Part shown: positions 1 through 64,000 of the stretch, one piece after another
How the letters are laid out: every line of letters begins with the position of its first letter
Numbering within the stretch: the stretch's first letter is position 1
From: an uncultured Muribaculaceae bacterium
Lineage (GTDB): Bacteria > Bacteroidota > Bacteroidia > Bacteroidales > Muribaculaceae
Reading direction: 5' to 3'
Assembly (NCBI GenBank): GCA_947625935.1
Contig: CANQQE010000005.1
Span: 1-64,000 of the forward strand
Length of the DNA stretch: 64,000 nt
Position numbers and translations under genes: made by a program
The notes under the pieces: generated by a model
Told to the model about the DNA's origin: nothing
Databases searched by the model: none
What the model saw: the letters and a program-made list of their open reading frames with translations, nothing else

Positions 1-365
1 CGGCGGAGCGTGACATAAGCGCAACATCTGCGGGGTGGCGTTGTAAGGGCGGGGATTCCGCGGCCCCATGTAGTCGCGCGGTCGCGCCCCGGCATGAGGT
101 TATCCAACGATGGGGGATGCGGCGGCCAGCCCGTGGGCCGGCCCTACCTGATGCGGCGGCGGAGCGGGGGATGATTGGCGGTGGGATGTCGCGGGGAGAT
201 GTGCAACGTCTTCGAGGCATAGGATTTATAAGATTTGTATGCGGGTTGGAAGAAATTTGTTATATTAGCGGTGGCATTAGCCGGTGAACTCTTTGAGGTG
301 TAAACCGCTTTATAAAGAGACCGCGTTGTCAAATAGATTAATTTTTAAATATTATTTGTTTAGAT
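1..365. other. non-coding lead-in with one REP-like element
   Basis: I see no convincing gene here. One frame is open from base 3 to about base 290, but its product is arginine- and glycine-rich and looks like translated GC-rich intergenic DNA. Bases 1-180 are very GC-rich and hold a REP-like palindrome listed separately. From about base 215 the DNA turns AT-rich, as expected upstream of the metallopeptidase gene, but I found no clean TAnnTTTG box. Confidence 0.5.
112..155. repeat. REP-like palindromic element, copy 1
   Basis: Contains GGCCAGCCCGTGGGCCGGCC followed by CTACCTGAT and preceded by a GGGGGATGCGGC block. The same layout (GGGGGTGTTGCGGC, palindrome, CCTAC, TGATT) occurs near 36.2 and 37.2 kb, and a shorter copy lies near 40.2 kb. 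The inner bases vary between copies while pairing is largely kept (GGCCAG pairs with CTGGCC). Confidence 0.7.
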
Positions 366-1232
366 ATGAGACTTGATGGACGCCGTAGGAGTGGCAATGT
401 TGATGATCGTCGAAGCATATCTGGTAAGGCAATAGGAGTCGGAGGTGGAATTGTCGGCCTCATCGTGGCCGGACTGTTCACTTTATTATCGGGTGGCGAT
501 ATTGGTGATGTTGTAAACAATGTTGTTGGTCAGATGGGAGCGGGCGGGCAGACATCGGAGTATGTCGAAACCGAAGAGGACGCGCGTCTCGCTGACCTGA
601 CGTCAAAGGTGCTGGCAGGTACGGAGGATGTCTGGACACGGGAGTTTGAACGTCAAGGTTGGGGGCGGTATGAGTGCCCGAAACTTGTCTTGTTTCATGG
701 CGCAGTCAATTCGGGGTGCGGGTCGGCGACTTCTCAGACGGGGCCGTTTTATTGCTCCGCTGACCAGACTGTCTATATAGACCTTGATTTTTTTAAGGAT
801 ATGGAGCAGAATATAGGTGGCGGCGGGGATTTCGCTTATGCCTATGTAATAGCGCATGAGGTGGGGCACCATGTGCAGTATCTTTTGGGTACGCTTGATG
901 ATGCCCACCAGTCGATGTCGCAATTGCCGGAAACTGAAGCCAACAAAATCAGTGTCAGGCTTGAGCTTCAGGCTGATTATTACGCCGGAGTGTGGGCCTA
1001 TAGGGATAATGAGATGTTTGGCTCTATCGAGGACGGTGATATTGAGAATGCCATAAACGTAGCGTCGAAAATCGGTGATGATTATCTCCAGCGTAAGGCT
1101 TATGGCCGCGAAATGCCCGACAGTTTCAATCACGGACGTTCGGAACAGCGCGTGCGTTGGCTCAAGAAGGGTCTGTCGTCGGGTGATCCCACCGCCGGCA
1201 ACACTTTTTCCGTCCCTTATGACAGGTTATAA
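366..1232 (+). CDS. neutral zinc metallopeptidase (YpfJ family), membrane-anchored
   Basis: 288 residues, the usual family length. A short basic N-terminus (RLDGRRRSG) precedes one predicted membrane segment at about residues 22-42, so the protease domain should lie outside the cytoplasm. The zinc motif HEVGHH starts at residue 164, and the downstream ELQADYYAG segment supplies the likely third ligand Glu, as in the YpfJ/KPN_00927 family. The substrate is unknown for the family. It stands alone, 237 bp ahead of an unrelated operon. The metal site and family are clear from the sequence; any physiological role would be a guess. Confidence 0.9.
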   Translation: MRLDGRRRSGNVDDRRSISGKAIGVGGGIVGLIVAGLFTLLSGGDIGDVVNNVVGQMGAGGQTSEYVETEEDARLADLTSKVLAGTEDVWTREFERQGWGRYECPKLVLFHGAVNSGCGSATSQTGPFYCSADQTVYIDLDFFKDMEQNIGGGGDFAYAYVIAHEVGHHVQYLLGTLDDAHQSMSQLPETEANKISVRLELQADYYAGVWAYRDNEMFGSIEDGDIENAINVASKIGDDYLQRKAYGREMPDSFNHGRSEQRVRWLKKGLSSGDPTAGNTFSVPYDRL

Positions 1233-1469
1233 TTTGTCAGATACCGATGATGTATTTGCTAAACGGGGTGTGTTTTTTAATGAATAGGCATAACGATAAT
1301 GGACAGCCGAACATCAATAGAAATCGCTAAACTTTAGCGTACGGTAATAAATTGAAAATCGATTCAAAATGAAGTTGGTATGTCGTTATGGGGGGATGTT
1401 TGGAAAGAATTTGTTATTTTCGCGATGGGATTATAGTATAATCCTAAATGAACCTCGGATTAATTCCAA

Positions 1470-2036
1470 ATGTTTAGCGAAATGGATAATCATTTGATGC
1501 AAATCGCCTCGCGTTTGCGGGGTTTGCGAGACTCACTCGACCTTAGTGTCGATGATGTTGCCGCGCAGTGTGGTGTGGAGGCTGCGACGCTTTCGGAGTA
1601 TGAGAGCGGAAGCCGTGACATCCCTGTCAGTTTCCTTCACCGGTTGGCAAGTGCCTATGGCGTTGAGCTTACGGCGCTGCTGTTTGGAGAGGAGCCGCGA
1701 ATGTCGACTTATTACGTCACTCGCGACGGCCGCGGTGTGAAGGCTGAACGCAGCAAGGCTTACAGCTATCAGGATTTGGCTTCGGGGTTTTCTCACCGCG
1801 TTGTCGCACCTTTCATAGTTACCGTGGAGCCTAACAACGGTCAAGGCGACATCCATCTCAATACTCACGATGGTCAGGAGTTCAACTATGTGCTGGAGGG
1901 GGAGATGGAAATCAAGGTCGGCCAGAAGCTGACCACGCTGCGCAAGGGTGACAGCATAATGTTTGACGCCCGCTTGCCCCACGGAATGCGTACGGTCGGG
2001 GACTCTCCGGTGAAATTTCTCGCCATCATCTCATAA
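1470..2036 (+). CDS. XRE-family transcriptional regulator with cupin domain
   Basis: 188 residues. Residues ~10-65 form an XRE-type helix-turn-helix. Residues ~115-185 form a small cupin barrel (HDGQEFNYVLEGEMEI, then DARLPHGMR), which in this architecture usually senses a small ligand or metal. It lies 37 bp upstream of an acyl-CoA ligase on the same strand, so the pair is probably one operon and the cupin may sense a carboxylate or CoA-linked metabolite (inference). The start at 1470 is the first ATG; an in-frame ATG at 1482 is also possible. Upstream at 1415-1422 is TATTTTCG, a weak match to the TAnnTTTG box. Confidence 0.88.
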   Translation: MFSEMDNHLMQIASRLRGLRDSLDLSVDDVAAQCGVEAATLSEYESGSRDIPVSFLHRLASAYGVELTALLFGEEPRMSTYYVTRDGRGVKAERSKAYSYQDLASGFSHRVVAPFIVTVEPNNGQGDIHLNTHDGQEFNYVLEGEMEIKVGQKLTTLRKGDSIMFDARLPHGMRTVGDSPVKFLAIIS

Positions 2037-2073
2037 ATTGAATAACGGCAATAGGTAATAGGTAAAAAAGATT

Positions 2074-3723
2074 ATGTTAGAGCAATTTTTAGATAAGACG
2101 AAGTTTGAATCATATGAGGACTTCATGGCGAATTTCAAGGTCAAAGTCCCCGAACGGTTCAACTTCGGATATGATGTAGTTGACCGGTGGGCCGAGGCGG
2201 AGCCTGATAAGAAAGCGTTGTTGTGGACCAATGACCGCGGCGAGGAACGCCAGTTCACATTTGCCGACATCAAGCGGGAGAGCGACAAAACGGCGGCATT
2301 TTTCCAGTCGATCGGAATAGGCCGCGGCGATATGGTGATGCTCATACTGAAACGCCACTACCAGTTCTGGTTTTCCATAGTGGCGTTGCACAAGTTGGGG
2401 GCTACGGTGATTCCCGCCACGCACCTGCTGACCGAAAAAGATATAATCTATCGTTGCAAGATGGCCGGAATCAAGGCCATCGTGGCGAGCGGGGATGAGA
2501 TAGTCACAGGTCATATAGACCGCGCACTGCCCCAATGCCCCACTGTCGAGCACCTGATTTCGACCGGGCCATGCGTGCCTGAAGGGTGGCTTGATTTCAA
2601 TGCCGAGATAGAGAAAGCACCCGAGTTCACGCGCCCGGCGGTGGCCAATGAAAACGATGACGTTTCGTTGCTCTACTTCACTTCGGGCACCACCGGCGAG
2701 CCAAAAATGGTGGCTCACGATTTCACCTATCCATTAGGCCATATAATCACCGGCTCATACTGGCATAATCTCGATGAGAACAGCCTGCACCTGACACTGG
2801 CCGACACCGGCTGGGGGAAGGCGGTGTGGGGCAAACTCTACGGGCAGTGGATAGCCGGCGCCAACGTCTTTGTCTATGATTTCGAGAAATTCGAGCCTGT
2901 CGATGTGCTGAAAATGATAGAGCGTTATGGCATCACGTCGTTTTGCGCGCCTCCGACGGTGTTCCGTTTCCTGATCAGGGAGGATGTCAGACGGTTTGAC
3001 ATCTCGTCGCTGCGTTACTGCACTATCGCGGGAGAGGCTCTGAATCCGTCGGTCTATGAGCAATGGCTCAAACTGACGGGGATAAAGCTGATGGAGGGAT
3101 TCGGCCAGACCGAGACCACGCTGACCATCGCCACCTATCCGTGGCTTGAGCCGAAACCCGGCTCGATGGGTTGCAAGGGCCCGCAGTATGACATTGACCT
3201 TCTGACCGCTGACGGCCGTTGGGCGGAGGATGGTGAACAAGGTGAAATCGTCGTTAGAGACAACGGGCACAAGCCGTTAGGGCTTTTCAAAGAGTATCTG
3301 CATGACCCGGAGCTGACCCGCAACGCGTATCACGACGGCATCTACCACACCGGCGACGTGGCCTGGCGCGACGAGGACGGTTACTTCTGGTTCGTTGGCC
3401 GCACGGACGACGTAATCAAGTCGTCGGGCTACCGCATCGGGCCGTTTGAGGTTGAGAGTGCGTTGATGACTCACCCGGCTGTGGTGGAATGTGCCATTAC
3501 GGGCGTCCCCGACGAAATCCGCGGTCAGGTCGTCAAGGCTACGATTGTTCTTGCGAAGGATTATAAGGAGCGCGCCGGGGAGGATCTTGTCAAAGAGATT
3601 CAGAACCATGTGAAGCGAGTGACAGCTCCCTACAAGTATCCCCGCATCATAGAGTTTGTCGAGGAACTGCCAAAGACAATCAGCGGCAAGATACGCCGAG
3701 TGGCCATCCGCGACAAGAAATAA
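2074..3723 (+). CDS. AMP-binding acyl-/acetyl-CoA synthetase
   Basis: 549 residues, a full-length ANL-superfamily ligase. The P-loop-like core YFTSGTTGEPKMV is near residue 205. The hinge region TGDVAWRDEDGYFWFVGR and KSSGYRIGPFEVES follow, and the C-terminal catalytic Lys sits in SGKIRRVAIRD. These enzymes activate a carboxylate with ATP and transfer it to CoA. Acetate or a short/medium-chain acid is plausible, but specificity cannot be read here. It probably shares a transcript with the XRE-cupin gene 37 bp upstream. proB begins 16 bp after its stop, so it could be cotranscribed with the proline genes. Confidence 0.9.
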   Translation: MLEQFLDKTKFESYEDFMANFKVKVPERFNFGYDVVDRWAEAEPDKKALLWTNDRGEERQFTFADIKRESDKTAAFFQSIGIGRGDMVMLILKRHYQFWFSIVALHKLGATVIPATHLLTEKDIIYRCKMAGIKAIVASGDEIVTGHIDRALPQCPTVEHLISTGPCVPEGWLDFNAEIEKAPEFTRPAVANENDDVSLLYFTSGTTGEPKMVAHDFTYPLGHIITGSYWHNLDENSLHLTLADTGWGKAVWGKLYGQWIAGANVFVYDFEKFEPVDVLKMIERYGITSFCAPPTVFRFLIREDVRRFDISSLRYCTIAGEALNPSVYEQWLKLTGIKLMEGFGQTETTLTIATYPWLEPKPGSMGCKGPQYDIDLLTADGRWAEDGEQGEIVVRDNGHKPLGLFKEYLHDPELTRNAYHDGIYHTGDVAWRDEDGYFWFVGRTDDVIKSSGYRIGPFEVESALMTHPAVVECAITGVPDEIRGQVVKATIVLAKDYKERAGEDLVKEIQNHVKRVTAPYKYPRIIEFVEELPKTISGKIRRVAIRDKK

Positions 3724-3739
3724 CACAAACGTCAGGAGA

Positions 3740-4828
3740 ATGAGGGTAGGATATAAACGCATAGCCGTCAAAATCGGCAGCAACGTGTTGTCGCGCCGCG
3801 ACGGCACACTTGACATAACCCGCATGAGCGCGCTTGTCGACCAGATCGCCGAGTTGCACCGCGGCGGGGTGGATGTCGTGATCATCTCATCGGGCGCGGT
3901 CGCATCGGGCCGTAGCGAGATGCACGACAGCGGCAAGCGTCTCGACCCCGTGTCGGCCCGCCAGCTCTACAGCGCGGTGGGCCAGGCCAAGCTCATCAAC
4001 CGCTATTTCGAACTGTTCAGAGACCACGGGCTTACCTGCGGCCAGGTGCTGACGACCAAAGAGAACTTCGCCACGCGCCGGCATTATCTCAATCAGAAAC
4101 ATTGCATGGAGGTGATGCTCGCCAACGACGTCATACCGATCATAAACGAGAATGACACGGTATCGGTCACGGAGCTGATGTTTACCGACAATGATGAACT
4201 GTCGGGGATGATAGCCTCGATGATGGGGATGGAGGCTCTTATCATACTGAGCAATATCGACGGAATCTATGACGGCGACCCGGCTGATCCCGCGTCGAAG
4301 GTGGTCGCCGACATCTATCAGTCTACCGACGCCACATCATATATCCAGAAAGGTAAGTCGTCGATGGGACGCGGCGGAATGTCGACCAAATACCGCATAG
4401 CCCGCAAGGTGGCTTCGGAGGGAATCGCCGTGGTCATCGCCAACGGCAAGCGTGACAACATACTCACCGATCTCGTCGGTGGGAAAGATGTGCCTCACAC
4501 GCTTTTTCATCCTTCAGACGAGCCCACATCGGGTGTCAAGAAATGGATAGCGCACAGCGAGGGATTCGCCAAAGGTGAGCTTCGCATCAACGCCGGAGCC
4601 GCCGACGCCATCCTCTCGCGCTCAGGGGCGAGCCTGCTCGGCGTAGGGGTGACAGATGTCGACGGCGACTTTGAAAAAGACGACATAGTCAAGGTCATCG
4701 CTCCCGGAGGTGAGGTGATTGCCCTTGGCTTAGTGGCCTACTCAGCCGAAGCCGCCCGCAAAAACATAGGACGCTCAGGCATTAAACCTTTCATTCACAG
4801 CGATTATCTTTACATTGAACTGATTTAA
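3740..4828 (+). CDS. proB: glutamate 5-kinase
   Basis: 362 residues. First enzyme of proline synthesis: ATP plus L-glutamate gives glutamyl-5-phosphate. The N-terminal amino-acid-kinase fold shows VKIGSNVLS and VVIISSGAVASG. ENDTVS and the DNDELSG segment lie in the substrate-binding core. A C-terminal PUA domain covers roughly residues 270-362. The frame is open further upstream, but the ATG at 3740 gives the family N-terminus (RVGYKRIAVKIGSN) and avoids overlap with the ligase gene. proA follows after 58 bp, the usual proBA arrangement. Confidence 0.95.
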   Translation: MRVGYKRIAVKIGSNVLSRRDGTLDITRMSALVDQIAELHRGGVDVVIISSGAVASGRSEMHDSGKRLDPVSARQLYSAVGQAKLINRYFELFRDHGLTCGQVLTTKENFATRRHYLNQKHCMEVMLANDVIPIINENDTVSVTELMFTDNDELSGMIASMMGMEALIILSNIDGIYDGDPADPASKVVADIYQSTDATSYIQKGKSSMGRGGMSTKYRIARKVASEGIAVVIANGKRDNILTDLVGGKDVPHTLFHPSDEPTSGVKKWIAHSEGFAKGELRINAGAADAILSRSGASLLGVGVTDVDGDFEKDDIVKVIAPGGEVIALGLVAYSAEAARKNIGRSGIKPFIHSDYLYIELI

Positions 4829-4886
4829 ACTTGTTTTAAGATGCTAATTTGTAATAAGTTAAATCAGTTCATAGATTAAAAATAGC

Positions 4887-6140
4887 ATGACAACAGATAA
4901 TAAATATACCTCGATTTTCCAGTCGGCTCTCGAAGCTTCGCGTGCGCTGAACCGTGTGGATTCCGCTGCCGTCAACGGGTTGCTCTCGGACGTTGCCGAC
5001 TCTATCGAGTCAAACATCGGCGCGCTGCTTGAAGCCAACGTATTCGATTTGGCCCGGATGGATGAGAGCGATCCCAAATATGACCGTCTGAAGCTGACAG
5101 ACAGCCGCCTGCGCGACATCGCCGCCGATATGCGTTCGGTGGCCGCTCTGCCGTCGCCTCTCGGCGTAACGCTTGCCGAATGGAGCCGTCCCAACGGTAT
5201 GACGATTAGAAAAGTCACCGTGCCGTTCGGGGTGATCGGCATAATATATGAGGCGCGTCCCAACGTGACATTCGATGTGTTCTCGCTTTGCCTGAAAGCG
5301 GGCAGCGCATGCCTGCTGAAGGGGGGCAGCGACGCCCGCGACACCAACGCCCGCGCCGTCGAACTACTCCGCGCAGCTGTGGCGCGCCACGGCATAGACC
5401 CCAACGTCGTCACCTTGCTGCCCGCGGAGCATGAGGCCACGGGGGCATTGCTCGCCGCCACGGGGTATGTGGATCTGATAATCCCCCGCGGCGGTAAGCG
5501 TCTCATCGAGTATGTGCGCGACAACTCCCGCGTGCCTGTCATCGAGACCGGGGCAGGAGTCTGCCACACTTATCTCCATGAGTCGGGGCTCACGTCGCAC
5601 GCCCGCGATATAGTTTTCAACGCCAAGACGCGGCGTCCCAGCGTCTGCAACACCCTCGACACGCTTGTGATAGACCGAAGCCGCCTTTGCGACCTTCCGG
5701 AGATTGCCGCTCCTCTGGCCGAGAAACAGGTGGTCATATATGCCGACAGGGAGGCTTACAAGGCTCTTGAAGGGCACTATCCGCTGATAGAGCACGCCGC
5801 CGAAGATGATTTCGGCAAGGAATGGCTCGATTACAAAATGTCGGTCAAGGCCGTGAGCGGCATAGAGGCCGCCATCGACTTCATCAATCTTAACGGTTCG
5901 CGCCACAGCGAGGCCATCGTCGCCGAGGATGGCGATGCCATAGACCGTTTTGTCAAGGAGGTCGACGCGGCTTGCGTGTATGCCAACGTTTCGACCGCTT
6001 TCACCGACGGCGGCCAATTCGGGTTTGGTGCGGAGATCGGAATCTCGACCCAGAAACTCCACGCCCGCGGCCCGATGGCCCTCCCAGAGATAACGACCTA
6101 TAAATATATCATCACCGGCCATGGGCAGACACGTTGGTGA
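4887..6140 (+). CDS. proA: glutamate-5-semialdehyde dehydrogenase (gamma-glutamyl phosphate reductase)
   Basis: 417 residues, the normal length. It reduces glutamyl-5-phosphate to glutamate-5-semialdehyde with NADPH, the step after ProB. Family signatures visible are VTVPFGVIGIIYEARPNVT, the GGSDARDTN segment and the catalytic Cys in RRPSVCNTLDTL (about residue 255). Near the C-terminus the sequence AFTDGGQFGFGAEIGIST is typical. Its stop lies 38 bp before the start I prefer for the TPR gene, so cotranscription onward is possible. The function is secure. Confidence 0.95.
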   Translation: MTTDNKYTSIFQSALEASRALNRVDSAAVNGLLSDVADSIESNIGALLEANVFDLARMDESDPKYDRLKLTDSRLRDIAADMRSVAALPSPLGVTLAEWSRPNGMTIRKVTVPFGVIGIIYEARPNVTFDVFSLCLKAGSACLLKGGSDARDTNARAVELLRAAVARHGIDPNVVTLLPAEHEATGALLAATGYVDLIIPRGGKRLIEYVRDNSRVPVIETGAGVCHTYLHESGLTSHARDIVFNAKTRRPSVCNTLDTLVIDRSRLCDLPEIAAPLAEKQVVIYADREAYKALEGHYPLIEHAAEDDFGKEWLDYKMSVKAVSGIEAAIDFINLNGSRHSEAIVAEDGDAIDRFVKEVDAACVYANVSTAFTDGGQFGFGAEIGISTQKLHARGPMALPEITTYKYIITGHGQTRW

Positions 6141-6177
6141 AGCCCCTGTCCCGAACCATCACATAGAGACTCGCTCA

Positions 6178-9159
6178 ATGAGAAAAAAATTGATAATTTC
6201 GGCAGTAGCCGCCACGGCATTGATGTCGATGACGGCGCAAGTCAACAGTGCTGACGCCGCCGGCTATCTGACACGCGCGGAGCTGATGCTCAACGATAAC
6301 AACTATAACGGCTGCATCGATCAACTGTCGCAAGCGCGACGCCTGTCGCTGACACCTGACGGAACGCGCCGCGCCGACCTGATGCAGGCGTTGGCGGCAG
6401 CCTCGCTCGGGCGTGCCGACGCCGCCGGGCTGTTGGAGAATTATATATCGACCTATGCCGCGTCGCCTGACAGGAATGTCGCTGAGATGCGCCTGGCCCG
6501 AATGTTGTATGACGGCCGCAGTTACGCCGACGCCCTGCGGTGGTACCGCCGCATATCTGTGGAGGGGCTTGATTCGGAGCAAATGGCCGAATATTGCCAG
6601 AACAGCGGGTTCTGCCTTCTGAAACTCGGCGATTATGACGAGGCCATGGAGCAATTTGACCGTCTGGCCCGCTATCCGGAATATGTCAACACAGCCCGCT
6701 TCTACCAGGGTTATGTGGCGTATGCCAAGGGGGACTATGCCGAGGCGGCGACCCTGTTCAAGAAAGTGAACACCGACTCGGCCCCCGGAAATATGGCCGA
6801 CTTCTATCTGAGCCAGATTTATTTTTCGGACGGCGATTATGGCAAAGCCTTGGCCATGAGCCGCAAACTTCTTAAAAACGCCGCCGATGTCGAGCCGGAG
6901 TTCGCCGCCGAAGCTGAGCGCATAGCCGGGGAATCGCTTTACCACCAGGGCAACGACGCTCAGGCGATACCCTACCTCAGACGCTATATCGCGTCGCAGC
7001 CCGACGGACTGCCGTCGGCTTACTACATACTTGGCATGAGCGAGTACCGCGCGGGCAACTACGCCGATGCAATCGATTGTTTCAGCCATGTCACCGGCCA
7101 GGATAACGCGATGGGGCAGAGCGCCTATCTTTTCATAGGCCAGAGCTATCTGAAAGAGGGAAACGCCGATGCCGCCACGATGGCACTGACCCAAGCGTTG
7201 CGCAAGGATTATGACCCCGCTGTCAGCGAGACCGCTTTCTACAACTACGGCGTGGCCAAGACCCGCGGAGGGCGTGTGCCGTTCGGCAGCTCGGTCTCGA
7301 CGTTTGAGGAGTTTCTGCAACGCTATCCGCGCTCACAGTATGCTCCGAAAGTCCAGGAATATGTGATAGCCGGTTATCTCACCGACAACGACTATGAGAG
7401 CGCGTTGGGGAGCATCTCGCGCATCAGCAATCCGTCGGAGGCCACCCTCGCCGCCAAACAGCAGGTGCTATATACCCTCGGTTCGCGCGCGCTGGCCGCC
7501 GGTGATGCCGACAAAGCCCTGTCGCGCCTGCGCGAAGCCAAGTCTCTCGGGGAGCTTAACCCCGACGTCAGCCGCGAATGCGACCTGTGGATCGGTGAGG
7601 CACTTTACCGCAAAGGTGATTACAACGGAGCGGCATCATCCTATCTTGCCTATCTCGATGGCCTTCCCCGCACGGCTGCCAACCGCCCGCTGGCACTGTA
7701 TGACCTGGGGTATGCGCGGTTTGGCGCGAAAAAATTTGACGACGCGCTGACCGACTTCACCCGCTATCTCAACTCGCCCGGCAGCACCACCGAGTCGATG
7801 ATGGCCGACGCCCGCAACCGTATGGGCGACTGCTACTATTACGCGAGCGATTTCGCGAAAGCCGCCGCCGAGTATGACGAGGCTTATCAGCTCGCTCCGG
7901 CCAACGGTGACTACGCCCTCTATCAGAAAGCGTTGATGAAGGGGCTGGCACGCGACCATAAGGCCAAAGTTGCCGGCATGAAGCAGATGATGGAGCGTTT
8001 CCCGTCGTCGGGGCTTGTGCCGTCGGCGTTGCTCGAAACCGCCGAAAGCTATGGCGAGCTTGGGGATAAAAACGCCGCACTCGCCACATATAATAAATTG
8101 GTCAAAAACCATCCTTCGACGGCGCAGGGGCGTCAAGGCTATCTGTTGCTCGCCATCACCTATATGGACAGCGGCGACCGCAACAAGGCCATCGAAAGCT
8201 ACAAGACAGTGCTGAAAAACTACCCGTCGAGCGAGGAAGCGCGCGTGGCGGCCGACGACCTGAAGCGTATCTATTCCGATATGGGCCGACTTGACGAGTT
8301 CGCAAGCTATATCAACGCTATACCCGACGCGCCCCGCATGGACGCGGCAGAGGTGGAGCGTCTCACGTTCCAGTCGGCCGAGAAGGAGTATGCCAACAGC
8401 GGCAAAGTGAAGCGTCTCGAGGAATATGCCGAGCGTTTCCCGTCGGGGGCCGACATCGCCGCCGCATTGCAGTATCTCGCGGAAGACGCGGCTGCCAAAG
8501 GGAACGACAAGAAGGCGTTGGCCTATGCCGAGCGGATTGTTGACGGACATCCCGATTCGCGGGCAATGGAGAGCGCGCTCGCAATAAAAGGTGATGTGGA
8601 ATATCGTCAGGGCAAGGGTGAGATAGCCCTCGCCACCTACCGTCAGCTCGAAAAGCGCGCGTCGTCGTCGACATCGCTCAACGCGGCCCGCATGGGGATA
8701 CTGAAAGTGTCGCGCGACCTTGGCCGCCACAAAGATGTTGTCGCGCAGGCCGATGAGCTGCTTGGTTCGTCGACGGTGAGCGGCGTGGAGAAAGATGAGG
8801 TGACATTCGCCCGCGGATATGCCAATATGCGCCTCGGACAGACCGCCAAGGCAGTCAAAGACTGGGAGTCGCTTTCGTCGGACCTCGACAATCTCAATGG
8901 GGCCAAAAGCGCCTATTACTTAGGACAACTCTATTTTGACGAGGGGAATCTCAAAAAGGCCCGCAAGGTCATAGACCGGCTCGTAGCCGCCAACCCGCCC
9001 CACCACTACTGGCTCGCCCGCGGCTTTATACTCCTGAGCGACATAAACCGCAAGGAGGGTAACGCTTTCGAGGCTAACGAATATCTGAAAACCCTCAAGG
9101 AAAATTATCCCGGCACCGAAGCCGACATATTCCAAATGATTGATTCTCGCTTAAAATGA
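6178..9159 (+). CDS. exported tetratricopeptide-repeat protein
   Basis: 993 residues. The start at 6178 (MRKKLIISAVAATALMS) gives a clean signal peptide cut near residue 27; the longer frame start at 6121 would overlap proA and bury it. The mature protein is almost wholly TPR/Sel-like helical repeats (for example YKKGDYNGAASSYLAYL and GDYDEAMEQFDRLARYP types), consistent with a periplasmic scaffold. Its stop overlaps the start of the following barrel gene (ATGA at 9156-9159), so the two are translationally coupled and probably work together at the outer membrane. The partner and cargo are unknown. Confidence 0.85.
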   Translation: MRKKLIISAVAATALMSMTAQVNSADAAGYLTRAELMLNDNNYNGCIDQLSQARRLSLTPDGTRRADLMQALAAASLGRADAAGLLENYISTYAASPDRNVAEMRLARMLYDGRSYADALRWYRRISVEGLDSEQMAEYCQNSGFCLLKLGDYDEAMEQFDRLARYPEYVNTARFYQGYVAYAKGDYAEAATLFKKVNTDSAPGNMADFYLSQIYFSDGDYGKALAMSRKLLKNAADVEPEFAAEAERIAGESLYHQGNDAQAIPYLRRYIASQPDGLPSAYYILGMSEYRAGNYADAIDCFSHVTGQDNAMGQSAYLFIGQSYLKEGNADAATMALTQALRKDYDPAVSETAFYNYGVAKTRGGRVPFGSSVSTFEEFLQRYPRSQYAPKVQEYVIAGYLTDNDYESALGSISRISNPSEATLAAKQQVLYTLGSRALAAGDADKALSRLREAKSLGELNPDVSRECDLWIGEALYRKGDYNGAASSYLAYLDGLPRTAANRPLALYDLGYARFGAKKFDDALTDFTRYLNSPGSTTESMMADARNRMGDCYYYASDFAKAAAEYDEAYQLAPANGDYALYQKALMKGLARDHKAKVAGMKQMMERFPSSGLVPSALLETAESYGELGDKNAALATYNKLVKNHPSTAQGRQGYLLLAITYMDSGDRNKAIESYKTVLKNYPSSEEARVAADDLKRIYSDMGRLDEFASYINAIPDAPRMDAAEVERLTFQSAEKEYANSGKVKRLEEYAERFPSGADIAAALQYLAEDAAAKGNDKKALAYAERIVDGHPDSRAMESALAIKGDVEYRQGKGEIALATYRQLEKRASSSTSLNAARMGILKVSRDLGRHKDVVAQADELLGSSTVSGVEKDEVTFARGYANMRLGQTAKAVKDWESLSSDLDNLNGAKSAYYLGQLYFDEGNLKKARKVIDRLVAANPPHHYWLARGFILLSDINRKEGNAFEANEYLKTLKENYPGTEADIFQMIDSRLK

Positions 9160-10871
9160 CCCGACTGATGAAATCGACTAACATATTACTTGTGGCCGCG
9201 TCGCTGTCGGCAGTGACAGCAATGGCTCAAGACCTCACCAAAGAGATAACAATCGAAAAAGAAATCGTGCCTGAGCAGAGGGCTGCGACGCGTCTCAACG
9301 CTACGCCGCGGCTGCTGCAACCCGAGGTGAAACAGCGTCAGCTCACGATGAGCGACCGCTCGACTGCCTCGACCGTCCCGGCGATGGTGGATCGTCTCGA
9401 ACCTGCGCGCGCCGCCGCCGACACTGCCGCCGACAGCCGGGGATATGTCGCCGCAGGGTATTTCCCCACCTATAATCTCGCTCTGTCGGCCGGGTATCGC
9501 ATAGTCGACAACGCCGCTACCGGCGCGGAGGTGTGGATGCAGTTTGACGGCTTGTCGTACAAGGAGAAAAACCTCATGGGCGACAAGCTCACCTACAAGC
9601 GCAACACGCTGTCGCTCGGCGGTGACTTCACCCATCGGCTCAACAGCCGCCTGACGCTCGACGCTTCCGCGGCCTACTCGTTCATGTCGGTCAGCCGCCC
9701 GTGGTATGAGTCAGCCGATGACCAGGGCATACACCGCCTGTGGGTCGACGCTGCGGTCAGAGGTCGCTCGCAGCAGTGTGAATATTCGCTCGGTGCGGAG
9801 GGCGGCTACACGGGCTTCACCCGCGGCGGACGTCTGCCGTTGGCGGTGCCGGCGTCAGATGCCGACCTGAAGGCTATAGGTGAAATCGACTTCGGGGTCA
9901 ACGGCGGTGTGTCGTCGCTCAGTGGCGACGGTAACCGCTTCGGTCTCAACCTCTCGGCTCGGTTTAACCGCTACAACCGTTTTAACCGCTGGCGGGTAGC
10001 CCCTGACGGCGATATAGATGCCGACTGGGGCGGCTCGGAGATGCTTGGCGTAGTGACGCTTAACCCTTACTGGATGATAGCAGCCGAGGAATTTAACGCC
10101 ACTATCGGGGTCGATGTCGACCTCGCCGTCAACTCGGGACGTTTCGCCAATGTGGCTCCCCACGCCGGAATCAACTGGACGCCGCGTATGGCGGGGTCGA
10201 TGCTGTCGCTGTTTGCCACAGCCACCGGTGGCGTCAGCGCCAACACCCTCGGTTCGCTGCTCGATTACACCCCCTATGTTGATCCGCTCTTCAGCTATGA
10301 GCACTCCCGAGTTCCGGTCGATGTTATAGCCGGGGTCACCGTCGGCCCATATCGCGGGACTGCCCTGACGCTCCGCGGAGGCTATTCCATAGCCAATGAC
10401 TGGCTGATGCCTGTGGTGGTCGACGGATCTAATCTCTGGCACGCTGTAGATCTCAAGGGATGGCGCGCCGGGGCCTCGCTCACCCACCGCTCGCGGTGGA
10501 TAAAGGAGCTGACCGTCAGCTACGACTACGCCCCCAACAGCGGCGATAAGGGCTACTATATGTGGCGCGACCATGCCCGCCATGTCCTCGATGCCGACGT
10601 GACGGTCTCGCCGATAAAGCCGCTCGACGTGACGCTCGGATTTGAAAGCCGGTGGAATCGTAGCTCATATGCCTACTCAACGGCGGCGGGTGAGGGGTCG
10701 GTCTCGCTTGGCTGCAGCAATAATCTCAGTGTCGGGGGACTATATCGCTTTACTGACAAACTGTCGTTTTTCCTCCGTGGCGAGAATCTGCTCAACACAA
10801 AGAGTTATATGTTGTTTGACATCCCTGCGCAAGGAATCACCGGCCTGCTCGGCGCTACTTATAAATTCTGA
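9156..10871 (+). CDS. outer-membrane beta-barrel protein, TonB-receptor-like C-terminus
   Basis: 571 residues from 9156, or 567 from the ATG at 9168; both keep the signal peptide (STNILLVAASLSAVTAMAQ). After an ~85-residue linker rich in Ala, Arg and Thr, the rest is alternating amphipathic strands and ends in a TonB-receptor-like last segment (FFLRGENLLNTKSYMLFD, then a C-terminal GATYKF with terminal Phe). There is no plug domain, so it is not a complete TonB-dependent receptor. The ATGA overlap with the TPR gene suggests a two-part envelope complex. The function is unassigned. Confidence 0.75.
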   Translation: MTRLMKSTNILLVAASLSAVTAMAQDLTKEITIEKEIVPEQRAATRLNATPRLLQPEVKQRQLTMSDRSTASTVPAMVDRLEPARAAADTAADSRGYVAAGYFPTYNLALSAGYRIVDNAATGAEVWMQFDGLSYKEKNLMGDKLTYKRNTLSLGGDFTHRLNSRLTLDASAAYSFMSVSRPWYESADDQGIHRLWVDAAVRGRSQQCEYSLGAEGGYTGFTRGGRLPLAVPASDADLKAIGEIDFGVNGGVSSLSGDGNRFGLNLSARFNRYNRFNRWRVAPDGDIDADWGGSEMLGVVTLNPYWMIAAEEFNATIGVDVDLAVNSGRFANVAPHAGINWTPRMAGSMLSLFATATGGVSANTLGSLLDYTPYVDPLFSYEHSRVPVDVIAGVTVGPYRGTALTLRGGYSIANDWLMPVVVDGSNLWHAVDLKGWRAGASLTHRSRWIKELTVSYDYAPNSGDKGYYMWRDHARHVLDADVTVSPIKPLDVTLGFESRWNRSSYAYSTAAGEGSVSLGCSNNLSVGGLYRFTDKLSFFLRGENLLNTKSYMLFDIPAQGITGLLGATYKF

Positions 10872-10895
10872 AAGAGGTAGTCGCAAAAACTACCG

Positions 10896-10944
10896 ACAAT
10901 GACCTGAGTCCATGGGCAAACCGCCCATGGACTCAGGTCATTGT
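10896..10944. terminator. 22-bp perfect inverted repeat, hairpin after the barrel gene
   Basis: Arms at 10896-10917 and 10923-10944 are exact reverse complements with a 5-nt loop (AAACC). It sits 24 bp after the stop of the barrel gene, where a terminator is expected, but no T-run follows. The inner part, CATGGGCAAACCGCCCATGG, resembles the hairpin at 36321-36344, so it may belong to a dispersed repeat family rather than being a plain terminator. Confidence 0.6.
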
Positions 10945-11078
10945 AGTGATTAGACAGATATATGCGTTAAAAAAACATAAATTATAGAGTGTGTTAATAT
11001 ATAATAATATTATGATTAGTAAATTGCGAAATAATTAAGGGAAATCACATTTTGTTAACACATTTATATGCAGGTGAA

Positions 11079-12269
11079 ATGAATAAAAATAGAATTTATC
11101 TGTTGGTTTTGGGACTGTTGATGTCGGGAGTGGCGTGCGGTGTGCCGGCGATTGCGGCGCAGGCCGGCGTTGAGCCTCCCGTGATATCGGCGGTGTATGC
11201 CACCGGGGTCGAGTTTATTGAAAACTGCGCTTTCTATAATTTGACATTCAATGTGGAGTATTCGGGCGCGTCGAACATCCGCTACTGTGTCTCGCAGAGA
11301 GACGGGGGCATGGTCTGTTACACTGTTGATGAGCCTGAAATAGCGCGATGCTCGGTGGATCGGCTGATATCGGAATGGTGGACGGAAATTGACATAACGG
11401 TGACAAATGACGGCGGCAAAGCGACATACAATTTCGCAGTTCCGCCGCAATCGCCCGATGCGGAGCCTGAGGTCTCGATAACGTGTGAGCAGCTTGCCGG
11501 GAGCCACACGTCAAATGCCGGCCTGGCGTATAGCTTTGCAGGGAAGATTCCCGCGGGGGCTACCGATGTGAAGTGGAGTTATTGCCTGCTGGCTTATAAC
11601 AACCGTATGGAGAGTTGTAAGCAGCAGCTCGGCGGCGACCGCTTTGACGTCCCGGCTATGGAGTCGATTGATGACGTATCGCAATGGATATGTGACGATG
11701 ATAACCGTCTGAGCGGCGAGGTGCTGCTGACTTGCAAGTCGGCCGATGGGCTGACCATGGGTAGCGTCTACCCGCTTGCCATAGAGCTTAAACCTGTCAT
11801 AACCGATGTGAAGGATATGACGAAAACGTTCAGTGCCGACGGGTTGACTTATGATTTGAGTTTCACCGTGGATTTCGCGGGAAGCGATGCAGTGATCTAT
11901 GAGGTAAGGCAAAATTCGACCTCTTTTCAGCCGCTCCATGAAACGGTTTACGCCGAGGGATCGGCTCTGTGCCGTGCCGATAGGCTGGGCTGTGAATATG
12001 ATACGGAGATAGAGCTGTCGGTAGAGAACAGCTATGGCACGGCGAGCCGCCTGATACATCTCGGCCCTCAGGACCCGGATGATCCCTCGGGGGTGGCCGA
12101 TGCGTTGGCCGACGGTATAGGCCGGGTTGAGGTTTATTCGGCCGCCGGCTTGAGGATTTTGGCCGGCGACATCCGTGACGGATTACGGCATTTGCCGTCG
12201 GGTGTCTATATCGTGAGAACTGTCGATTCAACGGGCAATGTTTCCGTAAACCGATATTTAAAAAGATAG
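11079..12269 (+). CDS. secreted protein with C-terminal sorting-like domain, function unknown
   Basis: 396 residues from the ATG at 11079, which opens a signal peptide (NKNRIYLLVLGLLMSGVACG, then Ala-rich). The body holds about three repeats of an Ig/PKD-like beta pattern, each with a Tyr-x-Leu/Phe strand motif. The C-terminus (VYSAAGLRILAG, then LPSGVYIVR and NRYLKR) looks like the type A sorting domain of type IX secretion cargo. I recognise no enzyme motif. It is a single-gene unit between a hairpin upstream and a strong terminator downstream. Confidence 0.7.
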   Translation: MNKNRIYLLVLGLLMSGVACGVPAIAAQAGVEPPVISAVYATGVEFIENCAFYNLTFNVEYSGASNIRYCVSQRDGGMVCYTVDEPEIARCSVDRLISEWWTEIDITVTNDGGKATYNFAVPPQSPDAEPEVSITCEQLAGSHTSNAGLAYSFAGKIPAGATDVKWSYCLLAYNNRMESCKQQLGGDRFDVPAMESIDDVSQWICDDDNRLSGEVLLTCKSADGLTMGSVYPLAIELKPVITDVKDMTKTFSADGLTYDLSFTVDFAGSDAVIYEVRQNSTSFQPLHETVYAEGSALCRADRLGCEYDTEIELSVENSYGTASRLIHLGPQDPDDPSGVADALADGIGRVEVYSAAGLRILAGDIRDGLRHLPSGVYIVRTVDSTGNVSVNRYLKR

Positions 12270-12301
12270 CGTCGCTTTTAGAGACGGCAAGATAATAGGA
12301 G

Positions 12302-12337
12302 GCCCCGCGCAGCACAAAACGCGGGGCTTGTTTGTTT
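12302..12337 (+). terminator. intrinsic terminator
   Basis: GCCCCGCG (12302-12309) pairs with CGCGGGGC (12320-12327) around a 10-nt loop, followed by TTGTTTGTTT. It lies 33 bp after the stop of the secreted-protein gene. Confidence 0.85.
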
Positions 12338-12431
12338 AGTAATTAAAGCAAGCGAGGGTTCGCAAGTCGTGTTGGCTTCAGAGGCAGCGGCCAACCCCGT
12401 TTCAGACTATTTATAACCAAAATTCAAGGAA

Positions 12432-13337
12432 ATGATGAGTTGCTCAAGGATCAGATCAGGATTGCTCGCGGTAGCGTTGCTGGCGTGTTCGACGGCGACT
12501 TTTGCCGCGGAGCGGCGTGTGGTGGGGCTTGAGGCCGACACCGCAGTGATTGAGAGGGCGGTGGCGTTTGACGCCCGCGCGCCGATGAAATATGAATTGG
12601 AGAGCGAGCGGATAGCAGAGAGCTCCCCCCGACGTAAGTTTATACCGTGTATTTATGATATGCCCTATAGCATAACGGCCAATTATCCCCATTACAAGGA
12701 GCTTTGGCAAAACACGGCGGTGCTTTTCGGTGCGGGTTTCGTGACGCTCGGCGTTCTTGAGCTTCTGCCTGAAAACGCCACGGCCTGGAACAAGGCCGAG
12801 ATTCACAAACGCCCGGTGTTTGACCGCTGGTGGCACAATGTCAAGTCGGGCCCTGTGTGGGATAAAGATAACCCGATGTTCAACTATGTGCTGCATCCCT
12901 ACGGAGGAGCCGCCTACTACATGAGCGCTCGCTCGCAGGGCTTCAATATGTTTTATTCGTTTCTCTACGGGCTGGGAGTAAGCACATTTTTCTGGGAATA
13001 CGGGATAGAGGCGTTCATGGAGATACCGTCGATACAGGATCTTTTCGTCACACCGATCGGAGGGATATTGATAGGGGAGACGTTTTACCGCGTGAAACGC
13101 TACATAGTGGAGCATGACTATTGCCTGTTAGGCTCTAAATTTCTCGGGACGTTTGTGGCGTTTCTCGTTGATCCTGTCAATGAGGTTGTCAATTTGGTCA
13201 GGGGCAACCCGGCGCACGGGTATTCCAAACGCCATCAGCCGCGTCTCGGCAGCGATATTGTCTGCTATCCGTGGCTGAGACCGGCTCCCGGATGCGACGG
13301 GCACGCCATGGGTTTCACCATGTCGTTGACATTTTAG
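12432..13337 (+). CDS. DUF3943 domain protein, exported
   Basis: 301 residues. A signal peptide ends near residue 28 (VALLACSTATFAAE). The central part matches the DUF3943 pattern: NYVLHPYGGAAYYMSARSQG, then LYGLGVSTFFWEYGIEAF and VTPIGGILIGETFYRV. These Bacteroidota proteins are thought to sit in the outer membrane; no activity is known. An in-frame ATG 3 bp downstream is equally possible. It is probably monocistronic, with its own upstream gap and the asnA promoter immediately after it. Confidence 0.8.
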   Translation: MMSCSRIRSGLLAVALLACSTATFAAERRVVGLEADTAVIERAVAFDARAPMKYELESERIAESSPRRKFIPCIYDMPYSITANYPHYKELWQNTAVLFGAGFVTLGVLELLPENATAWNKAEIHKRPVFDRWWHNVKSGPVWDKDNPMFNYVLHPYGGAAYYMSARSQGFNMFYSFLYGLGVSTFFWEYGIEAFMEIPSIQDLFVTPIGGILIGETFYRVKRYIVEHDYCLLGSKFLGTFVAFLVDPVNEVVNLVRGNPAHGYSKRHQPRLGSDIVCYPWLRPAPGCDGHAMGFTMSLTF

Positions 13338-13379
13338 CGGCTAATTTGCGTAGATTTTCGCAAAATGCAATTAAAATTA

Positions 13380-13409
13380 TTGATATTATGGAAAAATGTC
13401 GTATATTTG
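13380..13409 (+). promoter_or_regulatory. promoter of asnA
   Basis: TTG at 13380-13382, 19 nt, then TATATTTG at 13402-13409: a full match to the Bacteroidota TTTG/TAnnTTTG promoter except for the first base of the -33 box. The ATG of asnA is 30 nt downstream. Confidence 0.75.
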
Positions 13410-13438
13410 CGGCGTAAACCTATTAATTGTATAAAATC

Positions 13439-14473
13439 ATGGCGTTAATCATACCGCAGAGATACAAGCAGAAGCTGCTGCCCGAAACCACCGAGGTGGC
13501 CATCAAGACGATAAAAGATACTTTTCAGGAGAAATTGGCGGGCGCGCTCAATCTGCGGCGCGTGACCGCGCCGTTGTTTGTGCTGGCCGGCACCGGCATC
13601 AACGATGACCTTAACGGTGTCGAGCCGCCGGTATCGTTTTCCATACAGGCGATGGGCGACCGCAAGGCTGAGGTGGTCCACTCGCTTGCGAAGTGGAAAA
13701 GGATGAAACTCGGCGCATATGACATAGCTCCCGGCTACGGGCTTTACACCGATATGAACGCCATACGCACCTCGGAGGAGCTTGACAACCTGCATTCGCT
13801 TTATGTAGACCAATGGGACTGGGAGCAGGCCATACGCCCCGCCGACCGCAATCTGGACTATCTCAAATCGACAGTCAGGAAGATTTACTCGGCGGTCAAG
13901 GAGACCGAGCGTTTGATCTATAAGCTGTTTCCCCATATCACCCCCGCTCTGCCCGATGAGATAACGTTTATCCACTCCCAGCAACTGCTTGACGAGTACC
14001 CCGGCCTCACCCCGCGTGAACGCGAGGCCAAGGCAGCGGAAAAATACGGGGCCATATTCCTTATCGGCATCGGCGCGCCGCTCAGTGACGGTGAGCCGCA
14101 TGACGGCCGCGCCCCCGACTATGATGATTGGATCAGCCCTAACGGCGAGGGCTACACCGGTCTCAACGGCGATATAATCCTGTGGAGCAATGTGCTTAAC
14201 GCTCCGTTTGAGTTGTCGTCGATGGGCATACGCGTGAGTCCCGAATCGTTAAGCCGTCAGTTGGATGTGAGAGGCTGCCCCGAGCGCGCGGGCTACAAGT
14301 TCCACAAGTCACTGCTCGCCGGCGAGTTGCCGGCGTCGATAGGAGGAGGTATCGGCCAAAGCCGTCTGTGTATGTTCCTGTTGCAGAAAGCCCACATCGG
14401 AGAGGTGCAGGCGAGCATCTGGCCCGAGGATCAGGTCGCGGAGTGTGCCGAAGCGGGAATCAATCTGCTTTGA
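13439..14473 (+). CDS. asnA: aspartate--ammonia ligase (asparagine synthetase A)
   Basis: 344 residues. Makes L-asparagine from aspartate, ammonia and ATP. The class II tRNA-synthetase-like fold is evident from LRRVTAPLFVLAGTGINDD, the KWKRMKLGAYD segment, VDQWDWEQAI and the C-terminal GGGIGQSRLCMFLL (motif 3-like). The frame extends 4 codons upstream to a TTG, but the ATG at 13439 gives the usual start (ALIIPQRYK) and fits the promoter. Single gene, closed by the hairpin at 14530. Confidence 0.95.
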   Translation: MALIIPQRYKQKLLPETTEVAIKTIKDTFQEKLAGALNLRRVTAPLFVLAGTGINDDLNGVEPPVSFSIQAMGDRKAEVVHSLAKWKRMKLGAYDIAPGYGLYTDMNAIRTSEELDNLHSLYVDQWDWEQAIRPADRNLDYLKSTVRKIYSAVKETERLIYKLFPHITPALPDEITFIHSQQLLDEYPGLTPREREAKAAEKYGAIFLIGIGAPLSDGEPHDGRAPDYDDWISPNGEGYTGLNGDIILWSNVLNAPFELSSMGIRVSPESLSRQLDVRGCPERAGYKFHKSLLAGELPASIGGGIGQSRLCMFLLQKAHIGEVQASIWPEDQVAECAEAGINLL

Positions 14474-14529
14474 TGCCGGCTCTAAGTCCGGGCAATAGAA
14501 TCACCCAACTTACAGATGTGGTAAATTTT

Positions 14530-14575
14530 ATGGAAAACCGCCGTCACCCTATGTGGGTCAGACGGCGGTTTCCAT
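14530..14575. terminator. bidirectional terminator between asnA and rng
   Basis: TGGAAAACCGCCGTC pairs with GACGGCGGTTTCCA (one A bulged), and an inner ACCC/GGGT pair tightens the loop. A-rich on one side and T-rich on the other, it serves the convergent asnA and rng genes. Confidence 0.8.
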
Positions 14576-14611
14576 TCAGTTTTTTCAAAAATTACAGGCG
14601 CGTCGGAGCGT

Positions 14612-16234
14612 CTATTCCTCTTTGTTTCTGTTCTTGGCTTTTGATTTAGTCTTGCTCGAAGATGAGTCGAGATCTTTCTCCTCTTTAAGGTCTATCTCAT
14701 TTCGGTTTTTGTCGAGCACGCGGTATTGCAGATATGCGAGAGACTGGTCGGGCATAATTTTGAAGCTGCCTCCGATGTCGATTTTCCATTTTCGGTAGGG
14801 CGACAAGAGCCCTTTTTTCAGGAACGCGTCGACAAACGGGTGTACATACATTACAAACCCTTTTACTTTAAGCGTGTTGACGAGATATTCGATTTTTTCA
14901 CGCAGGGTGTCGGTGAACAGCAGCGAAGGCTGCACTTTCCCTTTTCCGTAGCATGAAGGGCAGGTTTCGCTTGTTTCGATGTCGAGAGCCGGTCTCACGC
15001 GCTGTCGGGTGATCTGCATCAGTCCGAATTTGCTTAACGGCAGGATGTTGTGGCGCGCACGGTCGTTGGCCATCACCTCTTTCATGTGCTCATAGAGCTT
15101 CTGCCGGTGGTCGGCGGTGTTCATGTCGATGAAGTCGATTACGATTATGCCGCCCATGTCGCGCAGCCTTAGCTGTCGAGCAATTTCATCGGCTGCCCGC
15201 ATATTCACTTCGAGTGCGTTGCTTTCCTGGTCGTTTGACGCTTTGGAGCGGTTTCCCGAGTTCACGTCGATGACGTGTAGGGCTTCGGTGTGTTCGATGA
15301 TTATGTAGGCACCCGATTTGAACGATACCGTTTTGCCAAACGATGATTTTATCTGTTTGGTTATGTTGAAGTGGTCGAATATCGGAGTGTCACCGCCATG
15401 GTATTTGACGATTTCACGCCGTTCCGGCGCAATCAGGTCGACATATTTCTCAATCTGTGCCATGACATCCTTGTCGTTTACAAAGATGTTTTCAAAAGTG
15501 GGGCTGAAAATGTCGCGAAGCACGCTGACTATGCGGCTGTCTTCCTCGAATACGAGGGCCGGGGCCTGCGACTTCTGCGCCTTGGCCAATGCGTCTTCCC
15601 AGCATTTCAGCAGGGTTTTCAGCTCATGGTTTAGTTCGGCCACGCGTTTTCCCTCGGCAGAGGTTCTTACGATTACTCCGAAGTTTTTTGGCTTAATGCT
15701 CTCGATTAGCTGTCGCAAACGGAGTTTTTCCTCGGTGGTCTTGATTTTTTGTGAGATTGAGATTTTGTCGCTGAAAGGAATCAGCACCATGTAACGCCCG
15801 GTGAATGATATTTCGGTAGTCAGCCTCGGGCCTTTGGATGAGATTGGCTCCTTGACTATTTGTACCAGCAGTTCTTGTCCGGGGGTGAGTGTTGTTGCGA
15901 TTGTTCCGTGCTTGTCGATGTCGGGAAGCAGTTTCATCTTCGACACCTGCGGGAGTTTCTTGCGGTCGTCAAGGAGTTGCTTGACGAATGAGGAGTAGGA
16001 TGAGAATTGTGAGCCAAGATCTAAGTAATGGAGGAAAGCGTCCTTTTCGTAGCCTACGTTGACAAAAGCGGCATTCAGTCCCGGCATTAGTTTTTTGACT
16101 TTCGCCAGGTAAATGTCGCCCACGGCGTAGGAGATGTTCCGGGCCTCTTTCTGAAGGGAAACAAGCCTGGAGTCTTCCAGCAAGGCGATTGAGACCTCGG
16201 TGGGTTGAACGTCTACAACGAGTTCACTTTTCAT
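14612..16234 (-). CDS. rng: ribonuclease G/E family endoribonuclease
   Basis: 540 residues. Single-strand endoribonuclease for rRNA maturation and mRNA decay. The S1 domain lies in residues ~35-125 (VGDIYLAKVKKLMPGLNAAF). The catalytic DNase I-like part carries ALHVIDVNSGNR and GGIIVIDFIDM with the two metal-binding Asp residues, followed by ETCPSCYGKGKV, the Zn-link CxxC. There is no long RNase E-type C-terminal scaffold, so RNase G is the better name. The 196-bp leader ahead of it holds a large inverted repeat, listed separately. Confidence 0.93.
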   Translation of the reverse strand: MKSELVVDVQPTEVSIALLEDSRLVSLQKEARNISYAVGDIYLAKVKKLMPGLNAAFVNVGYEKDAFLHYLDLGSQFSSYSSFVKQLLDDRKKLPQVSKMKLLPDIDKHGTIATTLTPGQELLVQIVKEPISSKGPRLTTEISFTGRYMVLIPFSDKISISQKIKTTEEKLRLRQLIESIKPKNFGVIVRTSAEGKRVAELNHELKTLLKCWEDALAKAQKSQAPALVFEEDSRIVSVLRDIFSPTFENIFVNDKDVMAQIEKYVDLIAPERREIVKYHGGDTPIFDHFNITKQIKSSFGKTVSFKSGAYIIIEHTEALHVIDVNSGNRSKASNDQESNALEVNMRAADEIARQLRLRDMGGIIVIDFIDMNTADHRQKLYEHMKEVMANDRARHNILPLSKFGLMQITRQRVRPALDIETSETCPSCYGKGKVQPSLLFTDTLREKIEYLVNTLKVKGFVMYVHPFVDAFLKKGLLSPYRKWKIDIGGSFKIMPDQSLAYLQYRVLDKNRNEIDLKEEKDLDSSSSKTKSKAKNRNKEE

Positions 16235-16296
16235 GATTTATCTTAGAACTGAGATTCAATGTGGAGCCGCGACGTGCTCCATAACGGGTATAGGCT

Positions 16297-16388
16297 GTGA
16301 AAAACGCAAAGAACAAACATCGATGGGATCAAAGCATTAGGTTGGTGCATCCCCATCAAGGTTTGTTCTTAGTATAGCGTTTTCTCAC
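16297..16388 (-). promoter_or_regulatory. imperfect inverted repeat in the rng leader
   Basis: Bases 16297-16327 and 16352-16388 are imperfect reverse complements (AAGAACAAAC against GTTTGTTCTT, AAAACGC against GCGTTTT, and GATGGG against CCCATC). The minus-strand transcript reaching rng would fold this into a long hairpin 63-154 nt before the rng start. Known fact: RNase E of enterobacteria controls its own mRNA through leader hairpins. A similar role here is inference. Confidence 0.45.
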
Positions 16389-16430
16389 TTAGTCAAGAAA
16401 GACGGGTCACTTCACACAGTGTATGTGAGA

Positions 16431-16520
16431 TTATTTCTTCTTGTGACGGTTCTTTCTCAGACGTTTTTTGCGCTTGTGGGTCGCCATCTTGTGGCCTTTT
16501 CTTTTTTTTCCGCTTGGCAT
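16431..16520 (-). CDS. 29-residue basic ribosomal-type protein (AURKAIP1/COX24, bS22/mS38-like)
   Basis: Encodes 29 residues starting MPSGKKRKGHKMATHK and ending KNRHKKK; 17 of the 29 are Lys or Arg and 4 are His. This short conserved Bacteroidota protein resembles the AURKAIP1/COX24 (DUF1713) segment found in mycobacterial bS22 and mitochondrial mS38, which bind small-subunit rRNA. It lies between HU and rng on the same strand, 64 bp after the HU stop. The reading frame is certain; the ribosomal role is inferred from composition and resemblance. Confidence 0.8.
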   Translation of the reverse strand: MPSGKKRKGHKMATHKRKKRLRKNRHKKK

Positions 16521-16584
16521 TTTACGCTAAATTTTATGGTTTATAATTAATGTTGATAAGTTCTTTCCTGTCGCTGACCGGTGA

Positions 16585-16860
16585 TTATTGTTTCACCTCT
16601 TCCATGAACACTTTGGCAGGCTTGAACGCGGGGATTTTGTGCTCAGGGATGATGATAGTGGTGTTCTTGGAGATGTTGCGAGCGGTTTTCTCGGAACGGG
16701 TCTTCACGATGAAGCTGCCGAAGCCGCGGAGATACACGTTTTCGCCATGGGCGAGCGAGTCTTTAACAATCTCCATGAATTTCTCGATGGTTTCAAGGAC
16801 GTTGGCCTTTTCAATGCCGGTTGACCGTGAAATTTCGTTTACGATGTCAGCTTTAGTCAT
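16585..16860 (-). CDS. HU-family DNA-binding protein
   Basis: 91 residues, standard HU/IHF length. TKADIVNEISRSTGIEK begins the helical dimer base. The arm region reads GENVYLRGFGSFIVKTR and then ARNISKNTTIIIPEHKIPAFKP, where the conserved Pro of the arm tip appears. It bends DNA non-specifically or with weak preference and helps shape the nucleoid. It heads a minus-strand group with the 29-residue protein and rng. Confidence 0.93.
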   Translation of the reverse strand: MTKADIVNEISRSTGIEKANVLETIEKFMEIVKDSLAHGENVYLRGFGSFIVKTRSEKTARNISKNTTIIIPEHKIPAFKPAKVFMEEVKQ

Positions 16861-17056
16861 TTTAAGTTATGCGTTATATTGTTAGAATATCATTGATATG
16901 CAATCTTTTAACGTCGAGTGAGGCAACGCTTGAAAATTGCAAGCGCAAATATCGCACTTTTTTTTCAATTAGCGGGTATTTTAACCCTAAATTTTTTAAT
17001 AAACCTCAGAGTATTATCGGTTTTGCGGCATTACGGATTGTCATCGCGCCGTTTTT

Positions 17057-17746
17057 TCACACGTCGCGCAGCTTCCACCATTTGTAGGATATACCGTTGT
17101 CGTAGGCGTCCTCCCCCTCGGCCGCCTTTAGCTTTGAGACCACTCTGAGAGTCAGGGGCAGGGCGGCTATTTCGTAGGCGGTCTTCAGCAACGCCTGTGT
17201 CACGATCAGCGCGGCTATTTCTTTCCATGTCAGCACCCCTCCGAAAGCTATCGGGAAGAATACCAGAGAGTCTGTTGTCTCACCCCAGAGGGTAGAGACG
17301 ATGGCGCGCAGAGAGAACCGTTGTCCCCGCGAACTGATTTTCATGCGGCTCATGACGTAGGCGTTGACCATCGACCCGCAGATGAAGGCTGCGAAGCTGG
17401 CCGCCACTATGCGCGGCACGCCGCCGAATATGCGTTCCATCGCGGCCTGCGCGTCCCATGAGTCTGCCCCGGGGAGCATGACGGCGGCTTGAAGCATCAG
17501 CGTCACAAACAGGCTCAATGCGAACGCGAGCCATATCACGAGGCGTGCCTTGGCAAATCCGTAGACCTCGACAATGCAGTCGTTTATAATGTAGCTGACG
17601 GGAAACACTATGACCCCGGCGGTGATAGTCAGAGGCCCTAAATCGACCGTCTTAATCTCCATTATGTTTGAAACAATGAGGCAAACGCAGAACAGCGAAG
17701 CCAAAGCCACGAATATGGCCGAGAAGTTTTTTGAGTCTTTGTTCAT
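17057..17746 (-). CDS. queuosine precursor transporter (YhhQ/VUT family)
   Basis: 229 residues, about six membrane segments. The signature PVSYIINDCIVEVYGFAKAR near residues 50-68 is diagnostic of the VUT/YhhQ (ECF-like) family, which imports preQ0/preQ1. SRGQRFSLRAIVSTLWGETTD follows, with the conserved Glu-Thr pair. A preQ1-I-like riboswitch immediately upstream supports this substrate. The start at 17746 is fixed by the riboswitch, which ends 4 nt before it. A bacterium with this transporter salvages the queuine precursor rather than relying only on synthesis. Confidence 0.92.
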   Translation of the reverse strand: MNKDSKNFSAIFVALASLFCVCLIVSNIMEIKTVDLGPLTITAGVIVFPVSYIINDCIVEVYGFAKARLVIWLAFALSLFVTLMLQAAVMLPGADSWDAQAAMERIFGGVPRIVAASFAAFICGSMVNAYVMSRMKISSRGQRFSLRAIVSTLWGETTDSLVFFPIAFGGVLTWKEIAALIVTQALLKTAYEIAALPLTLRVVSKLKAAEGEDAYDNGISYKWWKLRDV

Positions 17747-17750
17747 GAAT

Positions 17751-17780
17751 CTTGTTTTTTACGAGGTAGCAAGCACTCGG
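17751..17780 (-). promoter_or_regulatory. preQ1-I riboswitch (predicted) controlling the queuosine transporter
   Basis: On the minus strand the leader reads CCGAGTGCTTGCTACCTCGT followed by AAAAAACAAG. CGAG and CTCG form stem P1. The loop CTTG can pair with the tail CAAG as the H-type pseudoknot. The GCTAC loop element and the A6 tract match the preQ1-I class (compare the B. subtilis queC leader, which has GCTACACC and AAAAAACTAA). The pseudoknot ends 4 nt before the ATG, so ligand binding would hide the translation start. P1 is only 4 bp and the loop is slightly short, the main doubts. Confidence 0.78.
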
Positions 17781-17792
17781 TGTTTATGTCCG

Positions 17793-17800
17793 CGAAGTTA
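17793..17800 (-). promoter_or_regulatory. -7 box of the queuosine transporter transcript
   Basis: TAACTTCG on the minus strand, one base off TAnnTTTG. It would place the transcript 5' end just before the riboswitch P1 stem. No clear -33 box is seen. Confidence 0.45.
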
Positions 17801-17875
17801 GCTGTTTTTTCTCGATCCGGGAGCCCGCGACGCGCTTTTTTAATGAATTTAGTCATCCTCTTAGAATTGTTTTAC

Positions 17876-17883
17876 TATCTTTG
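17876..17883 (+). promoter_or_regulatory. -7 box of the 124-residue protein gene
   Basis: TATCTTTG, an exact TAnnTTTG match, 43 nt upstream of the chosen ATG at 17927. Longer upstream starts in that frame would lie before the transcript begins, which is why 17927 is preferred. Confidence 0.65.
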
Positions 17884-17926
17884 CGATGATTTGGCTCGGC
17901 CCGCGGCCGGGAAAAACGTTAAGACT

Positions 17927-18301
17927 ATGACCAACGAAGATATTAAGACGCTCTCAAAGGACCCCGACGGGTTGCTGACCTACGAGTACATCGCCAACCA
18001 CATCGCGACTTGTGACGATGATATGGATTTTTTGGTTGACAACATGATAACTGTCGACAAGACAGGGCAGTTTGTGGCAAGCGCGGCCCGCTATCTCTCG
18101 GCAATCGACCCCGACAAATATTCGGCCTCAATCTTGCGCCTTATAGCCGCGGCTATCGAGAAGGACCGCGAACGCCGTTACCTCGGCGACCTGCTTCTCG
18201 CCATCTGGGGTAAGGATTACCTGTCGCGCGCCGATGAGCTTTCGGCAACTGACGATAATTTCCGCCGCATCTACAAGCGTCTCTACCCCCGCGGAATCTG
18301 A
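17927..18301 (+). CDS. conserved-looking cytosolic protein, 124 residues, unknown
   Basis: I do not recognise this family. The product is acidic and helical, with no signal peptide or membrane segment. It begins TNEDIKTLSKDPDGLLTYEY, has an Asp run (CDDDMDF) and ends RRIYKRLYPRGI. The helical pattern (LSAIDPDKYSASILRLIAAA) could be a small repeat fold. It is divergently transcribed from the queuosine transporter but has its own promoter and stands 49 bp ahead of the cyclophilin gene. Confidence 0.7.
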   Translation: MTNEDIKTLSKDPDGLLTYEYIANHIATCDDDMDFLVDNMITVDKTGQFVASAARYLSAIDPDKYSASILRLIAAAIEKDRERRYLGDLLLAIWGKDYLSRADELSATDDNFRRIYKRLYPRGI

Positions 18302-18350
18302 CGGAAACCGGTCCGCGCTTCGGCACGGACATTATATATGATATTGAAAA

Positions 18351-19226
18351 ATGACTAAATCTTTGATTTTGTGGATGGCACTGATGATGGCCTGCGTATC
18401 GTGTGGCGCGTCATCGGCCGAGACATCCACCGATAACACAAAACAATCACAACAAATGGCAAACAAGACCGATTCGACCGATATACTCGTCGATATCAAG
18501 ACCACTGCAGGCGACATCAGAGTGCGTCTGTTCGGCGACACCCCTCGGCATCGCGACAACTTCGTCAAGCTCGTCAACGAGGGATTCTATAACGGTGTGC
18601 TCTTCCACCGTGTCATAAACGAGTTCATGATACAGACCGGCGACCCCGACTCGAAGACCGCCAAGAAGGGTCAGATGTTGGGCGGTGGCGGCCCCGGCTA
18701 CCAGATTGACGCCGAGATTGTCTATCCGAAGCATTTCCATCGCCGCGGCGCGCTTGCCGCCGCCCGTCAGGGCGACCAGGTCAATCCCCGCCGCCAGTCG
18801 TCGGGCTCGCAGTTCTACATCGTCACCGGGCGCGTATCGAGCGAGTCGGAGATTTCTCGCCTGGAGCAGCAGCTCGGCATGATGCGCAAACAGGGCATCT
18901 TCCAGCAGCTCGCAAGCGAGCGTCAGGATGAGATACGGCGTATGCAGGCCGCCGGAGACCACGCCGGCCTTGAATCGCTGCGTCAGCAGCTTATAGCCAT
19001 CACGGAGGAGAAAGCGGCCAATGATTCGACCCCGGCGATGACCGCAGACCAGCGTGAAGCCTACACGACTGTCGGCGGCGCGCCCCATCTCGACGGACAA
19101 TACACGGTGTTCGGTCAGGTAGAGCAGGGGATGGACGTTGTCGACAAAATCGAGAAATCGGCAACCGACGGAAACGACCGTCCGGTCGATGACATCAAAA
19201 TCATTTCCATGTCAATCGTTAAATGA
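18351..19226 (+). CDS. peptidyl-prolyl cis-trans isomerase, cyclophilin type, lipoprotein
   Basis: 291 residues. A lipoprotein signal precedes Cys near residue 18 (MALMMACVSCGASS). The cyclophilin core is split: VLFHRVINEFMIQTGDP and SSGSQFYIVTGR lie in the first half. Then come about 75 inserted residues rich in Gln, Glu and Arg (LEQQLGMMRKQGIFQQL and onwards), after which HLDGQYTVFGQVEQGMDVV completes the fold. Probably an envelope foldase. The ATGA overlap with the M16 peptidase gene means the two are coupled. Confidence 0.9.
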   Translation: MTKSLILWMALMMACVSCGASSAETSTDNTKQSQQMANKTDSTDILVDIKTTAGDIRVRLFGDTPRHRDNFVKLVNEGFYNGVLFHRVINEFMIQTGDPDSKTAKKGQMLGGGGPGYQIDAEIVYPKHFHRRGALAAARQGDQVNPRRQSSGSQFYIVTGRVSSESEISRLEQQLGMMRKQGIFQQLASERQDEIRRMQAAGDHAGLESLRQQLIAITEEKAANDSTPAMTADQREAYTTVGGAPHLDGQYTVFGQVEQGMDVVDKIEKSATDGNDRPVDDIKIISMSIVK

Positions 19227-20461
19227 TAGAGCTTAACCGCTTCACCCTTCCCAACGGGCTGAGGGTCATACACAATCAAGACACGTCGACGGCTATGGTG
19301 GCCGTCAACGTTGTTTATAACGTGGGCGCGCGTGACGAATCGCCATCTCTCACAGGCATGGCCCACCTGTTTGAGCACCTCATGTTTGGCGGCTCGGTCA
19401 ACATTCCCGACTTTGACGGCGAGATAGAGCGCGCGGGGGGAATGAACAACGCCTGGACGAGCAATGACTACACGTCGTTCTATGACGTGATACCGGCCCA
19501 CAATGCCGAAACCGCTTTCTGGTTGGAGAGCGACCGTATGCTTGCGCTGGCTTTCACCCCTGAGTCGCTCGAGGTGCAGCGCAGCGTTGTCATCGAGGAG
19601 TTCAAGCAGCAGTGCCTGAACCGCCCCTACGGCGACGCGGGCCACTATCTGCGCCGTATGCTTTACAAAGTCCACCCCTATCGGTGGCCCGTGATAGGAA
19701 TCGAGCCTTCACACATAGAGCGGGTGGCGATGGATGACGTGAAACGTTTTTTTTACTCCCACTACGCTCCCAACAACGCCATAATGGTCGTCACGGGGAA
19801 TATCTCGGCTGACCGCGTGGCCCGTCTCGCCGAGAAATGGTTTGGCGACATACCCCGCCGTGACATCGCGCCGCGACTCTATGGCGCGGAACCGTTGCCC
19901 GACGCCGCCCGGCGTGAAGATGCCGCCGGCGATGTGCCTCAGACTCTATTGACTGTGGCTTTCCCTATGCCGGGCTGCCACGATCCCCGCTACATAGCCT
20001 GCGACACTCTGAGCGATATCCTCGCTTCGGGCCGCTCGTCGAGGCTTTACCGGGATCTGCTGATGGGGAGCGACCTGTTCGCGTCAATCGACGCTTCGAT
20101 AGCGGGAAGCGAGGAGCCGGGATTCATCATGGTCAACGCCCGCCTCAACGCCGGCGGCGGCGAGCCTGCGGTCGACAAAGGGCTTAGGCTTATCGGCGAC
20201 GCATTGGCCGACCTTGCCGCGACACCTGTCGGGACTGATGAACTGGAACGCGCGCTCAACCGTTTCGAGTCGACGTTCACAATCACCAATGTCCCGTTCC
20301 TGTCGCGGGCGCAAGCGATCGCGTCGTATGAAATCCGCAACCAGGACATCAACGAGGTCGTGGCGCATTATCGAGCCTTGACCCCGGAGCGCGTGCGCGC
20401 CACTGCGGCAGAAATTTTTGACCCCGCCCGCTCGTCAACCCTCGTCTACCGACCGTTGTGA
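19223..20461 (+). CDS. M16 family zinc peptidase (pitrilysin-type)
   Basis: 412 residues, the size of a single-lobe pair M16B/C protein. The inverted zinc motif HxxEH is HLFEH near residue 50. The downstream ligand Glu lies in VQRSVVIEEFKQQ. The C-terminal half (residues ~170-400) is the second, inactive-type lobe. There is no signal peptide, so it may act in the cytoplasm, or pair with another subunit. Its start overlaps the stop of the cyclophilin gene by 4 bp. Confidence 0.92.
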   Translation: MIELNRFTLPNGLRVIHNQDTSTAMVAVNVVYNVGARDESPSLTGMAHLFEHLMFGGSVNIPDFDGEIERAGGMNNAWTSNDYTSFYDVIPAHNAETAFWLESDRMLALAFTPESLEVQRSVVIEEFKQQCLNRPYGDAGHYLRRMLYKVHPYRWPVIGIEPSHIERVAMDDVKRFFYSHYAPNNAIMVVTGNISADRVARLAEKWFGDIPRRDIAPRLYGAEPLPDAARREDAAGDVPQTLLTVAFPMPGCHDPRYIACDTLSDILASGRSSRLYRDLLMGSDLFASIDASIAGSEEPGFIMVNARLNAGGGEPAVDKGLRLIGDALADLAATPVGTDELERALNRFESTFTITNVPFLSRAQAIASYEIRNQDINEVVAHYRALTPERVRATAAEIFDPARSSTLVYRPL

Positions 20462-20540
20462 TTCCCCGGAAATCTACCCCTTTCAGAGCGTTTATGGTGA
20501 AAAATCCATAAAAATTAGAGGTAAATTAAAAAAGTTTGTT

Positions 20541-20548
20541 TAAATTTG
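20541..20548 (+). promoter_or_regulatory. -7 box ahead of the DUF349 gene
   Basis: TAAATTTG matches TAnnTTTG and lies 70 nt upstream of the ATG at 20618. No good -33 box at the expected spacing. Confidence 0.45.
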
Positions 20549-20617
20549 AGACCTATTAAGGACTCTGTGCCGGCACTATCTGCCGTGCGGCCTTAATTCA
20601 TTAATAATTAAGTGACT

Positions 20618-22501
20618 ATGAATAAGCCTGATTTTCCTGATGCTGAAATCTCTCAGCAGCCTGTGGAAAAAACCTTGACCGAGACCCCTCAGCCTATGCC
20701 TGAGGCCACTGAGAAAACCGATGAGCCCGCGGCTGTAGCCGCCGGGGCCGACGCTGCCGCCGTGCAGACTGACGAAAAACATGAGGAGCCCACCCTCGAG
20801 AACCTCTCGAAAGAGGAGCTGATAGAACGCCTGTCGGGAATCGCCCAGCTCCCTGCCGACGAAATCTCCCGCGAGGGGGTTTCGCGGTTGAAACAACTGT
20901 TTTACGTCGCTCGTAACAAAGAGATAGATGCCGAGAAAGCTGCATTTGTCGAAGCGGGAAATGACGCCGCGGCGTTTGAGGCCGCCGTTGACCCGCTTGA
21001 AGAAAAACTTCAAAGCGTCCTCACCGAAATCAAGGAGAAGAAAGCGCGTCTCGCTGCCGAGCAGGAGGCCGTCAGACAAGAAAATCTCGCAAAGAAAAAT
21101 GAAATAATAGCTGCGCTGGCTGAGATGTCGGCTGACACCGATAACGTCAACCGCCACTTTACCCGCTTCAAAGAGCTGCAACAGGAGTTCAAGGAGATAG
21201 GGGAGGTGCCGCCCACTGAGGCCACCTCGGTGTGGAAACGCTATCAGGACGGCGTGGAACGCTTCTATGACCAGCTCAAAATCAACAAAGACCTCCGCGA
21301 CTACGACTTCAAGAAAAACTATGACACGAAGCTGCTGCTCTGTGACGAAGCTGAGAAGCTGATGGAGGAGCCCGACGTCATCACGGCATTCAAACGTCTG
21401 CAAGACCTTCACGACAAATGGCGCGAGACAGGCCCCGTGGCTAAAGAGATGCGCGATGAGATATGGAACCGATTCAAGGACGCCTCGGCCGAGGTGAACA
21501 AGAAATATCAGGCTTTCTTTGAGGAGCGCAAGGCCCGCGAACGTCAAAACGAGCTGGCCAAGACCGAAATATGCGAGCGAGTCGAGGCCATTGATTTCAG
21601 CGAGGTCAAGAGCTATGCCGCATGGGAAGAGCTGACCAAGCAGATTCTTCAAGCTCAGGAAGACTGGAAAAAACTGGGCTTCGCGTCAAAGAAGCTCAAC
21701 AACTCCCTGTTTGCCCGCTTTCGCGAGACCTGCGACAAATTTTTCGCGGCCAAGGCCAACTATTTCAAGTCGATGAAAGATGAGCTTGCCGCTAACCTCG
21801 CCAAAAAGATAGCTCTCTGCGAGAAAGCCGAGTCACTGAAGGATTCGACGGACTGGCGAGCCACCACCGACGCTTTGGTAGCCCTGCAGAAGGAGTGGAA
21901 AACCATCGGGTCGGTACCCAAAAAGCATTCAGACAACGTGTGGCACCGTTTCCTTGAGGCGTGCGACTATTTCTTCGAGCAGAAAAAGAAGAACAGCAAC
22001 GATACCCGCTCTGTCGAACAGGCCAACCTGAAGCAGAAGAAGGAGATTATCGCCGAACTGCGCGCGATAGACCCCGAAAGCACCCCCCGCGAGGAGGCAA
22101 TCGCCAAAATCAAGGAGCTTTCGGCCAAATGGCAGCAAATCGGTCACGTCCCCTTCCGCGACAAGGATAAAATCTATGACGCTTACCGCGAATTGACCTC
22201 AAGCCTTCACTCGGCTTACAATATGAAGCAATCGCGCGAGGCGATGAACCGCTTTGAAAGCTCAATCGACGAGATGGCCGGCGACGAAATCAAGTTGTTG
22301 CGCGAGCGCGAGCGGATGCTCCGCGCTTATGAGCAGCGCCGGTCGGAGCTCCACACCTACGAGAATAATCTCGGATTTTTCAACTCGAAGTCAAAGAGCG
22401 GTGACTCGATGCTTCGCGACCTCCAACGCCGCATAGAGCGCATAAAAGATGACCTCAAGGCTCTTGAGGAAAAAATCAAGCTGATCGACGCCAAGCTCTG
22501 A
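20618..22501 (+). CDS. DUF349 repeat protein
   Basis: 627 residues. An acidic, Pro/Ala-rich N-terminal tail (~80 residues) leads into several DUF349 units of about 75 residues each, recognisable by repeated W-x-x-x-G segments such as WKRYQDGVERFY, KWRETGPVAKEM, WKKLGFASKKLN, WKTIGSVPKKHSD and WQQIGHVPFRDKD. The C-terminus is a coiled coil (~545-627). It is cytosolic, and the family function is not settled. A GTG two codons upstream is possible, but ATG at 20618 is preferred. Confidence 0.88.
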   Translation: MNKPDFPDAEISQQPVEKTLTETPQPMPEATEKTDEPAAVAAGADAAAVQTDEKHEEPTLENLSKEELIERLSGIAQLPADEISREGVSRLKQLFYVARNKEIDAEKAAFVEAGNDAAAFEAAVDPLEEKLQSVLTEIKEKKARLAAEQEAVRQENLAKKNEIIAALAEMSADTDNVNRHFTRFKELQQEFKEIGEVPPTEATSVWKRYQDGVERFYDQLKINKDLRDYDFKKNYDTKLLLCDEAEKLMEEPDVITAFKRLQDLHDKWRETGPVAKEMRDEIWNRFKDASAEVNKKYQAFFEERKARERQNELAKTEICERVEAIDFSEVKSYAAWEELTKQILQAQEDWKKLGFASKKLNNSLFARFRETCDKFFAAKANYFKSMKDELAANLAKKIALCEKAESLKDSTDWRATTDALVALQKEWKTIGSVPKKHSDNVWHRFLEACDYFFEQKKKNSNDTRSVEQANLKQKKEIIAELRAIDPESTPREEAIAKIKELSAKWQQIGHVPFRDKDKIYDAYRELTSSLHSAYNMKQSREAMNRFESSIDEMAGDEIKLLRERERMLRAYEQRRSELHTYENNLGFFNSKSKSGDSMLRDLQRRIERIKDDLKALEEKIKLIDAKL

Positions 22502-22528
22502 GGCCCGGCGTCAAGCAGCCCCCACCGT

Positions 22529-22570
22529 CGTCAGGGGGGCGGACGGCAGACATGGCCGCCCTCCCTGACG
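22529..22570 (+). terminator. GC-rich hairpin after the DUF349 gene
   Basis: CGTCAGGGGGGCGG pairs with CCGCCCTCCCTGACG around a 13-nt loop. Only a weak TTCTCT tail follows, so it may be a terminator or an mRNA 3'-end stabiliser. Confidence 0.55.
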
Positions 22571-22669
22571 TTCTCTAAAAAACTCAGCCGCCCCCGGCGG
22601 TCCCTTTATCGAAACTATACTATTTCTTCAGCCTCTCTAATCCGCCATAAACAACGGACTTGAAAAATT

Positions 22670-24064
22670 ATGACATCCAATCATAAAGTAAAATACGGAA
22701 ACTACTTGCGCACGGTCATCACAGTCATGGACTTTGTCGTGATCAACATCTTGTTCTGGATCACGACAATGTTAAATCCTGAGATAGCCGCCGCCCATAA
22801 TATAAGAATAATCTGGTTGCTGCTTAATATATCATACTTCCCTGCGATGTATTGGCTTGTGCGCATTCATAACCAGTGCACTATCTATATGAACCATGTG
22901 GTGCTTTCGGCCATCCAGGCCGTGGGTATCCACGCTTTGTTTTTCCTGTCGATGCTTGCATTCCTGTCGGTAACAGTGATACCGTGGTATGCCTATCTTG
23001 AGTTTTATGGAATGTGCATGGCCGGGCTGCCATTGTGGTGGATTGTGAGCCGTCTGATAATAAAGCACATAAGGCGTCACGGCCACAATTTCAACCGCGT
23101 GGTGATTGTCGGGAGCAACGCGACCGCGTTGCGACTGGCCGAGGAGATGGCCTCGGACGTTGGCTTCGGTTACCGGCTGATGGGTTTCTTTGACGACGAT
23201 ATCTCGGTGGCGCAACCGGCCTTGGGCAAATATCTCGGCCCCGTGGACGAGCTCGACGCTTACGTCAGGGACAACGAGGTCGATGAGGTCTATTACACGA
23301 TTTCGGGAAGCCGCGAGAAGCCGCTGCACGCCGCCATCAAAGCCGCCGACGATTGCGTGGCGCAGTTCTTTTATGTGCCGCAGATTCCACGCACCATCTC
23401 GCACGCCTTTGAGCTTAACCACATAGGCCGCGTGCCGGTGTTGACAATCAGGCGCAACCCGCTCAAAAATGTGTTTAACCGCGCGGCCAAGCGCGCTTTT
23501 GACATCTCATTCTCGTCGATTGTGCTGCTGTTCTCTCCCATCGTGTTTATCCCTGTGGCGGTGGCAATCAAACTGTCGTCGCCCGGCCCGGTGTTTTTCC
23601 GCCAAAAGCGCACCGGCTACCGTGGCAAGGACTTCTATTGCTGGAAGTTCCGCACAATGCGCGTCAATGCGAAGGCCGATGTGCAGCAGGCTCAGAAAAA
23701 CGACCCCCGCAAGACCCGCATAGGTGAGATACTCCGTCATACGTCAATCGATGAACTTCCGCAGTTTATCAATGTCTTCCTCGGGGATATGTCGGTAGTA
23801 GGCCCCCGGCCGCATATGCTTAAACACACTGCCGACTACTCGAAGATAATAGATAAATACATGGTGCGCCACATGGTCAAGCCGGGTATCACAGGCTGGG
23901 CGCAGGTCAACGGTTACCGCGGGCTGACCGAGCAGTTGTGGCAGATGGAGCGCCGTGTGGAATATGATGTGTGGTATATCGAGAACTGGAGTTTCCTGCT
24001 CGATCTGAAAATCATAGTGCGCACGGTGGTCAATGCGGTCAAAGGGGAATCAAACGCCTTCTGA
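22670..24064 (+). CDS. undecaprenyl-phosphate sugar phosphotransferase (polyprenyl glycosylphosphotransferase)
   Basis: 464 residues. Four to five membrane segments in residues ~12-145, a nucleotide-binding-like soluble domain (~148-245, RVVIVGSNATALRLAE), then the bacterial sugar transferase domain (~268-464). The last shows KRAFDISFSS, GPVFFRQKRTGYRGK, YCWKFRTMRVNA and VGPRPHM. These enzymes start capsule or exopolysaccharide repeat units by moving sugar-1-phosphate from UDP-sugar to undecaprenyl phosphate. No other polysaccharide genes adjoin it, so it may serve a distant cluster. Confidence 0.92.
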   Translation: MTSNHKVKYGNYLRTVITVMDFVVINILFWITTMLNPEIAAAHNIRIIWLLLNISYFPAMYWLVRIHNQCTIYMNHVVLSAIQAVGIHALFFLSMLAFLSVTVIPWYAYLEFYGMCMAGLPLWWIVSRLIIKHIRRHGHNFNRVVIVGSNATALRLAEEMASDVGFGYRLMGFFDDDISVAQPALGKYLGPVDELDAYVRDNEVDEVYYTISGSREKPLHAAIKAADDCVAQFFYVPQIPRTISHAFELNHIGRVPVLTIRRNPLKNVFNRAAKRAFDISFSSIVLLFSPIVFIPVAVAIKLSSPGPVFFRQKRTGYRGKDFYCWKFRTMRVNAKADVQQAQKNDPRKTRIGEILRHTSIDELPQFINVFLGDMSVVGPRPHMLKHTADYSKIIDKYMVRHMVKPGITGWAQVNGYRGLTEQLWQMERRVEYDVWYIENWSFLLDLKIIVRTVVNAVKGESNAF

Positions 24065-24170
24065 GCGGTTGCGGGACTATTTTGGCCGGGGAAACAGGCA
24101 ATGACCCGGGATTTGCCTGCGTTTCAATAAATTTAATGTTCAGTCGAGCCTTTTCTGTGCCCGATTGTTG

Positions 24171-24178
24171 TAACTTTG
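24171..24178 (+). promoter_or_regulatory. -7 box of the DEAD-box helicase gene
   Basis: TAACTTTG, exact TAnnTTTG, 21 nt ahead of the ATG at 24200. It overlaps the longer frame start at 24176, which argues for 24200. Confidence 0.65.
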
Positions 24179-24199
24179 TGGGAATTTTATAAACATTAT

Positions 24200-26044
24200 A
24201 TGGATATTACTGAAGAAAAAACAGAAGGAACCAATGGGGTCCAGCCAGCCGAGACGGCTCGTGAAACAAAATCATTTAAAGACCTCGGAATCGACGACCG
24301 CCTGTTGCGCGCAGTCGAAGAACTCGGGTTTGAACGCCCTATGCCTGTGCAGGAGCGTGTGATTCCGCACCTTCTCAATGAGGATAACGATGTAGTCGCC
24401 CTCGCCCAGACGGGTACGGGTAAAACCGCGGCCTTCGGTCTGCCGGTCATTCAGCGCATCGACGTCGGCAGCCGCGACACGCAGGCTCTGATTCTGTCGC
24501 CGACGCGTGAGCTTTGTCTGCAAATCGGCAGCGATCTGGCCGATTTCTCAAAATACATTCCCGACCTCAATGTGCTGCCCGTCTATGGCGGGTCGAGCAT
24601 CGAGAGCCAGATACGCGCCTTGAAAAAGGGCGTGCAGATTATCGTAGCCACTCCGGGCCGACTTATCGACTTGATAAAGAGAGGGGTGGTGAAACTCGAC
24701 CATGTGCACACTGTGATTCTCGACGAGGCCGACGAGATGCTCAACATGGGCTTTCTGGACTCGATAGACGAGATACTCGCAAGCGTCCCCGAACAGCGCA
24801 AGATGCTTATGTTCTCGGCGACAATGCCGGCTGAAATCGCCAAAATAGCCAAGAAGTATATGCGCGAGCCAATCGAGATTGTGATTGGTATGCGCAACGA
24901 GGGCGCTGCAAACGTCAAGCATATATATTACATGGTCAACGCGCGCGACAAATATCTCGCGCTGAAACGCGTGGCCGACTATAACCCCAACATCTACGCC
25001 ATCATCTTCTGCCGCACGCGCCGCGACACGCAGGAGGTGGCCGACAAGCTGATTCAGGACGGCTATAACGCCGACGCACTCCACGGCGACCTGTCGCAGC
25101 AGCAGCGCGATATTGTGATGAAGAAGTTCCGTGACCGCGTGATTCAGATGCTCGTGGCTACCGACGTGGCCGCCCGCGGGCTTGATGTGGATGACCTCAC
25201 CCACGTCATAAACTACGGCCTGCCCGAGGATACGGCGGTCTACACCCACCGTTCGGGCCGAACGGGCCGAGCCGGCAAAACCGGCGTGTCGGTGGCTATA
25301 ATCCATTCGCGCGAGAAGGGGAAGCTCAAGGAAATTGAAAAGAAGATAGGTAAGACGTTTGAGCGTAAGGAGGTGCCCACGCCTCAGCAGATTATCGAGA
25401 AGCAGATCTACAATCTCGCCGACCGCATTGAGCGCGTGAAAGTCAACGATGAGGAAATCGACAAATATTTCACCGGGGTCAGCCGCAAGCTCGGTTGGCT
25501 CTCTCAGGAAGATTTGCTGAAACGAGTGCTTTCGTTGGAGTTCAACCGTCTGCTCGATTACTATAAAGACGCTCCCCAAATCGACTTTATCGACGAGAAA
25601 CCGCGTCGCGAGAAAGGTGAGAAGGGATCGAAACGCGACCGCGAGAGCCGCGGCCCCCGCACCATGGAGGAGAAAGACCGCCGCACCGCATCGAAAGGTA
25701 TGGCGCGCGTGTATCTCAACGTCGGGAAACGCGACGGGTTCTTTGCCGCCAGTCTCATCGAGGCTCTCAACAAGAATGTCCCCGGTCAGCGCGTCGATGT
25801 GGGACGAATCGACCTCTTGCCCGGCTACTCCCTGTTTGACGTCAAGAAGGCCGACGCTGCCCGCGTGGTCAACGCTCTGAAAGGCGCGGAGTTCATGGGC
25901 AAACGCCTTTACAGTGAGGTGGCTGAGCCCGACAAGGATTATGCCCGCGCCGCCACGCGCCGCTCGCGTGAGGCCGCCTCGGAAGACACCCCCTTCGAGT
26001 TTTTCCGCAAGAAGGGTCGCGGAGGTAGCAAAAAACGTCGCTAA
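24200..26044 (+). CDS. DEAD-box RNA helicase with DbpA/CsdA-type RNA-binding domain
   Basis: 614 residues. Motif I AQTGTGKTAAFG, motif II LDEADEML, SAT (MFSATMPAE) and motif VI HRSGRTGRAGKTG are all present. A linker rich in Arg, Glu and Lys (~475-505) leads to a DbpA/CsdA-like RNA-binding domain (RVYLNVGKRDGFFAASLIEA), and the tail ends in a basic RGGSKKRR. Expected roles are ribosome assembly and cold-tolerance RNA unwinding. A DUF3256 gene follows after 23 bp. Confidence 0.93.
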   Translation: MDITEEKTEGTNGVQPAETARETKSFKDLGIDDRLLRAVEELGFERPMPVQERVIPHLLNEDNDVVALAQTGTGKTAAFGLPVIQRIDVGSRDTQALILSPTRELCLQIGSDLADFSKYIPDLNVLPVYGGSSIESQIRALKKGVQIIVATPGRLIDLIKRGVVKLDHVHTVILDEADEMLNMGFLDSIDEILASVPEQRKMLMFSATMPAEIAKIAKKYMREPIEIVIGMRNEGAANVKHIYYMVNARDKYLALKRVADYNPNIYAIIFCRTRRDTQEVADKLIQDGYNADALHGDLSQQQRDIVMKKFRDRVIQMLVATDVAARGLDVDDLTHVINYGLPEDTAVYTHRSGRTGRAGKTGVSVAIIHSREKGKLKEIEKKIGKTFERKEVPTPQQIIEKQIYNLADRIERVKVNDEEIDKYFTGVSRKLGWLSQEDLLKRVLSLEFNRLLDYYKDAPQIDFIDEKPRREKGEKGSKRDRESRGPRTMEEKDRRTASKGMARVYLNVGKRDGFFAASLIEALNKNVPGQRVDVGRIDLLPGYSLFDVKKADAARVVNALKGAEFMGKRLYSEVAEPDKDYARAATRRSREAASEDTPFEFFRKKGRGGSKKRR

Positions 26045-26067
26045 ACGATATAACCGATTGATAGAAG

Positions 26068-26715
26068 ATGGTGAGAGATAGAGCAATACGACTGTTGATG
26101 ACATTGTGTGTCATGGCTTTGACAACGGTGTGCGCCCATGCGCAACTGACGGCTTCGCGAGCGTTTGCCACGGCTCCGCGGCAGGTGTTCCCGATGTTGA
26201 CCGACCTGACGCGCCTCGACATGATAGATTACTATGCCAGCGGCACGCGCACTGCCTCCCGTAATCTGCTTGAAGGGGAGAGCCGCATCGAGGAGATGTC
26301 GCCCATGCAGATGAAAGTCAAGATGTCGGATGTGTCGACCTACACCATCACCATTCTTCCCGCGGGCCGCGACTCGGTAATAGCCGTGACAGCCGATATC
26401 CTAACGCCGGTTTCCGACGGGTATCTCACTCTGTATAACCGTGATTGGGAACAGCTTGACGAGAAGCGTTTCAAGGCCCCGCATTTGGTGGAGTGGCTGA
26501 AGCCGACGGCGCGCAAGGCGATGGAGGATATTGAGAATCTCATACCGTTTGTGCCCGCGACCTACGCCATCGACCCCGCGACCGGGAGGCTTACGCTGAC
26601 TCAGAACGTGGCCGGTCTGATTCCTGCCGAGGAGTATGATAAGGTAAAGGAGTATCTTCGCCCGTCGTTGAGCTATCGTTGGACAGGCTCCAAGATGTCA
26701 CCTGTCAAGAATTGA
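26068..26715 (+). CDS. DUF3256 family exported protein
   Basis: 215 residues with a signal peptide ending near residue 26 (LMTLCVMALTTVCAHA). The DUF3256 pattern is visible: FPMLTDLTRLDMIDYYASG, then MKVKMSDVSTYTITILPAG, and a C-terminal tail resembling LRPSLSYRWTG. Probably periplasmic; no activity is known for this Bacteroidota family. xseA begins 8 bp after its stop, so they are likely cotranscribed. Confidence 0.8.
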   Translation: MVRDRAIRLLMTLCVMALTTVCAHAQLTASRAFATAPRQVFPMLTDLTRLDMIDYYASGTRTASRNLLEGESRIEEMSPMQMKVKMSDVSTYTITILPAGRDSVIAVTADILTPVSDGYLTLYNRDWEQLDEKRFKAPHLVEWLKPTARKAMEDIENLIPFVPATYAIDPATGRLTLTQNVAGLIPAEEYDKVKEYLRPSLSYRWTGSKMSPVKN

Positions 26716-26723
26716 TCTGGCCG

Positions 26724-28031
26724 ATGGAGACCCTGTCGCTGTTGCAGTTCACCCGCCGTCTGGCCGCTCTGGTCACCGTGCCGTCCACCTCCAACGTGTG
26801 GGTGACGGCTGAGTTGAGCGATGTGGCCGAGCGAGGGGGGCACTGCTATATGGAATTGCTTGAAAAAGACCCCGGCAACGGTGCCACCGTAGCCCGCATG
26901 AGGGGTATAATCTGGGCCGGGAGCTATCACAAGCTGATGGCTGAGTTCTATGCGGCCACGGGGCAGCGTTTCGCTTCGGGGCTGAAGCTGATGGTGCGCG
27001 GGTCGGCGACGATGCACACTGTCTACGGGATATCGCTTGTGATAACCGCGATAAACCCTGAATACACCCTCGGCGACCTCATGCGCCGCCGCCGCGAGAT
27101 ATTGATGCGTCTGAAGGCTGAGGGCATACTCGACATGAACCGGCAGCTCGGATGGCCGGCGGCTCCGCTGAGAGTGGCCGTCGTCTCGGCCCCAGGCGCG
27201 GCCGGATATGGCGACTTCATCAATCAGCTTTATCATAATGATGCCCGTCTGCGCTTCTCCACGCGGCTGTTCCCGGCTCTGATGCAGGGCGACAAGGCCC
27301 CCGCCTCGATTATCGCCGCGCTTGAGCTTGTGGCCGCCGAGGCTGACGAGTGGGATTGCGTTGTCGTTATACGCGGAGGCGGAGCCACAAGCGACCTCGC
27401 CGCGTTCGACAACTATGAGCTTGCCGCCAACATCGCTCAGTTCCCGCTCCCTGTCGTTATTGGCATCGGGCATGAGCGCGACGTGACGGTGCTTGACTAT
27501 GTGGCCAATATGCGTGTCAAGACGCCCACGGCGGCCGCGCAGTGGCTTATAGGGTGTGGTGTCGCGCAGCTTGACCGTCTGGCGGATTTTGCCTCGACCA
27601 TGCTGCGGGTGGCCAACGACCGCGTGTCGGGGTGCAAGGAACAGCTTTCATATTACGCCGGATTACTCCCCGTAGCTCCCGTCGCGGCGGTGGAGCGGGC
27701 GTCGGCGCGGTTGCGCAATGCGTTGTCGGTTACGGTGTCGCTCAGTTCGCGGCGGATACTTCCGGCGTTGGCGCGCCTTGACAGCATCGCGGAGAACTTG
27801 CCGGCTGTAGCGGCCCGCGTGACCGCGCGCTCGGCTGAACGTGTGGACGCCGCGGAGCGTCTGCTCGACGCGCTTTCACCCATGGCCACGCTGCGTCGCG
27901 GCTATTCGATCACGAGGGTCAATGGCCGTGCCGTGTCGTCGCCCGAAGGGCTTGCCGCGGGCGATGTTGTCGAGACCACTCTGGCCGGCGGCGTGTTAAC
28001 CTCAGTTGTGAAATCAGAAAATATCAGATAA
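26724..28031 (+). CDS. xseA: exodeoxyribonuclease VII large subunit
   Basis: 435 residues. The N-terminal OB domain (NVWVTAELSDVAERGGHCYM) is followed by the catalytic domain with VAVVSAPGAAGYGDF, VVVIRGGGATSDLAAFDNY and GIGHERDVTVLDYVA. Residues ~280-390 are the long helical part. Exo VII degrades single-stranded DNA to oligonucleotides. The frame runs 15 codons upstream to a TTG inside the DUF3256 gene; the ATG at 26724 is chosen. xseB follows after 5 bp. Confidence 0.94.
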   Translation: METLSLLQFTRRLAALVTVPSTSNVWVTAELSDVAERGGHCYMELLEKDPGNGATVARMRGIIWAGSYHKLMAEFYAATGQRFASGLKLMVRGSATMHTVYGISLVITAINPEYTLGDLMRRRREILMRLKAEGILDMNRQLGWPAAPLRVAVVSAPGAAGYGDFINQLYHNDARLRFSTRLFPALMQGDKAPASIIAALELVAAEADEWDCVVVIRGGGATSDLAAFDNYELAANIAQFPLPVVIGIGHERDVTVLDYVANMRVKTPTAAAQWLIGCGVAQLDRLADFASTMLRVANDRVSGCKEQLSYYAGLLPVAPVAAVERASARLRNALSVTVSLSSRRILPALARLDSIAENLPAVAARVTARSAERVDAAERLLDALSPMATLRRGYSITRVNGRAVSSPEGLAAGDVVETTLAGGVLTSVVKSENIR

Positions 28032-28036
28032 ACCGT

Positions 28037-28261
28037 ATGGAATTAGAGAATACCCCGGCTTTTACCCCGGTTAAGGATTTGACTTACGCTCAGGCGATGG
28101 CCGAGCTTGAGAAGATTTTGCGCTTGATGCAGAGCGACGAGTGTGACATAGACCGTCTTGCGGCGTTGACGCGCCGGGCTGCGGAACTCATAGCCGAGTG
28201 CCGATCGCGGCTCACGGCCACCGACGAGGAGCTGCGCGCCATCCTCTCGCAGCTACAGTGA
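28037..28261 (+). CDS. xseB: exodeoxyribonuclease VII small subunit
   Basis: 74 residues, the normal small-subunit length. The helical hairpin is evident: TYAQAMAELEKILRLMQSDE, then CDIDRLAALTRRAAELIAEC. Several copies wrap the helical part of XseA. Located 5 bp after xseA and closed by a strong terminator. Confidence 0.94.
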   Translation: MELENTPAFTPVKDLTYAQAMAELEKILRLMQSDECDIDRLAALTRRAAELIAECRSRLTATDEELRAILSQLQ

Positions 28262-28309
28262 GAACCGGCGGGAACGGAACCAGTTAACCGCCTGAGTTTT
28301 ATATCCACA

Positions 28310-28347
28310 AAAAAAGCATCGCTCATGGTTTTGAGCGATGCTTTTTT
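28310..28347. terminator. bidirectional terminator, xseB / amylase
   Basis: AAAAAAGCATCGCTCA pairs with TGAGCGATGCTTTTTT around a TGGTTT loop: 16 bp, with A-run and T-run in the stem. It ends xseB on the plus strand and the amylase gene on the minus strand. Confidence 0.92.
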
Positions 28348-28366
28348 ATTGGGTGATGCGGGCGGT

Positions 28367-31300
28367 TTACTTCACATATTCTTTTGTGACTTTGTCGCCG
28401 CGGCGTACGATGTAGATACCGTTAGAGGGGTTGTCGACACGGATACCCATGAGGTTGTAGTAGACAGCCGGTGCTTCGTCGCCGCTCACGGTGATGTCGG
28501 TCACGCCGGTGGGGTTGGAGAGCGTCACTGTCATGTTCTTGAGGTCGAGCACGGCACTGTATATGCCTGCGGGTGCTGCCCACGATTTTGCTCCCATAGC
28601 GTCAACCTGGTTTTTGTAGAGTCTCACCGGCGAGGGTGTGTTGAGCGATACTTCAACGCCTTCTTCCGATGCTCCGTAGCGGTCGCCTTGGTTTGCGCCG
28701 TCCCAGTCGCCGTCGGCTGCGTCAAGCGCGGTGAGGAATGTGAAGTATGCTTCGGGGGCTGTTGCCGAGGATGAATCGAACTTCACGCTGTTCCATGTGT
28801 ACACGCCGTTTTCGGCTGTGTTGGGCTGGAGCCCGGTCGAGGTAGCCCACGGAGTTCCGTTGATGGTGCCGACCATGTAGATTTTAGCGGGGTAAACGGG
28901 GTCGTCGCCGCCCTGGTATTCACCTTGGTCGCCCGATGTGTTGTAGACGTGGTTGTTGATTGCCACGAAATCATCGGTCTTGGTGGCATCACCGTCGCCG
29001 GCGTTGAACAGCACTCCTGTTGTTCCGGCGGGGCAGGTGTATTTCCAGATGTTGCCTTCCACTTTGGTCATCGCTACACCGGGCCATTCGGGTTGGCCTG
29101 CGTCCCAGTGGTAGATGTGGGGTGTTTCCCAGTTGCTGTCGGCGTTGTCGAAGTAGATGTTGACTTCGAGTCCGGGGAGTGTGCCTTCAAATGTTACTTT
29201 TGTGGTTGTCGCGCCATTGTCGTTCATGACATATTCGCCTGTGTAGTCGAGGTCGCCGGTCTTGTCGGAATCACCGTTGGTGGAGAAGATGATGCCGGTG
29301 GTGCCTTCGGGCACTTTTGCGCACTTGTAGGTCTTTCCGTCACTTCCCACCGCGCTTTCCATCTCGACTCCGGGCCAGGAGGGAGAGCTTACGGGCCAGT
29401 AGTAGACCTTGGTCTTGCTGCCGCTGTAGGCGAGGTTGTAGTCGCCCTTGATGGTGACAGTGTTGGGGTCGTCGCCGCCCTGTTTCTTGGTGTAGGTGAA
29501 TGTCTGTACATCGCTCTTGACGCCGGCTGCGGTCACCGCGAGGGTCTTGACGGTCGTGGTCTCGCTGAGGGTCAGAGCGGCGTTGTATTTGGACGATGAA
29601 ACCGTGGGATTGGTGCCGTTGAGTGTGTAGTAGATGGTTGCGGCGGGTGATACCGACAGTTTAACCGACAGTGATTTGGTGAAGGTGGTGCCGGATGCCG
29701 GGTCGGCTGTTACGACAGGTTTCTGCGGGTCGTCGCCGCCGCCGGCGTTGGTCACGGTGAGCTTCATGGTCGAGAGGTCGGCCGAGACATCATATTTGCC
29801 TGCGGGGAGGGTCCATGACAGACAGCCTGAGGCGTCGACGTTGTTGGCGTATTTCACGATTGTGGCGGGAGTGCCGAGGGTGACTGCTTCCCCTTCTTTG
29901 GCCGAGCCGTATCGGTTGGCGTTCATGTTGAGGTCGTTCCAGTCAGTTCCGACATAATCGGTGAGATTGAAGTAGCAGGTTGTTTCACCAGAAGCTGCCA
30001 CAAACTCAACGTTTTTGGCGGTGTAGACATCGCCGTTCTTTGTCATTGCTACGCCGGTGCCGGGGGTGGTGCCCCAGCCGGCTGCGCCTTTGAGGTTGCC
30101 GAGGATGTAGAGCGATGCTGACGGGGTCGGGTCGTCACCGCCGCCGCCGACATTGACTTTTGACCATACGCAGTAGTCGTTGCCACTGGCTTTGATGTCA
30201 GAGTTGGTGTATCCCTCGGGAGTCACCTGGGCTGAACCGATTTTGACAACGAGTTTCCCCTTTGTGCCTGTAACTTCGGCCATGTAGCAGTCGGTTGACG
30301 AGCGAAGCACTCTGACCGCGCTGCAGTTGTGCACGCCCACGGCGTTGCGCACTGCGATGAGGGCTTTGATGGCGGCTTTGTGCTGCTTCCAGTGGGGGAG
30401 GAACACGCAGGGTGTGCCGGGAGAGCAGAGGATGAATGCGTTGGCTGCTGCGACGTTGCCTGTGAACTTGTTTCCGTCGCGGTATGTGTCGTGGTTGTCG
30501 ACGAATGTCACAGAAAGCTGTGCGTAGCCGAAGTGGATCATGCCGGCAGGCTGGCTGGTGGTGCCGTTGGCTTTCCAGACGAGCTGGGTCATGTCGTTGT
30601 CGGCGAACGCTTTGTTGATGGCGTATTTGCCGGGGAAGTCAAACGCCGCCGACTCTTTGCCGGTGGCCTCGATCCAGCCTTTGACCGCGTCGTAGCTGCC
30701 GTCCCAGTATTCGCCGACAGAATAGGTCGGTTTCGAGTACTGGTTATAGATTTTGTTGTATTGTCCGCCATATCCCTTCACCATATCGTAGCGGAACCCG
30801 GCGTAACCGAGGTCTTCGAGAAGGAACTTGCAATAGTTCTTGCAGTTGTTCTGCACGTTGGCGTTGGTGTGGTCGAGGTCGCGCGATCCGTTGAAGTCTT
30901 CGCCGGTGTCGGGTGCTCCTGTCGGTTTGGCTTGTCCCGTTGCATCCTTCACTTCGTCGGTGCAGCAGATTCCGTCAGTTCCGATTTTCCAAGTCTGCCC
31001 GTTCCATTCCTCGGCGGGGAAATCGGTCCAGTTGGTAGCGCCGCTGCGGTGGTTGATTACCACGTCGGCGATGATGCCGGTGCCTTTGGCTTTGAATGTT
31101 TTGATCATCGAGCGCAACTGAGTCTCGGTCCCGAACGCTGAGTTGTGGTTTGTGAACCAATAAACAGGGTCATAGCCCATGCCGGGGTTTGAGGCGGCTC
31201 TACCGCTGTTGGGGATCCATATGAGCTTGAAATACTGTGAAAGCTCATCGGCTTGCGTCTCGAGGGTAGTCCACTTGGTGTCAGTAAAGGAATCCCAATA

Positions 31301-31414
31301 GAATCCCTGAAGCATCACGCCTTCGTAGTTGGCGGGCCAACCGATTGCCTTGGCCGACATGAGCGACAGCATGGTCACTACAAATGCCAGAGCATAACGT
31401 TTTAACGATTTCAT
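28367..31414 (-). CDS. secreted GH13 alpha-amylase with starch-binding modules and sorting-like tail
   Basis: 1015 residues. Signal peptide ~1-23. The GH13 barrel covers ~28-420: VINHRSGATNW is the first conserved block, the nucleophile Asp lies in GFRYDMVKG (~210), the acid/base Glu in VGEYWDG (~233) and the transition-state Asp in FVDNHDT (~306). Then come a SusE/F-like beta module (~430-555), a chitobiase C-terminal-like module (~560-640), two CBM26-like units (KVYYWPVSSPSWPGV and HIYHWDAGQPEWPGV), another SusE/F-like module, and a C-terminal YYNLMGIRV, GIYIVRRGDK tail. Probably delivered to the cell surface and acting on starch. A consensus promoter precedes it. Confidence 0.93.
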   Translation of the reverse strand: MKSLKRYALAFVVTMLSLMSAKAIGWPANYEGVMLQGFYWDSFTDTKWTTLETQADELSQYFKLIWIPNSGRAASNPGMGYDPVYWFTNHNSAFGTETQLRSMIKTFKAKGTGIIADVVINHRSGATNWTDFPAEEWNGQTWKIGTDGICCTDEVKDATGQAKPTGAPDTGEDFNGSRDLDHTNANVQNNCKNYCKFLLEDLGYAGFRYDMVKGYGGQYNKIYNQYSKPTYSVGEYWDGSYDAVKGWIEATGKESAAFDFPGKYAINKAFADNDMTQLVWKANGTTSQPAGMIHFGYAQLSVTFVDNHDTYRDGNKFTGNVAAANAFILCSPGTPCVFLPHWKQHKAAIKALIAVRNAVGVHNCSAVRVLRSSTDCYMAEVTGTKGKLVVKIGSAQVTPEGYTNSDIKASGNDYCVWSKVNVGGGGDDPTPSASLYILGNLKGAAGWGTTPGTGVAMTKNGDVYTAKNVEFVAASGETTCYFNLTDYVGTDWNDLNMNANRYGSAKEGEAVTLGTPATIVKYANNVDASGCLSWTLPAGKYDVSADLSTMKLTVTNAGGGDDPQKPVVTADPASGTTFTKSLSVKLSVSPAATIYYTLNGTNPTVSSSKYNAALTLSETTTVKTLAVTAAGVKSDVQTFTYTKKQGGDDPNTVTIKGDYNLAYSGSKTKVYYWPVSSPSWPGVEMESAVGSDGKTYKCAKVPEGTTGIIFSTNGDSDKTGDLDYTGEYVMNDNGATTTKVTFEGTLPGLEVNIYFDNADSNWETPHIYHWDAGQPEWPGVAMTKVEGNIWKYTCPAGTTGVLFNAGDGDATKTDDFVAINNHVYNTSGDQGEYQGGDDPVYPAKIYMVGTINGTPWATSTGLQPNTAENGVYTWNSVKFDSSSATAPEAYFTFLTALDAADGDWDGANQGDRYGASEEGVEVSLNTPSPVRLYKNQVDAMGAKSWAAPAGIYSAVLDLKNMTVTLSNPTGVTDITVSGDEAPAVYYNLMGIRVDNPSNGIYIVRRGDKVTKEYVK

Positions 31415-31487
31415 GGAAATGTGTTAAGTAAGGTTAATTTATTAAATAAGTAATATAAGTAAGATGTGAATACAAGTCATTGAGTTG

Positions 31488-31518
31488 CAAAGGTAATACA
31501 GCTATTTCGTAAATCAAA
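31488..31518 (-). promoter_or_regulatory. promoter of the amylase gene
   Basis: On the minus strand TTTG (31515-31518), 19 nt, TACCTTTG (31488-31495): an exact Bacteroidota promoter. It leaves a leader of about 70 nt before the amylase ATG. Confidence 0.85.
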
Positions 31519-31552
31519 AAAATTTAACAAAAAAACCTTTTTAACGTCCTGT

Positions 31553-34500
31553 TTACGAGTCGGTGTCGATGATTATTTTTTTGTCGGGATACCATAAGTA
31601 GCCTTTCACGTCGGCATCGGGGTAGATTTTTTGTAGGAATGCGGCGTAACGTTTCACCTGCCGGGAATATTTTTCGTGGCGTTCGGCTCCGAATTTGTAA
31701 TCGATTACCTCGATTGTGCCGTCGTCGGTCCACACCACCCGGTCGGGTCGGTACCGGCTTCCGTCGGGGAGCATAATCGTACGCTCGTTGACCACGCGTG
31801 AATATCCGTCAAACCACTTCGCCGCTCTGGGGTCGTCGATGGCGGCGGTGAGTGTTTCGAGCGCGGCTGCTTCCTCGCTGCCGTTCAGTCCGGTGCGGTA
31901 GGCCCGTCGCCGCATTGCGAGGGGAAGGTCGCGGCGGTGGCGCACGCGGCTCAGCACGTCGTGGAGGAATATGCCTCGCTCGCGGGCCTGTGTGCGGTCA
32001 CAGAGGTCATCGACCCGTGTGAGCTGCCACACGTCGTCGCGGTCGCAGGTCGAGTAGGGGGGCATGGCCTCGCGCGGAGCGGTGTCGGTGTCGGTGGAGC
32101 ATGACGCGGGTGTGGTCGGCGCGCCTATGGTGAGCGTTTCGCCGTCCCACCGCGTGGCGAGGTTGAGCGTCAGGTCGTTGTCGTCGTCGGTTGCGCGTTC
32201 TATGGCGTCGATTATGAAGCGCATCAGCGGTTCACCTTTGGGGCGGCCGTCGTCGGCTTTTTTCTCAGGCGCGGGCCGGGTGGTGATTATCAGCTCGCGC
32301 TCGGCGCGGGTGAAGGCGACATAGAGCAGGTTGATGTTGTCGACGCGCTGGCGCGTGAAAATCTCTTTCAGCGAGTCGGCGAGCCTTGTGTCGGCTAAGG
32401 CGGCCTCGGTGTTGAGCGGCATGAGCGGCGGCACGGTGTCGGGGTCTATCCCATCCATCGCGGGAAGACGGTACCACTCGTAGTTGGTTTTACCCGGACC
32501 TGAAAATTCGGTCATTGCCCATGTGGCGAAGGGGATGTGGACGCAGGGGTATTGCAACCCTTTGACTTTGTGGATCGTCATCACGGTGAGTGCGTCCATG
32601 TCGGCGGGCGTTTCGAGTTTCTTGCGCCGGCCGCTCTGCTGCCACCATTGGAGGAATGAGTGGATGTCGCTCTGCCCGCGGGAGCAGAAGTCGATCACCT
32701 GATCCTGAAAGGCCGAGAGGAATATGTTGTTTTCCTCCATCTCGCGGGGCGACAGGTAGCGAGTGATTATGCGCTCCACCATCGAGGGCAGATTGACGCA
32801 GGTCATCTTGGCGGCCTCGGTCGCAAGGGCCGATATGTCGCCGTCATCGGATAGGGCTTTCGCGAGGGCGTCGCTGCCGTCGAGGTTGGCCCGGTTGTAG
32901 AAGTACTCGAAGCGGTTGACGAGCCGAGCCAGCTCGCGGGCGGTCTTTCGGCGCGAGCCTGAAGTGGCGTCGGTTGAGTCGATTATCTGAAGCACGCTGA
33001 TGATCAGCCTTATCGCCGCCGACGATTGAAGCTCGATGCTGTCGCTCGACGTGATTTCCATCCTCGGAAACCCGCTTGAGGGGTCTTCCATCAGTTGGAG
33101 CAGGTGGTTCACGACGGCTTCCCCCTCGCTGCGCCTCCTGACGATGACCGCTATATCTTTGGCCCGGTATCCGGCTTGCCGCTGACGTTTGATTTCGTCG
33201 GCCATGCGCTGCAGAGCGAGCTTGTCGAACGTTGGCCCGTCGCCTTTAGGCGCGTCGATCGCGGCGAGGGAGATGTAGGCGGGTGCGTCGATATGCTTCG
33301 GCGACACCTGTTGCGTCAGGTTGGCGTAGGTGTCGCTGACTCCGGCTATGCGCGCCATTGACGAGAAAAACGCGTTGTTGAATCTCACTATGTCGCGCGA
33401 GCTGCGCCAGTTGGTGTTGTCGGCCACATCTATGCCCCGCTCGGTGACGGTGCCGGCTATGCGTCCCTCGACGGCGGTCTTGACTTCAATGGCGAGCAGG
33501 TCGGGGTCGGAGTTGCGGAAACGGTAGATGCACTGTTTCTCGTCGCCGATGATGAGGTTGTCGTTTCCTTGCGAGAGGCTTTCGAGCAGCAACGGCATCA
33601 GGTTTCCCCACTGCATCCTCGATGTGTCCTGGAACTCGTCGATCAGGAAGTGGTTCAGGAAGTAACCTATGCGCTCGTAGATGAACGGCGTCAGGTCGTC
33701 GCGGATTATTCGCCGGAGCAGTTCGTTGGTATCGGAGAGGAGTATTATGTCGTTGTCTCGGCGGTATTCGCCGACGAAGTCCATCAGGTAGCCGAGCAGC
33801 CCGAGGTTGTAGAGGTTGCGTCGCAACAGTCTGTACTCGTTGGCGCGGGCGTGGCAGCGCAGCATCTCGGCGCATCCTGCCGATAGCGTCTCGTCGAGCG
33901 CGGCGGGCGGGTCGCCTGCCTTGAGATAGGCGGCGGTGTAGCGTTTGCGGCGGTCGTCGGCGGCGGGTCTGAGGGTGGTGGTCAGCTTCTGCTGCCACCC
34001 CTCGGCGGCTGCGCGCGCTATGAATTTCAGCAGGTGGGCGTTGATGGCTTTCGCGTCGGTCAGGCCGTAGTCGGCTATCGTTTTCATCATCGTGCGTGCG
34101 GCTTCGGCAAACGATGCTTTGTAGCGGGCTATCCCCGCTGTCAGTGACTTCTCGAAGCGTTCGAGTCTCGTCGGGTCGCCCTGGAGGTAACCGATGATGG
34201 TGTCGCGGTTGAGTTTGAAGGTCTCGTCGAGCAGTTGGTTCATGGTTTTCACCAACCCCTCATGGAGGCTCGACTGGCGGTTGAACAGGTTGAACCCTTT
34301 CCCCTCGTCGATGCTCTGGCTCATGAAGTTGGTGAGCCATCGTGTGAGCCTCGCTGTTTTCTCGTCGTTGCGGAAGTTGAGCGACGTGATCATCTCACCG
34401 ACACCTATGCCTGTGACGCGCTCCTCGTCGAGTTCCACCTCGTAGTTTCCGGGCAGGTCGATTTCGCGGGCGAATGTGCGCAACACCGTCTGGAAAAACG

Positions 34501-34882
34501 CGTCGATGGTGCTGATGTTGAACTGGTTGAAGTCCATCAGCAGCTCTTTCAACGCTTCCCGCGCCGCCCGCGCCACTTCATCGCGTGTGGCTCCGTAAAG
34601 GGTGGTCAGATACTCCATGTAGGGGCTGCCGGGTTCGCCTTGGGGGCGGTCGCAGTGGTTACCGAGCAGCTCGAGATGGTCGATGATGCGCCGCTTCATC
34701 TCGTTGGTGGCGGCGATGGTGAATGTGATGGCGAGGATGTTGCGGTGGGCGTTTCCGCCGCTCCGGCGCAGCGCATAGCGGCCTGTATCCTTGTTTTTTC
34801 GGCCAAGGAGCAGCTTGATGTATTCTCGGGCGAGAGTGTAGGTCTTCCCGGAGCCTGCCGACGCTTTGTAGAGTGTGAGCAT
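31553..34882 (-). CDS. UvrD/RecB-like helicase-nuclease (AddA type)
   Basis: 1109 residues. Walker A ASAGSGKTYTL is at residues 8-18, motif II IDEFQDTSRMQW near 411, motif V-type MTIHKVKGLQYPCVHIP, and motif VI LLYVAFTRAERELIITTRP. The C-terminal PD-(D/E)XK nuclease carries GTIEVIDYKFG near residue 1055. It processes DNA double-strand ends for recombination. An AddB-like partner is expected, but none lies in this window. The SUI1 gene is 9 bp upstream on the same strand. Confidence 0.92.
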   Translation of the reverse strand: MLTLYKASAGSGKTYTLAREYIKLLLGRKNKDTGRYALRRSGGNAHRNILAITFTIAATNEMKRRIIDHLELLGNHCDRPQGEPGSPYMEYLTTLYGATRDEVARAAREALKELLMDFNQFNISTIDAFFQTVLRTFAREIDLPGNYEVELDEERVTGIGVGEMITSLNFRNDEKTARLTRWLTNFMSQSIDEGKGFNLFNRQSSLHEGLVKTMNQLLDETFKLNRDTIIGYLQGDPTRLERFEKSLTAGIARYKASFAEAARTMMKTIADYGLTDAKAINAHLLKFIARAAAEGWQQKLTTTLRPAADDRRKRYTAAYLKAGDPPAALDETLSAGCAEMLRCHARANEYRLLRRNLYNLGLLGYLMDFVGEYRRDNDIILLSDTNELLRRIIRDDLTPFIYERIGYFLNHFLIDEFQDTSRMQWGNLMPLLLESLSQGNDNLIIGDEKQCIYRFRNSDPDLLAIEVKTAVEGRIAGTVTERGIDVADNTNWRSSRDIVRFNNAFFSSMARIAGVSDTYANLTQQVSPKHIDAPAYISLAAIDAPKGDGPTFDKLALQRMADEIKRQRQAGYRAKDIAVIVRRRSEGEAVVNHLLQLMEDPSSGFPRMEITSSDSIELQSSAAIRLIISVLQIIDSTDATSGSRRKTARELARLVNRFEYFYNRANLDGSDALAKALSDDGDISALATEAAKMTCVNLPSMVERIITRYLSPREMEENNIFLSAFQDQVIDFCSRGQSDIHSFLQWWQQSGRRKKLETPADMDALTVMTIHKVKGLQYPCVHIPFATWAMTEFSGPGKTNYEWYRLPAMDGIDPDTVPPLMPLNTEAALADTRLADSLKEIFTRQRVDNINLLYVAFTRAERELIITTRPAPEKKADDGRPKGEPLMRFIIDAIERATDDDNDLTLNLATRWDGETLTIGAPTTPASCSTDTDTAPREAMPPYSTCDRDDVWQLTRVDDLCDRTQARERGIFLHDVLSRVRHRRDLPLAMRRRAYRTGLNGSEEAAALETLTAAIDDPRAAKWFDGYSRVVNERTIMLPDGSRYRPDRVVWTDDGTIEVIDYKFGAERHEKYSRQVKRYAAFLQKIYPDADVKGYLWYPDKKIIIDTDS

Positions 34883-34891
34883 CGCGCGGGC

Positions 34892-35248
34892 TTAGTTTGA
34901 GCGGTTGACTTTAAAGCCCATCTCTTTGAGCATCTTGACTGCGTCGGCCCGCCGGTCGCCCTGAATCAGTATCTCGCCGCCCCGCGATGAGCCGCCGGTG
35001 CCGAGTTTTGATTTTAGCCGCGCGGCGATGTCGGCCACTTCATCGTCGCCGATTGTGAATCCGGCGATGATTGTGGCGGTTTTGCCTCCCCGGCCTTTGC
35101 GTTCCATCATTACCTGTAGGGTGGCGCGTTCGCGCTCGCATGGCGCGGCTTGGCCCGTGGGGTCGTTTTCGGTGTTATCAGCTTCCCCTGAGGGGGTGTC
35201 GTCAAGGTTGAGGCCCTGCAGGGCCGCTTTCCAGTCGTTAATGCTCAT
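34892..35248 (-). CDS. SUI1/YciH-type translation initiation factor-like protein
   Basis: 118 residues. The acidic, disordered N-terminus (~1-45) is followed by a SUI1 fold: ERKGRGGKTATIIAGF, then LKSKLGTGGSSRGGEILIQG, ending EMGFKVNRSN. The bacterial YciH/eIF1-like protein may influence start-codon choice. It overlaps the end of the upstream lipoprotein gene by 11 bp and is followed 9 bp later by the helicase-nuclease gene. Confidence 0.92.
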   Translation of the reverse strand: MSINDWKAALQGLNLDDTPSGEADNTENDPTGQAAPCERERATLQVMMERKGRGGKTATIIAGFTIGDDEVADIAARLKSKLGTGGSSRGGEILIQGDRRADAVKMLKEMGFKVNRSN

Positions 35249-35699
35249 GGCTGTCGGTAGCTGGGATTGAGTCGGTTTCGCACCATGAGTCGTCGCTGAT
35301 GTCGGCGGGTGAGGTGATGGCCCGGCTCAGGGAGGCCATCATCTCGACGTAGCTCGACATTTCGAGCGGGAGGGAGCTGTAGTAGGCTCGCGCGCTGTCG
35401 GCGTCGGCGTCGAACGCTTTCAGATAGCATTGCGTGGCCTGCCCCACATTCTCGTGTTCGGCGTCAATTTCTGACAGGCGCATGAACAGCAGCGACAAGC
35501 GGCCATATTGTGCGGCCGACAGTGGTTCCCCGGCCGACTGTTCAAGCAGTCGGTCGCAGGCGGTCTGCGCTCCGCGGTAGTTGTGTGTGTCGACGGCTTG
35601 CTCGGCTGCTGTCAGCTCGTCGTTGCGGGAGACGGCGGTGTCGCAGCTCCACACCGTGAGTAGTGCCGCCGCCATTATAAAGGTCAATATTTTTTTCAT
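35238..35699 (-). CDS. small TPR-like lipoprotein, unknown
   Basis: 153 residues from the ATG at 35699 (154 from the adjacent ATG at 35702). A lipoprotein signal peptide (KKILTFIMAAALLTVWSC) sets the mature Cys near residue 19. The body is helical and TPR-like (ELTAAEQAVDTHNYRGAQTA, then CYLKAFDADADSARAYYSSL). Longer frame starts lie upstream of the promoter and are rejected. The -7 box is only 4-7 bp from the start, so the mRNA may be leaderless. No function is recognised. Confidence 0.78.
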   Translation of the reverse strand: MKKILTFIMAAALLTVWSCDTAVSRNDELTAAEQAVDTHNYRGAQTACDRLLEQSAGEPLSAAQYGRLSLLFMRLSEIDAEHENVGQATQCYLKAFDADADSARAYYSSLPLEMSSYVEMMASLSRAITSPADISDDSWCETDSIPATDSHEH

Positions 35700-35706
35700 C
35701 ATAATG

Positions 35707-35739
35707 CAAAGATACGAATAAGCGAGCGCAAAAAACAAA
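35707..35739 (-). promoter_or_regulatory. promoter of the TPR-like lipoprotein gene
   Basis: Minus-strand TTTG at 35736-35739, 21 nt, TATCTTTG at 35707-35714. The expected transcript start falls at or next to the ATG codons. Confidence 0.75.
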
Positions 35740-35785
35740 TAAATTTGGGATTTCACGTCTGACTTTTTTGTAATTTCGCGGCGTT

Positions 35786-36187
35786 ATGAAACAGAGATTA
35801 TTGGTAGCGGCGGCAGCTATTGGTCTGTTGGCCGGGTGCGGCCTTTCGAGCCGCGAGAAGGAGATGGTGGGCAACTATTTCATCTCGGAGATTTCTGACA
35901 TAGAGCCGTTGTATGAGCTTCACGGCGACGGTACGTCGGTGATGCGCGCCATACGCCCCGAGGTGCTGACTTGCTGGGTCGAGGGTAGGTGGCACATAGA
36001 GGGAGACTCTCTTATCCTGGAAAATGACCTGTCAACGGTGAAGTTTGAGGGTGACCGTTCGCTGATGGGTGATGTGGCCGACCGTGCTGCCTACCATATC
36101 ACGGATTTTAACGGCACGTCGCTCACGTTGCGCAAGGATGGCATAGATTATGTATACCACCGCCGCGCGCCCCGCAAAACAGATTGA
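35786..36187 (+). CDS. small lipoprotein, lipocalin-like beta protein
   Basis: 133 residues. A lipoprotein signal peptide (VAAAAIGLLAGCGLSS) puts the Cys near residue 18. The rest alternates short strands: MVGNYFISEISDIEPLYELH, then WVEGRWHIEGDSLILEND, and SLTLRKDGIDYVYHR. This is like the lipocalin-type lipoproteins common in Bacteroidota. It is divergent from the preceding gene, and TAATTTCG at 35771-35778 is a near-match -7 box. No further function can be stated. Confidence 0.75.
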   Translation: MKQRLLVAAAAIGLLAGCGLSSREKEMVGNYFISEISDIEPLYELHGDGTSVMRAIRPEVLTCWVEGRWHIEGDSLILENDLSTVKFEGDRSLMGDVADRAAYHITDFNGTSLTLRKDGIDYVYHRRAPRKTD

Positions 36188-36195
36188 CCGGCGCC

Positions 36196-36295
36196 GCGCG
36201 TTTCGGCCAAACCACGTTTCGGCCAGGCCATGGCCTGGCCCTACCTGATTTGGAACCGGGGGTGTTGCGGCGGCCAGACCGTGGCCTGGCCCTAC
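36196..36295. repeat. ~100-bp composite REP-like repeat, left of the toxin-antitoxin locus
   Basis: It contains two palindromes (GGCCAGGCCATGGCCTGGCC and GGCCAGACCGTGGCCTGGCC), each followed by CCTAC, joined by a GAACCGGGGGTGTTGCGGCG spacer. An almost identical block in the same orientation lies at 37159-37258; by eye they differ at fewer than ten positions. A further hairpin, GGCTTGCCCATGGGCAAGCC, is at 36322-36341. Confidence 0.8.
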
Positions 36296-36422
36296 TGCAT
36301 GGCTGAGAGTCGGGGGAGTAGGGCTTGCCCATGGGCAAGCCGCCGATATGGATGGGTTTCTAATTAGATGGCAATGGTTAATCGACTGGGGGCTACGCGT
36401 AGTGAAATTAATCGAAAAATAA

Positions 36423-36454
36423 TTGCGCAATGCTCAAAATGATTGTTATCTTTG
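36423..36454 (+). promoter_or_regulatory. promoter of mntA-hepT
   Basis: TTG at 36423-36425, 21 nt, TATCTTTG at 36447-36454, 30 nt ahead of the mntA ATG. Confidence 0.75.
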
Positions 36455-36484
36455 CGATTAACTCACTGATTAAAAATAAAGACA

Positions 36485-36790
36485 ATGCACTTAGTCGAAA
36501 TAAACCTAACTAAGATAGTCGAGATTTGCAAACATTTTCATGTCCGCAGGCTATGGGTTTTCGGTTCGATACTCACGAATCGCTTCAATGATAATAGCGA
36601 TGTGGATTTGTGTGTGGATTTCGATTGGGAAAAAATACCGTTGTTGGATGCCGCTGACAATTTCTTCGATTTTCAATATGCTCTTGAAGAGGTGTTGGGT
36701 AGGAAAGTTGACTTGACAGATGACAGCGCCGTGCGCAATCCATATTTTCGCGAGGAGCTGAACGAAAAACGCAGGCTGATTTATGGATAG
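36485..36790 (+). CDS. mntA: MntA-like minimal nucleotidyltransferase antitoxin
   Basis: 101 residues. The active-site motif GS-x10-DxD is intact: GSILTNRFNDNSDVD at about residues 27-41, with a third Asp in CVDFDWEK. Known fact: MntA antitoxins transfer AMP to a Tyr in HepT and so switch the toxin off. It overlaps the hepT reading frame by 8 bp, typical of the pair. This locus is more AT-rich than its neighbours and sits between two direct repeats, which suggests acquisition. Confidence 0.88.
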   Translation: MHLVEINLTKIVEICKHFHVRRLWVFGSILTNRFNDNSDVDLCVDFDWEKIPLLDAADNFFDFQYALEEVLGRKVDLTDDSAVRNPYFREELNEKRRLIYG

Positions 36791-37119
36791 GGAATTGAAT
36801 AAATATCTTGAGGATATTTTATGTGCGATAAACGAAATCGAATCGTTTGTGGGTCAATCCTTGTCGGTACGACGTGTTTTGCTCAACGCCGATATTAGTC
36901 AGGGCTGTGCAAATGAACATCGCCATTATAGGGGAGGCAACAAATCGAATACTTAAAATCAGGAATGATATTTCAATCACCAATGCAAGAAAAATCGTAA
37001 ATGCGCGAAATTATGTAATTCATGGTTACGACAGTTTGCGTTATGAGATACTTTGGGCGATTGTCATCAAAGATTTACCTTTATTGAAGTCGGAAGTCAG
37101 GTCCATTATCGACCGGTAG
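36783..37119 (+). pseudogene. hepT: HepT-like HEPN toxin, frameshifted
   Basis: Starting at 36783 the frame encodes a HepT-like N-terminus (RELNKYLEDILCAINEIESF) but ends at 36956 in a non-homologous tail. The rest of the protein continues in another frame: ILVRAVQMNIAIIGEATNRI, then ARKIVNARNYVIHGYD. The shift to the +1 frame falls at about 36855-36875, equal to one inserted base. The RNase/AMPylation motif RX4HXY (RNYVIHGY) is intact in the second frame. Possible readings are inactivation, programmed frameshifting or a base-call error. Confidence 0.8.
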
Positions 37120-37158
37120 CCTAAACATAAATGAATCCCTGCCGGGAATCCCGGCAGC

Positions 37159-37258
37159 GCGCGTTTCGGCCAAACCACGTTTCGGCCAGACCGTGGCCTG
37201 GCCCTACCTGATTGCGAACCGGGGGTGTTGCGGCGGCCAGGCCATGGCCAGGCTCCAC
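37159..37258. repeat. ~100-bp composite REP-like repeat, right of the toxin-antitoxin locus
   Basis: Direct copy of the block at 36196-36295, starting GCGCGTTTCGGCCAAACCAC and carrying the same spacer. The second palindrome here is GGCCAGGCCATGGCCAGGCT. The two copies bracket the mntA-hepT locus. Confidence 0.8.
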
Positions 37259-37275
37259 TTGGTTGTGAATCAGAC

Positions 37276-37311
37276 AAAAAAAGGCCATCCCGGAGGGGAT
37301 GGCCTTTTTTT
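37276..37311. terminator. bidirectional terminator
   Basis: AAAAAAAGGCCATCCC pairs with GGGATGGCCTTTTTTT around a GGAG loop. It serves the minus-strand secreted protein gene ending at 37328 and the plus-strand side. Confidence 0.9.
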
Positions 37312-37327
37312 CTATGGTTGGTGACGA

Positions 37328-39223
37328 TTATTTGACGAGCATTTTGCTGACTTTGTCGCCTTGCTTAACGATGTAGAGCTTGCCGGCTTCGGGCTGTGCC
37401 ACGCGGATACCCTGGAGGTTGTAGTATTCAGCGGGGGCAGCGGCGTCGACAGTGATGTCTTCAACACCTGTTGCGGTTGAGATGGTGACTGTCATTTTCT
37501 CGAAGTCAACCACGAAGTGAACGTTCTGGGGATATTCGGTGTAGTCCCAGATGTCAAATGCGTTCTCGCCTTTCATGAAAGGGAGCGGAGAGTTGAGGTG
37601 GGTCTCCTGGTTGCTGGTTGCTGCGCCGTAACGCTGGCCCATCTGGCTCCAGCCTGCATTGCCTGCAACGGGCGACAGTTTCTCGGTGAAGCTGAAGTGA
37701 CCGCCGGTCATGGCAACGTCGCCTTCGAAGATATTGCCGTTCTTTGTCAGCTCAACGCCCTTGCTGGGATCCCATTCGCCAACAGCGAGTTGGCCGATTA
37801 CGAAGAACTGGTCGGGAGCGGTGACGGTTGTGGTGCCTTTAGCCTCGATGGTCATGTTGTTGAGGTCGACAACGATGGTGTAGTCACCGGGCATTGCGAG
37901 AGTGATGTTGGCACCGTATTCAGGAGCTCCTGAAAGTAACGGAGTGACTGTGTTGGCTTGCAGCGCGCCGTCAATGTGGAATCCGGCACCGTCAAATGCG
38001 GTCCAGTCACCTTTGGCGGTTGAAATCTTGAAGCCGTAGGGAGCGTCGACGAGTTTGTGAGTGTAAACGCCATTCTCAGAGTCGTATACGAACTCTGTCG
38101 GAGCTGCGGCATCCCAGTTGTTTTGATCGCCAAGGATGTAGAGAGGTGCGGGAGTGGGGGGAACTTCGCCACCGATAGTGAATGTCAGTTTAGCTGCGCC
38201 TGAAACCGAGCTGTAACGGTAGATAGTGGCTGATTTGCCGTCTTCGTTGGCGTAGCAGATGATTGAGCCTGTAGCTGCCCCTGAAGGAGTGTCGACGGGT
38301 GCCATGTAGGACGCTACAATGGCGTTGTCGCTTGCGCGGACAATCACAAAGTCACCTGGGCACCAAGTGGCTGCGCGGCCTTCGAGTTTGGCTCCGTAAA
38401 CGAAGTAGGTTTCGTCACCGATCATGAACCAGTCGAATCCTGAAGCTGAACGTTGGTTGACGCGTGAGTAGCCTTGCCAATCGTCGAAGTCGGCGTTAGG
38501 GCCATAGAAGGTGTTACCGTTGCCCTGGAATGCATAGACGGTCATCGAGGGGTCTGATGCGTTTTGGCACTCTTCAACCGATGTGCCCCAAGGCTGGGAT
38601 ACGAAGAATGTGTTGATAGCGGCTCCGCCAGGAAGATTAAGCGATGCGTATGAGTCGATGACTTCGCCCTCTGAGATATAATAGGAAGCGAATGCTTTCT
38701 GAGTGTTCATGGCAGTATTCAACCAAGCGCCTTCAGAGCTGAGAACGTTTCCGAGCACGCGGCCGAGCTGGTCTACGCGGCCGGCTTCAAGACCTTCGGG
38801 GAGTGTGAGGTTGAGGTTTTGCACGTCAGCGATGTCGCGGCTTCCTGCCGGGAGGATGAAGAAGTCGGTAGCGCCTGCATTGGCACCGCCACCTTTGTTA
38901 TAAATGACATTGCCCGCTTCGTCGCAAGTGATGCCGAAGGGGGTGTCTGCTATGCCGGTCACAACTTCTTTTGCGCCCTTAGCATCAAACGCCCAAATCG
39001 ATTTGGTTGCGCTGTTCATGACGAGCATCTCGTTTGAACCTTTGACGGCGGTTGCGTATCGGCCTGTTGATATAATCCAATCAGTGGGAAGGGCTTGTTC
39101 CCATTCGAGAGTAAGCTGGGCATTCTCGCCTTCGGTGACGGCGGTGGTGCCTGCAGCCCATGCGTTGCCGGCCAACAGAGTGGCAGCTCCGGCGAGCATC
39201 ATGTTGCGTAACTGTTTTTTCAT
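37328..39223 (-). CDS. secreted protein with SusE/F-like modules and sorting-like tail
   Basis: 631 residues. Signal peptide ~1-23 (MMLAGAATLLAGNAWA). Residues ~35-360 look like an irregular beta-propeller or NHL-like body (WAFDAKGAKEVVTGIADTPF, then GITCDEAGNVIYNKGGG). Two SusE/F-type starch-outer-membrane modules follow: LYILGDQNNWDAAAPTEFVY at ~365 and FFVIGQLAVGEWDPSKGVEL at ~480. The tail YYNLQGIRVAQPEAGKLYIV with KQGDKVSKMLVK closely resembles the amylase tail, so the two probably use the same export route. The ligand is unproven; starch or another glycan is plausible. Confidence 0.75.
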   Translation of the reverse strand: MKKQLRNMMLAGAATLLAGNAWAAGTTAVTEGENAQLTLEWEQALPTDWIISTGRYATAVKGSNEMLVMNSATKSIWAFDAKGAKEVVTGIADTPFGITCDEAGNVIYNKGGGANAGATDFFILPAGSRDIADVQNLNLTLPEGLEAGRVDQLGRVLGNVLSSEGAWLNTAMNTQKAFASYYISEGEVIDSYASLNLPGGAAINTFFVSQPWGTSVEECQNASDPSMTVYAFQGNGNTFYGPNADFDDWQGYSRVNQRSASGFDWFMIGDETYFVYGAKLEGRAATWCPGDFVIVRASDNAIVASYMAPVDTPSGAATGSIICYANEDGKSATIYRYSSVSGAAKLTFTIGGEVPPTPAPLYILGDQNNWDAAAPTEFVYDSENGVYTHKLVDAPYGFKISTAKGDWTAFDGAGFHIDGALQANTVTPLLSGAPEYGANITLAMPGDYTIVVDLNNMTIEAKGTTTVTAPDQFFVIGQLAVGEWDPSKGVELTKNGNIFEGDVAMTGGHFSFTEKLSPVAGNAGWSQMGQRYGAATSNQETHLNSPLPFMKGENAFDIWDYTEYPQNVHFVVDFEKMTVTISTATGVEDITVDAAAPAEYYNLQGIRVAQPEAGKLYIVKQGDKVSKMLVK

Positions 39224-39346
39224 GTTTTAAGAGTTATTTGTTAAACAAAAAGTTATGTTATATAGTTGTGTTGTTATTTTATATCAGGTTCACTATTGGG
39301 GTAGTTTCTCACTGGTATTGCGGGCGACAACATTATATCACCGCTG

Positions 39347-39378
39347 TAAAGGTATTGTTTTATTTGTTATCCTACAAA
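39347..39378 (-). promoter_or_regulatory. promoter of the SusE/F-like protein gene
   Basis: Minus-strand TTTG at 39375-39378, 20 nt, TACCTTTA at 39347-39354 (last base off consensus). Leader of about 120 nt. Confidence 0.6.
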
Positions 39379-39393
39379 GTTTTTTAGAATATT

Positions 39394-39939
39394 TCACATT
39401 TGCGTGCCGTCATCCTGTCGGAAAGAGCGGCGAATCAGATCGTTGACGGCGGCTGTGTCGCCCAGGGCCTGCTGCAGGGTGATGTCGAGCCTGTGAATCA
39501 CGGTGACGCGCGCGCCGGGGATGATGCTGTCGATGAGCGCGGCGGGCGCGGGCGGCGCGGGGAGAGCCCGGTATTGGGCGTAGGTGTAGCGGGTGAAGCG
39601 GGAGTTTTCCGACACACCCCGGCGGTCGAGCAGGTAGCCGTCGGCCAAGGGGAGGGGCGTCGAGAGGTCGGTGATGTCGGTGGGGGCGGGGAACGAGATC
39701 AAAGCCGTGCCGGCGGCGTTGAGCGTCACGGGGACGTTGTCGCGGTAGTCGCCGTTGGTCTTGTAGATGACGGCGCGGGGCAGGGCGCGGTGGATGGGGG
39801 TGTTGGTGGGGCCGTCGATTGATTTGGGAGCTTGCTGCAGCGTCGGCGGTTGCGTCTGGGTCTGGGAGGATGCGGGTGCTGTTGAGCGGCATCCGGCGGC
39901 GAGAGCGGCGAGGGCTGTCATGGTGAGTAGTGCTTTCAT
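39394..39939 (-). CDS. proline-rich lipoprotein, unknown
   Basis: 181 residues. Lipoprotein signal LTMTALAALAAGCRST puts the Cys at residue 17. A Gln/Pro/Thr-rich linker (~22-50) is followed by a compact domain: VIYKTNGDYRDNVPVTLNAA, ADGYLLDRRGVSENSRFTRY, and IPGARVTVIHRLDITLQQAL. I do not recognise the family. It is a single gene with its own -7 box; the next gene on this strand has a separate promoter. Confidence 0.72.
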   Translation of the reverse strand: MKALLTMTALAALAAGCRSTAPASSQTQTQPPTLQQAPKSIDGPTNTPIHRALPRAVIYKTNGDYRDNVPVTLNAAGTALISFPAPTDITDLSTPLPLADGYLLDRRGVSENSRFTRYTYAQYRALPAPPAPAALIDSIIPGARVTVIHRLDITLQQALGDTAAVNDLIRRSFRQDDGTQM

Positions 39940-39973
39940 CGGAGGTTAAAGTGTGGTTTTTAAGTTTGTCACG

Positions 39974-39981
39974 CAAAGATA
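39974..39981 (-). promoter_or_regulatory. -7 box of the proline-rich lipoprotein gene
   Basis: Minus-strand TATCTTTG, exact TAnnTTTG, 34 nt before the ATG. Confidence 0.6.
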
Positions 39982-39992
39982 AGGAAAAAATA

Positions 39993-40023
39993 TTTGCGGA
40001 TTGTGAATTAATTCTTACCTTTG
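39993..40023 (+). promoter_or_regulatory. promoter of tRNA-Pro
   Basis: TTTG at 39993-39996, 19 nt, TACCTTTG at 40016-40023, then the tRNA 24 nt later. Confidence 0.8.
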
Positions 40024-40047
40024 TGGCCGCAAACAAAGAAAGCTGCT

Positions 40048-40120
40048 CGGGGTGTAGCACAGTTGGCAGCGCGCCACGTTCGGGACGTGGAGGTCGGAAG
40101 TTCGAGTCTTCTCACCCCGA
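40048..40120 (+). tRNA. tRNA-Pro (anticodon CGG)
   Basis: 73 nt. Acceptor stem CGGGGTG pairs with CACCCCG, discriminator A, CCA not encoded. Anticodon stem CCACG/CGTGG holds the loop TTCGGGA, so the anticodon is CGG. T arm GGAAG-TTCGAGT-CTTCT. A consensus promoter lies just upstream and a terminator just downstream, so it is transcribed alone. Confidence 0.95.
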
Positions 40121-40121
40121 C

Positions 40122-40156
40122 AAAAGGGTCTAACTCATTGAGTTAGACCCTTTTTT
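40122..40156. terminator. terminator after tRNA-Pro, possibly shared with argF'
   Basis: AAAAGGGTCTAACTC pairs with GAGTTAGACCCTTTT around a short loop, continued by TT. It directly follows the tRNA and could also stop minus-strand transcription of the carbamoyltransferase gene. Confidence 0.88.
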
Positions 40157-40189
40157 ATGTTTAGGCAAGCCCTGTTTGATTGCGAGTTG

Positions 40190-40226
40190 TGGGTGTTTCG
40201 GCCAGCCCGTGGGCTGGCCCTACATG
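40190..40226. repeat. REP-like palindromic element, short copy
   Basis: TTTCGGCCAGCCCGTGGGCT, then GGCCCTAC. The palindrome GGCCAGCCCGTGGGCTGGCC is complete apart from the centre. It lies between the tRNA terminator and the end of argF'. Confidence 0.7.
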
Positions 40227-40241
40227 TGGACCGGGGATGCG

Positions 40242-41195
40242 TCAGAGGGACTGAAGGAGGCGTTTCAGGACGACCTGGGCCGAGATTTCGCGGTTGGCAG
40301 CTTCGGGAATTACTAAGGAGCGCGGGCCTTCGATCACGTCGTCGCTGACAATCATGTTGCGGCGCACTGGGAGGCAGTGCATGAAGTAGGCGTTGTTGGT
40401 CAGTGCCATCTTGTCGGCGGTGACGGTCCAGCCGCGGTCGGTCGACAGCACTTTGCCATAGTTGGGGTCAGCGTAGGCCGACCAGTTTTTGGCGTAGACG
40501 AAGTCGGCCCCTTCGAGGGCTTTGTCCTGGTCATATTCCACTCTCGCTTTTCCGACGAAAGCGGGGTCGAGCTCGTAGCCGCGGGGATGTGTGATGACGA
40601 AGTCATAGTCGGTGGCGTTCATCCACTCGGCAAACGAGTTGGGGACGGCCTGCGGGAGGGCTTTGGGGTGGGGTGCCCATGTCATCACCACTTTGGGGCG
40701 TTGGACGGTCTTGTGCTCCTCGATTGTGATGAGGTCGGCGAACGACTGTAGGGGGTGGCGCGTGGCGGCTTCCATCGAGAACACCGGCCGGCCCGAGTAG
40801 CGGATGAACTGGTTGATGATGCGCTCCTCGTAGTCTTCGGCTTTCGACTCGAAGCGGGCGAACGACCTGACGCCGATGATGTCGCAGTAGCAGCCCATCA
40901 CGGGTATGGCTTCGAGCAGGTGCTCGGGCTTGTCGCCGTCCATGATGACGCCTCGCTCGGTCTCCAATTTCCACGCGCCCTGGTTGACGTCGAGCACCAT
41001 GACGTTCATGCCGAGGTTCATGGCGGCTTTCTGTGTGCTGAGGCGGGTGCGGAGCGATGAGTTGAAGAAAATCATCAACAGGGTTTTGTTGCGGCCCAAG
41101 TGCTGGTAGCCGAACCGGTTGGCCTTGACCTCAAGAGCTTCGGCGACAGCCGCGCGCAGGTCGCCGATATCGTTTACGGATGTGAAGTTGTTCAT
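40242..41195 (-). CDS. argF': N-succinyl-L-ornithine carbamoyltransferase (ArgF' type)
   Basis: 317 residues. The carbamoyl-phosphate motif is FFNSSLRTRLST, and MHCLPVRRNM is the substrate-loop signature near the C-terminus. In Bacteroides fragilis the ArgF' enzyme carbamoylates N-succinylornithine in an arginine pathway that uses succinyl rather than acetyl intermediates; I assign this one by resemblance, and acetylornithine remains possible. The frame extends 70 codons further through the adjacent IS remnant; the ATG at 41195 (NNFTSVNDIGD) is the family start. Confidence 0.88.
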   Translation of the reverse strand: MNNFTSVNDIGDLRAAVAEALEVKANRFGYQHLGRNKTLLMIFFNSSLRTRLSTQKAAMNLGMNVMVLDVNQGAWKLETERGVIMDGDKPEHLLEAIPVMGCYCDIIGVRSFARFESKAEDYEERIINQFIRYSGRPVFSMEAATRHPLQSFADLITIEEHKTVQRPKVVMTWAPHPKALPQAVPNSFAEWMNATDYDFVITHPRGYELDPAFVGKARVEYDQDKALEGADFVYAKNWSAYADPNYGKVLSTDRGWTVTADKMALTNNAYFMHCLPVRRNMIVSDDVIEGPRSLVIPEAANREISAQVVLKRLLQSL

Positions 41196-41256
41196 AATGA
41201 TTAAATGCTTTATAGCCGCGAAGTTACTCATAAATCGGCGATTGGCCATATTCTTA

Positions 41257-41780
41257 GACCCCGTTCCCCAATATTTGTTAACGCTGGGGTCGCATATCTC
41301 TGAGTGATTTTTGTCTTGTGATGAAGGAGCGTAGCCGTAGCTACATGACTGAAGAATAAGACAAAAAGCACCAGAGAGATGCGATGATGGGGTAACTTTA
41401 TCCATCGGCGTACAATTAATCGGCCTCGATTTCAGTTATATGATTTTAATCTTTCGTAACTCTTTGGACTACCCAATGATTTTCCCAAATGGCGCACGGT
41501 ATACGAATTTTATCGCAAACGGATTTCCGGTGGGTCTTGCCACATCACGTGCAAATGTCCACGATAGTAAGGGTGCGATTAAATTGACAGTAGATACAAT
41601 CTGCAACTATCCTACAATCAAACTGTTTCAGGCCGACAACGGCTATCGCCCCGGTCAATCGTCATGCATCCGCGTCCGCTTGTTTCAGTCACAATGCAAC
41701 CGCATTGCTCCCTTACTGCGCGAACACATCTGCGTAACGCTTGACCGCCCCAACGTTAACAAATATTGGGGAACGGGGTC
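41257..41780. mobile_element. IS5-like element remnant, 524 bp, with terminal inverted repeats
   Basis: Bases 41257-41289 (GACCCCGTTCCCCAATATTT, then GTTAACG and TGGGG) recur as an inverted copy at 41748-41780, 33 nt with one mismatch. Both ends abut TA, consistent with a 2-bp target duplication. Inside, 41440-41745 encodes part of a DDE transposase (GLATSRANVHDSKGAIKL, then LFQADNGYRPGQ), cut short and lacking its flanking domains. A long subterminal inverted repeat occupies 41290-41384. The copy is internally deleted and non-autonomous. The family is judged from the DDE fragment only. Confidence 0.75.
41290..41384. repeat. subterminal inverted repeat inside the IS remnant
   Basis: TCGCATATCTCTG, then TTTTTGTCTT (41290-41317) pairs with AAGACAAAAA, then CAGAGAGATGCGA (41358-41384). 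The ~40-nt loop contains a further GTAGCTAC palindrome. It may be a folded RNA or a binding site for a transposase. Confidence 0.6.
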
Positions 41781-42583
41781 TAACGGCTTTTATGACGGAG
41801 GGCCTTGAAGTCGCGCGCCGCGGGGTCGAAGGCCACCCCCCTGCCGTCGAACAGCGACGGCAGGCCGTCGGGGCGGGCGGTCAGCTCGTCGGGTGAGCCG
41901 GCGATCAGTGTGCGGTCGGCCTTGACGATCCATAGGCGGTGGCTGAGGTCGATGGCGGGTGCGATGTCGTGGGTCGACAGCAGTATGGCTTTGTTGTCGT
42001 CGTCGGCCAAGTCGCGTAGCAGCGACATCGTTTCGATGCGGCTCGCGGCGTCGAGAAACGCCGTCGGCTCGTCCATTATGATAATGGGTGTCTGCTGTGC
42101 CAGAGCTTTTGCTATCATGGCCTTTTGCCGCTCGCCGTCGGAGAGCCGGGCCAGATGGTCGCCGCGCTTGTGGGAGATGCCGACGCGCTCCATGGCGCGG
42201 GCCACTATGCGGCGGTCGTCGCTGTCCAACCGCCCGAAAAACCCTGTGTAGGGGTGCCGTCCGAGCCCTACAAGCTCCTCCACCGTCAACGCTCCGGCGA
42301 GGGTGCGGTCGGTATAGACGATGCCGAGGGTGCGGGCGAGCTGACGGACGGTGTAGTCCGTTATAGGCCGCCGGTCGATTTCGATTGTCCCGGCGAGGGG
42401 GTATTGCACCCCTGTGAGGGTGCGCAGCAGGGTTGACTTGCCGATGCCGTTGCTTCCCAGCAGCGACACCATCTCGCCCCGGCGCAGGTCAAGGTTCAGC
42501 CCGCTCAGAACGGGGGTGGCCTTGCGCCCTGAACGATAGCCCGCGGTGAGGCCGCGCGTGGTGAGGATTACCGGTTCTGACAT
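41780..42583 (-). CDS. ABC transporter ATP-binding protein (FecE/BtuD type)
   Basis: 267 residues. Walker A LLGSNGIGKSTLLRTL, signature LSDGERQKAMIAKALAQ, Walker B IIIMDEPTAFLD and the switch His in LSTHDIAPA are all intact. It powers the import system encoded by the next two upstream genes; its ATG overlaps the permease stop (ATGA). The stop codon TAG is built across the IS remnant junction (41780-41782), so the last residues may differ from the ancestral end. Longer upstream starts run antisense through the permease gene and are rejected. Confidence 0.93.
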   Translation of the reverse strand: MSEPVILTTRGLTAGYRSGRKATPVLSGLNLDLRRGEMVSLLGSNGIGKSTLLRTLTGVQYPLAGTIEIDRRPITDYTVRQLARTLGIVYTDRTLAGALTVEELVGLGRHPYTGFFGRLDSDDRRIVARAMERVGISHKRGDHLARLSDGERQKAMIAKALAQQTPIIIMDEPTAFLDAASRIETMSLLRDLADDDNKAILLSTHDIAPAIDLSHRLWIVKADRTLIAGSPDELTARPDGLPSLFDGRGVAFDPAARDFKALRHKSR

Positions 42584-43620
42584 CAGTTGAAATAGAGGAG
42601 TTTCTTGCGGTTGATGATGATATATATTATAATAGGTACGCCTATCACCGGTGTGATGGCGTTGACGGGGATGATGCCGCCGGAGCCGAAGATGACGCTG
42701 ACCAGGGCGCACCCCGAGCCGACGACAGCCCCGCACAATGCCGTGCCGGGGAGCAGCACTGAATGGTTTGACGTGCGCAAGGCCATACGGGCTATGTGGG
42801 GGACGATCAGCCCTATGAAGCCGATAGGTCCGCAGAAGGCCGTCACCACCGCCGTCAGCCCCCCTGATATCAGCAACAGGCGGTTGCGCGTGGCGGGGAT
42901 GTTGACCCCGAGGTTCTCGGCATAACGCTGTCCGAGGAGCAGGGCGTTGAGGGGCTTGGCCATGAGCAGCGCGCACGCGGTGAGCGCCAGAGTCAAGGCG
43001 GCGAAAACAGCCAGACGCTCAAGGGTCAGCGACGAGAACGAGCCTAATCCCCACACCACGAATGAATGCACCCCTTCGCGGGTGGAGAAAAAGTTGAGCA
43101 GAGAGATTGCCGATGAGGCCAGATAGCCCATCATTATGCCTATGATCAGCAACATGGCCGTGCTCGTCACCATCATCGAGAACGCGAGCAGGGTCAGCAT
43201 CACCGCGGCCGCGCCGGCAGCCGCGCCGGTGAGTATGCCCGCATAGTAGCCCACCCCCGTGACGCTGCCCCCCAGCGCGAGCAGCACCACGGCCACGCCG
43301 AGTGAGGCACCGGTCGATATTCCGAGAATCGAGGGGCCGGCCAGAGGGTTGTCGAAGGTGGTCTGCAGCAGCAGCCCCGAGAGCGCGAGGGCCGCCCCCG
43401 CGAGGGTCGCCGTCAAGGCCATGGGGAGGCGCATCTCGATGACGATGACGCTCCAGCGGGGATTGTCGGTGGCGTGACCCGCCAGTGCCTTCACGACCTG
43501 CGTGAAAGGGATGTCGACGCTGCCTGCGAGCAGACAGGCGGGTATGATGGCCAGCAACGCCGCGGCCATGACCGCCAGCGCGATGCGGTGGCGTCGATTG
43601 TGGGGGGCGCATAGCTTCAT
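42583..43620 (-). CDS. FecCD-family permease
   Basis: 345 residues, nine to ten membrane segments. The family signature is clear: RLPMALTATLAGAALALSGL, then LQTTFDNPLAGPSILGISTG. It forms the channel for a siderophore or cobalamin importer. Start and stop overlap its neighbours by 4 bp on both sides, so all three subunits are translationally coupled. The substrate cannot be decided here: no cobalamin riboswitch or iron-box is evident upstream. Confidence 0.93.
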   Translation of the reverse strand: MKLCAPHNRRHRIALAVMAAALLAIIPACLLAGSVDIPFTQVVKALAGHATDNPRWSVIVIEMRLPMALTATLAGAALALSGLLLQTTFDNPLAGPSILGISTGASLGVAVVLLALGGSVTGVGYYAGILTGAAAGAAAVMLTLLAFSMMVTSTAMLLIIGIMMGYLASSAISLLNFFSTREGVHSFVVWGLGSFSSLTLERLAVFAALTLALTACALLMAKPLNALLLGQRYAENLGVNIPATRNRLLLISGGLTAVVTAFCGPIGFIGLIVPHIARMALRTSNHSVLLPGTALCGAVVGSGCALVSVIFGSGGIIPVNAITPVIGVPIIIYIIINRKKLLYFN

Positions 43621-44741
43621 CGTTTCACCTGCTTGAAATAGACCAGACGGCTTTCATCCGACGGGTGGAAAATGTTGTAATACTCTCTGAGCAGCTTTTC
43701 GGGATGGAAAGGGAAATCCTCGAACAGACTCGACCCGGCGGTGTTGCACGCGTAGACCCCTCCCGATGAGAAAGCCTTGAAACGCTCGTTCAGAGGATAG
43801 GCCGAGCGCAGGGCGTCGAGCGTTAGCTCTTTGCCGAACGTCTTTACGAGCCATATGTCAGCGTCGCTGGCGCGGTCGTAGACGGTGGCGAAGTCGAGCG
43901 GCAGCGATCCGGCCGAGGTGTCGTCGCTCCAGGGGTAGTCGCCCCCGGCGTCGGCAAACAGGCGCGCCATATAGCTGTTTCCCCCGGGTACATACCATAC
44001 ACCGTCGGTGACGGTCTCGGAGATAACTTTCGGCCGTTTCCCCTCGGAGGCCGCTTTGTCGCGGATCTCGTTGTAGCCGCTCACCACCGTTTCGTAAATC
44101 TCGGCCGCTTTTTCCCGCTTCCCGTAAAGCTCGCCGAGGAGTTTGATCCATTCGGCGCGGCCAAGGGGGGTTGATTCCATGTAATCGGCGCATTCCACCA
44201 CAGGCACGCCCGTAGTCTCGATGCCGCCGGCCGAGGAGTTTTGGAAGGGCGATTTCAGTATCGCATCGGGGCCGAGGAGCAAAATCTGTTCGACCGAGGG
44301 GGACATGGAGCTGCCAGCGTCGATGACCGACCCGTCGGCCAGTCCCTCGACTATCGCCGGAATCTTGAAATAGCCGGCGTCGCACACCCCTTTGACCGCA
44401 CCGATGGCACCCAGCTCGTCGATGGCGGCCGCGTGGACCGATGAGAACACTATGGAGTTGGCCAACGGCACGGTGATGACGGTGCCTTGGGGCAGATTGG
44501 CCGGAGCCTGACGGTCTGAGGGGATTAGCACCAAGGTCTGCAACGGCGGGGCCGCCGAGTCCCAGGGGTTGAAAATCGTTGCCGTGGTGTAGTCGCCGCA
44601 ATCGACGATTCTCAGCAACCGGGCCTCGCGGGTGAGCGTGTCGCCCGCAGGGGCGGCTGAATTTCCCCCCGCCCGCGAGCATCCCCCCGCTGTCGCCGCC
44701 AAGATGATGGCACATAATATGAATAAAGAGGTCTTTTTCAT
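43617..44741 (-). CDS. periplasmic binding protein of a FecBCD/BtuFCD importer, lipoprotein
   Basis: 374 residues. The lipoprotein signal LCAIILAATAGGCSRAGG places Cys at ~21. The two-lobe binding fold is recognisable from VVECADYMESTPLGRAEWIK, then ILLGPDAILKSPFQ, and KTFGKELTLDALRSAY. It is first gene of a three-gene operon and delivers the substrate to the permease. A near-consensus promoter lies 23-56 nt upstream. Confidence 0.9.
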   Translation of the reverse strand: MKKTSLFILCAIILAATAGGCSRAGGNSAAPAGDTLTREARLLRIVDCGDYTTATIFNPWDSAAPPLQTLVLIPSDRQAPANLPQGTVITVPLANSIVFSSVHAAAIDELGAIGAVKGVCDAGYFKIPAIVEGLADGSVIDAGSSMSPSVEQILLLGPDAILKSPFQNSSAGGIETTGVPVVECADYMESTPLGRAEWIKLLGELYGKREKAAEIYETVVSGYNEIRDKAASEGKRPKVISETVTDGVWYVPGGNSYMARLFADAGGDYPWSDDTSAGSLPLDFATVYDRASDADIWLVKTFGKELTLDALRSAYPLNERFKAFSSGGVYACNTAGSSLFEDFPFHPEKLLREYYNIFHPSDESRLVYFKQVKR

Positions 44742-44763
44742 CTCGTAGGATAATCTTTCAGTG

Positions 44764-44797
44764 CAAAAATAACTATAATCCCTGTTGATGTAACAAA
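44764..44797 (-). promoter_or_regulatory. promoter of the FecBCD-type operon
   Basis: Minus-strand TATTTTTG at 44764-44771 fits TAnnTTTG. TTTG at 44794-44797 lies 22 nt upstream, slightly long. The leader is short (about 15 nt), leaving no room for a riboswitch. Confidence 0.6.
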
Positions 44798-44856
44798 AAT
44801 TAAAATGAGGTTAACATTAATTTGCTTAAAATCGGGGGAAATTAATCGAAACCTCC

Positions 44857-44887
44857 TTGCTTGTATGGGAAAAACTGCCTACCTTTG
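44857..44887 (+). promoter_or_regulatory. promoter of a putative non-coding RNA
   Basis: TTG at 44857-44859, 20 nt, TACCTTTG at 44880-44887. Confidence 0.7.
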
Positions 44888-44892
44888 CACTG

Positions 44893-45222
44893 TTTATGTT
44901 AAGGCTTTTCCGAGAGGGACGATTATATTAAGATTTAAACCTGTTGTTTTTCTTACGCTCCGAATTATCAGGTATCGAAAACGGTCTCCTCGAATGGTAA
45001 CCGCTTTAACTTTCCGCCCCGGATTAGGTTTTAGGTTAAATCCGGCAAAAGAATTAACGCTTGTCTACAGCAGAGTGCGGCATCTGTCATCCAGGCCGTC
45101 AATGCTGACTTGCGCTCGGCTTCAGGCCGGTTTCGGCCCGGTGCCTTGAAAAAGAAATAGTTGTTTTATAGATAATTGTGTATTTGTGACATACGCCCTG
45201 TCGTGAGACAGGGCGTATGTTG
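44893..45222 (+). ncRNA. putative non-coding RNA or leader RNA, ~330 nt
   Basis: It is bounded by a consensus promoter and a strong terminator. GC-rich pairing potential is visible (AGGCCGGTTTCGGCCCGG near 45124; GGATTAGG against TTAAATCC at 45022-45047). An 11-codon ORF starts only 8 nt after the -7 box (44896-44931) and could be a leader peptide or chance. I do not see the signatures of RNase P RNA, tmRNA or the cobalamin riboswitch. The identity is unknown. Confidence 0.5.
45189..45220 (+). terminator. terminator of the putative RNA
   Basis: ACATACGCCCTGTC pairs with GACAGGGCGTATGT (14 bp) around a GTGA loop, with TGTTATATT following. Confidence 0.8.
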
Positions 45223-45249
45223 TTATATTGGAAAAATATATTATCTTTG
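45220..45249 (+). promoter_or_regulatory. promoter of the GHL10 gene
   Basis: TTG at 45220-45222, 19 nt, TATCTTTG at 45242-45249. It overlaps the terminator tail, and the ATG is 42 nt on. Confidence 0.7.
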
Positions 45250-45290
45250 CACTCAGAAACAACTAACAATTATCAAATTAACCTTCATCC

Positions 45291-48200
45291 ATGAGAAAAG
45301 TGCTTTTAGCGATTACTGCGGCTTTGGCAGTGTGCTGTACCCCATCGTCGGAAGCCTCTCCCAAACGAGAGTTCCGCTCGACCTGGATGGCCGGAATGGG
45401 CATCGACTGGCCCTATAAGACGGCGTGCAACAACAACAAACTTCTTGCGCAGCGTCAGCTCTGCGACTACTTGGACAAACTGAAAAGTCAGAATTTCAAT
45501 GGTGTCTGCATCCATGTGCGTCCGCGCGCCGACGCCTATTATAAATCCACGCTTGAGCCTTGGAGCAGCGATTTCACCGGCACACGCGGCAAAGACCCCG
45601 GATGGGACCCGCTGGCGTTCGCCATCGAGGAGTGCCACAAACGCGGCCTTGAGTGCTACGCATGGGCCAATCCTTTCCGCCTGACCACCGATTCACGCGA
45701 CTGGAACACTCCTCTTGACAACGAGTGGCGCACCAAAGGGTGGCTGATCAAAGGGGGCAACGGGTCATGGACTTGCTTCAACCCCGGTCTGGAGGACGCG
45801 CGCCGTCATTGCCTCGATGTCCTGAAAGAGATTTACACCAACTACGACATCGACGGGATGCTGTTTGACGACTATTTCTACCCTTCGCCCGGTATGCCCG
45901 GCCACAAGGATGTGGGAGGCAAGCCCGAAGACGGCGATGACTATCAGACCTACAAGGACGCGCATACCTCGATGTCGCTCAACGACTGGCGGCGCAACAA
46001 TGTCAACACATTCGTGCAGGCGGTATATGACGAGATACAGGCCGTCCGTCCCGATATGCGTTTCGGCATAGGGCCGGCCGGAGTGGGGCACGCTTCGGCA
46101 TCGCGCCGCGAGTTGCCCGAACCCTCAATCGAAAGCACCGACTGGCAGTATGACAAAATCTTTTCAGACTGCCTTGCGTGGCTCGCCGACGGGACAATCG
46201 ACTTCATATCCCCGCAGATCTACTGGTCGAGGTCACACGCCAAGGCCCCTTACGCCCCGCTCTGCGACTGGTGGAGCATGGTTGCCGATCACTACAACCG
46301 CCATTGCTATGTGAGCGTTGCCTCTTACAAGGCCGAGGGTGAGTTCGCGCCTTCAGGCGTGAAGGCCGAGGGGTGGGCTGAAATCGCGGCGCAGATTGAT
46401 TTGTGCCGCACCGATACGCGCAACAATTCCGCAGGCCAGATTTACTATAACACCAACTCGATGAACGGTTACCCCTTTGACGACCCGGAATCGAGCCTCG
46501 GCAGCTATATCGGCGAACACAGCTACACCGGCAAGTCGCTCGTCCCCGTCGTTGACTGGAAACAGCGCGTGGTCTATCCCGCTGTGTCGGGGCTTGGCTA
46601 TGCCGACGGCAAACTGACCTGGAACGCCACCGCAAAAGAGGGTAGGGCGATAGTGCGCTACACCGTCTACGCCATACCGACAACCGTCGATCTCGCCGGA
46701 GCGCAGTCAGCCGACGGCGATGGTCTCGACGCGAAATATCTCGTCGATGTGTCATACACGCCTTCCTTCACCATGCCCGCCGACAAAGCGGTCAACCACT
46801 GGTATGCGGTCTGCGTCTACGACGGTTACGGGTATGAGTCGGAACCCTCACTCGCATTGTATAATCCCGAGTACACCGCCCCGACGACTCTCATATCGCC
46901 CAAAGAGGGAGCCCCAGCCCCCTGGGATGCCGAGATGAAGTGGACGGCGGTCGCCGGAGCCAACTATACCCTGCAGGTATCGACGGACCCGGATCTCGGC
47001 AAATTGGATATAGAGAAAAAGAACCTCTCGACCACCTCCGCGACCATCAATCTCGAGGATATGCCCGACGGCGCACTGTGCTACTGGCAGGTGCTGACCA
47101 ATACCCCGGGTAAACTTGCCGGCAAGTCGACGGTCGAGACATTCCGCACCCCGGTGCGCGAGGCCGCCCCGGCTGTGACATTGCTGTCGCCGTCAGACAA
47201 CGAGGAGTTTGAGACCCCGACAATAGAATTCAGATGGGAAGCCCCGTCCAATCCTCGATGGCCCATAGACAGTTACAGGCTTGAAGTCGCCAAAAAAGGG
47301 GAAGGATTTGCTAATATTGTTTATACCAAGGATTTCGCCGCCGGAACCACCTCATGCTCGGTGCTTGTCTCATATCTCGGCAAAGGTAACTTTGAGTGGC
47401 GCGTGGTCAGCGGCGGTAAACGCTATGCCGAAGGGGTGTCGGAGGTCAAATCGTTTGCCGTGACAAAGATAGCCATCGGAATCCATGAACCGGGCTATGA
47501 GGTGAAGACCGAGCCGGGAGTGTATAACGCGGCCTCGGGAATGTGCCTTGAGAACATCTGGTATCGTTCGACACACACACCGTGGGACAATCTGGAATTC
47601 AAGTCAAACGGCTCTCTCAATCGCGGAATGGTCGCCGTCTGCAACCGCGTCTATATTAGCGGCCGCGTCGAAAATAAAACCAATTCCGACATCTATCTCG
47701 CCGAATATGACGGAGAGACGGGTGAGCATATCCGCGACATCAATCTCGATGCCGAGGGGAAAGTGGGCTACTACCCCTGCAACGATGTGATAAAAGACTC
47801 CCATGGAAACGTCTATATAACCAACCTTGTGCTCGGTACCTCGCTGTGTATCTATCGGGTCAACCTTGAAGACGGGTCATTGACCTTGACGGCCAAGCTC
47901 GGCGTCGGTGCGTCGCGGGCTGACCATATCGCCATTTACGGCGACGGCACCTCTGACAGTTTCCAGATTTTCGTTCCGAGCGCATCGGGCAACACCGTCG
48001 AGATATATAATTGGTCGGCGGGTAAAATCGCTTCGGCAGGAGGTGGCAGCACGGCGACGATCACGTCGTTCTATCCCTCAGGCGTGTCGCACTTCGGCGT
48101 GGCTCCAAAAGTTTTCCCCGTCAGCCAGTCGCAATTCATAGTCGACGGCAGCGCCACCGCCCCGACCCTTTATAGATCCGGAGGCCGTATGCTGTCATCG

Positions 48201-48746
48201 TTCGCATCGGCCACCGCCCACGCTCCGTCGCTGATGTCAGACAATGGAGTGACGATGTTTGATTTTGACGGTAAACACTATATGCTCTACAACTGTGACC
48301 CCGCTTCAAAAGGGACACGGTTCGCGCTAACCGAGCTTCAGGAAAAGACATCGTTCACCGGGATGACCGGCCTGTGGCGTTTCCCGCAAAACGGACTGGG
48401 GAGCGTTGAGTCATCGACTTGTTCCACTCCCGTCGATGCGGTGGTCAACGGTGACGGCGTCAACATCTATGTGTATAGCCCGGGTAACGGACTGGCGGCT
48501 TACCGCATGACTAAAGATGGATCGTCGGGTGTCGACAATATAACCGGCGATACCCGGAATCAACTGAATTTAAGCGTGTCGGGACGCACTGTATCGTTTA
48601 GTTCGGTTGTTTCTGACGTGAACGTGCATAGCATCTCAGGCTCGTTGGTTCTGTCTCGGTCTCAGGCTGAAAGTATCGAACTGCCTGCCGCCGGCGCATA
48701 TATCGTGAATGCCGACGGATTGTCGCGTCTGGTTATCGTGCGTTGA
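45291..48746 (+). CDS. large exported family-10-like glycosyl hydrolase (GHL10/DUF187)
   Basis: 1151 residues. Signal peptide ~1-22, with a Cys at 15-16 that might be a lipobox. The GHL10 barrel fills ~25-370: KREFRSTWMAGMGIDWPYKT, then FNGVCIHVRPRADAYY, YAWANPFRL, DIDGMLFDDYFYPSPG and DFISPQIYWSR. Fibronectin III-like regions follow (~440-690), then a beta-propeller-like part (~740-1080). The C-terminus (VHSISGSLVLSRSQAESIEL, then GAYIV) is a sorting-like domain. Family members cut peptidoglycan-like or other glycans; the target here is unknown. Confidence 0.85.
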   Translation: MRKVLLAITAALAVCCTPSSEASPKREFRSTWMAGMGIDWPYKTACNNNKLLAQRQLCDYLDKLKSQNFNGVCIHVRPRADAYYKSTLEPWSSDFTGTRGKDPGWDPLAFAIEECHKRGLECYAWANPFRLTTDSRDWNTPLDNEWRTKGWLIKGGNGSWTCFNPGLEDARRHCLDVLKEIYTNYDIDGMLFDDYFYPSPGMPGHKDVGGKPEDGDDYQTYKDAHTSMSLNDWRRNNVNTFVQAVYDEIQAVRPDMRFGIGPAGVGHASASRRELPEPSIESTDWQYDKIFSDCLAWLADGTIDFISPQIYWSRSHAKAPYAPLCDWWSMVADHYNRHCYVSVASYKAEGEFAPSGVKAEGWAEIAAQIDLCRTDTRNNSAGQIYYNTNSMNGYPFDDPESSLGSYIGEHSYTGKSLVPVVDWKQRVVYPAVSGLGYADGKLTWNATAKEGRAIVRYTVYAIPTTVDLAGAQSADGDGLDAKYLVDVSYTPSFTMPADKAVNHWYAVCVYDGYGYESEPSLALYNPEYTAPTTLISPKEGAPAPWDAEMKWTAVAGANYTLQVSTDPDLGKLDIEKKNLSTTSATINLEDMPDGALCYWQVLTNTPGKLAGKSTVETFRTPVREAAPAVTLLSPSDNEEFETPTIEFRWEAPSNPRWPIDSYRLEVAKKGEGFANIVYTKDFAAGTTSCSVLVSYLGKGNFEWRVVSGGKRYAEGVSEVKSFAVTKIAIGIHEPGYEVKTEPGVYNAASGMCLENIWYRSTHTPWDNLEFKSNGSLNRGMVAVCNRVYISGRVENKTNSDIYLAEYDGETGEHIRDINLDAEGKVGYYPCNDVIKDSHGNVYITNLVLGTSLCIYRVNLEDGSLTLTAKLGVGASRADHIAIYGDGTSDSFQIFVPSASGNTVEIYNWSAGKIASAGGGSTATITSFYPSGVSHFGVAPKVFPVSQSQFIVDGSATAPTLYRSGGRMLSSFASATAHAPSLMSDNGVTMFDFDGKHYMLYNCDPASKGTRFALTELQEKTSFTGMTGLWRFPQNGLGSVESSTCSTPVDAVVNGDGVNIYVYSPGNGLAAYRMTKDGSSGVDNITGDTRNQLNLSVSGRTVSFSSVVSDVNVHSISGSLVLSRSQAESIELPAAGAYIVNADGLSRLVIVR

Positions 48747-48780
48747 CGCTGTGTGACATAAACCTGATTCAGGAAATTTA

Positions 48781-48809
48781 CCGCCGCGATTTTTTTTCGC
48801 GGCGGTTTT
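48781..48809 (+). terminator. terminator of the GHL10 gene
   Basis: CCGCCGCGA pairs with TCGCGGCGG across a T7 loop, followed by TTTTG. Confidence 0.85.
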
Positions 48810-48810
48810 G

Positions 48811-48840
48811 TTTGCGTGTCACGGGATTTTGTTAAATTTG
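48811..48840 (+). promoter_or_regulatory. promoter of the tandem glycosyltransferase gene
   Basis: TTTG at 48811-48814, 18 nt, TAAATTTG at 48833-48840. The ATG at 48847 is only 6 nt further, so the transcript may start at the ATG. Confidence 0.72.
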
Positions 48841-48846
48841 CAAGAT

Positions 48847-50760
48847 ATGGTCACAGTCATAATAACGGCATATAATGTCGAGAAATGGTTGCAACGTGCT
48901 ATCGACAGTGTAATCGACCAGACGTTTCATGAATGGCAACTGATTATAGTCGATGACGGCTCGACTGACGGCACGGCGGCTATAGCCGACGCCGCTGCCG
49001 GGGTGGATATGCGCGTCAGGGCTATCCACACCGCCAACCGCGGGGCTGCCCTTGCGCGCGCAACCGGGGTGGCCGAAGCCCGTTCGGAGCTTATAACGTT
49101 TGTCGACGCTGACGACACGCTTGAGCCGAAGGCCCTTCAATGGATGCTGGGATATGTGTCCGACGAAATGTCGGTGGTGGTCGGCGGAATACGCCGATAC
49201 AGCGACAAAGGCAGTTATGCCGTGAGGGGGGCGTTCTCGGGCGTGATGACCAATGCCGAGTTTATCAACGGCCTGCTGATGGATGATTTCACCCCGTCGT
49301 TGTGTGGCAAACTGTTCCGGCGTCAGGATCTTCTGGGCCTTGGGGGCATACTTGACAAGGAGATAGTGCTTAACGAGGATCTGCTGATGCTGATCGCCGC
49401 TTTGAGACCTTCGGGTGTGCTGTATATAGACACCGCCGAATTAATCTACAACTATAGCTATCGCCCCGACAGTGCGACATCAAGCGCGACGATGAGTTTC
49501 AGGGGCTGGCAAAAACTGATGAGCGGTCTGAGTGAATATGTCGATGATAACGAGACGTTTTTTCTCTATCGTCTGCGCCGGCTCTATGACTGTTGCATAA
49601 CGCGCGGTGCCATGTTCTCGCGGCGTCATCCTGAAATAAAGCGGCTTATAGCCGACTCAAAAAAATATTATCTGGAATCGCAGGATAAGCGGATATTGCG
49701 AATGCTCTACAGCCGGCAGTTGCGCCGCCTGGTGGCGCGGCGTCACCGTCGCATCATCCCGCAGAGCGGTATCATCATCTCGGTGATAATGCCGGCGTTC
49801 AACGAGCCGGTACTGATTGAGAAGGCTATACGTTCGGTCATCAACCAAACGATGCGCGACTGGGAACTTGTGGTGGTCGATGACTGCTCTACCGATTCAA
49901 CTCCCGATGTGGTCAGGGCCATGGCGGCTGTCGACAACCGCATCAGGCTCATCAGGTCATCGTCAAATTTAGGCCAGAGCGCGGCCCGTCTGCAAGGGAT
50001 AGCCGCAGCACGCGGCGAATATCTCGCGTTTATCGACCAGGACGACACGATGGCCCCCGACGCGTTGTCGCGTATGTGGGGTTGCGCCGAGCGAACAGGG
50101 GCCGACATAGTGGTCTCCGGCACCCGGAGATTGTCGAGAAGCGGATGGCTGAAGTTGCCGCTGTTCACCCCGTCGCATTTTTTCACAAAACCGATTTACA
50201 CCACCAACGAGCTTATCCCGCATCTGTTGAGGCGTAACGGTTTCCCGTGCACGCAGTGGGACAAACTTTACCGACGTTCATTCATTGAGCCGGAGCTGCA
50301 TGAACGTGAGGCGGTGGGCGAAGACCTGCTGTTTAACCTCAGGGCCATGCTCAGGGACGGACGGGTGGCTTGGATCGATTATAACGGCTACAACTGGCGC
50401 GTCGGCGGCCAGTCGGCAATGGCCTATCCTCAGCGATGGGAATATGATTTCGCCGTGTACAGGCGTGTGCTTGAGGTTCTGAAATCAGAGGGTCTCGCCG
50501 ATGACCCGACGCTGCGCATCAACCTTGACCAGGGCCTGGTCAACGATTTTCTCGACAAGATAGCCTGCGGACTGCGTCAGGAATGGCGTCAAGGGCTTAT
50601 GCGCTTCATTGAGAACGCCCTCGACAATTCTGAACTTATCTCGGCCATGCACAACATCAGTTTCAAGGCCGATGCCGAAAACTCGTTGGCGCAGGGTCGC
50701 AAATGGCTCGCCAATCATCGTAAATACTACTCGGCAATGGGGCTTATAAACAGATTGTGA
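48847..50760 (+). CDS. tandem GT2-family glycosyltransferase
   Basis: 637 residues, two GT-A domains. The first begins VTVIITAYNVEKWLQRAIDS and carries VDDGSTDGT and DADDT. The second starts near residue 310 (IISVIMPAFNEPVLIEKAIR) with VDDCSTDSTPD and DQDDT. Each has its own DxD-type site, so the enzyme could add two sugars. No membrane segment is seen. The frame extends 13 codons upstream into the promoter; 48847 is the sensible start. A lipid kinase gene follows. Confidence 0.88.
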   Translation: MVTVIITAYNVEKWLQRAIDSVIDQTFHEWQLIIVDDGSTDGTAAIADAAAGVDMRVRAIHTANRGAALARATGVAEARSELITFVDADDTLEPKALQWMLGYVSDEMSVVVGGIRRYSDKGSYAVRGAFSGVMTNAEFINGLLMDDFTPSLCGKLFRRQDLLGLGGILDKEIVLNEDLLMLIAALRPSGVLYIDTAELIYNYSYRPDSATSSATMSFRGWQKLMSGLSEYVDDNETFFLYRLRRLYDCCITRGAMFSRRHPEIKRLIADSKKYYLESQDKRILRMLYSRQLRRLVARRHRRIIPQSGIIISVIMPAFNEPVLIEKAIRSVINQTMRDWELVVVDDCSTDSTPDVVRAMAAVDNRIRLIRSSSNLGQSAARLQGIAAARGEYLAFIDQDDTMAPDALSRMWGCAERTGADIVVSGTRRLSRSGWLKLPLFTPSHFFTKPIYTTNELIPHLLRRNGFPCTQWDKLYRRSFIEPELHEREAVGEDLLFNLRAMLRDGRVAWIDYNGYNWRVGGQSAMAYPQRWEYDFAVYRRVLEVLKSEGLADDPTLRINLDQGLVNDFLDKIACGLRQEWRQGLMRFIENALDNSELISAMHNISFKADAENSLAQGRKWLANHRKYYSAMGLINRL

Positions 50761-50801
50761 CCCATGGCATTTCACTTTTAATCAAATACATCGTTAGCTC
50801 T

Positions 50802-51776
50802 ATGCGGAACAGCGACACACTAATGCTCATAATCAATCCCATATCGGGAACTAATTCAAAGGAAGGTCTGCCCGAGATGGTAGAGTCGGCCCTTCTCCCT
50901 AAAGGATATGCGATTGAAGTCAGATACACCACTTGTCAAGGTGACGCTACCCGATTGGCTCGGATAGCTGTCGAGAAGGGATACGGGGGAGTGCTCGCCG
51001 CGGGAGGCGACGGCACGATCAATGAGACCGCCGTGGCTCTGTGCGGCTCATCCGTGCCGCTCGGCATAATCCCTGCCGGCTCAGGCAACGGTCTGGCCCG
51101 ACATATCGGCATACCTGTCGACCCGCGGCTTTCGCTGAAGGTTATCGAGCAGGGACACATAGTGGACTGTGATTACGGGACTGTCAACGACCGGCCGTTT
51201 TTCTGCACTTTCGGTGTGGGTTTCGACGCTGCTGTGAGCCATCGGTTCGCCCGGCAAAAGCGAAGAGGTAAACTGAGCTATATACGCTCGGCCATCAGTG
51301 AGTATGTCTCATACCATCCGCAGACCTATACGATCAGTGCGAACGGACACATAATAACCGAGGAGGCTTTTATCGTGGCGGTATGTAACGCGTCGCAGTA
51401 TGGCAACAACGCCTACATAGCCCCCGAGGCGAGCATAACCGACGGGTTGCTCGACATAACCGTAGTCCATGCGGGAAACCCGGTTGACGCTGCCGTCATG
51501 GGGGTCGACCTGCTGACGGGGTACATAAACCGAAACACGATGATTCACACCTTCAGGGCTCCGGCGGCGGTCATCTACCGCACCGGGGAGGGGCCGGCGC
51601 ATATCGACGGTGAGCCGGTGATGATGGACGATATAATGGATGTGAGATGCCGCCGGGGGGCTTTGCGCATATTCACCCCGGGTTCAAAGCCGCGGTTTCA
51701 GCCGATATTGACCCCTGTCAGGTCGATGATTTCAGATATAGGGATAGCGTTGACCAATATCCTCAGGAAGCGGTAA
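50802..51776 (+). CDS. diacylglycerol/lipid kinase family protein (YegS/BmrU-like)
   Basis: 324 residues. LMLIINPISGTNSKEG starts the fold and the nucleotide motif AAGGDGTINETAVAL lies near residue 75; IIPAGSGNGLARHIGIP follows. It phosphorylates a lipid alcohol such as diacylglycerol or an undecaprenol/sphingoid lipid; which one is unknown. The frame is open from a GTG overlapping the glycosyltransferase stop, but 50802 gives the normal family N-terminus. Its 3' end overlaps the convergent lipoprotein gene by 14 bp. Confidence 0.9.
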   Translation: MRNSDTLMLIINPISGTNSKEGLPEMVESALLPKGYAIEVRYTTCQGDATRLARIAVEKGYGGVLAAGGDGTINETAVALCGSSVPLGIIPAGSGNGLARHIGIPVDPRLSLKVIEQGHIVDCDYGTVNDRPFFCTFGVGFDAAVSHRFARQKRRGKLSYIRSAISEYVSYHPQTYTISANGHIITEEAFIVAVCNASQYGNNAYIAPEASITDGLLDITVVHAGNPVDAAVMGVDLLTGYINRNTMIHTFRAPAAVIYRTGEGPAHIDGEPVMMDDIMDVRCRRGALRIFTPGSKPRFQPILTPVRSMISDIGIALTNILRKR

Positions 51777-52281
51777 CCGCCTCGGTATAGACCGCGCTTA
51801 CTGCGGCGGATGAGGGTATATGCTTCACCATAATAGCGTTGCGCGTCAGGCAGACGTTGTTGTCGGCCAATCCGTTATTGTCGGGGTTGTAGAGGTAGTG
51901 GATGTAGAAGTTATAACTGTTTGACGACTCTTTGAATCCCCAGCCGTAGGTGTGGCTCTTTGGCCGGTAGCCTGTGAGGCGGTAGGTGATTATAAGCGAA
52001 TATTTGGTGAAATCAATGTCGCCGGCGTTGAAATCGTCGTCAAACAAAGATGTGTCGGGCAAGTCGTCGGCGCTGTTGACGGTGTAGGCCGCTGCTGTCA
52101 GCGCGGCTATCTCCTCTTTGACTATTGGCGGGGTCGCCGACCAGTCGAGAACCTTTGTCTTGGGAGCGTACTGTCGGTCGATTGGGAGATAGGTTTCGTA
52201 GTCGGGTTTGTCATTGTCGTCACAGGCGGCAAACAGCGTAGCGCAAAGTGCCGCAAACAGGTATAGGATTGTCTTGTTCAT
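51763..52281 (-). CDS. lipoprotein, unknown
   Basis: 172 residues. Lipoprotein signal LYLFAALCATLFAACDDND places the Cys at 20. The mature part includes FDDDFNAGDIDFTKYSLIIT, then YGWGFKESSNSYNFYIHYLY, and the C-terminus is mostly short strands. I do not recognise the family. It follows gph on the same strand by 128 bp and overlaps the convergent lipid kinase gene by 14 bp. Confidence 0.7.
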   Translation of the reverse strand: MNKTILYLFAALCATLFAACDDNDKPDYETYLPIDRQYAPKTKVLDWSATPPIVKEEIAALTAAAYTVNSADDLPDTSLFDDDFNAGDIDFTKYSLIITYRLTGYRPKSHTYGWGFKESSNSYNFYIHYLYNPDNNGLADNNVCLTRNAIMVKHIPSSAAVSAVYTEAVTAS

Positions 52282-52409
52282 TTTATATTACGGGTTTATA
52301 GTTGTGAAATTGGTTTTTTCCCATGTGTTGATTCAGGTTTCCAATTACTATAACGCCGTTGTCGCCGCAAAATTGTGGTGACCGATGTGAAGGGTGGCCG
52401 TTGCGACGG

Positions 52410-53060
52410 TCAGAGGGCGAGATCGAGAATCTCTGACGGGCGGTTGACGATATGCTCGGCGTAGTATTCGCGCAGTTCCTTGACCGGTCTGAAGCCCCAT
52501 GTCACTCCAATTGACGAAACACAGGCTCTGCGGGCCGTCTCCATGTCGACACCCGAATCACCGACATACAAAACATCCGACTTGGGGGTTGGCACTTTTG
52601 ACAGTATGTCAAATACGATAGACGGGTCGGGTTTGACAGGATAATCATCTTTCTGTCCCTCGATGGCCGCCCAAGGTATGGTGGGGAAATAGTGGTTTAT
52701 GAGATAATCGACTGCCGACTGGTATTTGTTGGACGCGACCGCTACCTTTATGCCGTTGTCGGTCAGCGATTCGAGAAGTTCAGGGATACCCGGGTATGGG
52801 CGTGTGTGCACTGTGTTGTGGGAGTCGTAGTATTCCATGAAAGCCACGCGCAGGCGGTCTACGTTGGCTTTTGACCGTGCGTCCTCCGGCAATACCCTTT
52901 CAAGCAGGCGGCTCACGCCGTTGCCGACGAAGAACGGGTAGGATGACAGCGAGTGTGTCGGGAACCCGGTGGATTCCAATGCGTGGTTGGCGGCTTCGCC
53001 AAGGTCGTTGATAGTGTCGAGCAGTGTGCCGTCGAGATCGAAGATTACCAGATGTTTCAC
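52410..53060 (-). CDS. gph: HAD-family hydrolase, phosphoglycolate phosphatase type
   Basis: 216 residues from a GTG start at 53060. Motif I is FDLDGTLLDT (both Asp), motif II VAVASNKYQ, motif III Lys in PVKPDPS, and the acidic motif VLYVGDSGVDMETARRA. The cap (~15-80) is of the type seen in Gph/PGPase. An ATG further upstream (53156) would run 70 bp into the TamL-like gene and add an unrelated leader, so the GTG is preferred. Together with tamL it may form an operon (26-bp gap). Confidence 0.87.
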   Translation of the reverse strand: MKHLVIFDLDGTLLDTINDLGEAANHALESTGFPTHSLSSYPFFVGNGVSRLLERVLPEDARSKANVDRLRVAFMEYYDSHNTVHTRPYPGIPELLESLTDNGIKVAVASNKYQSAVDYLINHYFPTIPWAAIEGQKDDYPVKPDPSIVFDILSKVPTPKSDVLYVGDSGVDMETARRACVSSIGVTWGFRPVKELREYYAEHIVNRPSEILDLAL

Positions 53061-53086
53061 TATGGATGGGTTTATGAGATTGAAAA

Positions 53087-55417
53087 TTAGAATGGGTAGC
53101 CCACGGCGAAGTGGAATGTAGCGTCGCGGTGCCACCGCGGGTGTATCAGAGGCCATGGCTCTTGCCCGCGTGCCGGGTTGTGGGCTTTCATGCCGAGGTC
53201 GAAGCGAAGCAGGAAGTAGGTGAAATCCATGCGCAATCCCGCTCCGTAGGCTGCTGCGATCTGGTTGTAGAAGCGGTTGAATTTGAACATTCCTCCGGGC
53301 TGGTTCTCGTAGTTATGGATTGTCCAGATGTTTCCAGCGTCGACAAAAAGCGCGCCCTCAAACACCCAGAACAGCTTGGCGCGGTACTCCACGCTTAGGT
53401 CAAGACGTATGTCGCCGCACTGGTTGATGAAGTCGGTGGCCGAGTTGCGGGCATCGTAGTTGCCGGGGCCGAGTGCTCTGACTCCCCACCCGCGAACTCC
53501 GTTGGCTCCGCCGGCATAGAAACGCTTCTCAAACGGTATCATCGATGAATTGCCGTAGGGGACGCCGATTCCGGCTCCGAAATGCAGCGAGAACGCGTTT
53601 CGGGAGTCGAGGTTGCGCGTCCATGTAGCGTCAAACTCAGCTTTGGCGTATTGGGCGTATTGTATGCCGAACAGCCGGTAAGCTCCGTCGGTGCGCTTTT
53701 GTCCCGAAATGGAGGAGAGGGCGTAGAGGACGTTACCGGCGGTTTCGACTGAGGCGCGGAGGGAGTAGATGGCGGGTTGGCGTCGGGCCATATCCAACGC
53801 CGACGAAAACCGGCGGTTGGTGCGATAATAGGTGTAGCCCATGCGCACAATGAAGTGGTCTTCGTAGCTGTAGCGCAGCAAGGGGTTGGAAGGGGCTATC
53901 TCGTCAATGAAATTAATGGTCGAGTGGGGGAGATAGACGTAGTTGATGTCGATGAAATCAAACGTGCGCCGGATGGTGTTCTGCCGGTTGGTCCATTTGT
54001 ACTTCCACGCCCCGCCGGCTATGATGCGCGTGTATTCAGGCCGTTCCTGATAGTTGAACGACAGGGAAAACTCGGTTGACGCCTTGATGCGACGCTTAAA
54101 CGACCGCGAGAGAAACGGTGCCTTGAATTTGGGAAATGTGATTCCGACCTCGGCTGCATACTCGGTGTAGCGGTTATGAAGCAGCCCCTCGACGTTGCCC
54201 GAAAGGCTCTCGTAGGATGTGCGCAGTTTCGCCGTGAGAAGTTCCGACCCTTTTGCGAGGTTTCTGTGCTGGTAGGTGACACCTGCGCCAAATCCCAGGT
54301 CACCCTCCGAGTTTGTCCCTTCGAGTTCGAGCGACACTCCTTGTTTCTTGGTGCGGTCGAGCAGTATGTAGGCGTCGAGCAGCTCGGCATCGCCCAATGA
54401 GCCGGCGGGTCGCAGCTCAATATTGATATATTTCAGTATGCCGAGCCGTCCGAGGGCCTCGTAAGTGCTGTTGACATCGGCGGTGCGGTAGAGGGCGCCC
54501 GGGGTCAGGAAACAGCATTCCTCAAGTGTTTTAGGCGAGAGATAACGGTCGTCGCCATAGATTATGTCGATATCCTTGTAGCGTACGGTGTCGACCCCGT
54601 TGATCGCATCGGCCGAGCGGTCGGAAAAGGCCGTTGCGAATGTCACGTTGCGAATGTAATACCGATGATAGTGTGTTGTGTCGGCATGGATGGTCGAAAT
54701 ATCGCGCGGAGGTTTGACAATCAGAGTCAAGCCGAGGTCTTTTGATCCGGCTGTAGTGTCGGCGATAAACGATATATTGTCCTTCGTGAAAGAATAATAG
54801 CCGTGATTGCGTAGCCGGTCGGTGATGTCGGAGCGTAGCTGGTCGAGTTTGTTACGGTCGAAGTTCTCTCCCGGGGTGACCGTGCTTTTAAACGGCCGGT
54901 CGCTGACGATAATCCCGGCCAAAGCCGAGTCCGCGATGACATACTCTATGGACGAGATGCGGTGAGGCTCGCCGGCGACAATCGAATAATTCACGTCGAT
55001 TTTCTTTTTCTCGGGTCTCACGACGGTGTCAAAATCGACTTTCGCATCCATGTACCCGCGGTTGACCAACGCTCTGTGGAGCTGGGTGGCGGAAGCCTCG
55101 GCCAGTTCACGGTCGTAGATGACGGGTGCCTGCCCGAGTTTGCGGAACCAGCGGTTGTACCATTTGGTGGTGTCGTTGCCCGACAGATTGTAGGTGCTGA
55201 GCTGAAGTTTGGCAAACCCGAGCACCTTGTGGTTTGGCGTCTGCCTAAGATAGTTGTAAAGCTCCCCCGGTTTAACATCTTTGGTGTCGACAATCTCGAT
55301 GTTGACGTTGTCAAGCAGATATTTTCCCTTTGGAACGTGTTTGGTGGAGCTGCACCCGGCAATTAGACCGGCTGCAACCAACGCCATCAGCGATTTTAAC
55401 CAAACGTAGAGTCTCAT
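53087..55417 (-). CDS. tamL: TamL-like Omp85 family outer-membrane lipoprotein
   Basis: 776 residues. Lipoprotein signal LVAAGLIAGCSST puts a Cys at about residue 22, which separates TamL from ordinary TamA/BamA. POTRA-like repeats span ~30-330, and the C-terminal Omp85 barrel (~380-776) carries the loop-6 motif GGANGVRGWGVRAL near residue 640 and ends in Phe. Omp85 proteins insert or export envelope proteins. In Bacteroidota TamL works with a TamB protein, but no tamB gene lies in this window. Confidence 0.88.
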   Translation of the reverse strand: MRLYVWLKSLMALVAAGLIAGCSSTKHVPKGKYLLDNVNIEIVDTKDVKPGELYNYLRQTPNHKVLGFAKLQLSTYNLSGNDTTKWYNRWFRKLGQAPVIYDRELAEASATQLHRALVNRGYMDAKVDFDTVVRPEKKKIDVNYSIVAGEPHRISSIEYVIADSALAGIIVSDRPFKSTVTPGENFDRNKLDQLRSDITDRLRNHGYYSFTKDNISFIADTTAGSKDLGLTLIVKPPRDISTIHADTTHYHRYYIRNVTFATAFSDRSADAINGVDTVRYKDIDIIYGDDRYLSPKTLEECCFLTPGALYRTADVNSTYEALGRLGILKYINIELRPAGSLGDAELLDAYILLDRTKKQGVSLELEGTNSEGDLGFGAGVTYQHRNLAKGSELLTAKLRTSYESLSGNVEGLLHNRYTEYAAEVGITFPKFKAPFLSRSFKRRIKASTEFSLSFNYQERPEYTRIIAGGAWKYKWTNRQNTIRRTFDFIDINYVYLPHSTINFIDEIAPSNPLLRYSYEDHFIVRMGYTYYRTNRRFSSALDMARRQPAIYSLRASVETAGNVLYALSSISGQKRTDGAYRLFGIQYAQYAKAEFDATWTRNLDSRNAFSLHFGAGIGVPYGNSSMIPFEKRFYAGGANGVRGWGVRALGPGNYDARNSATDFINQCGDIRLDLSVEYRAKLFWVFEGALFVDAGNIWTIHNYENQPGGMFKFNRFYNQIAAAYGAGLRMDFTYFLLRFDLGMKAHNPARGQEPWPLIHPRWHRDATFHFAVGYPF

Positions 55418-55428
55418 AGTTACGACCG

Positions 55429-55436
55429 CAAAGTTA
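55429..55436 (-). promoter_or_regulatory. -7 box of the tamL gene
   Basis: Minus-strand TAACTTTG, exact TAnnTTTG, 11 nt before the ATG; the leader would be only a few bases. Confidence 0.6.
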
Positions 55437-55575
55437 ATGAAATTTTCAGTGAGGTTTCAGAAATAAGATGTTAACGGAGAGTGTTAAAAGATTTAATCTA
55501 AAGAGAGTCTTAGAGTTATGGCGGCGTAAATGTTAAAATGACGGCAAAGTGATGGATATTTCCCGGTAAAAGCAT

Positions 55576-55583
55576 TACCTTTG
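55576..55583 (+). promoter_or_regulatory. -7 box of the small-ORF unit
   Basis: TACCTTTG, exact TAnnTTTG, 8 nt before the first small ATG. Confidence 0.6.
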
Positions 55584-55591
55584 CAGCGGAA

Positions 55592-55672
55592 ATGATAGAA
55601 TCCGCTGTCAACATGACCAAAATGAACATCCCGGCAGCGGAGCTTGTTTTAAAGGAAATTGAGTTTAAATGA
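55592..55672 (+). CDS. possible 26-residue ORF, nearly leaderless
   Basis: It starts ATG 8 nt after the -7 box and reads MIESAVNMTKMN, then AAELVLKEIEFK, a plausible amphipathic helix. Support is only position and the absence of interruption; codon content is not decisive at this length. It could equally be an untranslated leader. Confidence 0.4.
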   Translation: MIESAVNMTKMNIPAAELVLKEIEFK

Positions 55673-55722
55673 CAAAACTCATTTGCGATTGTTTTTAGGT
55701 TTTACTAATTATTTTAATCATT

Positions 55723-55797
55723 ATGAAAAAACTGTTTTCTAAGGCTGTACATTGGTATTTCAATGCCGCCTCGATGGTCTATGGCGAGCGTCACTGA
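55723..55797 (+). CDS. possible 24-residue peptide
   Basis: Begins MKKLFSKAVHWYFNAA and ends VYGERH. A basic N-terminus and aromatic centre suggest a membrane-associated amphipathic helix. The AT-rich context before ATG (TTATTTTAATCATT) is of the kind that precedes many translated Bacteroidota starts. It is in the same putative transcript as the 26-residue ORF, ahead of a terminator. No family is recognised. Confidence 0.5.
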   Translation: MKKLFSKAVHWYFNAASMVYGERH

Positions 55798-55856
55798 CCT
55801 TCATTCAATGGAAAATCGGCTGGTTAAATCTCGCCGTGATCCATAACCGACTACTG

Positions 55857-55885
55857 AATCGTGAGCGATGGCCACGATTTTTTTA
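55857..55885 (+). terminator. terminator of the small-ORF unit
   Basis: AATCGTG pairs with CACGATT around a 9-nt loop, then TTTTTA. Confidence 0.8.
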
Positions 55886-55898
55886 CGACAAACAATAT

Positions 55899-55929
55899 TT
55901 TGTGTGAATATAAAAAACCGCTATCTTTG
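55899..55929 (+). promoter_or_regulatory. promoter of folB
   Basis: TTTG at 55899-55902, 19 nt, TATCTTTG at 55922-55929: exact consensus. Confidence 0.85.
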
Positions 55930-55964
55930 CGGAAAAATCAAAACTCTTTCCTCTCAGGCAAAAG

Positions 55965-56321
55965 ATGTTAAGGACTTCAATAGAAATAAACGAGCTGAAA
56001 ATATTCGCCCATCACGGTGTTTCTTCCCAGGAACGCAAGTGTGGCAACCTCTATTCAATCAGTCTGTCGCTGGTATATCCGGCTGCGGCCGCTGCGATGA
56101 GCGATAATCCCGATGGCACAATCGATTATTCTGAGGCCGTTGAAATCGTATCGTTCGAGATGGAACAGCCGTCGGCGCTCATCGAGCACGTCGCTTGGCG
56201 CATAAGGCTCGCCTTGCTCAAAAGGTGGCCTAAGATTGAAGGCGGCTACATACGTTTGGCCAAATTGGCTCCCCCGATTTCGGCCGATCTCGGCTCGGCC
56301 GCAGTCTCGCTCGAATGGTAA
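55965..56321 (+). CDS. folB: dihydroneopterin aldolase
   Basis: 118 residues, the normal length. Converts dihydroneopterin to 6-hydroxymethyl-dihydropterin in folate synthesis. LKIFAHHGVSSQERKCGN is the family N-terminal motif. DGTIDYSEAVEIVSFEMEQP follows, and the C-terminal LAKLAPPIS segment supplies the usual K-x-x-PP motif. It is monocistronic, with its own promoter and a palindromic terminator after it. Confidence 0.93.
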   Translation: MLRTSIEINELKIFAHHGVSSQERKCGNLYSISLSLVYPAAAAAMSDNPDGTIDYSEAVEIVSFEMEQPSALIEHVAWRIRLALLKRWPKIEGGYIRLAKLAPPISADLGSAAVSLEW

Positions 56322-56344
56322 TGCCGCCGGAGGCAAAAACGAAA

Positions 56345-56392
56345 GATAAATGATAAAAGCGTGTGGGATCCCACACGCTTTTATCATTTATC
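56345..56392. terminator. perfect 48-bp palindrome, bidirectional terminator
   Basis: Both 24-nt halves are exact reverse complements with no spacer (centre TGGGATCCCA). It contains AAAAGCGTGTGGGA and TCCCACACGCTTTT, so it terminates on both strands. It overlaps the last codons of the transglutaminase-like gene and sits 24 bp after folB. Confidence 0.85.
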
Positions 56393-57940
56393 GGGATATG
56401 CGAAGTCGATTTTCGGAGGGGTCCCGGTGTATGCCGGCATACACATCCCCGTTGGCGCTCCGATGAAAGTCGGATCCGAGATGACGTAGCGCGCGCCCTT
56501 CCACTGGTAGGATGAGCCTTTGGCGTTGTCGAGTCTGACTGCCGCGCTCTCATGCCCCGGATAGTTAAGCAGATGGTTTTCGACCCCGAGGGCGTTCCAC
56601 AGCAGGTAGGTGTAGAATATCGACCGGTCCTCGCAGTCACATTGGGGGTAGTAGAGCATCTCCTCGATGAAATAGGGCTTTTCAAACCCGTGGGCCTCGT
56701 CGTCAGTGGCATATTCAAACCCGCTTTGGATGAATCCCAGCAGCTTGTCGATCGCTTTGCGCTTCTCAAGCCCCTCAAGCGATTTCTTAATCTGTGACAC
56801 CAACTCCTCGCGCGCTGCCCGGCATGGAGCCGACACGGCATAGTCGGCCATATCCATCTGTGGATAGCGGTAGAGCATCGGGAACAGATTGGCGTTGATT
56901 TCCCCTGAGAGGGTCATCCCGTCGTGCGAGATGTTGAAACTGTGGGGTTTATAGGGGAGATTTAGCTCGTTGACGAGCAAATCAAACGATTTGCAACTGT
57001 CGGCTTCCTTGGGCAGACGGCAGGTCGAGATGCGGCGTTCAGGGTCGGGCAGAGCCGTCGCCTTGTCACAGAACACATAGAATCGTTTCCCCTCGATTTC
57101 GAGATATGGACGGGCATAAATCATCTGATTGGCCGGGAGCAGCAACAGCCCTTCGCGCATATCGGTCATCGCTATGCGGGCGTCATACCCCATGTGGGCC
57201 AGCAGGTAGTGGGCGAGGGAGAGCCTCGAAGCCTGAGCCGCGTCGGGAAACCGCTGGTTGACCATCGACATGACCAATGTGAATTTCAGATAGTCGTTGA
57301 GGCCCATGCGTTCAGCCTCCCTCTCGATGGCGGGGAGTATCGACTTGGCGGCGTTTTGCTTGTCGAGGGTGCGCCATTGCAGGGCGAAATCACTCGTTTG
57401 CTCGATTTGGTCGAGAATCTGAAATTCGATGCGCGGCAAATCGACAGGAATGCCGTAAAAATCCACCGTGAACGCATCGGCGGGAGCCGTCGGGGCGGGT
57501 TTTGGCGCGGGAATCGGCTCAAGGGCGGGTCTCTGAGCCGGCACCGGCAGCGGCATCGGTTTAGGCGACGGCGACGGAATCGTCGCTATCGGTTTGGGCT
57601 TAGGCTCCGGTTTGGGAGCGGGTTTGGGCTTAGGTTCGGGGGCGACGGTCGGGGTCGGCAGAGCGGGTGGCTCCTCGGCGATCGGGGTGGCGGTCGGTGC
57701 TTTGCGGGGCTTGGGCTTGGGGTCGCGCGCCTCCCCCTTGAACTGCTTGAAATCGTCCCATACGCCATCGAGAAACTTGTCGTAGTCATCAAGCAGCTTG
57801 CTGCGATAGGAGTTATAGTTGTCGAGCAGTCGTTGGCGGTATTGGGCGAACGATGATGTGTCGGTCGTGGTCGTCTGCGCCATGGCGCCCAAGCAGGTCA
57901 CCATGGCTATGAACGAGCAGATAATTCTACCTTTATTCAT
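56384..57940 (-). CDS. exported proline-rich transglutaminase-like protein
   Basis: 518 residues. Signal peptide ~1-21 (FIAMVTCLGAMAQ). Residues ~73-153 are a Pro/Lys-rich linker (repeats like KPKPAPKPEPKPKP). The C-terminal domain has a transglutaminase-type triad: Cys in QCDCEDRSIFYTY (~434), His in YPGHESAAV, Asp in ISDPTFIGAP. This fold cleaves or transfers peptide amide bonds. Last gene of a five-gene minus-strand group with the caspase protein; it may process a surface protein or peptide of that system (inference). Confidence 0.8.
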   Translation of the reverse strand: MNKGRIICSFIAMVTCLGAMAQTTTTDTSSFAQYRQRLLDNYNSYRSKLLDDYDKFLDGVWDDFKQFKGEARDPKPKPRKAPTATPIAEEPPALPTPTVAPEPKPKPAPKPEPKPKPIATIPSPSPKPMPLPVPAQRPALEPIPAPKPAPTAPADAFTVDFYGIPVDLPRIEFQILDQIEQTSDFALQWRTLDKQNAAKSILPAIEREAERMGLNDYLKFTLVMSMVNQRFPDAAQASRLSLAHYLLAHMGYDARIAMTDMREGLLLLPANQMIYARPYLEIEGKRFYVFCDKATALPDPERRISTCRLPKEADSCKSFDLLVNELNLPYKPHSFNISHDGMTLSGEINANLFPMLYRYPQMDMADYAVSAPCRAAREELVSQIKKSLEGLEKRKAIDKLLGFIQSGFEYATDDEAHGFEKPYFIEEMLYYPQCDCEDRSIFYTYLLWNALGVENHLLNYPGHESAAVRLDNAKGSSYQWKGARYVISDPTFIGAPTGMCMPAYTGTPPKIDFAYPDK

Positions 57941-57997
57941 CGCTTTGGCAAAGTATTAGAATCAGAAAGGGTGATGGCTAAACGGTCTCCGAGTTTG

Positions 57998-58630
57998 TCA
58001 GTCAGCGACTCTTTCGCGTGCGAACTCCGAGATTTTTTCGGCGTGACGTTTGGCCACTTCGCTCTCCTTCAGAGCGTTTTCGAGGGCGCGCATACGGGCT
58101 TTCGACGCCGCGCTTTCGCTCGCCACGAAGTAGGTCTGTATCTCAAAAGTCCCGTCGCCGTTGTCGCGGATCACTGAGAAGCTTTCCTCCATCTCCCCCT
58201 TTATCTCCTTCTCGACAAGACGTTCGTAGGCCGCATAGAAGTGGTCAAACTCGCCCGCGGTGTCGGTGCTGTTGCCTGCTATGTCGCTCACCACCCGGCC
58301 CTGCAACTGGCTCCCGGCGCGCTGTGCGTAGGTCAGGCAAGCGTCGTTTATGGCCATCTGGTGTCCGAGATTCTTCGACTTGCAGCGCGAAGCCGTTCCG
58401 GCCACCTCATTGCCGTCTTCTCCCAGAGTGGCGAGCTTGTCATAGTGTTTCAGCAGGGCGACTTCGAGAGAGCGGGTGCTTCCGAAGATTTTCCACCCGT
58501 CTTTCTTGTATTCTTTGAGCTTCTCTTTCTTCTCTTTTTTCAGAGCCTTCTCGAGATCCTTGTTGGATGATTGCCCCATTAACGGCAAAACCAAGCAGGC
58601 TGCGATTAAAATCATCAATAACTTCTTCAT
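57998..58630 (-). CDS. exported LPP20-like protein, unknown
   Basis: 210 residues. Signal peptide ~1-19. A highly charged segment (DLEKALKKEKKEKLKEYKKD) leads to an LPP20-like domain: CKSKNLGHQMAINDACLTYA, then RVVSDIAGNSTD, and a long C-terminal helix EVAKRHAEKISEFARERVAD. LPP20 resemblance is weak and by pattern only. It lies 57 bp before the transglutaminase-like gene and 68 bp after the DUF4384 gene, same strand. Confidence 0.65.
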   Translation of the reverse strand: MKKLLMILIAACLVLPLMGQSSNKDLEKALKKEKKEKLKEYKKDGWKIFGSTRSLEVALLKHYDKLATLGEDGNEVAGTASRCKSKNLGHQMAINDACLTYAQRAGSQLQGRVVSDIAGNSTDTAGEFDHFYAAYERLVEKEIKGEMEESFSVIRDNGDGTFEIQTYFVASESAASKARMRALENALKESEVAKRHAEKISEFARERVAD

Positions 58631-58698
58631 TGTAGAAATGGTTTTAGGTGTTAATAAAAAGGTTTAAATTATCAATAAGCCACCGGGTTGGTCCGGCG

Positions 58699-59568
58699 TT
58701 ATTTTTCTATGGTGAGCCTTATGACTTTCACCCCCAGCTTGGGGTCGCGCTGACGGCTTTTCAGCAGCCATTTTGAAAACTCCTTGTACGAAAGCTCGCG
58801 CGGCGAATAGTTGCCGCTTTCGGTGTCGACGGCGAGTGAGTAGCGGTTGGGTGAGAAAATCAGATATAGGCTGTTGCGCTCTATGTCGGAGTCAGCGCTG
58901 AGCACGAGCTCGTCGGCCTGTCCCAGTTCCTCTGGCGATTTCGCGGGGTCAAACAGCATATACTCCCTTCCCCGGCGCAACCTGATGTCGTTGTTAGACG
59001 ATGTGTAATAGGGGAACAGTGAGTAGACATCGCGGTTTTCGCCCACAAGATAGATGGAGAGATAACCGTCGACCGGAGTTTTGACCGAGACAAACATATC
59101 ATCGCCCGAACGGAAACGCGTCGTGCTGTTGCGATGGTCCGCCCCGTTTCGCATCACGTCGGCCTCGAAATCGGTCGATTCGTTGGATATGGCTTTAGCC
59201 TTGCCCCGGATGCGGCATCTGACTATGTAGTTCCCGTCGTTGTCGATCGACACGTCATAGCTTGGCTCGCCGATGTCGGCCAGCCATTCCCCCTTGACCT
59301 CTGAGCGCGTCACATACTCGGTGTTCTGTATTTCATCGTCGCCAACCTTCTTGTTCTGGGTGTCGAAGACCGTTGTGAACAGGGTGCCGAACTCCTTGGC
59401 GAGCGCACTGACGCGGGCCCCTTCGAGAGCGGCTTCGCGGCAAGCCTCGGGCGAGTGTGAGCGGTCGCCGTAGAATGTGTAGACGCCCGATATGGCGCGC
59501 GTCCCCTGTCCGAAAACCGGAAGGGCGGCCATAAGCGTCAATACGGATATTAAGGCGGTGAGTTTCAT
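58699..59568 (-). CDS. exported DUF4384 protein
   Basis: 289 residues. Signal peptide ~1-20 (LMAALPVFGQG). N-terminal region ~25-130 resembles an LPP20/FlgT-like domain (REAALEGARVSALAKEFGTL). The DUF4384 part is ~150-250: FRSGDDMFVSVKTPVDGYLS, then YLVGENRDVYSLFPYYTSSN. DUF4384 modules often occur next to caspases or kinases in bacterial surface systems. Only 7 bp separate it from the caspase gene upstream. Confidence 0.82.
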   Translation of the reverse strand: MKLTALISVLTLMAALPVFGQGTRAISGVYTFYGDRSHSPEACREAALEGARVSALAKEFGTLFTTVFDTQNKKVGDDEIQNTEYVTRSEVKGEWLADIGEPSYDVSIDNDGNYIVRCRIRGKAKAISNESTDFEADVMRNGADHRNSTTRFRSGDDMFVSVKTPVDGYLSIYLVGENRDVYSLFPYYTSSNNDIRLRRGREYMLFDPAKSPEELGQADELVLSADSDIERNSLYLIFSPNRYSLAVDTESGNYSPRELSYKEFSKWLLKSRQRDPKLGVKVIRLTIEK

Positions 59569-59575
59569 GTCGGTA

Positions 59576-62227
59576 TCAGGGTCTCAGTTTCTTTTTCTTC
59601 CAGTTCTGCACCATCGCACCCGAAGTGCTGACCGTGGGAGTCTGCGGTTTCTTGTTTATCAGGTTGGACTGCTGGCTCACCGACTGGCTGACATACTCTG
59701 AAAGTTGCTGAAGGGTCACGTCGCCCTTTGATTCCTGCAATTTTTTGAGTAGGTAGTAGGTGAACAATCCATGGTTTTTATCGGCGTAGGGGAGAGCGAT
59801 TTCCTTCCCCGAGGTTGCCGTGAACACAAACATATTGCCGCGGGGTGATGCTTCGCGCGGCTTGTAACTGACGGCGCGCCCTTTGACCACGGCTTCCCCG
59901 CTACGGTCTGATCCGCTGAAGCAGGCGTCGAGAAACACCATTATGTTTTTGGCGTCGGTTTCGCCGAGGTCGGTGTAGAATTTCTCCAATTTGTAGTTTG
60001 TGGCGAAGATTGTCGGAATCCCGTCGGCGGGCATCAGATACGCGTCTGAGCTTTTCTCGTCGGGCATACCGTGTCCGGCATAGTAGACGATTACGTCGGC
60101 CGCGCCGCCAAATGACTTGACTGTGTTTTTGATATGCTCCACAGCACCCATCATGTTGCCGTAGGTGGCGTCTTTAAGCAGCGTGATGTTGTTCTTCGGT
60201 ATTCCAAGGGTCTCGTTGCAGTATTGGGCGAATCGTTCGCCGTCGTGCAACGCCGATTGCACCTTTGGCGCGTGCTGGTAGTTCTCGTTGGCTATGACCA
60301 ATGCGAGAGTCGACGGGGAGGTCTTGTTGGTTCGCGGTATGTTGACGTCGACATCGCTTTTTTTGGTGATGACGATCGGACCTGCGACCGACGACTGCCC
60401 TCCGCCGGCGGCCATGTCGCTTTTGGGGCTGTCGTTTATGCCGGCGAGAATGGCCTCGAAATCGATTTCCACATCGGTGTTGGCATATCTGACACCTTCC
60501 GAGTTGTTGTAGGTGTACGTTTTACCCTGCGGCGTCTTGGCGGTGATTGACGCGAGCCTCACCTTGTCGCGGTCTATGTAGTAGACGGGGTTGCGGAAAT
60601 TCATCCCCTCCCAGTTCGATTTGAACATCTCGGCTTCGTTGCCTCTCAGCGGCACACTGAAATACAGGTCTCCGAACGATGACTCCACTTTGAACGTTTC
60701 GTTGGTGGCGTCATAAGGCAACAGTTTCAAGTCGCTGATGCGCAGCTTCTTGGCATATTGTTCGAGGTAGACCTGCTGTGCTTCGAGGTTGAGTTTCTTG
60801 TATTCCTCCTGAATTGATGCGTCGTTCACGCGCTTGCGATAGTCGGCGATGCGCTCAAATTCCCCCTTTTTGGCCCATGATGTGAGGCCGTTGGTGATAT
60901 AGTCCTTGCCGAAGGCAGAGTAGAGCGGTATCTCGCCGCCGAGGTTGACGGCGGTGGTGCCAACCACGCGGTCATAGTTCTTGCGGTTGCCGTCGTTGTA
61001 GGTCATCATCGGCGGCATGAACACTTCGGGAACCGGCTGTTCGCCGAGCGATGTGAGGCGGCGGTTTATATCCTCATATTGCGTCTTCGAGTTTATGGCG
61101 AGGTATGACATACCCAGTGCCTTCAGATACTTCACCGACATCGGGTCTGAAGCTATGACCTCCTCGAGTTTCTGTGCCGCCGACGAGAAATAGTTGTGCG
61201 ACTGGCGGCGTTTTTTGCGCGAGATTTTCTCGTCAGGCTCGTTGACGGCATCGTTGAAAAATCCCACCCCCATGTTGTAGTAGCATAGTGCGATGTGCTT
61301 TGCTGTGCTGAGTTTCTGAGGGGAAATCTGGTCGAGCCTGAAATAAATTTCGAGTGCCTTCTGATACTGGTTGTCGTCTTCATAAAGTTTACCCTGGATG
61401 TTGAGCAACGCCTCGTCGTCGGGGGTCAGCTCAAGCGCGCGGGTCAGAAACGACTGCAGTTGCTCGGCGTGGCCGCCGTCGATACACCCTTTGATGGCTA
61501 TGAGAAGCATCTGGTGGTTCAGCGGGTAGAGCTTGACACCCTCGGTCATGGCGGTGACGGCGAGGTCATAGTTCTTGGAGTTCAGGCAAGCCTGACCCAT
61601 GAAAACATAGACCTGTTCGCGCTGCTTGGTCTCGCCGGTCGAGAAGTAGACGTTGAAGTATTTTATGGCCCTCTCATATTGTTCATGGTTGTAGGCCCTC
61701 GAGGCGGCGATATAGGCCAGGGTCGGATAGGCGCTGTCGCGGGGCCACACCTCCCCCTTGAATATATCCATCAGTTGGATGTCGAGGTAGATTTGTGCCA
61801 GTCGCCCCATCATGTCGTTGTCACCTTTCGACGAATAGTGGAACGCGCCCTCCTCCATCTCCGTATCGAGATTGCGCAGTATATCCTTGACCTTGTACCA
61901 TCCGTCGCTATATTCATCGAGGCGCGAAAGCGCGTCAATGGCTATGTCATAGCTCTTTAAGGCAAGAGGGTAGATTGAGTCGGGGTTGGCCGAGGAATAT
62001 TTCATCTCCACCATCTGCCTGAAAGTGGCCGACGCGAGGTTAACGACGCTGTCGCGCCGTGCGGCCTCGATGGAATCCGCGCGCCACTGGTCGATTGAGT
62101 CGGTGGCGGCCGTCACGGCTATCTCGTCGGTAAACTCGACCGACTCACCCCGCAACGGTTGCGGGGTGAGCCAGCAGAGTGAGACTATTGCCGATAGTAG
62201 CAGAAACGCTGTTCGTAGCTGCTTCAT
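59576..62227 (-). CDS. exported TPR-caspase (peptidase C14) protein
   Basis: 883 residues. Signal peptide ~1-28. TPR-type helices span ~35-420. A module at ~450-575 is shared with the WD40 protein upstream (KKGEFERIADYRKRV, then PQGKTYTYNN). The caspase domain lies ~635-860: LALVIANENYQHAPK, catalytic His in YYAGHGMPDE (~716), catalytic Cys in FLDACFSGSD (~767). It therefore should be an active Cys protease with specificity for acidic or basic P1, unknown. The envelope location is unusual for caspase-like proteins. Confidence 0.88.
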   Translation of the reverse strand: MKQLRTAFLLLSAIVSLCWLTPQPLRGESVEFTDEIAVTAATDSIDQWRADSIEAARRDSVVNLASATFRQMVEMKYSSANPDSIYPLALKSYDIAIDALSRLDEYSDGWYKVKDILRNLDTEMEEGAFHYSSKGDNDMMGRLAQIYLDIQLMDIFKGEVWPRDSAYPTLAYIAASRAYNHEQYERAIKYFNVYFSTGETKQREQVYVFMGQACLNSKNYDLAVTAMTEGVKLYPLNHQMLLIAIKGCIDGGHAEQLQSFLTRALELTPDDEALLNIQGKLYEDDNQYQKALEIYFRLDQISPQKLSTAKHIALCYYNMGVGFFNDAVNEPDEKISRKKRRQSHNYFSSAAQKLEEVIASDPMSVKYLKALGMSYLAINSKTQYEDINRRLTSLGEQPVPEVFMPPMMTYNDGNRKNYDRVVGTTAVNLGGEIPLYSAFGKDYITNGLTSWAKKGEFERIADYRKRVNDASIQEEYKKLNLEAQQVYLEQYAKKLRISDLKLLPYDATNETFKVESSFGDLYFSVPLRGNEAEMFKSNWEGMNFRNPVYYIDRDKVRLASITAKTPQGKTYTYNNSEGVRYANTDVEIDFEAILAGINDSPKSDMAAGGGQSSVAGPIVITKKSDVDVNIPRTNKTSPSTLALVIANENYQHAPKVQSALHDGERFAQYCNETLGIPKNNITLLKDATYGNMMGAVEHIKNTVKSFGGAADVIVYYAGHGMPDEKSSDAYLMPADGIPTIFATNYKLEKFYTDLGETDAKNIMVFLDACFSGSDRSGEAVVKGRAVSYKPREASPRGNMFVFTATSGKEIALPYADKNHGLFTYYLLKKLQESKGDVTLQQLSEYVSQSVSQQSNLINKKPQTPTVSTSGAMVQNWKKKKLRP

Positions 62228-62257
62228 GTTCAGTCGTGTGGGTTTGTTTAATAGTGA

Positions 62258-64000
62258 TTAGTCAAACACATCAAAGAAGGTGAACTCGGTCGATATGCGG
62301 CGGTACTGGCTGCCTTTGTCTTCCGACACGCTGATGTAGTAGCGGTAGTCGGTGTTCATCTCTTTGAGTTTTTCAACGTTTTTGTCGAGGAAGTCTTTCA
62401 CTCCGTAGGCGCGGAGGAATGCGAGTTGCTCGTTCTCCTTGATGCCTGTCTTCGGGTTGATGGTGATGGCGGTCAGTTGGTCATTCTGATAGACAGGTTC
62501 GTCGTCGAAGTCGCCGTATGAGCCGTCATAGGCTATACCGTAGAGAATCGGGGTGGCGTCGGCTGAGCCTGTGATTTTAATGGCTGATTTTTTGCCGGCG
62601 GTGAGGTATTGCCCCAGTTCGCTGTCAAACGCTTTCTTGATTATGTCGAGCATCGCTGTCGCGGCATGTGAGTCCTCCGCCTTGTATTTGCCCGGGCCGA
62701 AATCTTCTTCGGCGGTAAATTCAGGCTCAACCTCATAGACGAAACGGACTTTGTAGTTGAGTATGCGGTTGCCGTTGGCGTCTATGTCGGGTTCAACGCT
62801 TGAGCTGACAGTGATTTGCGTGTGATCCGAGATGACGTTGCGCGATTTGGCCTCCTCGACAACTTTGCGTCTGATTTCTTCAAGACGCATCTCCTCGAGC
62901 CTTTGCTGTTGAAGCACCTCGAGCGAGATGACGTTGTCGTCACCTTCAAGGAAGCTCAGGGGTGTGCGGTCGAGGTTGTTGTAGATGTAGGTCTTTCCGT
63001 CTGCGGGATTGTAGATCTCGGCATAGATAATCTCGAATTTATCGTTGGCGGTCACACCGTATTTCACGTTGCGGAACTCGAGGTCTTTACCGCTCTTGAA
63101 GGCCACGACATCATCCTCCGACACGGGGAGATAGATGGCGGGCATATTCCCGAGGTTGATACCGAGCAAGCCTTGACCGCGGTCATATTTACCGAGCGAC
63201 ACCTCCGACATGGCGAGCTGGTCGCCGGCAAGGCGGGTGGCTATCTCATCCTCAAATTCCCGCAGCTTGTTTTTGCGGTTCTCGTCTGAGACGCGTTTGG
63301 CATAATCGTCCATCGACTCACCTGGTATCATCTTCAACCACTCGTCCATCATCTCTTTAGCACCGTCGGCCACGAGTTTACCGTAGTAGGGGGAGAGCTT
63401 CAGCATTCGGCGCACGTCGATTCCTCCGTCGACGGTGTAGGCCATAAGTGTGCGGCGGTATGAGTCGGGAATGAATTTCATATCTGTGATGCCACCTTTT
63501 TCGATGTCTATCACGTCACGGTCTTCGGGGTCGATGAGGTTTACGATTTCAATGGTGCGCGGTGAAGTGACTATGGCAACATATTTTCCGTCGAAGTTGT
63601 AATCAAACGCACGGCTGTTTCCAAGATTGTCAAGTTCTTTCTTTATCAGGAAGTTACGGGTGTCGTAGATGGTTAGGGTTCCGTCGTTGGTGAGAATCGC
63701 GAACTCAGTGTTGTCGTCGTTGAACCCTATGTCGCATATGGCTCCACCGAAATCCCACGTCTGGCGCGGTTTCTTCTCCTCGAAGTTGTAGACGGCGACC
63801 TTGGCCCCGTTGGTCATGGCCAGATAGTAGCCGTTCTCGCTGATGGCCATGTTGGTGGGGATGAACTGTAGCGGCATGGTGTCGATAGGCTCGAACGTGC
63901 GGGCGTCGAGAATGTTAAGACGCTTGTCGGTGGCGAGCAGGAAACGGCGGGCATCTCGGGTGTAGATGCCCGCAATGGGATTTCCGAGTTTCTTGTTCTT
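62258..64000 (-). CDS. WD40 repeat protein with OmpA-like C-terminus, 5' end outside window
   Basis: Open to the right edge with no stop, so incomplete; 580 residues are visible. The first ~170 are WD40-like blades (YLAMTNGAKVAVYNFEEKKP, GFNDDNTEFAILTNDGTLTI). At ~215-340 comes the module shared with the caspase protein (DDYAKRVSDENRKN, then ADGKTYIYNN). A coiled coil follows (LEEMRLEEIRRKVVEEAK) and then an OmpA-like C-terminus: IKITGSADATPILYGIAYDG, then NEQLAFLRAYGVKDFL, which suggests peptidoglycan contact. Translation may also start inside the window at 63877, but the frame continues upstream in a WD40-like style. Confidence 0.82.
   Translation of the reverse strand, partial: KNKKLGNPIAGIYTRDARRFLLATDKRLNILDARTFEPIDTMPLQFIPTNMAISENGYYLAMTNGAKVAVYNFEEKKPRQTWDFGGAICDIGFNDDNTEFAILTNDGTLTIYDTRNFLIKKELDNLGNSRAFDYNFDGKYVAIVTSPRTIEIVNLIDPEDRDVIDIEKGGITDMKFIPDSYRRTLMAYTVDGGIDVRRMLKLSPYYGKLVADGAKEMMDEWLKMIPGESMDDYAKRVSDENRKNKLREFEDEIATRLAGDQLAMSEVSLGKYDRGQGLLGINLGNMPAIYLPVSEDDVVAFKSGKDLEFRNVKYGVTANDKFEIIYAEIYNPADGKTYIYNNLDRTPLSFLEGDDNVISLEVLQQQRLEEMRLEEIRRKVVEEAKSRNVISDHTQITVSSSVEPDIDANGNRILNYKVRFVYEVEPEFTAEEDFGPGKYKAEDSHAATAMLDIIKKAFDSELGQYLTAGKKSAIKITGSADATPILYGIAYDGSYGDFDDEPVYQNDQLTAITINPKTGIKENEQLAFLRAYGVKDFLDKNVEKLKEMNTDYRYYISVSEDKGSQYRRISTEFTFFDVFD

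Follow-up and report, generated by a model that had tools for sequence, protein, structure and literature searches.

Gene content and extent of the operon

The 64,000-nucleotide window analyzed here, the start of a contig from an uncultured Muribaculaceae bacterium, ends within an operon whose part at 56384 to 64000 comprises five co-directional genes in the ORF list of the window, all on the minus strand (Table 1). The intergenic gaps are 57, 68, 7, and 30 bp in coordinate order from the transglutaminase-like (TG) gene to the WD40 gene. A first-pass annotation of the window had described five co-directional genes with gaps of 7 to 68 bp, and the same ORFs, strand, and gaps were recovered. It had also recognized that the WD40 gene is cut by the window edge. 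Extension to the right along the contig completed this gene (700 amino acids, start at contig position 64360, signal-like N terminus) and added two members to the operon, encoding a FecR-like protein and a CHASE2 membrane protein.

A promoter or terminator between the genes would, according to that annotation, speak against its reading. A Bacteroidetes-type promoter match was found upstream of the FecR-like gene, and none was found on the minus strand within 56384 to 64000. When the region was scanned for generic sigma-70 promoters and for terminators, the matches stayed at chance level (14 terminator-like matches versus 13.2 in shuffled sequences), and the stem at the operon end and its variants were the longest terminator-like matches listed.

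Table 1. Features of the operon within the window.
Feature	Position	Strand	Basis and remarks
Terminator-like hairpin	56345..56392	-	20 pairs, then T-rich tail; operon end; overlaps last TG codons
TG, transglutaminase-like exported protein, 518 aa	56384..57940	-	ORF, invariant residues, profile match
LPP20-like exported protein, 210 aa	57998..58630	-	ORF, profile match to LPP20
DUF4384 exported protein, 289 aa	58699..59568	-	Pfam, profile tests
TPR - shared domain - caspase exported protein, 883 aa	59576..62227	-	ORF, Pfam, alignment
Caspase domain (His719, Cys769; acidic D662, D767)	59579..60364	-	Pfam, alignment, MALT1 match
Middle domain of caspase protein, homologous to that of WD40 protein	60428..60955	-	hhalign
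Beta-propeller (WD40) - shared domain - OmpA-like protein	62258..64000	-	ORF open at window edge; 580 of 700 aa inside
OmpA-like tail of WD40 protein	62258..62698	-	Motifs, alignment, hhalign
Middle domain of WD40 protein, common to caspase protein	62921..63403	-	hhalign

Domains of the encoded proteins

The caspase protein matches Peptidase_C14 with 73.9 bits (Pfam cut-off, 21.4), and its TPR region matches TPR_14 above the Pfam cut-off and the remaining TPR models below theirs. In an alignment of the window protein with 40 rows picked from 76 listed proteins of 600 to 950 amino acids, the catalytic dyad, H719 in a GHG motif and C769 in DACFSG, is invariant (41/41), in agreement with the intact His/Cys pair seen at first pass. 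Two acidic residues, D662 and D767, are equally invariant (41/41). The caspase domain was searched against solved structures alone because the TPR chains swamped the full-length profile, and its nearest match was the MALT1 paracaspase (PDB 3v4o, E = 1.8e-5), with acidic residues aligned to D662 and D767 that presumably line the S1 pocket for Arg/Lys. The EACC1-associated caspase model (NCBIfam NF047832) scored 70 bits, below its curated cut-off of 140. With PADLOC, only a generic caspase model matched (E = 1.2e-8), the six partner proteins were unmatched, and no described anti-phage system was detected.

The beta-propeller Pfam matches of the WD40 protein all fall below the family cut-offs. 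Comparison of the WD40 and caspase alignments revealed a middle domain shared by the two proteins (hhalign P = 1.9e-14, 175 columns). The C-terminal tail of the WD40 protein carries GxAD and NEQLAFxRA in place of the OmpA motifs GHTD and NxxLSxxRA, with an insertion of ∼30 to 35 residues between them. The Asp and Arg of these motifs are invariant in 43/43 sequences (42 rows picked from 78 listed, plus the window protein) and are aligned by hhalign with their OmpA equivalents, which we take to bind peptidoglycan; the tail matches OmpA (PF00691) with P = 3.5e-4 and a probability of 37%. Pfam listed no OmpA domain among the 11 matches of the WD40 protein of this genome or among the 25 listed of the 61 families matched by its homologs. 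The OmpA-like label of the tail proposed at first pass is thus backed by a moderate profile match, but not by Pfam. Three genomes from other families (L253, L254, and L268) encode proteins that join the same tail to a caspase domain, and the fusion in L268 also carries SBBP propeller repeats. The L253 fusion protein gives matches to each of the two window genes (E = 5.7e-34 and 6.5e-30), and Pfam listed no OmpA domain in any of the three fusion proteins. Because the tail is found fused to caspase domains, the WD40 scaffold and the caspase probably act together.

In the TG protein, a Pro-rich stretch follows the signal-like N terminus, and the C-H-D triad reported at first pass proved to be invariant (C436, H463, and D489 in 38/38 sequences, 37 rows picked from 55 listed plus the window protein). 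Its alignment matches Transglut_core (hhalign P = 7e-6, probability 84.5%) with the Cys column aligned, compared with P values of 0.14 to 0.29 for three control families. By Pfam, the window TG protein is unmatched at transglutaminase, and 1 of 16 members matches at E = 0.025. The window LPP20-like and TG proteins have chance-level Pfam matches only. The LPP20-like alignment matches LPP20 with P = 2.8e-4 and a probability of 41% over 105 columns; for 19 LPP20-like members, LPP20 is absent from the 25 listed of 30 Pfam families, and FlgT_N matches 3 of the 19 (best E = 0.091). For DUF4384, the window protein scores 24.2 bits against a cut-off of 27, and 16/16 members match at E values of up to 1 (best, 2.1e-7). 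Off-target hhalign comparisons gave P values of 0.05 to 0.68 with one exception, DUF4384 versus LPP20 (9.6e-4), and the DUF4384 protein perhaps has a short LPP20-like N-terminal stretch. As judged from these comparisons, the OmpA-like and LPP20-like labels denote moderate profile matches only.

The CHASE2 protein (402 amino acids) has CHASE2 as its sole Pfam domain (73.9 bits; cut-off, 26.3). The FecR-like alignment matches FecR with P = 0.004 over 30 columns only, a match too weak for FecR to be accepted as a secure label, and Pfam on 10 FecR-like members listed four chance-level families and no FecR. The hhalign reference sets held 21 of 24 (TG), 26 of 30 (OmpA), 29 of 30 (LPP20), and 30 of 30 (FecR) fetched domains, those under 60 in length having been dropped; strand was ambiguous for 18/114 and was set from tables. 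Against solved structures, the TG-like profile gave low-complexity matches only, the LPP20-like profile had a best E value of 0.42, and the FecR-like profile had no match.

Export signals

Signal-peptide-like N termini were scored with a simple, home-made hydropathy rule (not SignalP) that tries several starts per protein. They are present in 65/65 LPP20-like, 59/62 TG, 63/66 DUF4384, 74/81 caspase, 72/81 WD40, and 29/31 FecR-like proteins, while one internal position per protein, tested as a control in these six families together, gave 0/386. As expected for a membrane protein, CHASE2 passed less cleanly (19/31; internal control, 5/31). All seven operon proteins of this genome pass the test, so the signal peptides noted at first pass on four of the five genes hold up and extend to the WD40 protein.

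Conservation of the operon

The caspase gene directly follows the WD40 gene in 78 of 80 related loci. Caspase, DUF4384, LPP20-like, and TG genes are all present in 49 of the 63 loci with enough sequence, where presence means a matching same-strand gene between 4 kb before WD40 and the locus end, not strict adjacency. By these two counts, the operon is not a chance neighborhood. It is also carried by the cultured commensal Barnesiella sp. WM24 (locus L049). At least one of DUF4384, LPP20-like, and TG is absent in 14/63 loci (TG or LPP20-like in 12, DUF4384 in 4), gene order downstream of the caspase is variable, with some members missing, and L047 and L048 combine LPP20-like and TG genes but lack a caspase. 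CHASE2 and FecR-like genes lie upstream of WD40 in 27 of the 63 loci with enough upstream sequence. The full set proposed at first pass was drawn too short, lacking the FecR-like and CHASE2 genes, and it is not fixed.

This genome has a second operon (LPP20-DUF4384-caspase-x-x-TG) without WD40, CHASE2, or FecR genes, and the same four families recur in 5/5 further loci preselected for a close caspase-TG pair. A TG match lies within 6 kb of a caspase match in 27/46 loci versus about 0.4 expected if 2.6 Mb per genome is assumed, with a TG gene split over two contigs in G012 scored as far; this count used 46 of 57 TG rows and 64 caspase rows after gene pieces, weak rows, and TPR-only rows were dropped. 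Distance matrices of the operon genes are correlated (54 loci; Mantel r = 0.48 to 0.90, against a maximum of 0.33 in 999 permutations) in a test that covers linked genes of related species without an unlinked control gene. The functional linkage that had been deduced from gene order at first pass is supported by the conserved order, the second operon, and the tail-caspase fusions.

Caspase matches occur in 52/80 genomes of the family, and full-length orthologs at ≥41% identity occur in only 13, this genome included, so not every match can be counted as an ortholog. The WD40 protein, the sole query used, was unmatched among plasmids, phages, and viral contigs, and a mobile or phage-borne system was rejected on this basis.

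Fimbrillin-like genes

In 8/80 loci with a profile of in-run seeds, and in 7/80 with an independent profile, fimbrillin-like genes sit inside the operon, where they come after the caspase gene and a gene with CarboxypepD_reg. A first count with the in-run-seed profile found fimbrillin-like genes among 14/195 non-core ORFs inside operon runs and 0/422 outside (P = 7e-8), but that profile recovers only 12 of 20 independent fimbrillins, so the count is biased toward its result. With a profile built from 20 fimbrillins of other loci, the values were 11/195 and 0/422 (7 loci, P = 2.6e-6); in both tests, related loci contribute ORFs that are counted as if they were independent. A Pfam scan covering 10 proteins from four of these loci supports 7 of the 14 fimbrillin-like ORFs. 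Genomes with the operon have more matches to PF13149 (median of 3.5 versus 1.0, one-sided P = 0.047), a weak comparison made without correction for genome size or kinship and with G005, whose WD40-type operon is diverged, scored as lacking it. PF13149, the fimbrillin family searched, has no match in the genome studied here or in the operon-bearing G019. Since this genome lacks PF13149 matches, fimbrillin clients cannot be general, and fimbrillin processing was rejected as a general role.

Proposed function and alternatives

The conserved gene order, the signal-like N termini, the invariant catalytic residues, the shared domain, and the tail-caspase fusions are observed. From these we infer that the operon products form a complex, bind peptidoglycan, have a P1 specificity and clients, and take part in sensing, and we put the chance that they form an envelope-located processing protease complex at about even. 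All soluble members would be exported by Sec. The WD40 protein would be the scaffold: its OmpA-like tail would bind peptidoglycan and its propeller clients or partners, and the related middle domains that it and the TPR-caspase protein carry would pair with each other. The caspase would be a paracaspase-type enzyme with predicted Arg/Lys cleavage that makes specific cuts in exported proteins. TG may be a second cysteine hydrolase, or a transamidase, with the same clients, the DUF4384 and LPP20-like proteins would be small accessory subunits, and the CHASE2 and FecR-like proteins would provide a sensor in part of the lineages. Such a complex may serve to process surface proteins after their export, and not to kill the cell from within. 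We consider it improbable that this extends to an extracytoplasmic, apoptosome-like assembly in which a peptidoglycan-fixed propeller, switched by CHASE2/FecR, recruits the TPR-caspase through homotypic contact of the shared domain to mature or remodel surface proteins, including fimbrillins, as a general Bacteroidales counterpart of gingipains.

Among the alternatives, a maturation protease for fimbrillins or type V pili, with the caspase in the role that gingipains have for FimA and Mfa1 in Porphyromonas, is unlikely. The fimbrillin-like genes within operon runs, the higher PF13149 counts, and the maturation of type V pilins by gingipains (PMC11316588, in part) favor it, but the genomes without PF13149, the small number of loci with fimbrillins, and the weakness of the count comparison make it a special case at best. 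Somewhat less probable still is a collection of co-transcribed envelope proteins of loosely related functions that share a regulator without forming a physical complex; the gene order that varies downstream of the caspase, the members absent there, and the loci with LPP20-like and TG genes but no caspase would suit it, while the tail-caspase fusions and the shared domain point to physical association.

We give a similarly low chance to a programmed-death or conflict system, in which a CHASE2/FecR signal would cause the envelope caspase and TG to damage the cell's own or a neighbor's envelope, as has been proposed for other prokaryotic caspases. Caspase homologs and transglutaminase-like domains do occur in predicted conflict systems (PMC8195603, in part), full-length orthologs are patchily distributed, and the generic PADLOC caspase model matches. 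However, inspection by eye shows neither an effector (an amidase, lipase, or pore, for example) nor an immunity gene in the operon, and mostly housekeeping-like flanks. The lack of WD40 matches in mobile elements and a gene order conserved in many species also argue against such a system, and fimbrillin partners suit processing better. Prokaryotic caspases are mostly discussed as intracellular death or defense enzymes. The conserved set around an exported caspase, with its tail-caspase fusions and, in some species, fimbrillin genes within the operon, offers them a concrete, testable non-death role in a major gut group, and it may name a processing protease for exported surface proteins.

Comparison with known systems

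MALT1 is an animal signaling protease whose partner domains differ from those found here; its His, its Cys, and the acidic residue two positions before the Cys all align with the caspase of the operon. The TG protein may resemble periplasmic transglutaminase-like cysteine proteases of the LapG type, which have a papain fold and act on a surface adhesin. Unlike LapG systems, the operon proteins have no LapD or c-di-GMP domain in their Pfam matches. Gingipains have a caspase-like fold, and we know of no gingipain genes that are fimbrillin linked. They are envelope proteases acting on surface pilins, and gingipains R and K mature the FimA and Mfa1 fimbrillins (PMC11316588, in part). Some operons here likewise contain fimbrillin-like genes, but the caspase carries TPRs and the shared domain, and its own genome is without PF13149 fimbrillins. 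In the Burkholderia BiofilmReg operon (PMC5192318, in part), an exported FecR-domain protein is encoded beside a CHASE2 membrane sensor, as in the operon here, but that CHASE2 domain is part of a histidine kinase.

A precedent is a 2012 survey of metacaspases (orthocaspases) by Asplund-Samuelsson et al. (PMC3501461), which found OmpA domains in 14/217 metacaspase operons. There, as here, a caspase homolog and an OmpA-domain protein share one operon, and many of the metacaspases have an N-terminal helix that is possibly a signal peptide. In the operon section of that paper, the partners named do not include a transglutaminase-like, DUF4384, LPP20-like, or FecR protein, and neither a shared domain nor a fusion of OmpA with a caspase is mentioned; the main text, supplement aside, uses neither "transglutaminase" nor "DUF4384". 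Taken as a whole, the first-pass interpretation is partly supported, and the survey provides a precedent for the pairing of a caspase homolog with OmpA. The operon is a variant, itself new, of known exported orthocaspase operons.

Organization and transcription of the operon

The first-pass annotation described five co-directional genes as an exported caspase operon, with linkage drawn from gene order. These were confirmed as minus-strand ORFs, transcribed in the order WD40, TPR-caspase, DUF4384, LPP20-like, and transglutaminase-like (TG), with gaps of 30, 7, 68, and 57 bp, respectively. The window covers the initial 64,000 bases of contig C5 (146,684 bases; genome, 3.69 Mb), and extension past its edge completed the WD40 gene and turned up two further members, encoding FecR-like and CHASE2 proteins. 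The promoter match before the FecR-like gene is of the Bacteroidetes type. A consensus scan found no promoter match on the minus strand within 56384-64000, and a 20-pair hairpin lies 3' of the TG gene. This arrangement points to a likely transcript of six genes, with CHASE2 in front. The consensus TTTG-N18-22-TANNTTTG matched 8 times across the window versus 0.5 expected and can serve as a guide to promoters in this genome. Promoter matches in L004, an own-genome locus, numbered 4 versus 0.13 expected; the match before the FecR-like gene is one of them, and another is antisense inside the WD40 gene.

Coordinates of features in the operon and in compared loci (L numbers)
Locus	Feature	Position	Strand	Remarks
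Contig C5	Complete WD40 gene	62258-64360	minus	700 aa, signal-like N terminus; sequence past window edge
Contig C5	FecR-like protein, exported	64409-65245	minus	Upstream of WD40; sequence past window edge
Contig C5	CHASE2 membrane protein	65395-66603	minus	402 aa, upstream, co-directional; sequence past window edge
Contig C5	Promoter match, perfect, TTTG-N21-TATATTTG	65322-65354		Directly before FecR-like gene
L117	Fimbrillin-like genes	15472-19760		In caspase operon, behind CarboxypepD_reg-like gene
L105	Fimbrillin-like genes	15533-19127		As L117
L119	Fimbrillin-like genes	9891-13212		As L117
L093, L099, L102, L103, L124	Fimbrillin-like genes			In caspase operon, behind CarboxypepD_reg-like gene; L124 by in-run profile only
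L253	Tail-caspase fusion	3549-5750		733 aa, lipoprotein-like start by eye; overlapping DUF4384 gene next
L254	Tail-caspase fusion	2823-4193	minus	456 aa, start uncertain
L268	Tail-caspase fusion	6254-9211		985 aa; signal-like start, SBBP propeller repeats, tail, caspase

Conservation across loci

Conservation was counted in 80 loci kept from 138 related loci, the named records being, by label, mostly Muribaculaceae, Porphyromonadaceae, Bacteroides, and other Bacteroidales. The caspase gene directly follows WD40 in 78 of the 80, the exceptions being L104 (contig edge) and L074 (a gene without a match to the operon families). Where ≥6.3 kb of downstream sequence was available (63 loci), caspase is present in 63, DUF4384 in 59, LPP20-like in 56, TG in 52, and all four in 49. 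Where ≥2.6 kb of upstream sequence was available (63 loci in this case, too), CHASE2 and FecR-like genes occur together in 27 and singly in none. The six usual neighbor pairs have median gaps of 1 to 48 bp. A full-length caspase orthologue occurs in 12 other genomes of the family, and 10 of them keep the order CHASE2-FecR-WD40-caspase-DUF4384-LPP20-TG. Minor deviations among these 10 are an inserted gene in L030, an ORF matching none of the families at the DUF4384 position in L031, FecR-like as two ORFs in L035, and a TG gene truncated where the L040 contig stops. The CHASE2-FecR pair is missing from L029 and L038, the latter also having LPP20-like in first position. Flanking genes, judged by eye, vary among most of the 12. 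Functional linkage and export of the operon proteins are both well supported. Of 198 genomes sampled across the order, one, that of the window, encodes the full WD40 protein, which is therefore probably limited to some families.

In L030, FecR-like and WD40 are separated by the gene for an additional exported-looking protein of 499 aa (11746-13245, minus strand), and tandem TG duplicates occur at the downstream operon end in L107, L111, L113, and L123.

Protein families and tail-caspase fusions

The caspase domain scored 73.9 bits (Pfam), and its His/Cys pair, annotated as intact, proved invariant (H719 and C769, with D662 and D767, in 41/41 aligned proteins). The domain profile matched 10 solved chains, each of them either MALT1 paracaspase or a homologue of it (top E value, 1.8e-5). 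Acidic residues of the caspase align with MALT1 positions that form its Arg pocket, which makes Arg/Lys specificity likely. TG itself had no Transglut_core match in Pfam; with a Transglut_core profile built from relatives, the match reached P = 7e-6, and the annotated C-H-D triad (C436, H463, D489) is invariant in 38/38. LPP20-like matched its family profile at P = 2.8e-4 and FecR-like weakly at P = 0.004; off-target cells of this hhalign matrix ranged from 0.05 to 0.68, with the sole exception of DUF4384 against LPP20 (9.6e-4), which we read as perhaps a brief LPP20-like segment within the DUF4384 protein. For the tail of the WD40 protein, annotated as OmpA-like, the OmpA Asp and Arg equivalents are invariant (43/43) and the OmpA profile match has P = 3.5e-4, at a probability of 37%. 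A middle domain of ~175 columns is common to the WD40 and caspase proteins (P = 1.9e-14). KTSC-domain matches, all weak, came from 6 of 15 WD40 proteins (alignment A1; best E value, 7.1e-5) and are perhaps part of this domain.

Scans of 198 and 295 genomes yielded three genomes of other families in which the WD40-protein tail is fused to a caspase domain. Our WD40-tail profile recognized all three tails at 152 to 172 bits, and Pfam found no OmpA domain in them. The fusion protein of L253 matches the WD40 and caspase genes of the window alike (E values, 5.7e-34 and 6.5e-30). L270 holds a WD40-caspase fusion in one cluster with another caspase gene and an LPP20-like gene; DUF4384 is matched weakly there, at 24 bits. 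The strongest case for joint action of the scaffold tail and the protease comes from these fusions. The mechanism is likely, by inference, a peptidoglycan-anchored processing protease complex.

A smaller core without WD40

A second operon of the same genome (L243 3577-9724, contig C6 9576-15723) has the order LPP20-DUF4384-TPR-caspase-x-x-TG, without WD40, CHASE2, or FecR. LPP20-like and DUF4384 genes were present in 5/5 further loci (L244 to L248), chosen for close caspase and TG matches. A TG match lies ≤6 kb from a caspase match in 27 of 46 loci (~0.4 expected), 12 of these being the present WD40-type operon. LPP20-like and TG also stand side by side without caspase, adjoined by further exported-looking proteins (L047 9244-11633, L048 7005-9421).

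Genes that by eye look HIT-family and GreA-like lie near the WD40-type operon of the window's genome (L004 15823-16712) and near a smaller operon in genome G042 (L247 3341-4204), possibly as a common neighborhood. A third caspase-domain protein of the window's genome (284 aa, exported-looking; L003 1462-2316, minus strand, contig C3) lies outside both operons.

Possible clients

A CarboxypepD_reg-like gene stands behind caspase in 12 loci and is followed by a fimbrillin-like gene in 8 of these. Of the 14 fimbrillin-like ORFs, 7 were also recognized by Pfam. An independent profile, built from 20 fimbrillins of other loci, matched 11 of 195 non-core ORFs inside operon runs versus 0 of 422 outside (7 loci); L124 and two ORFs of L119 were lost, one of which had Pfam confirmation. 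Type V fimbrillins are lipoproteins requiring proteolytic maturation, performed by gingipains in Porphyromonas (PMC11316588). Together, this suggests surface-protein processing. Against fimbrillin processing as the general role, PF13149 matches numbered 0 in the window's genome and 0 in the operon-carrying genome G019, and fimbrillin counts differed only slightly between operon and non-operon genomes (P = 0.047).

At the fimbrillin position, L101 (15585-19362) encodes two large Lcl_C-domain proteins with lipoprotein-like starts by eye, and one protein region of L117 (18219-19760) carries both fimbrillin and Lcl_C domains.

Relation to known caspase operons

The annotation knew of no described system with the full gene set. 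In a search of mostly open-access literature, we likewise found no paper on the whole set, and we regard the operon as a variant of already known caspase operons. In a 2012 report, OmpA accompanies prokaryotic metacaspases in 14 of 217 operons (PMC3501461). DUF4384 and WD40 are known accessory domains of cyanobacterial orthocaspases (PMC7475262), and FecR paired with CHASE2 has been described from a Burkholderia operon (PMC5192318).
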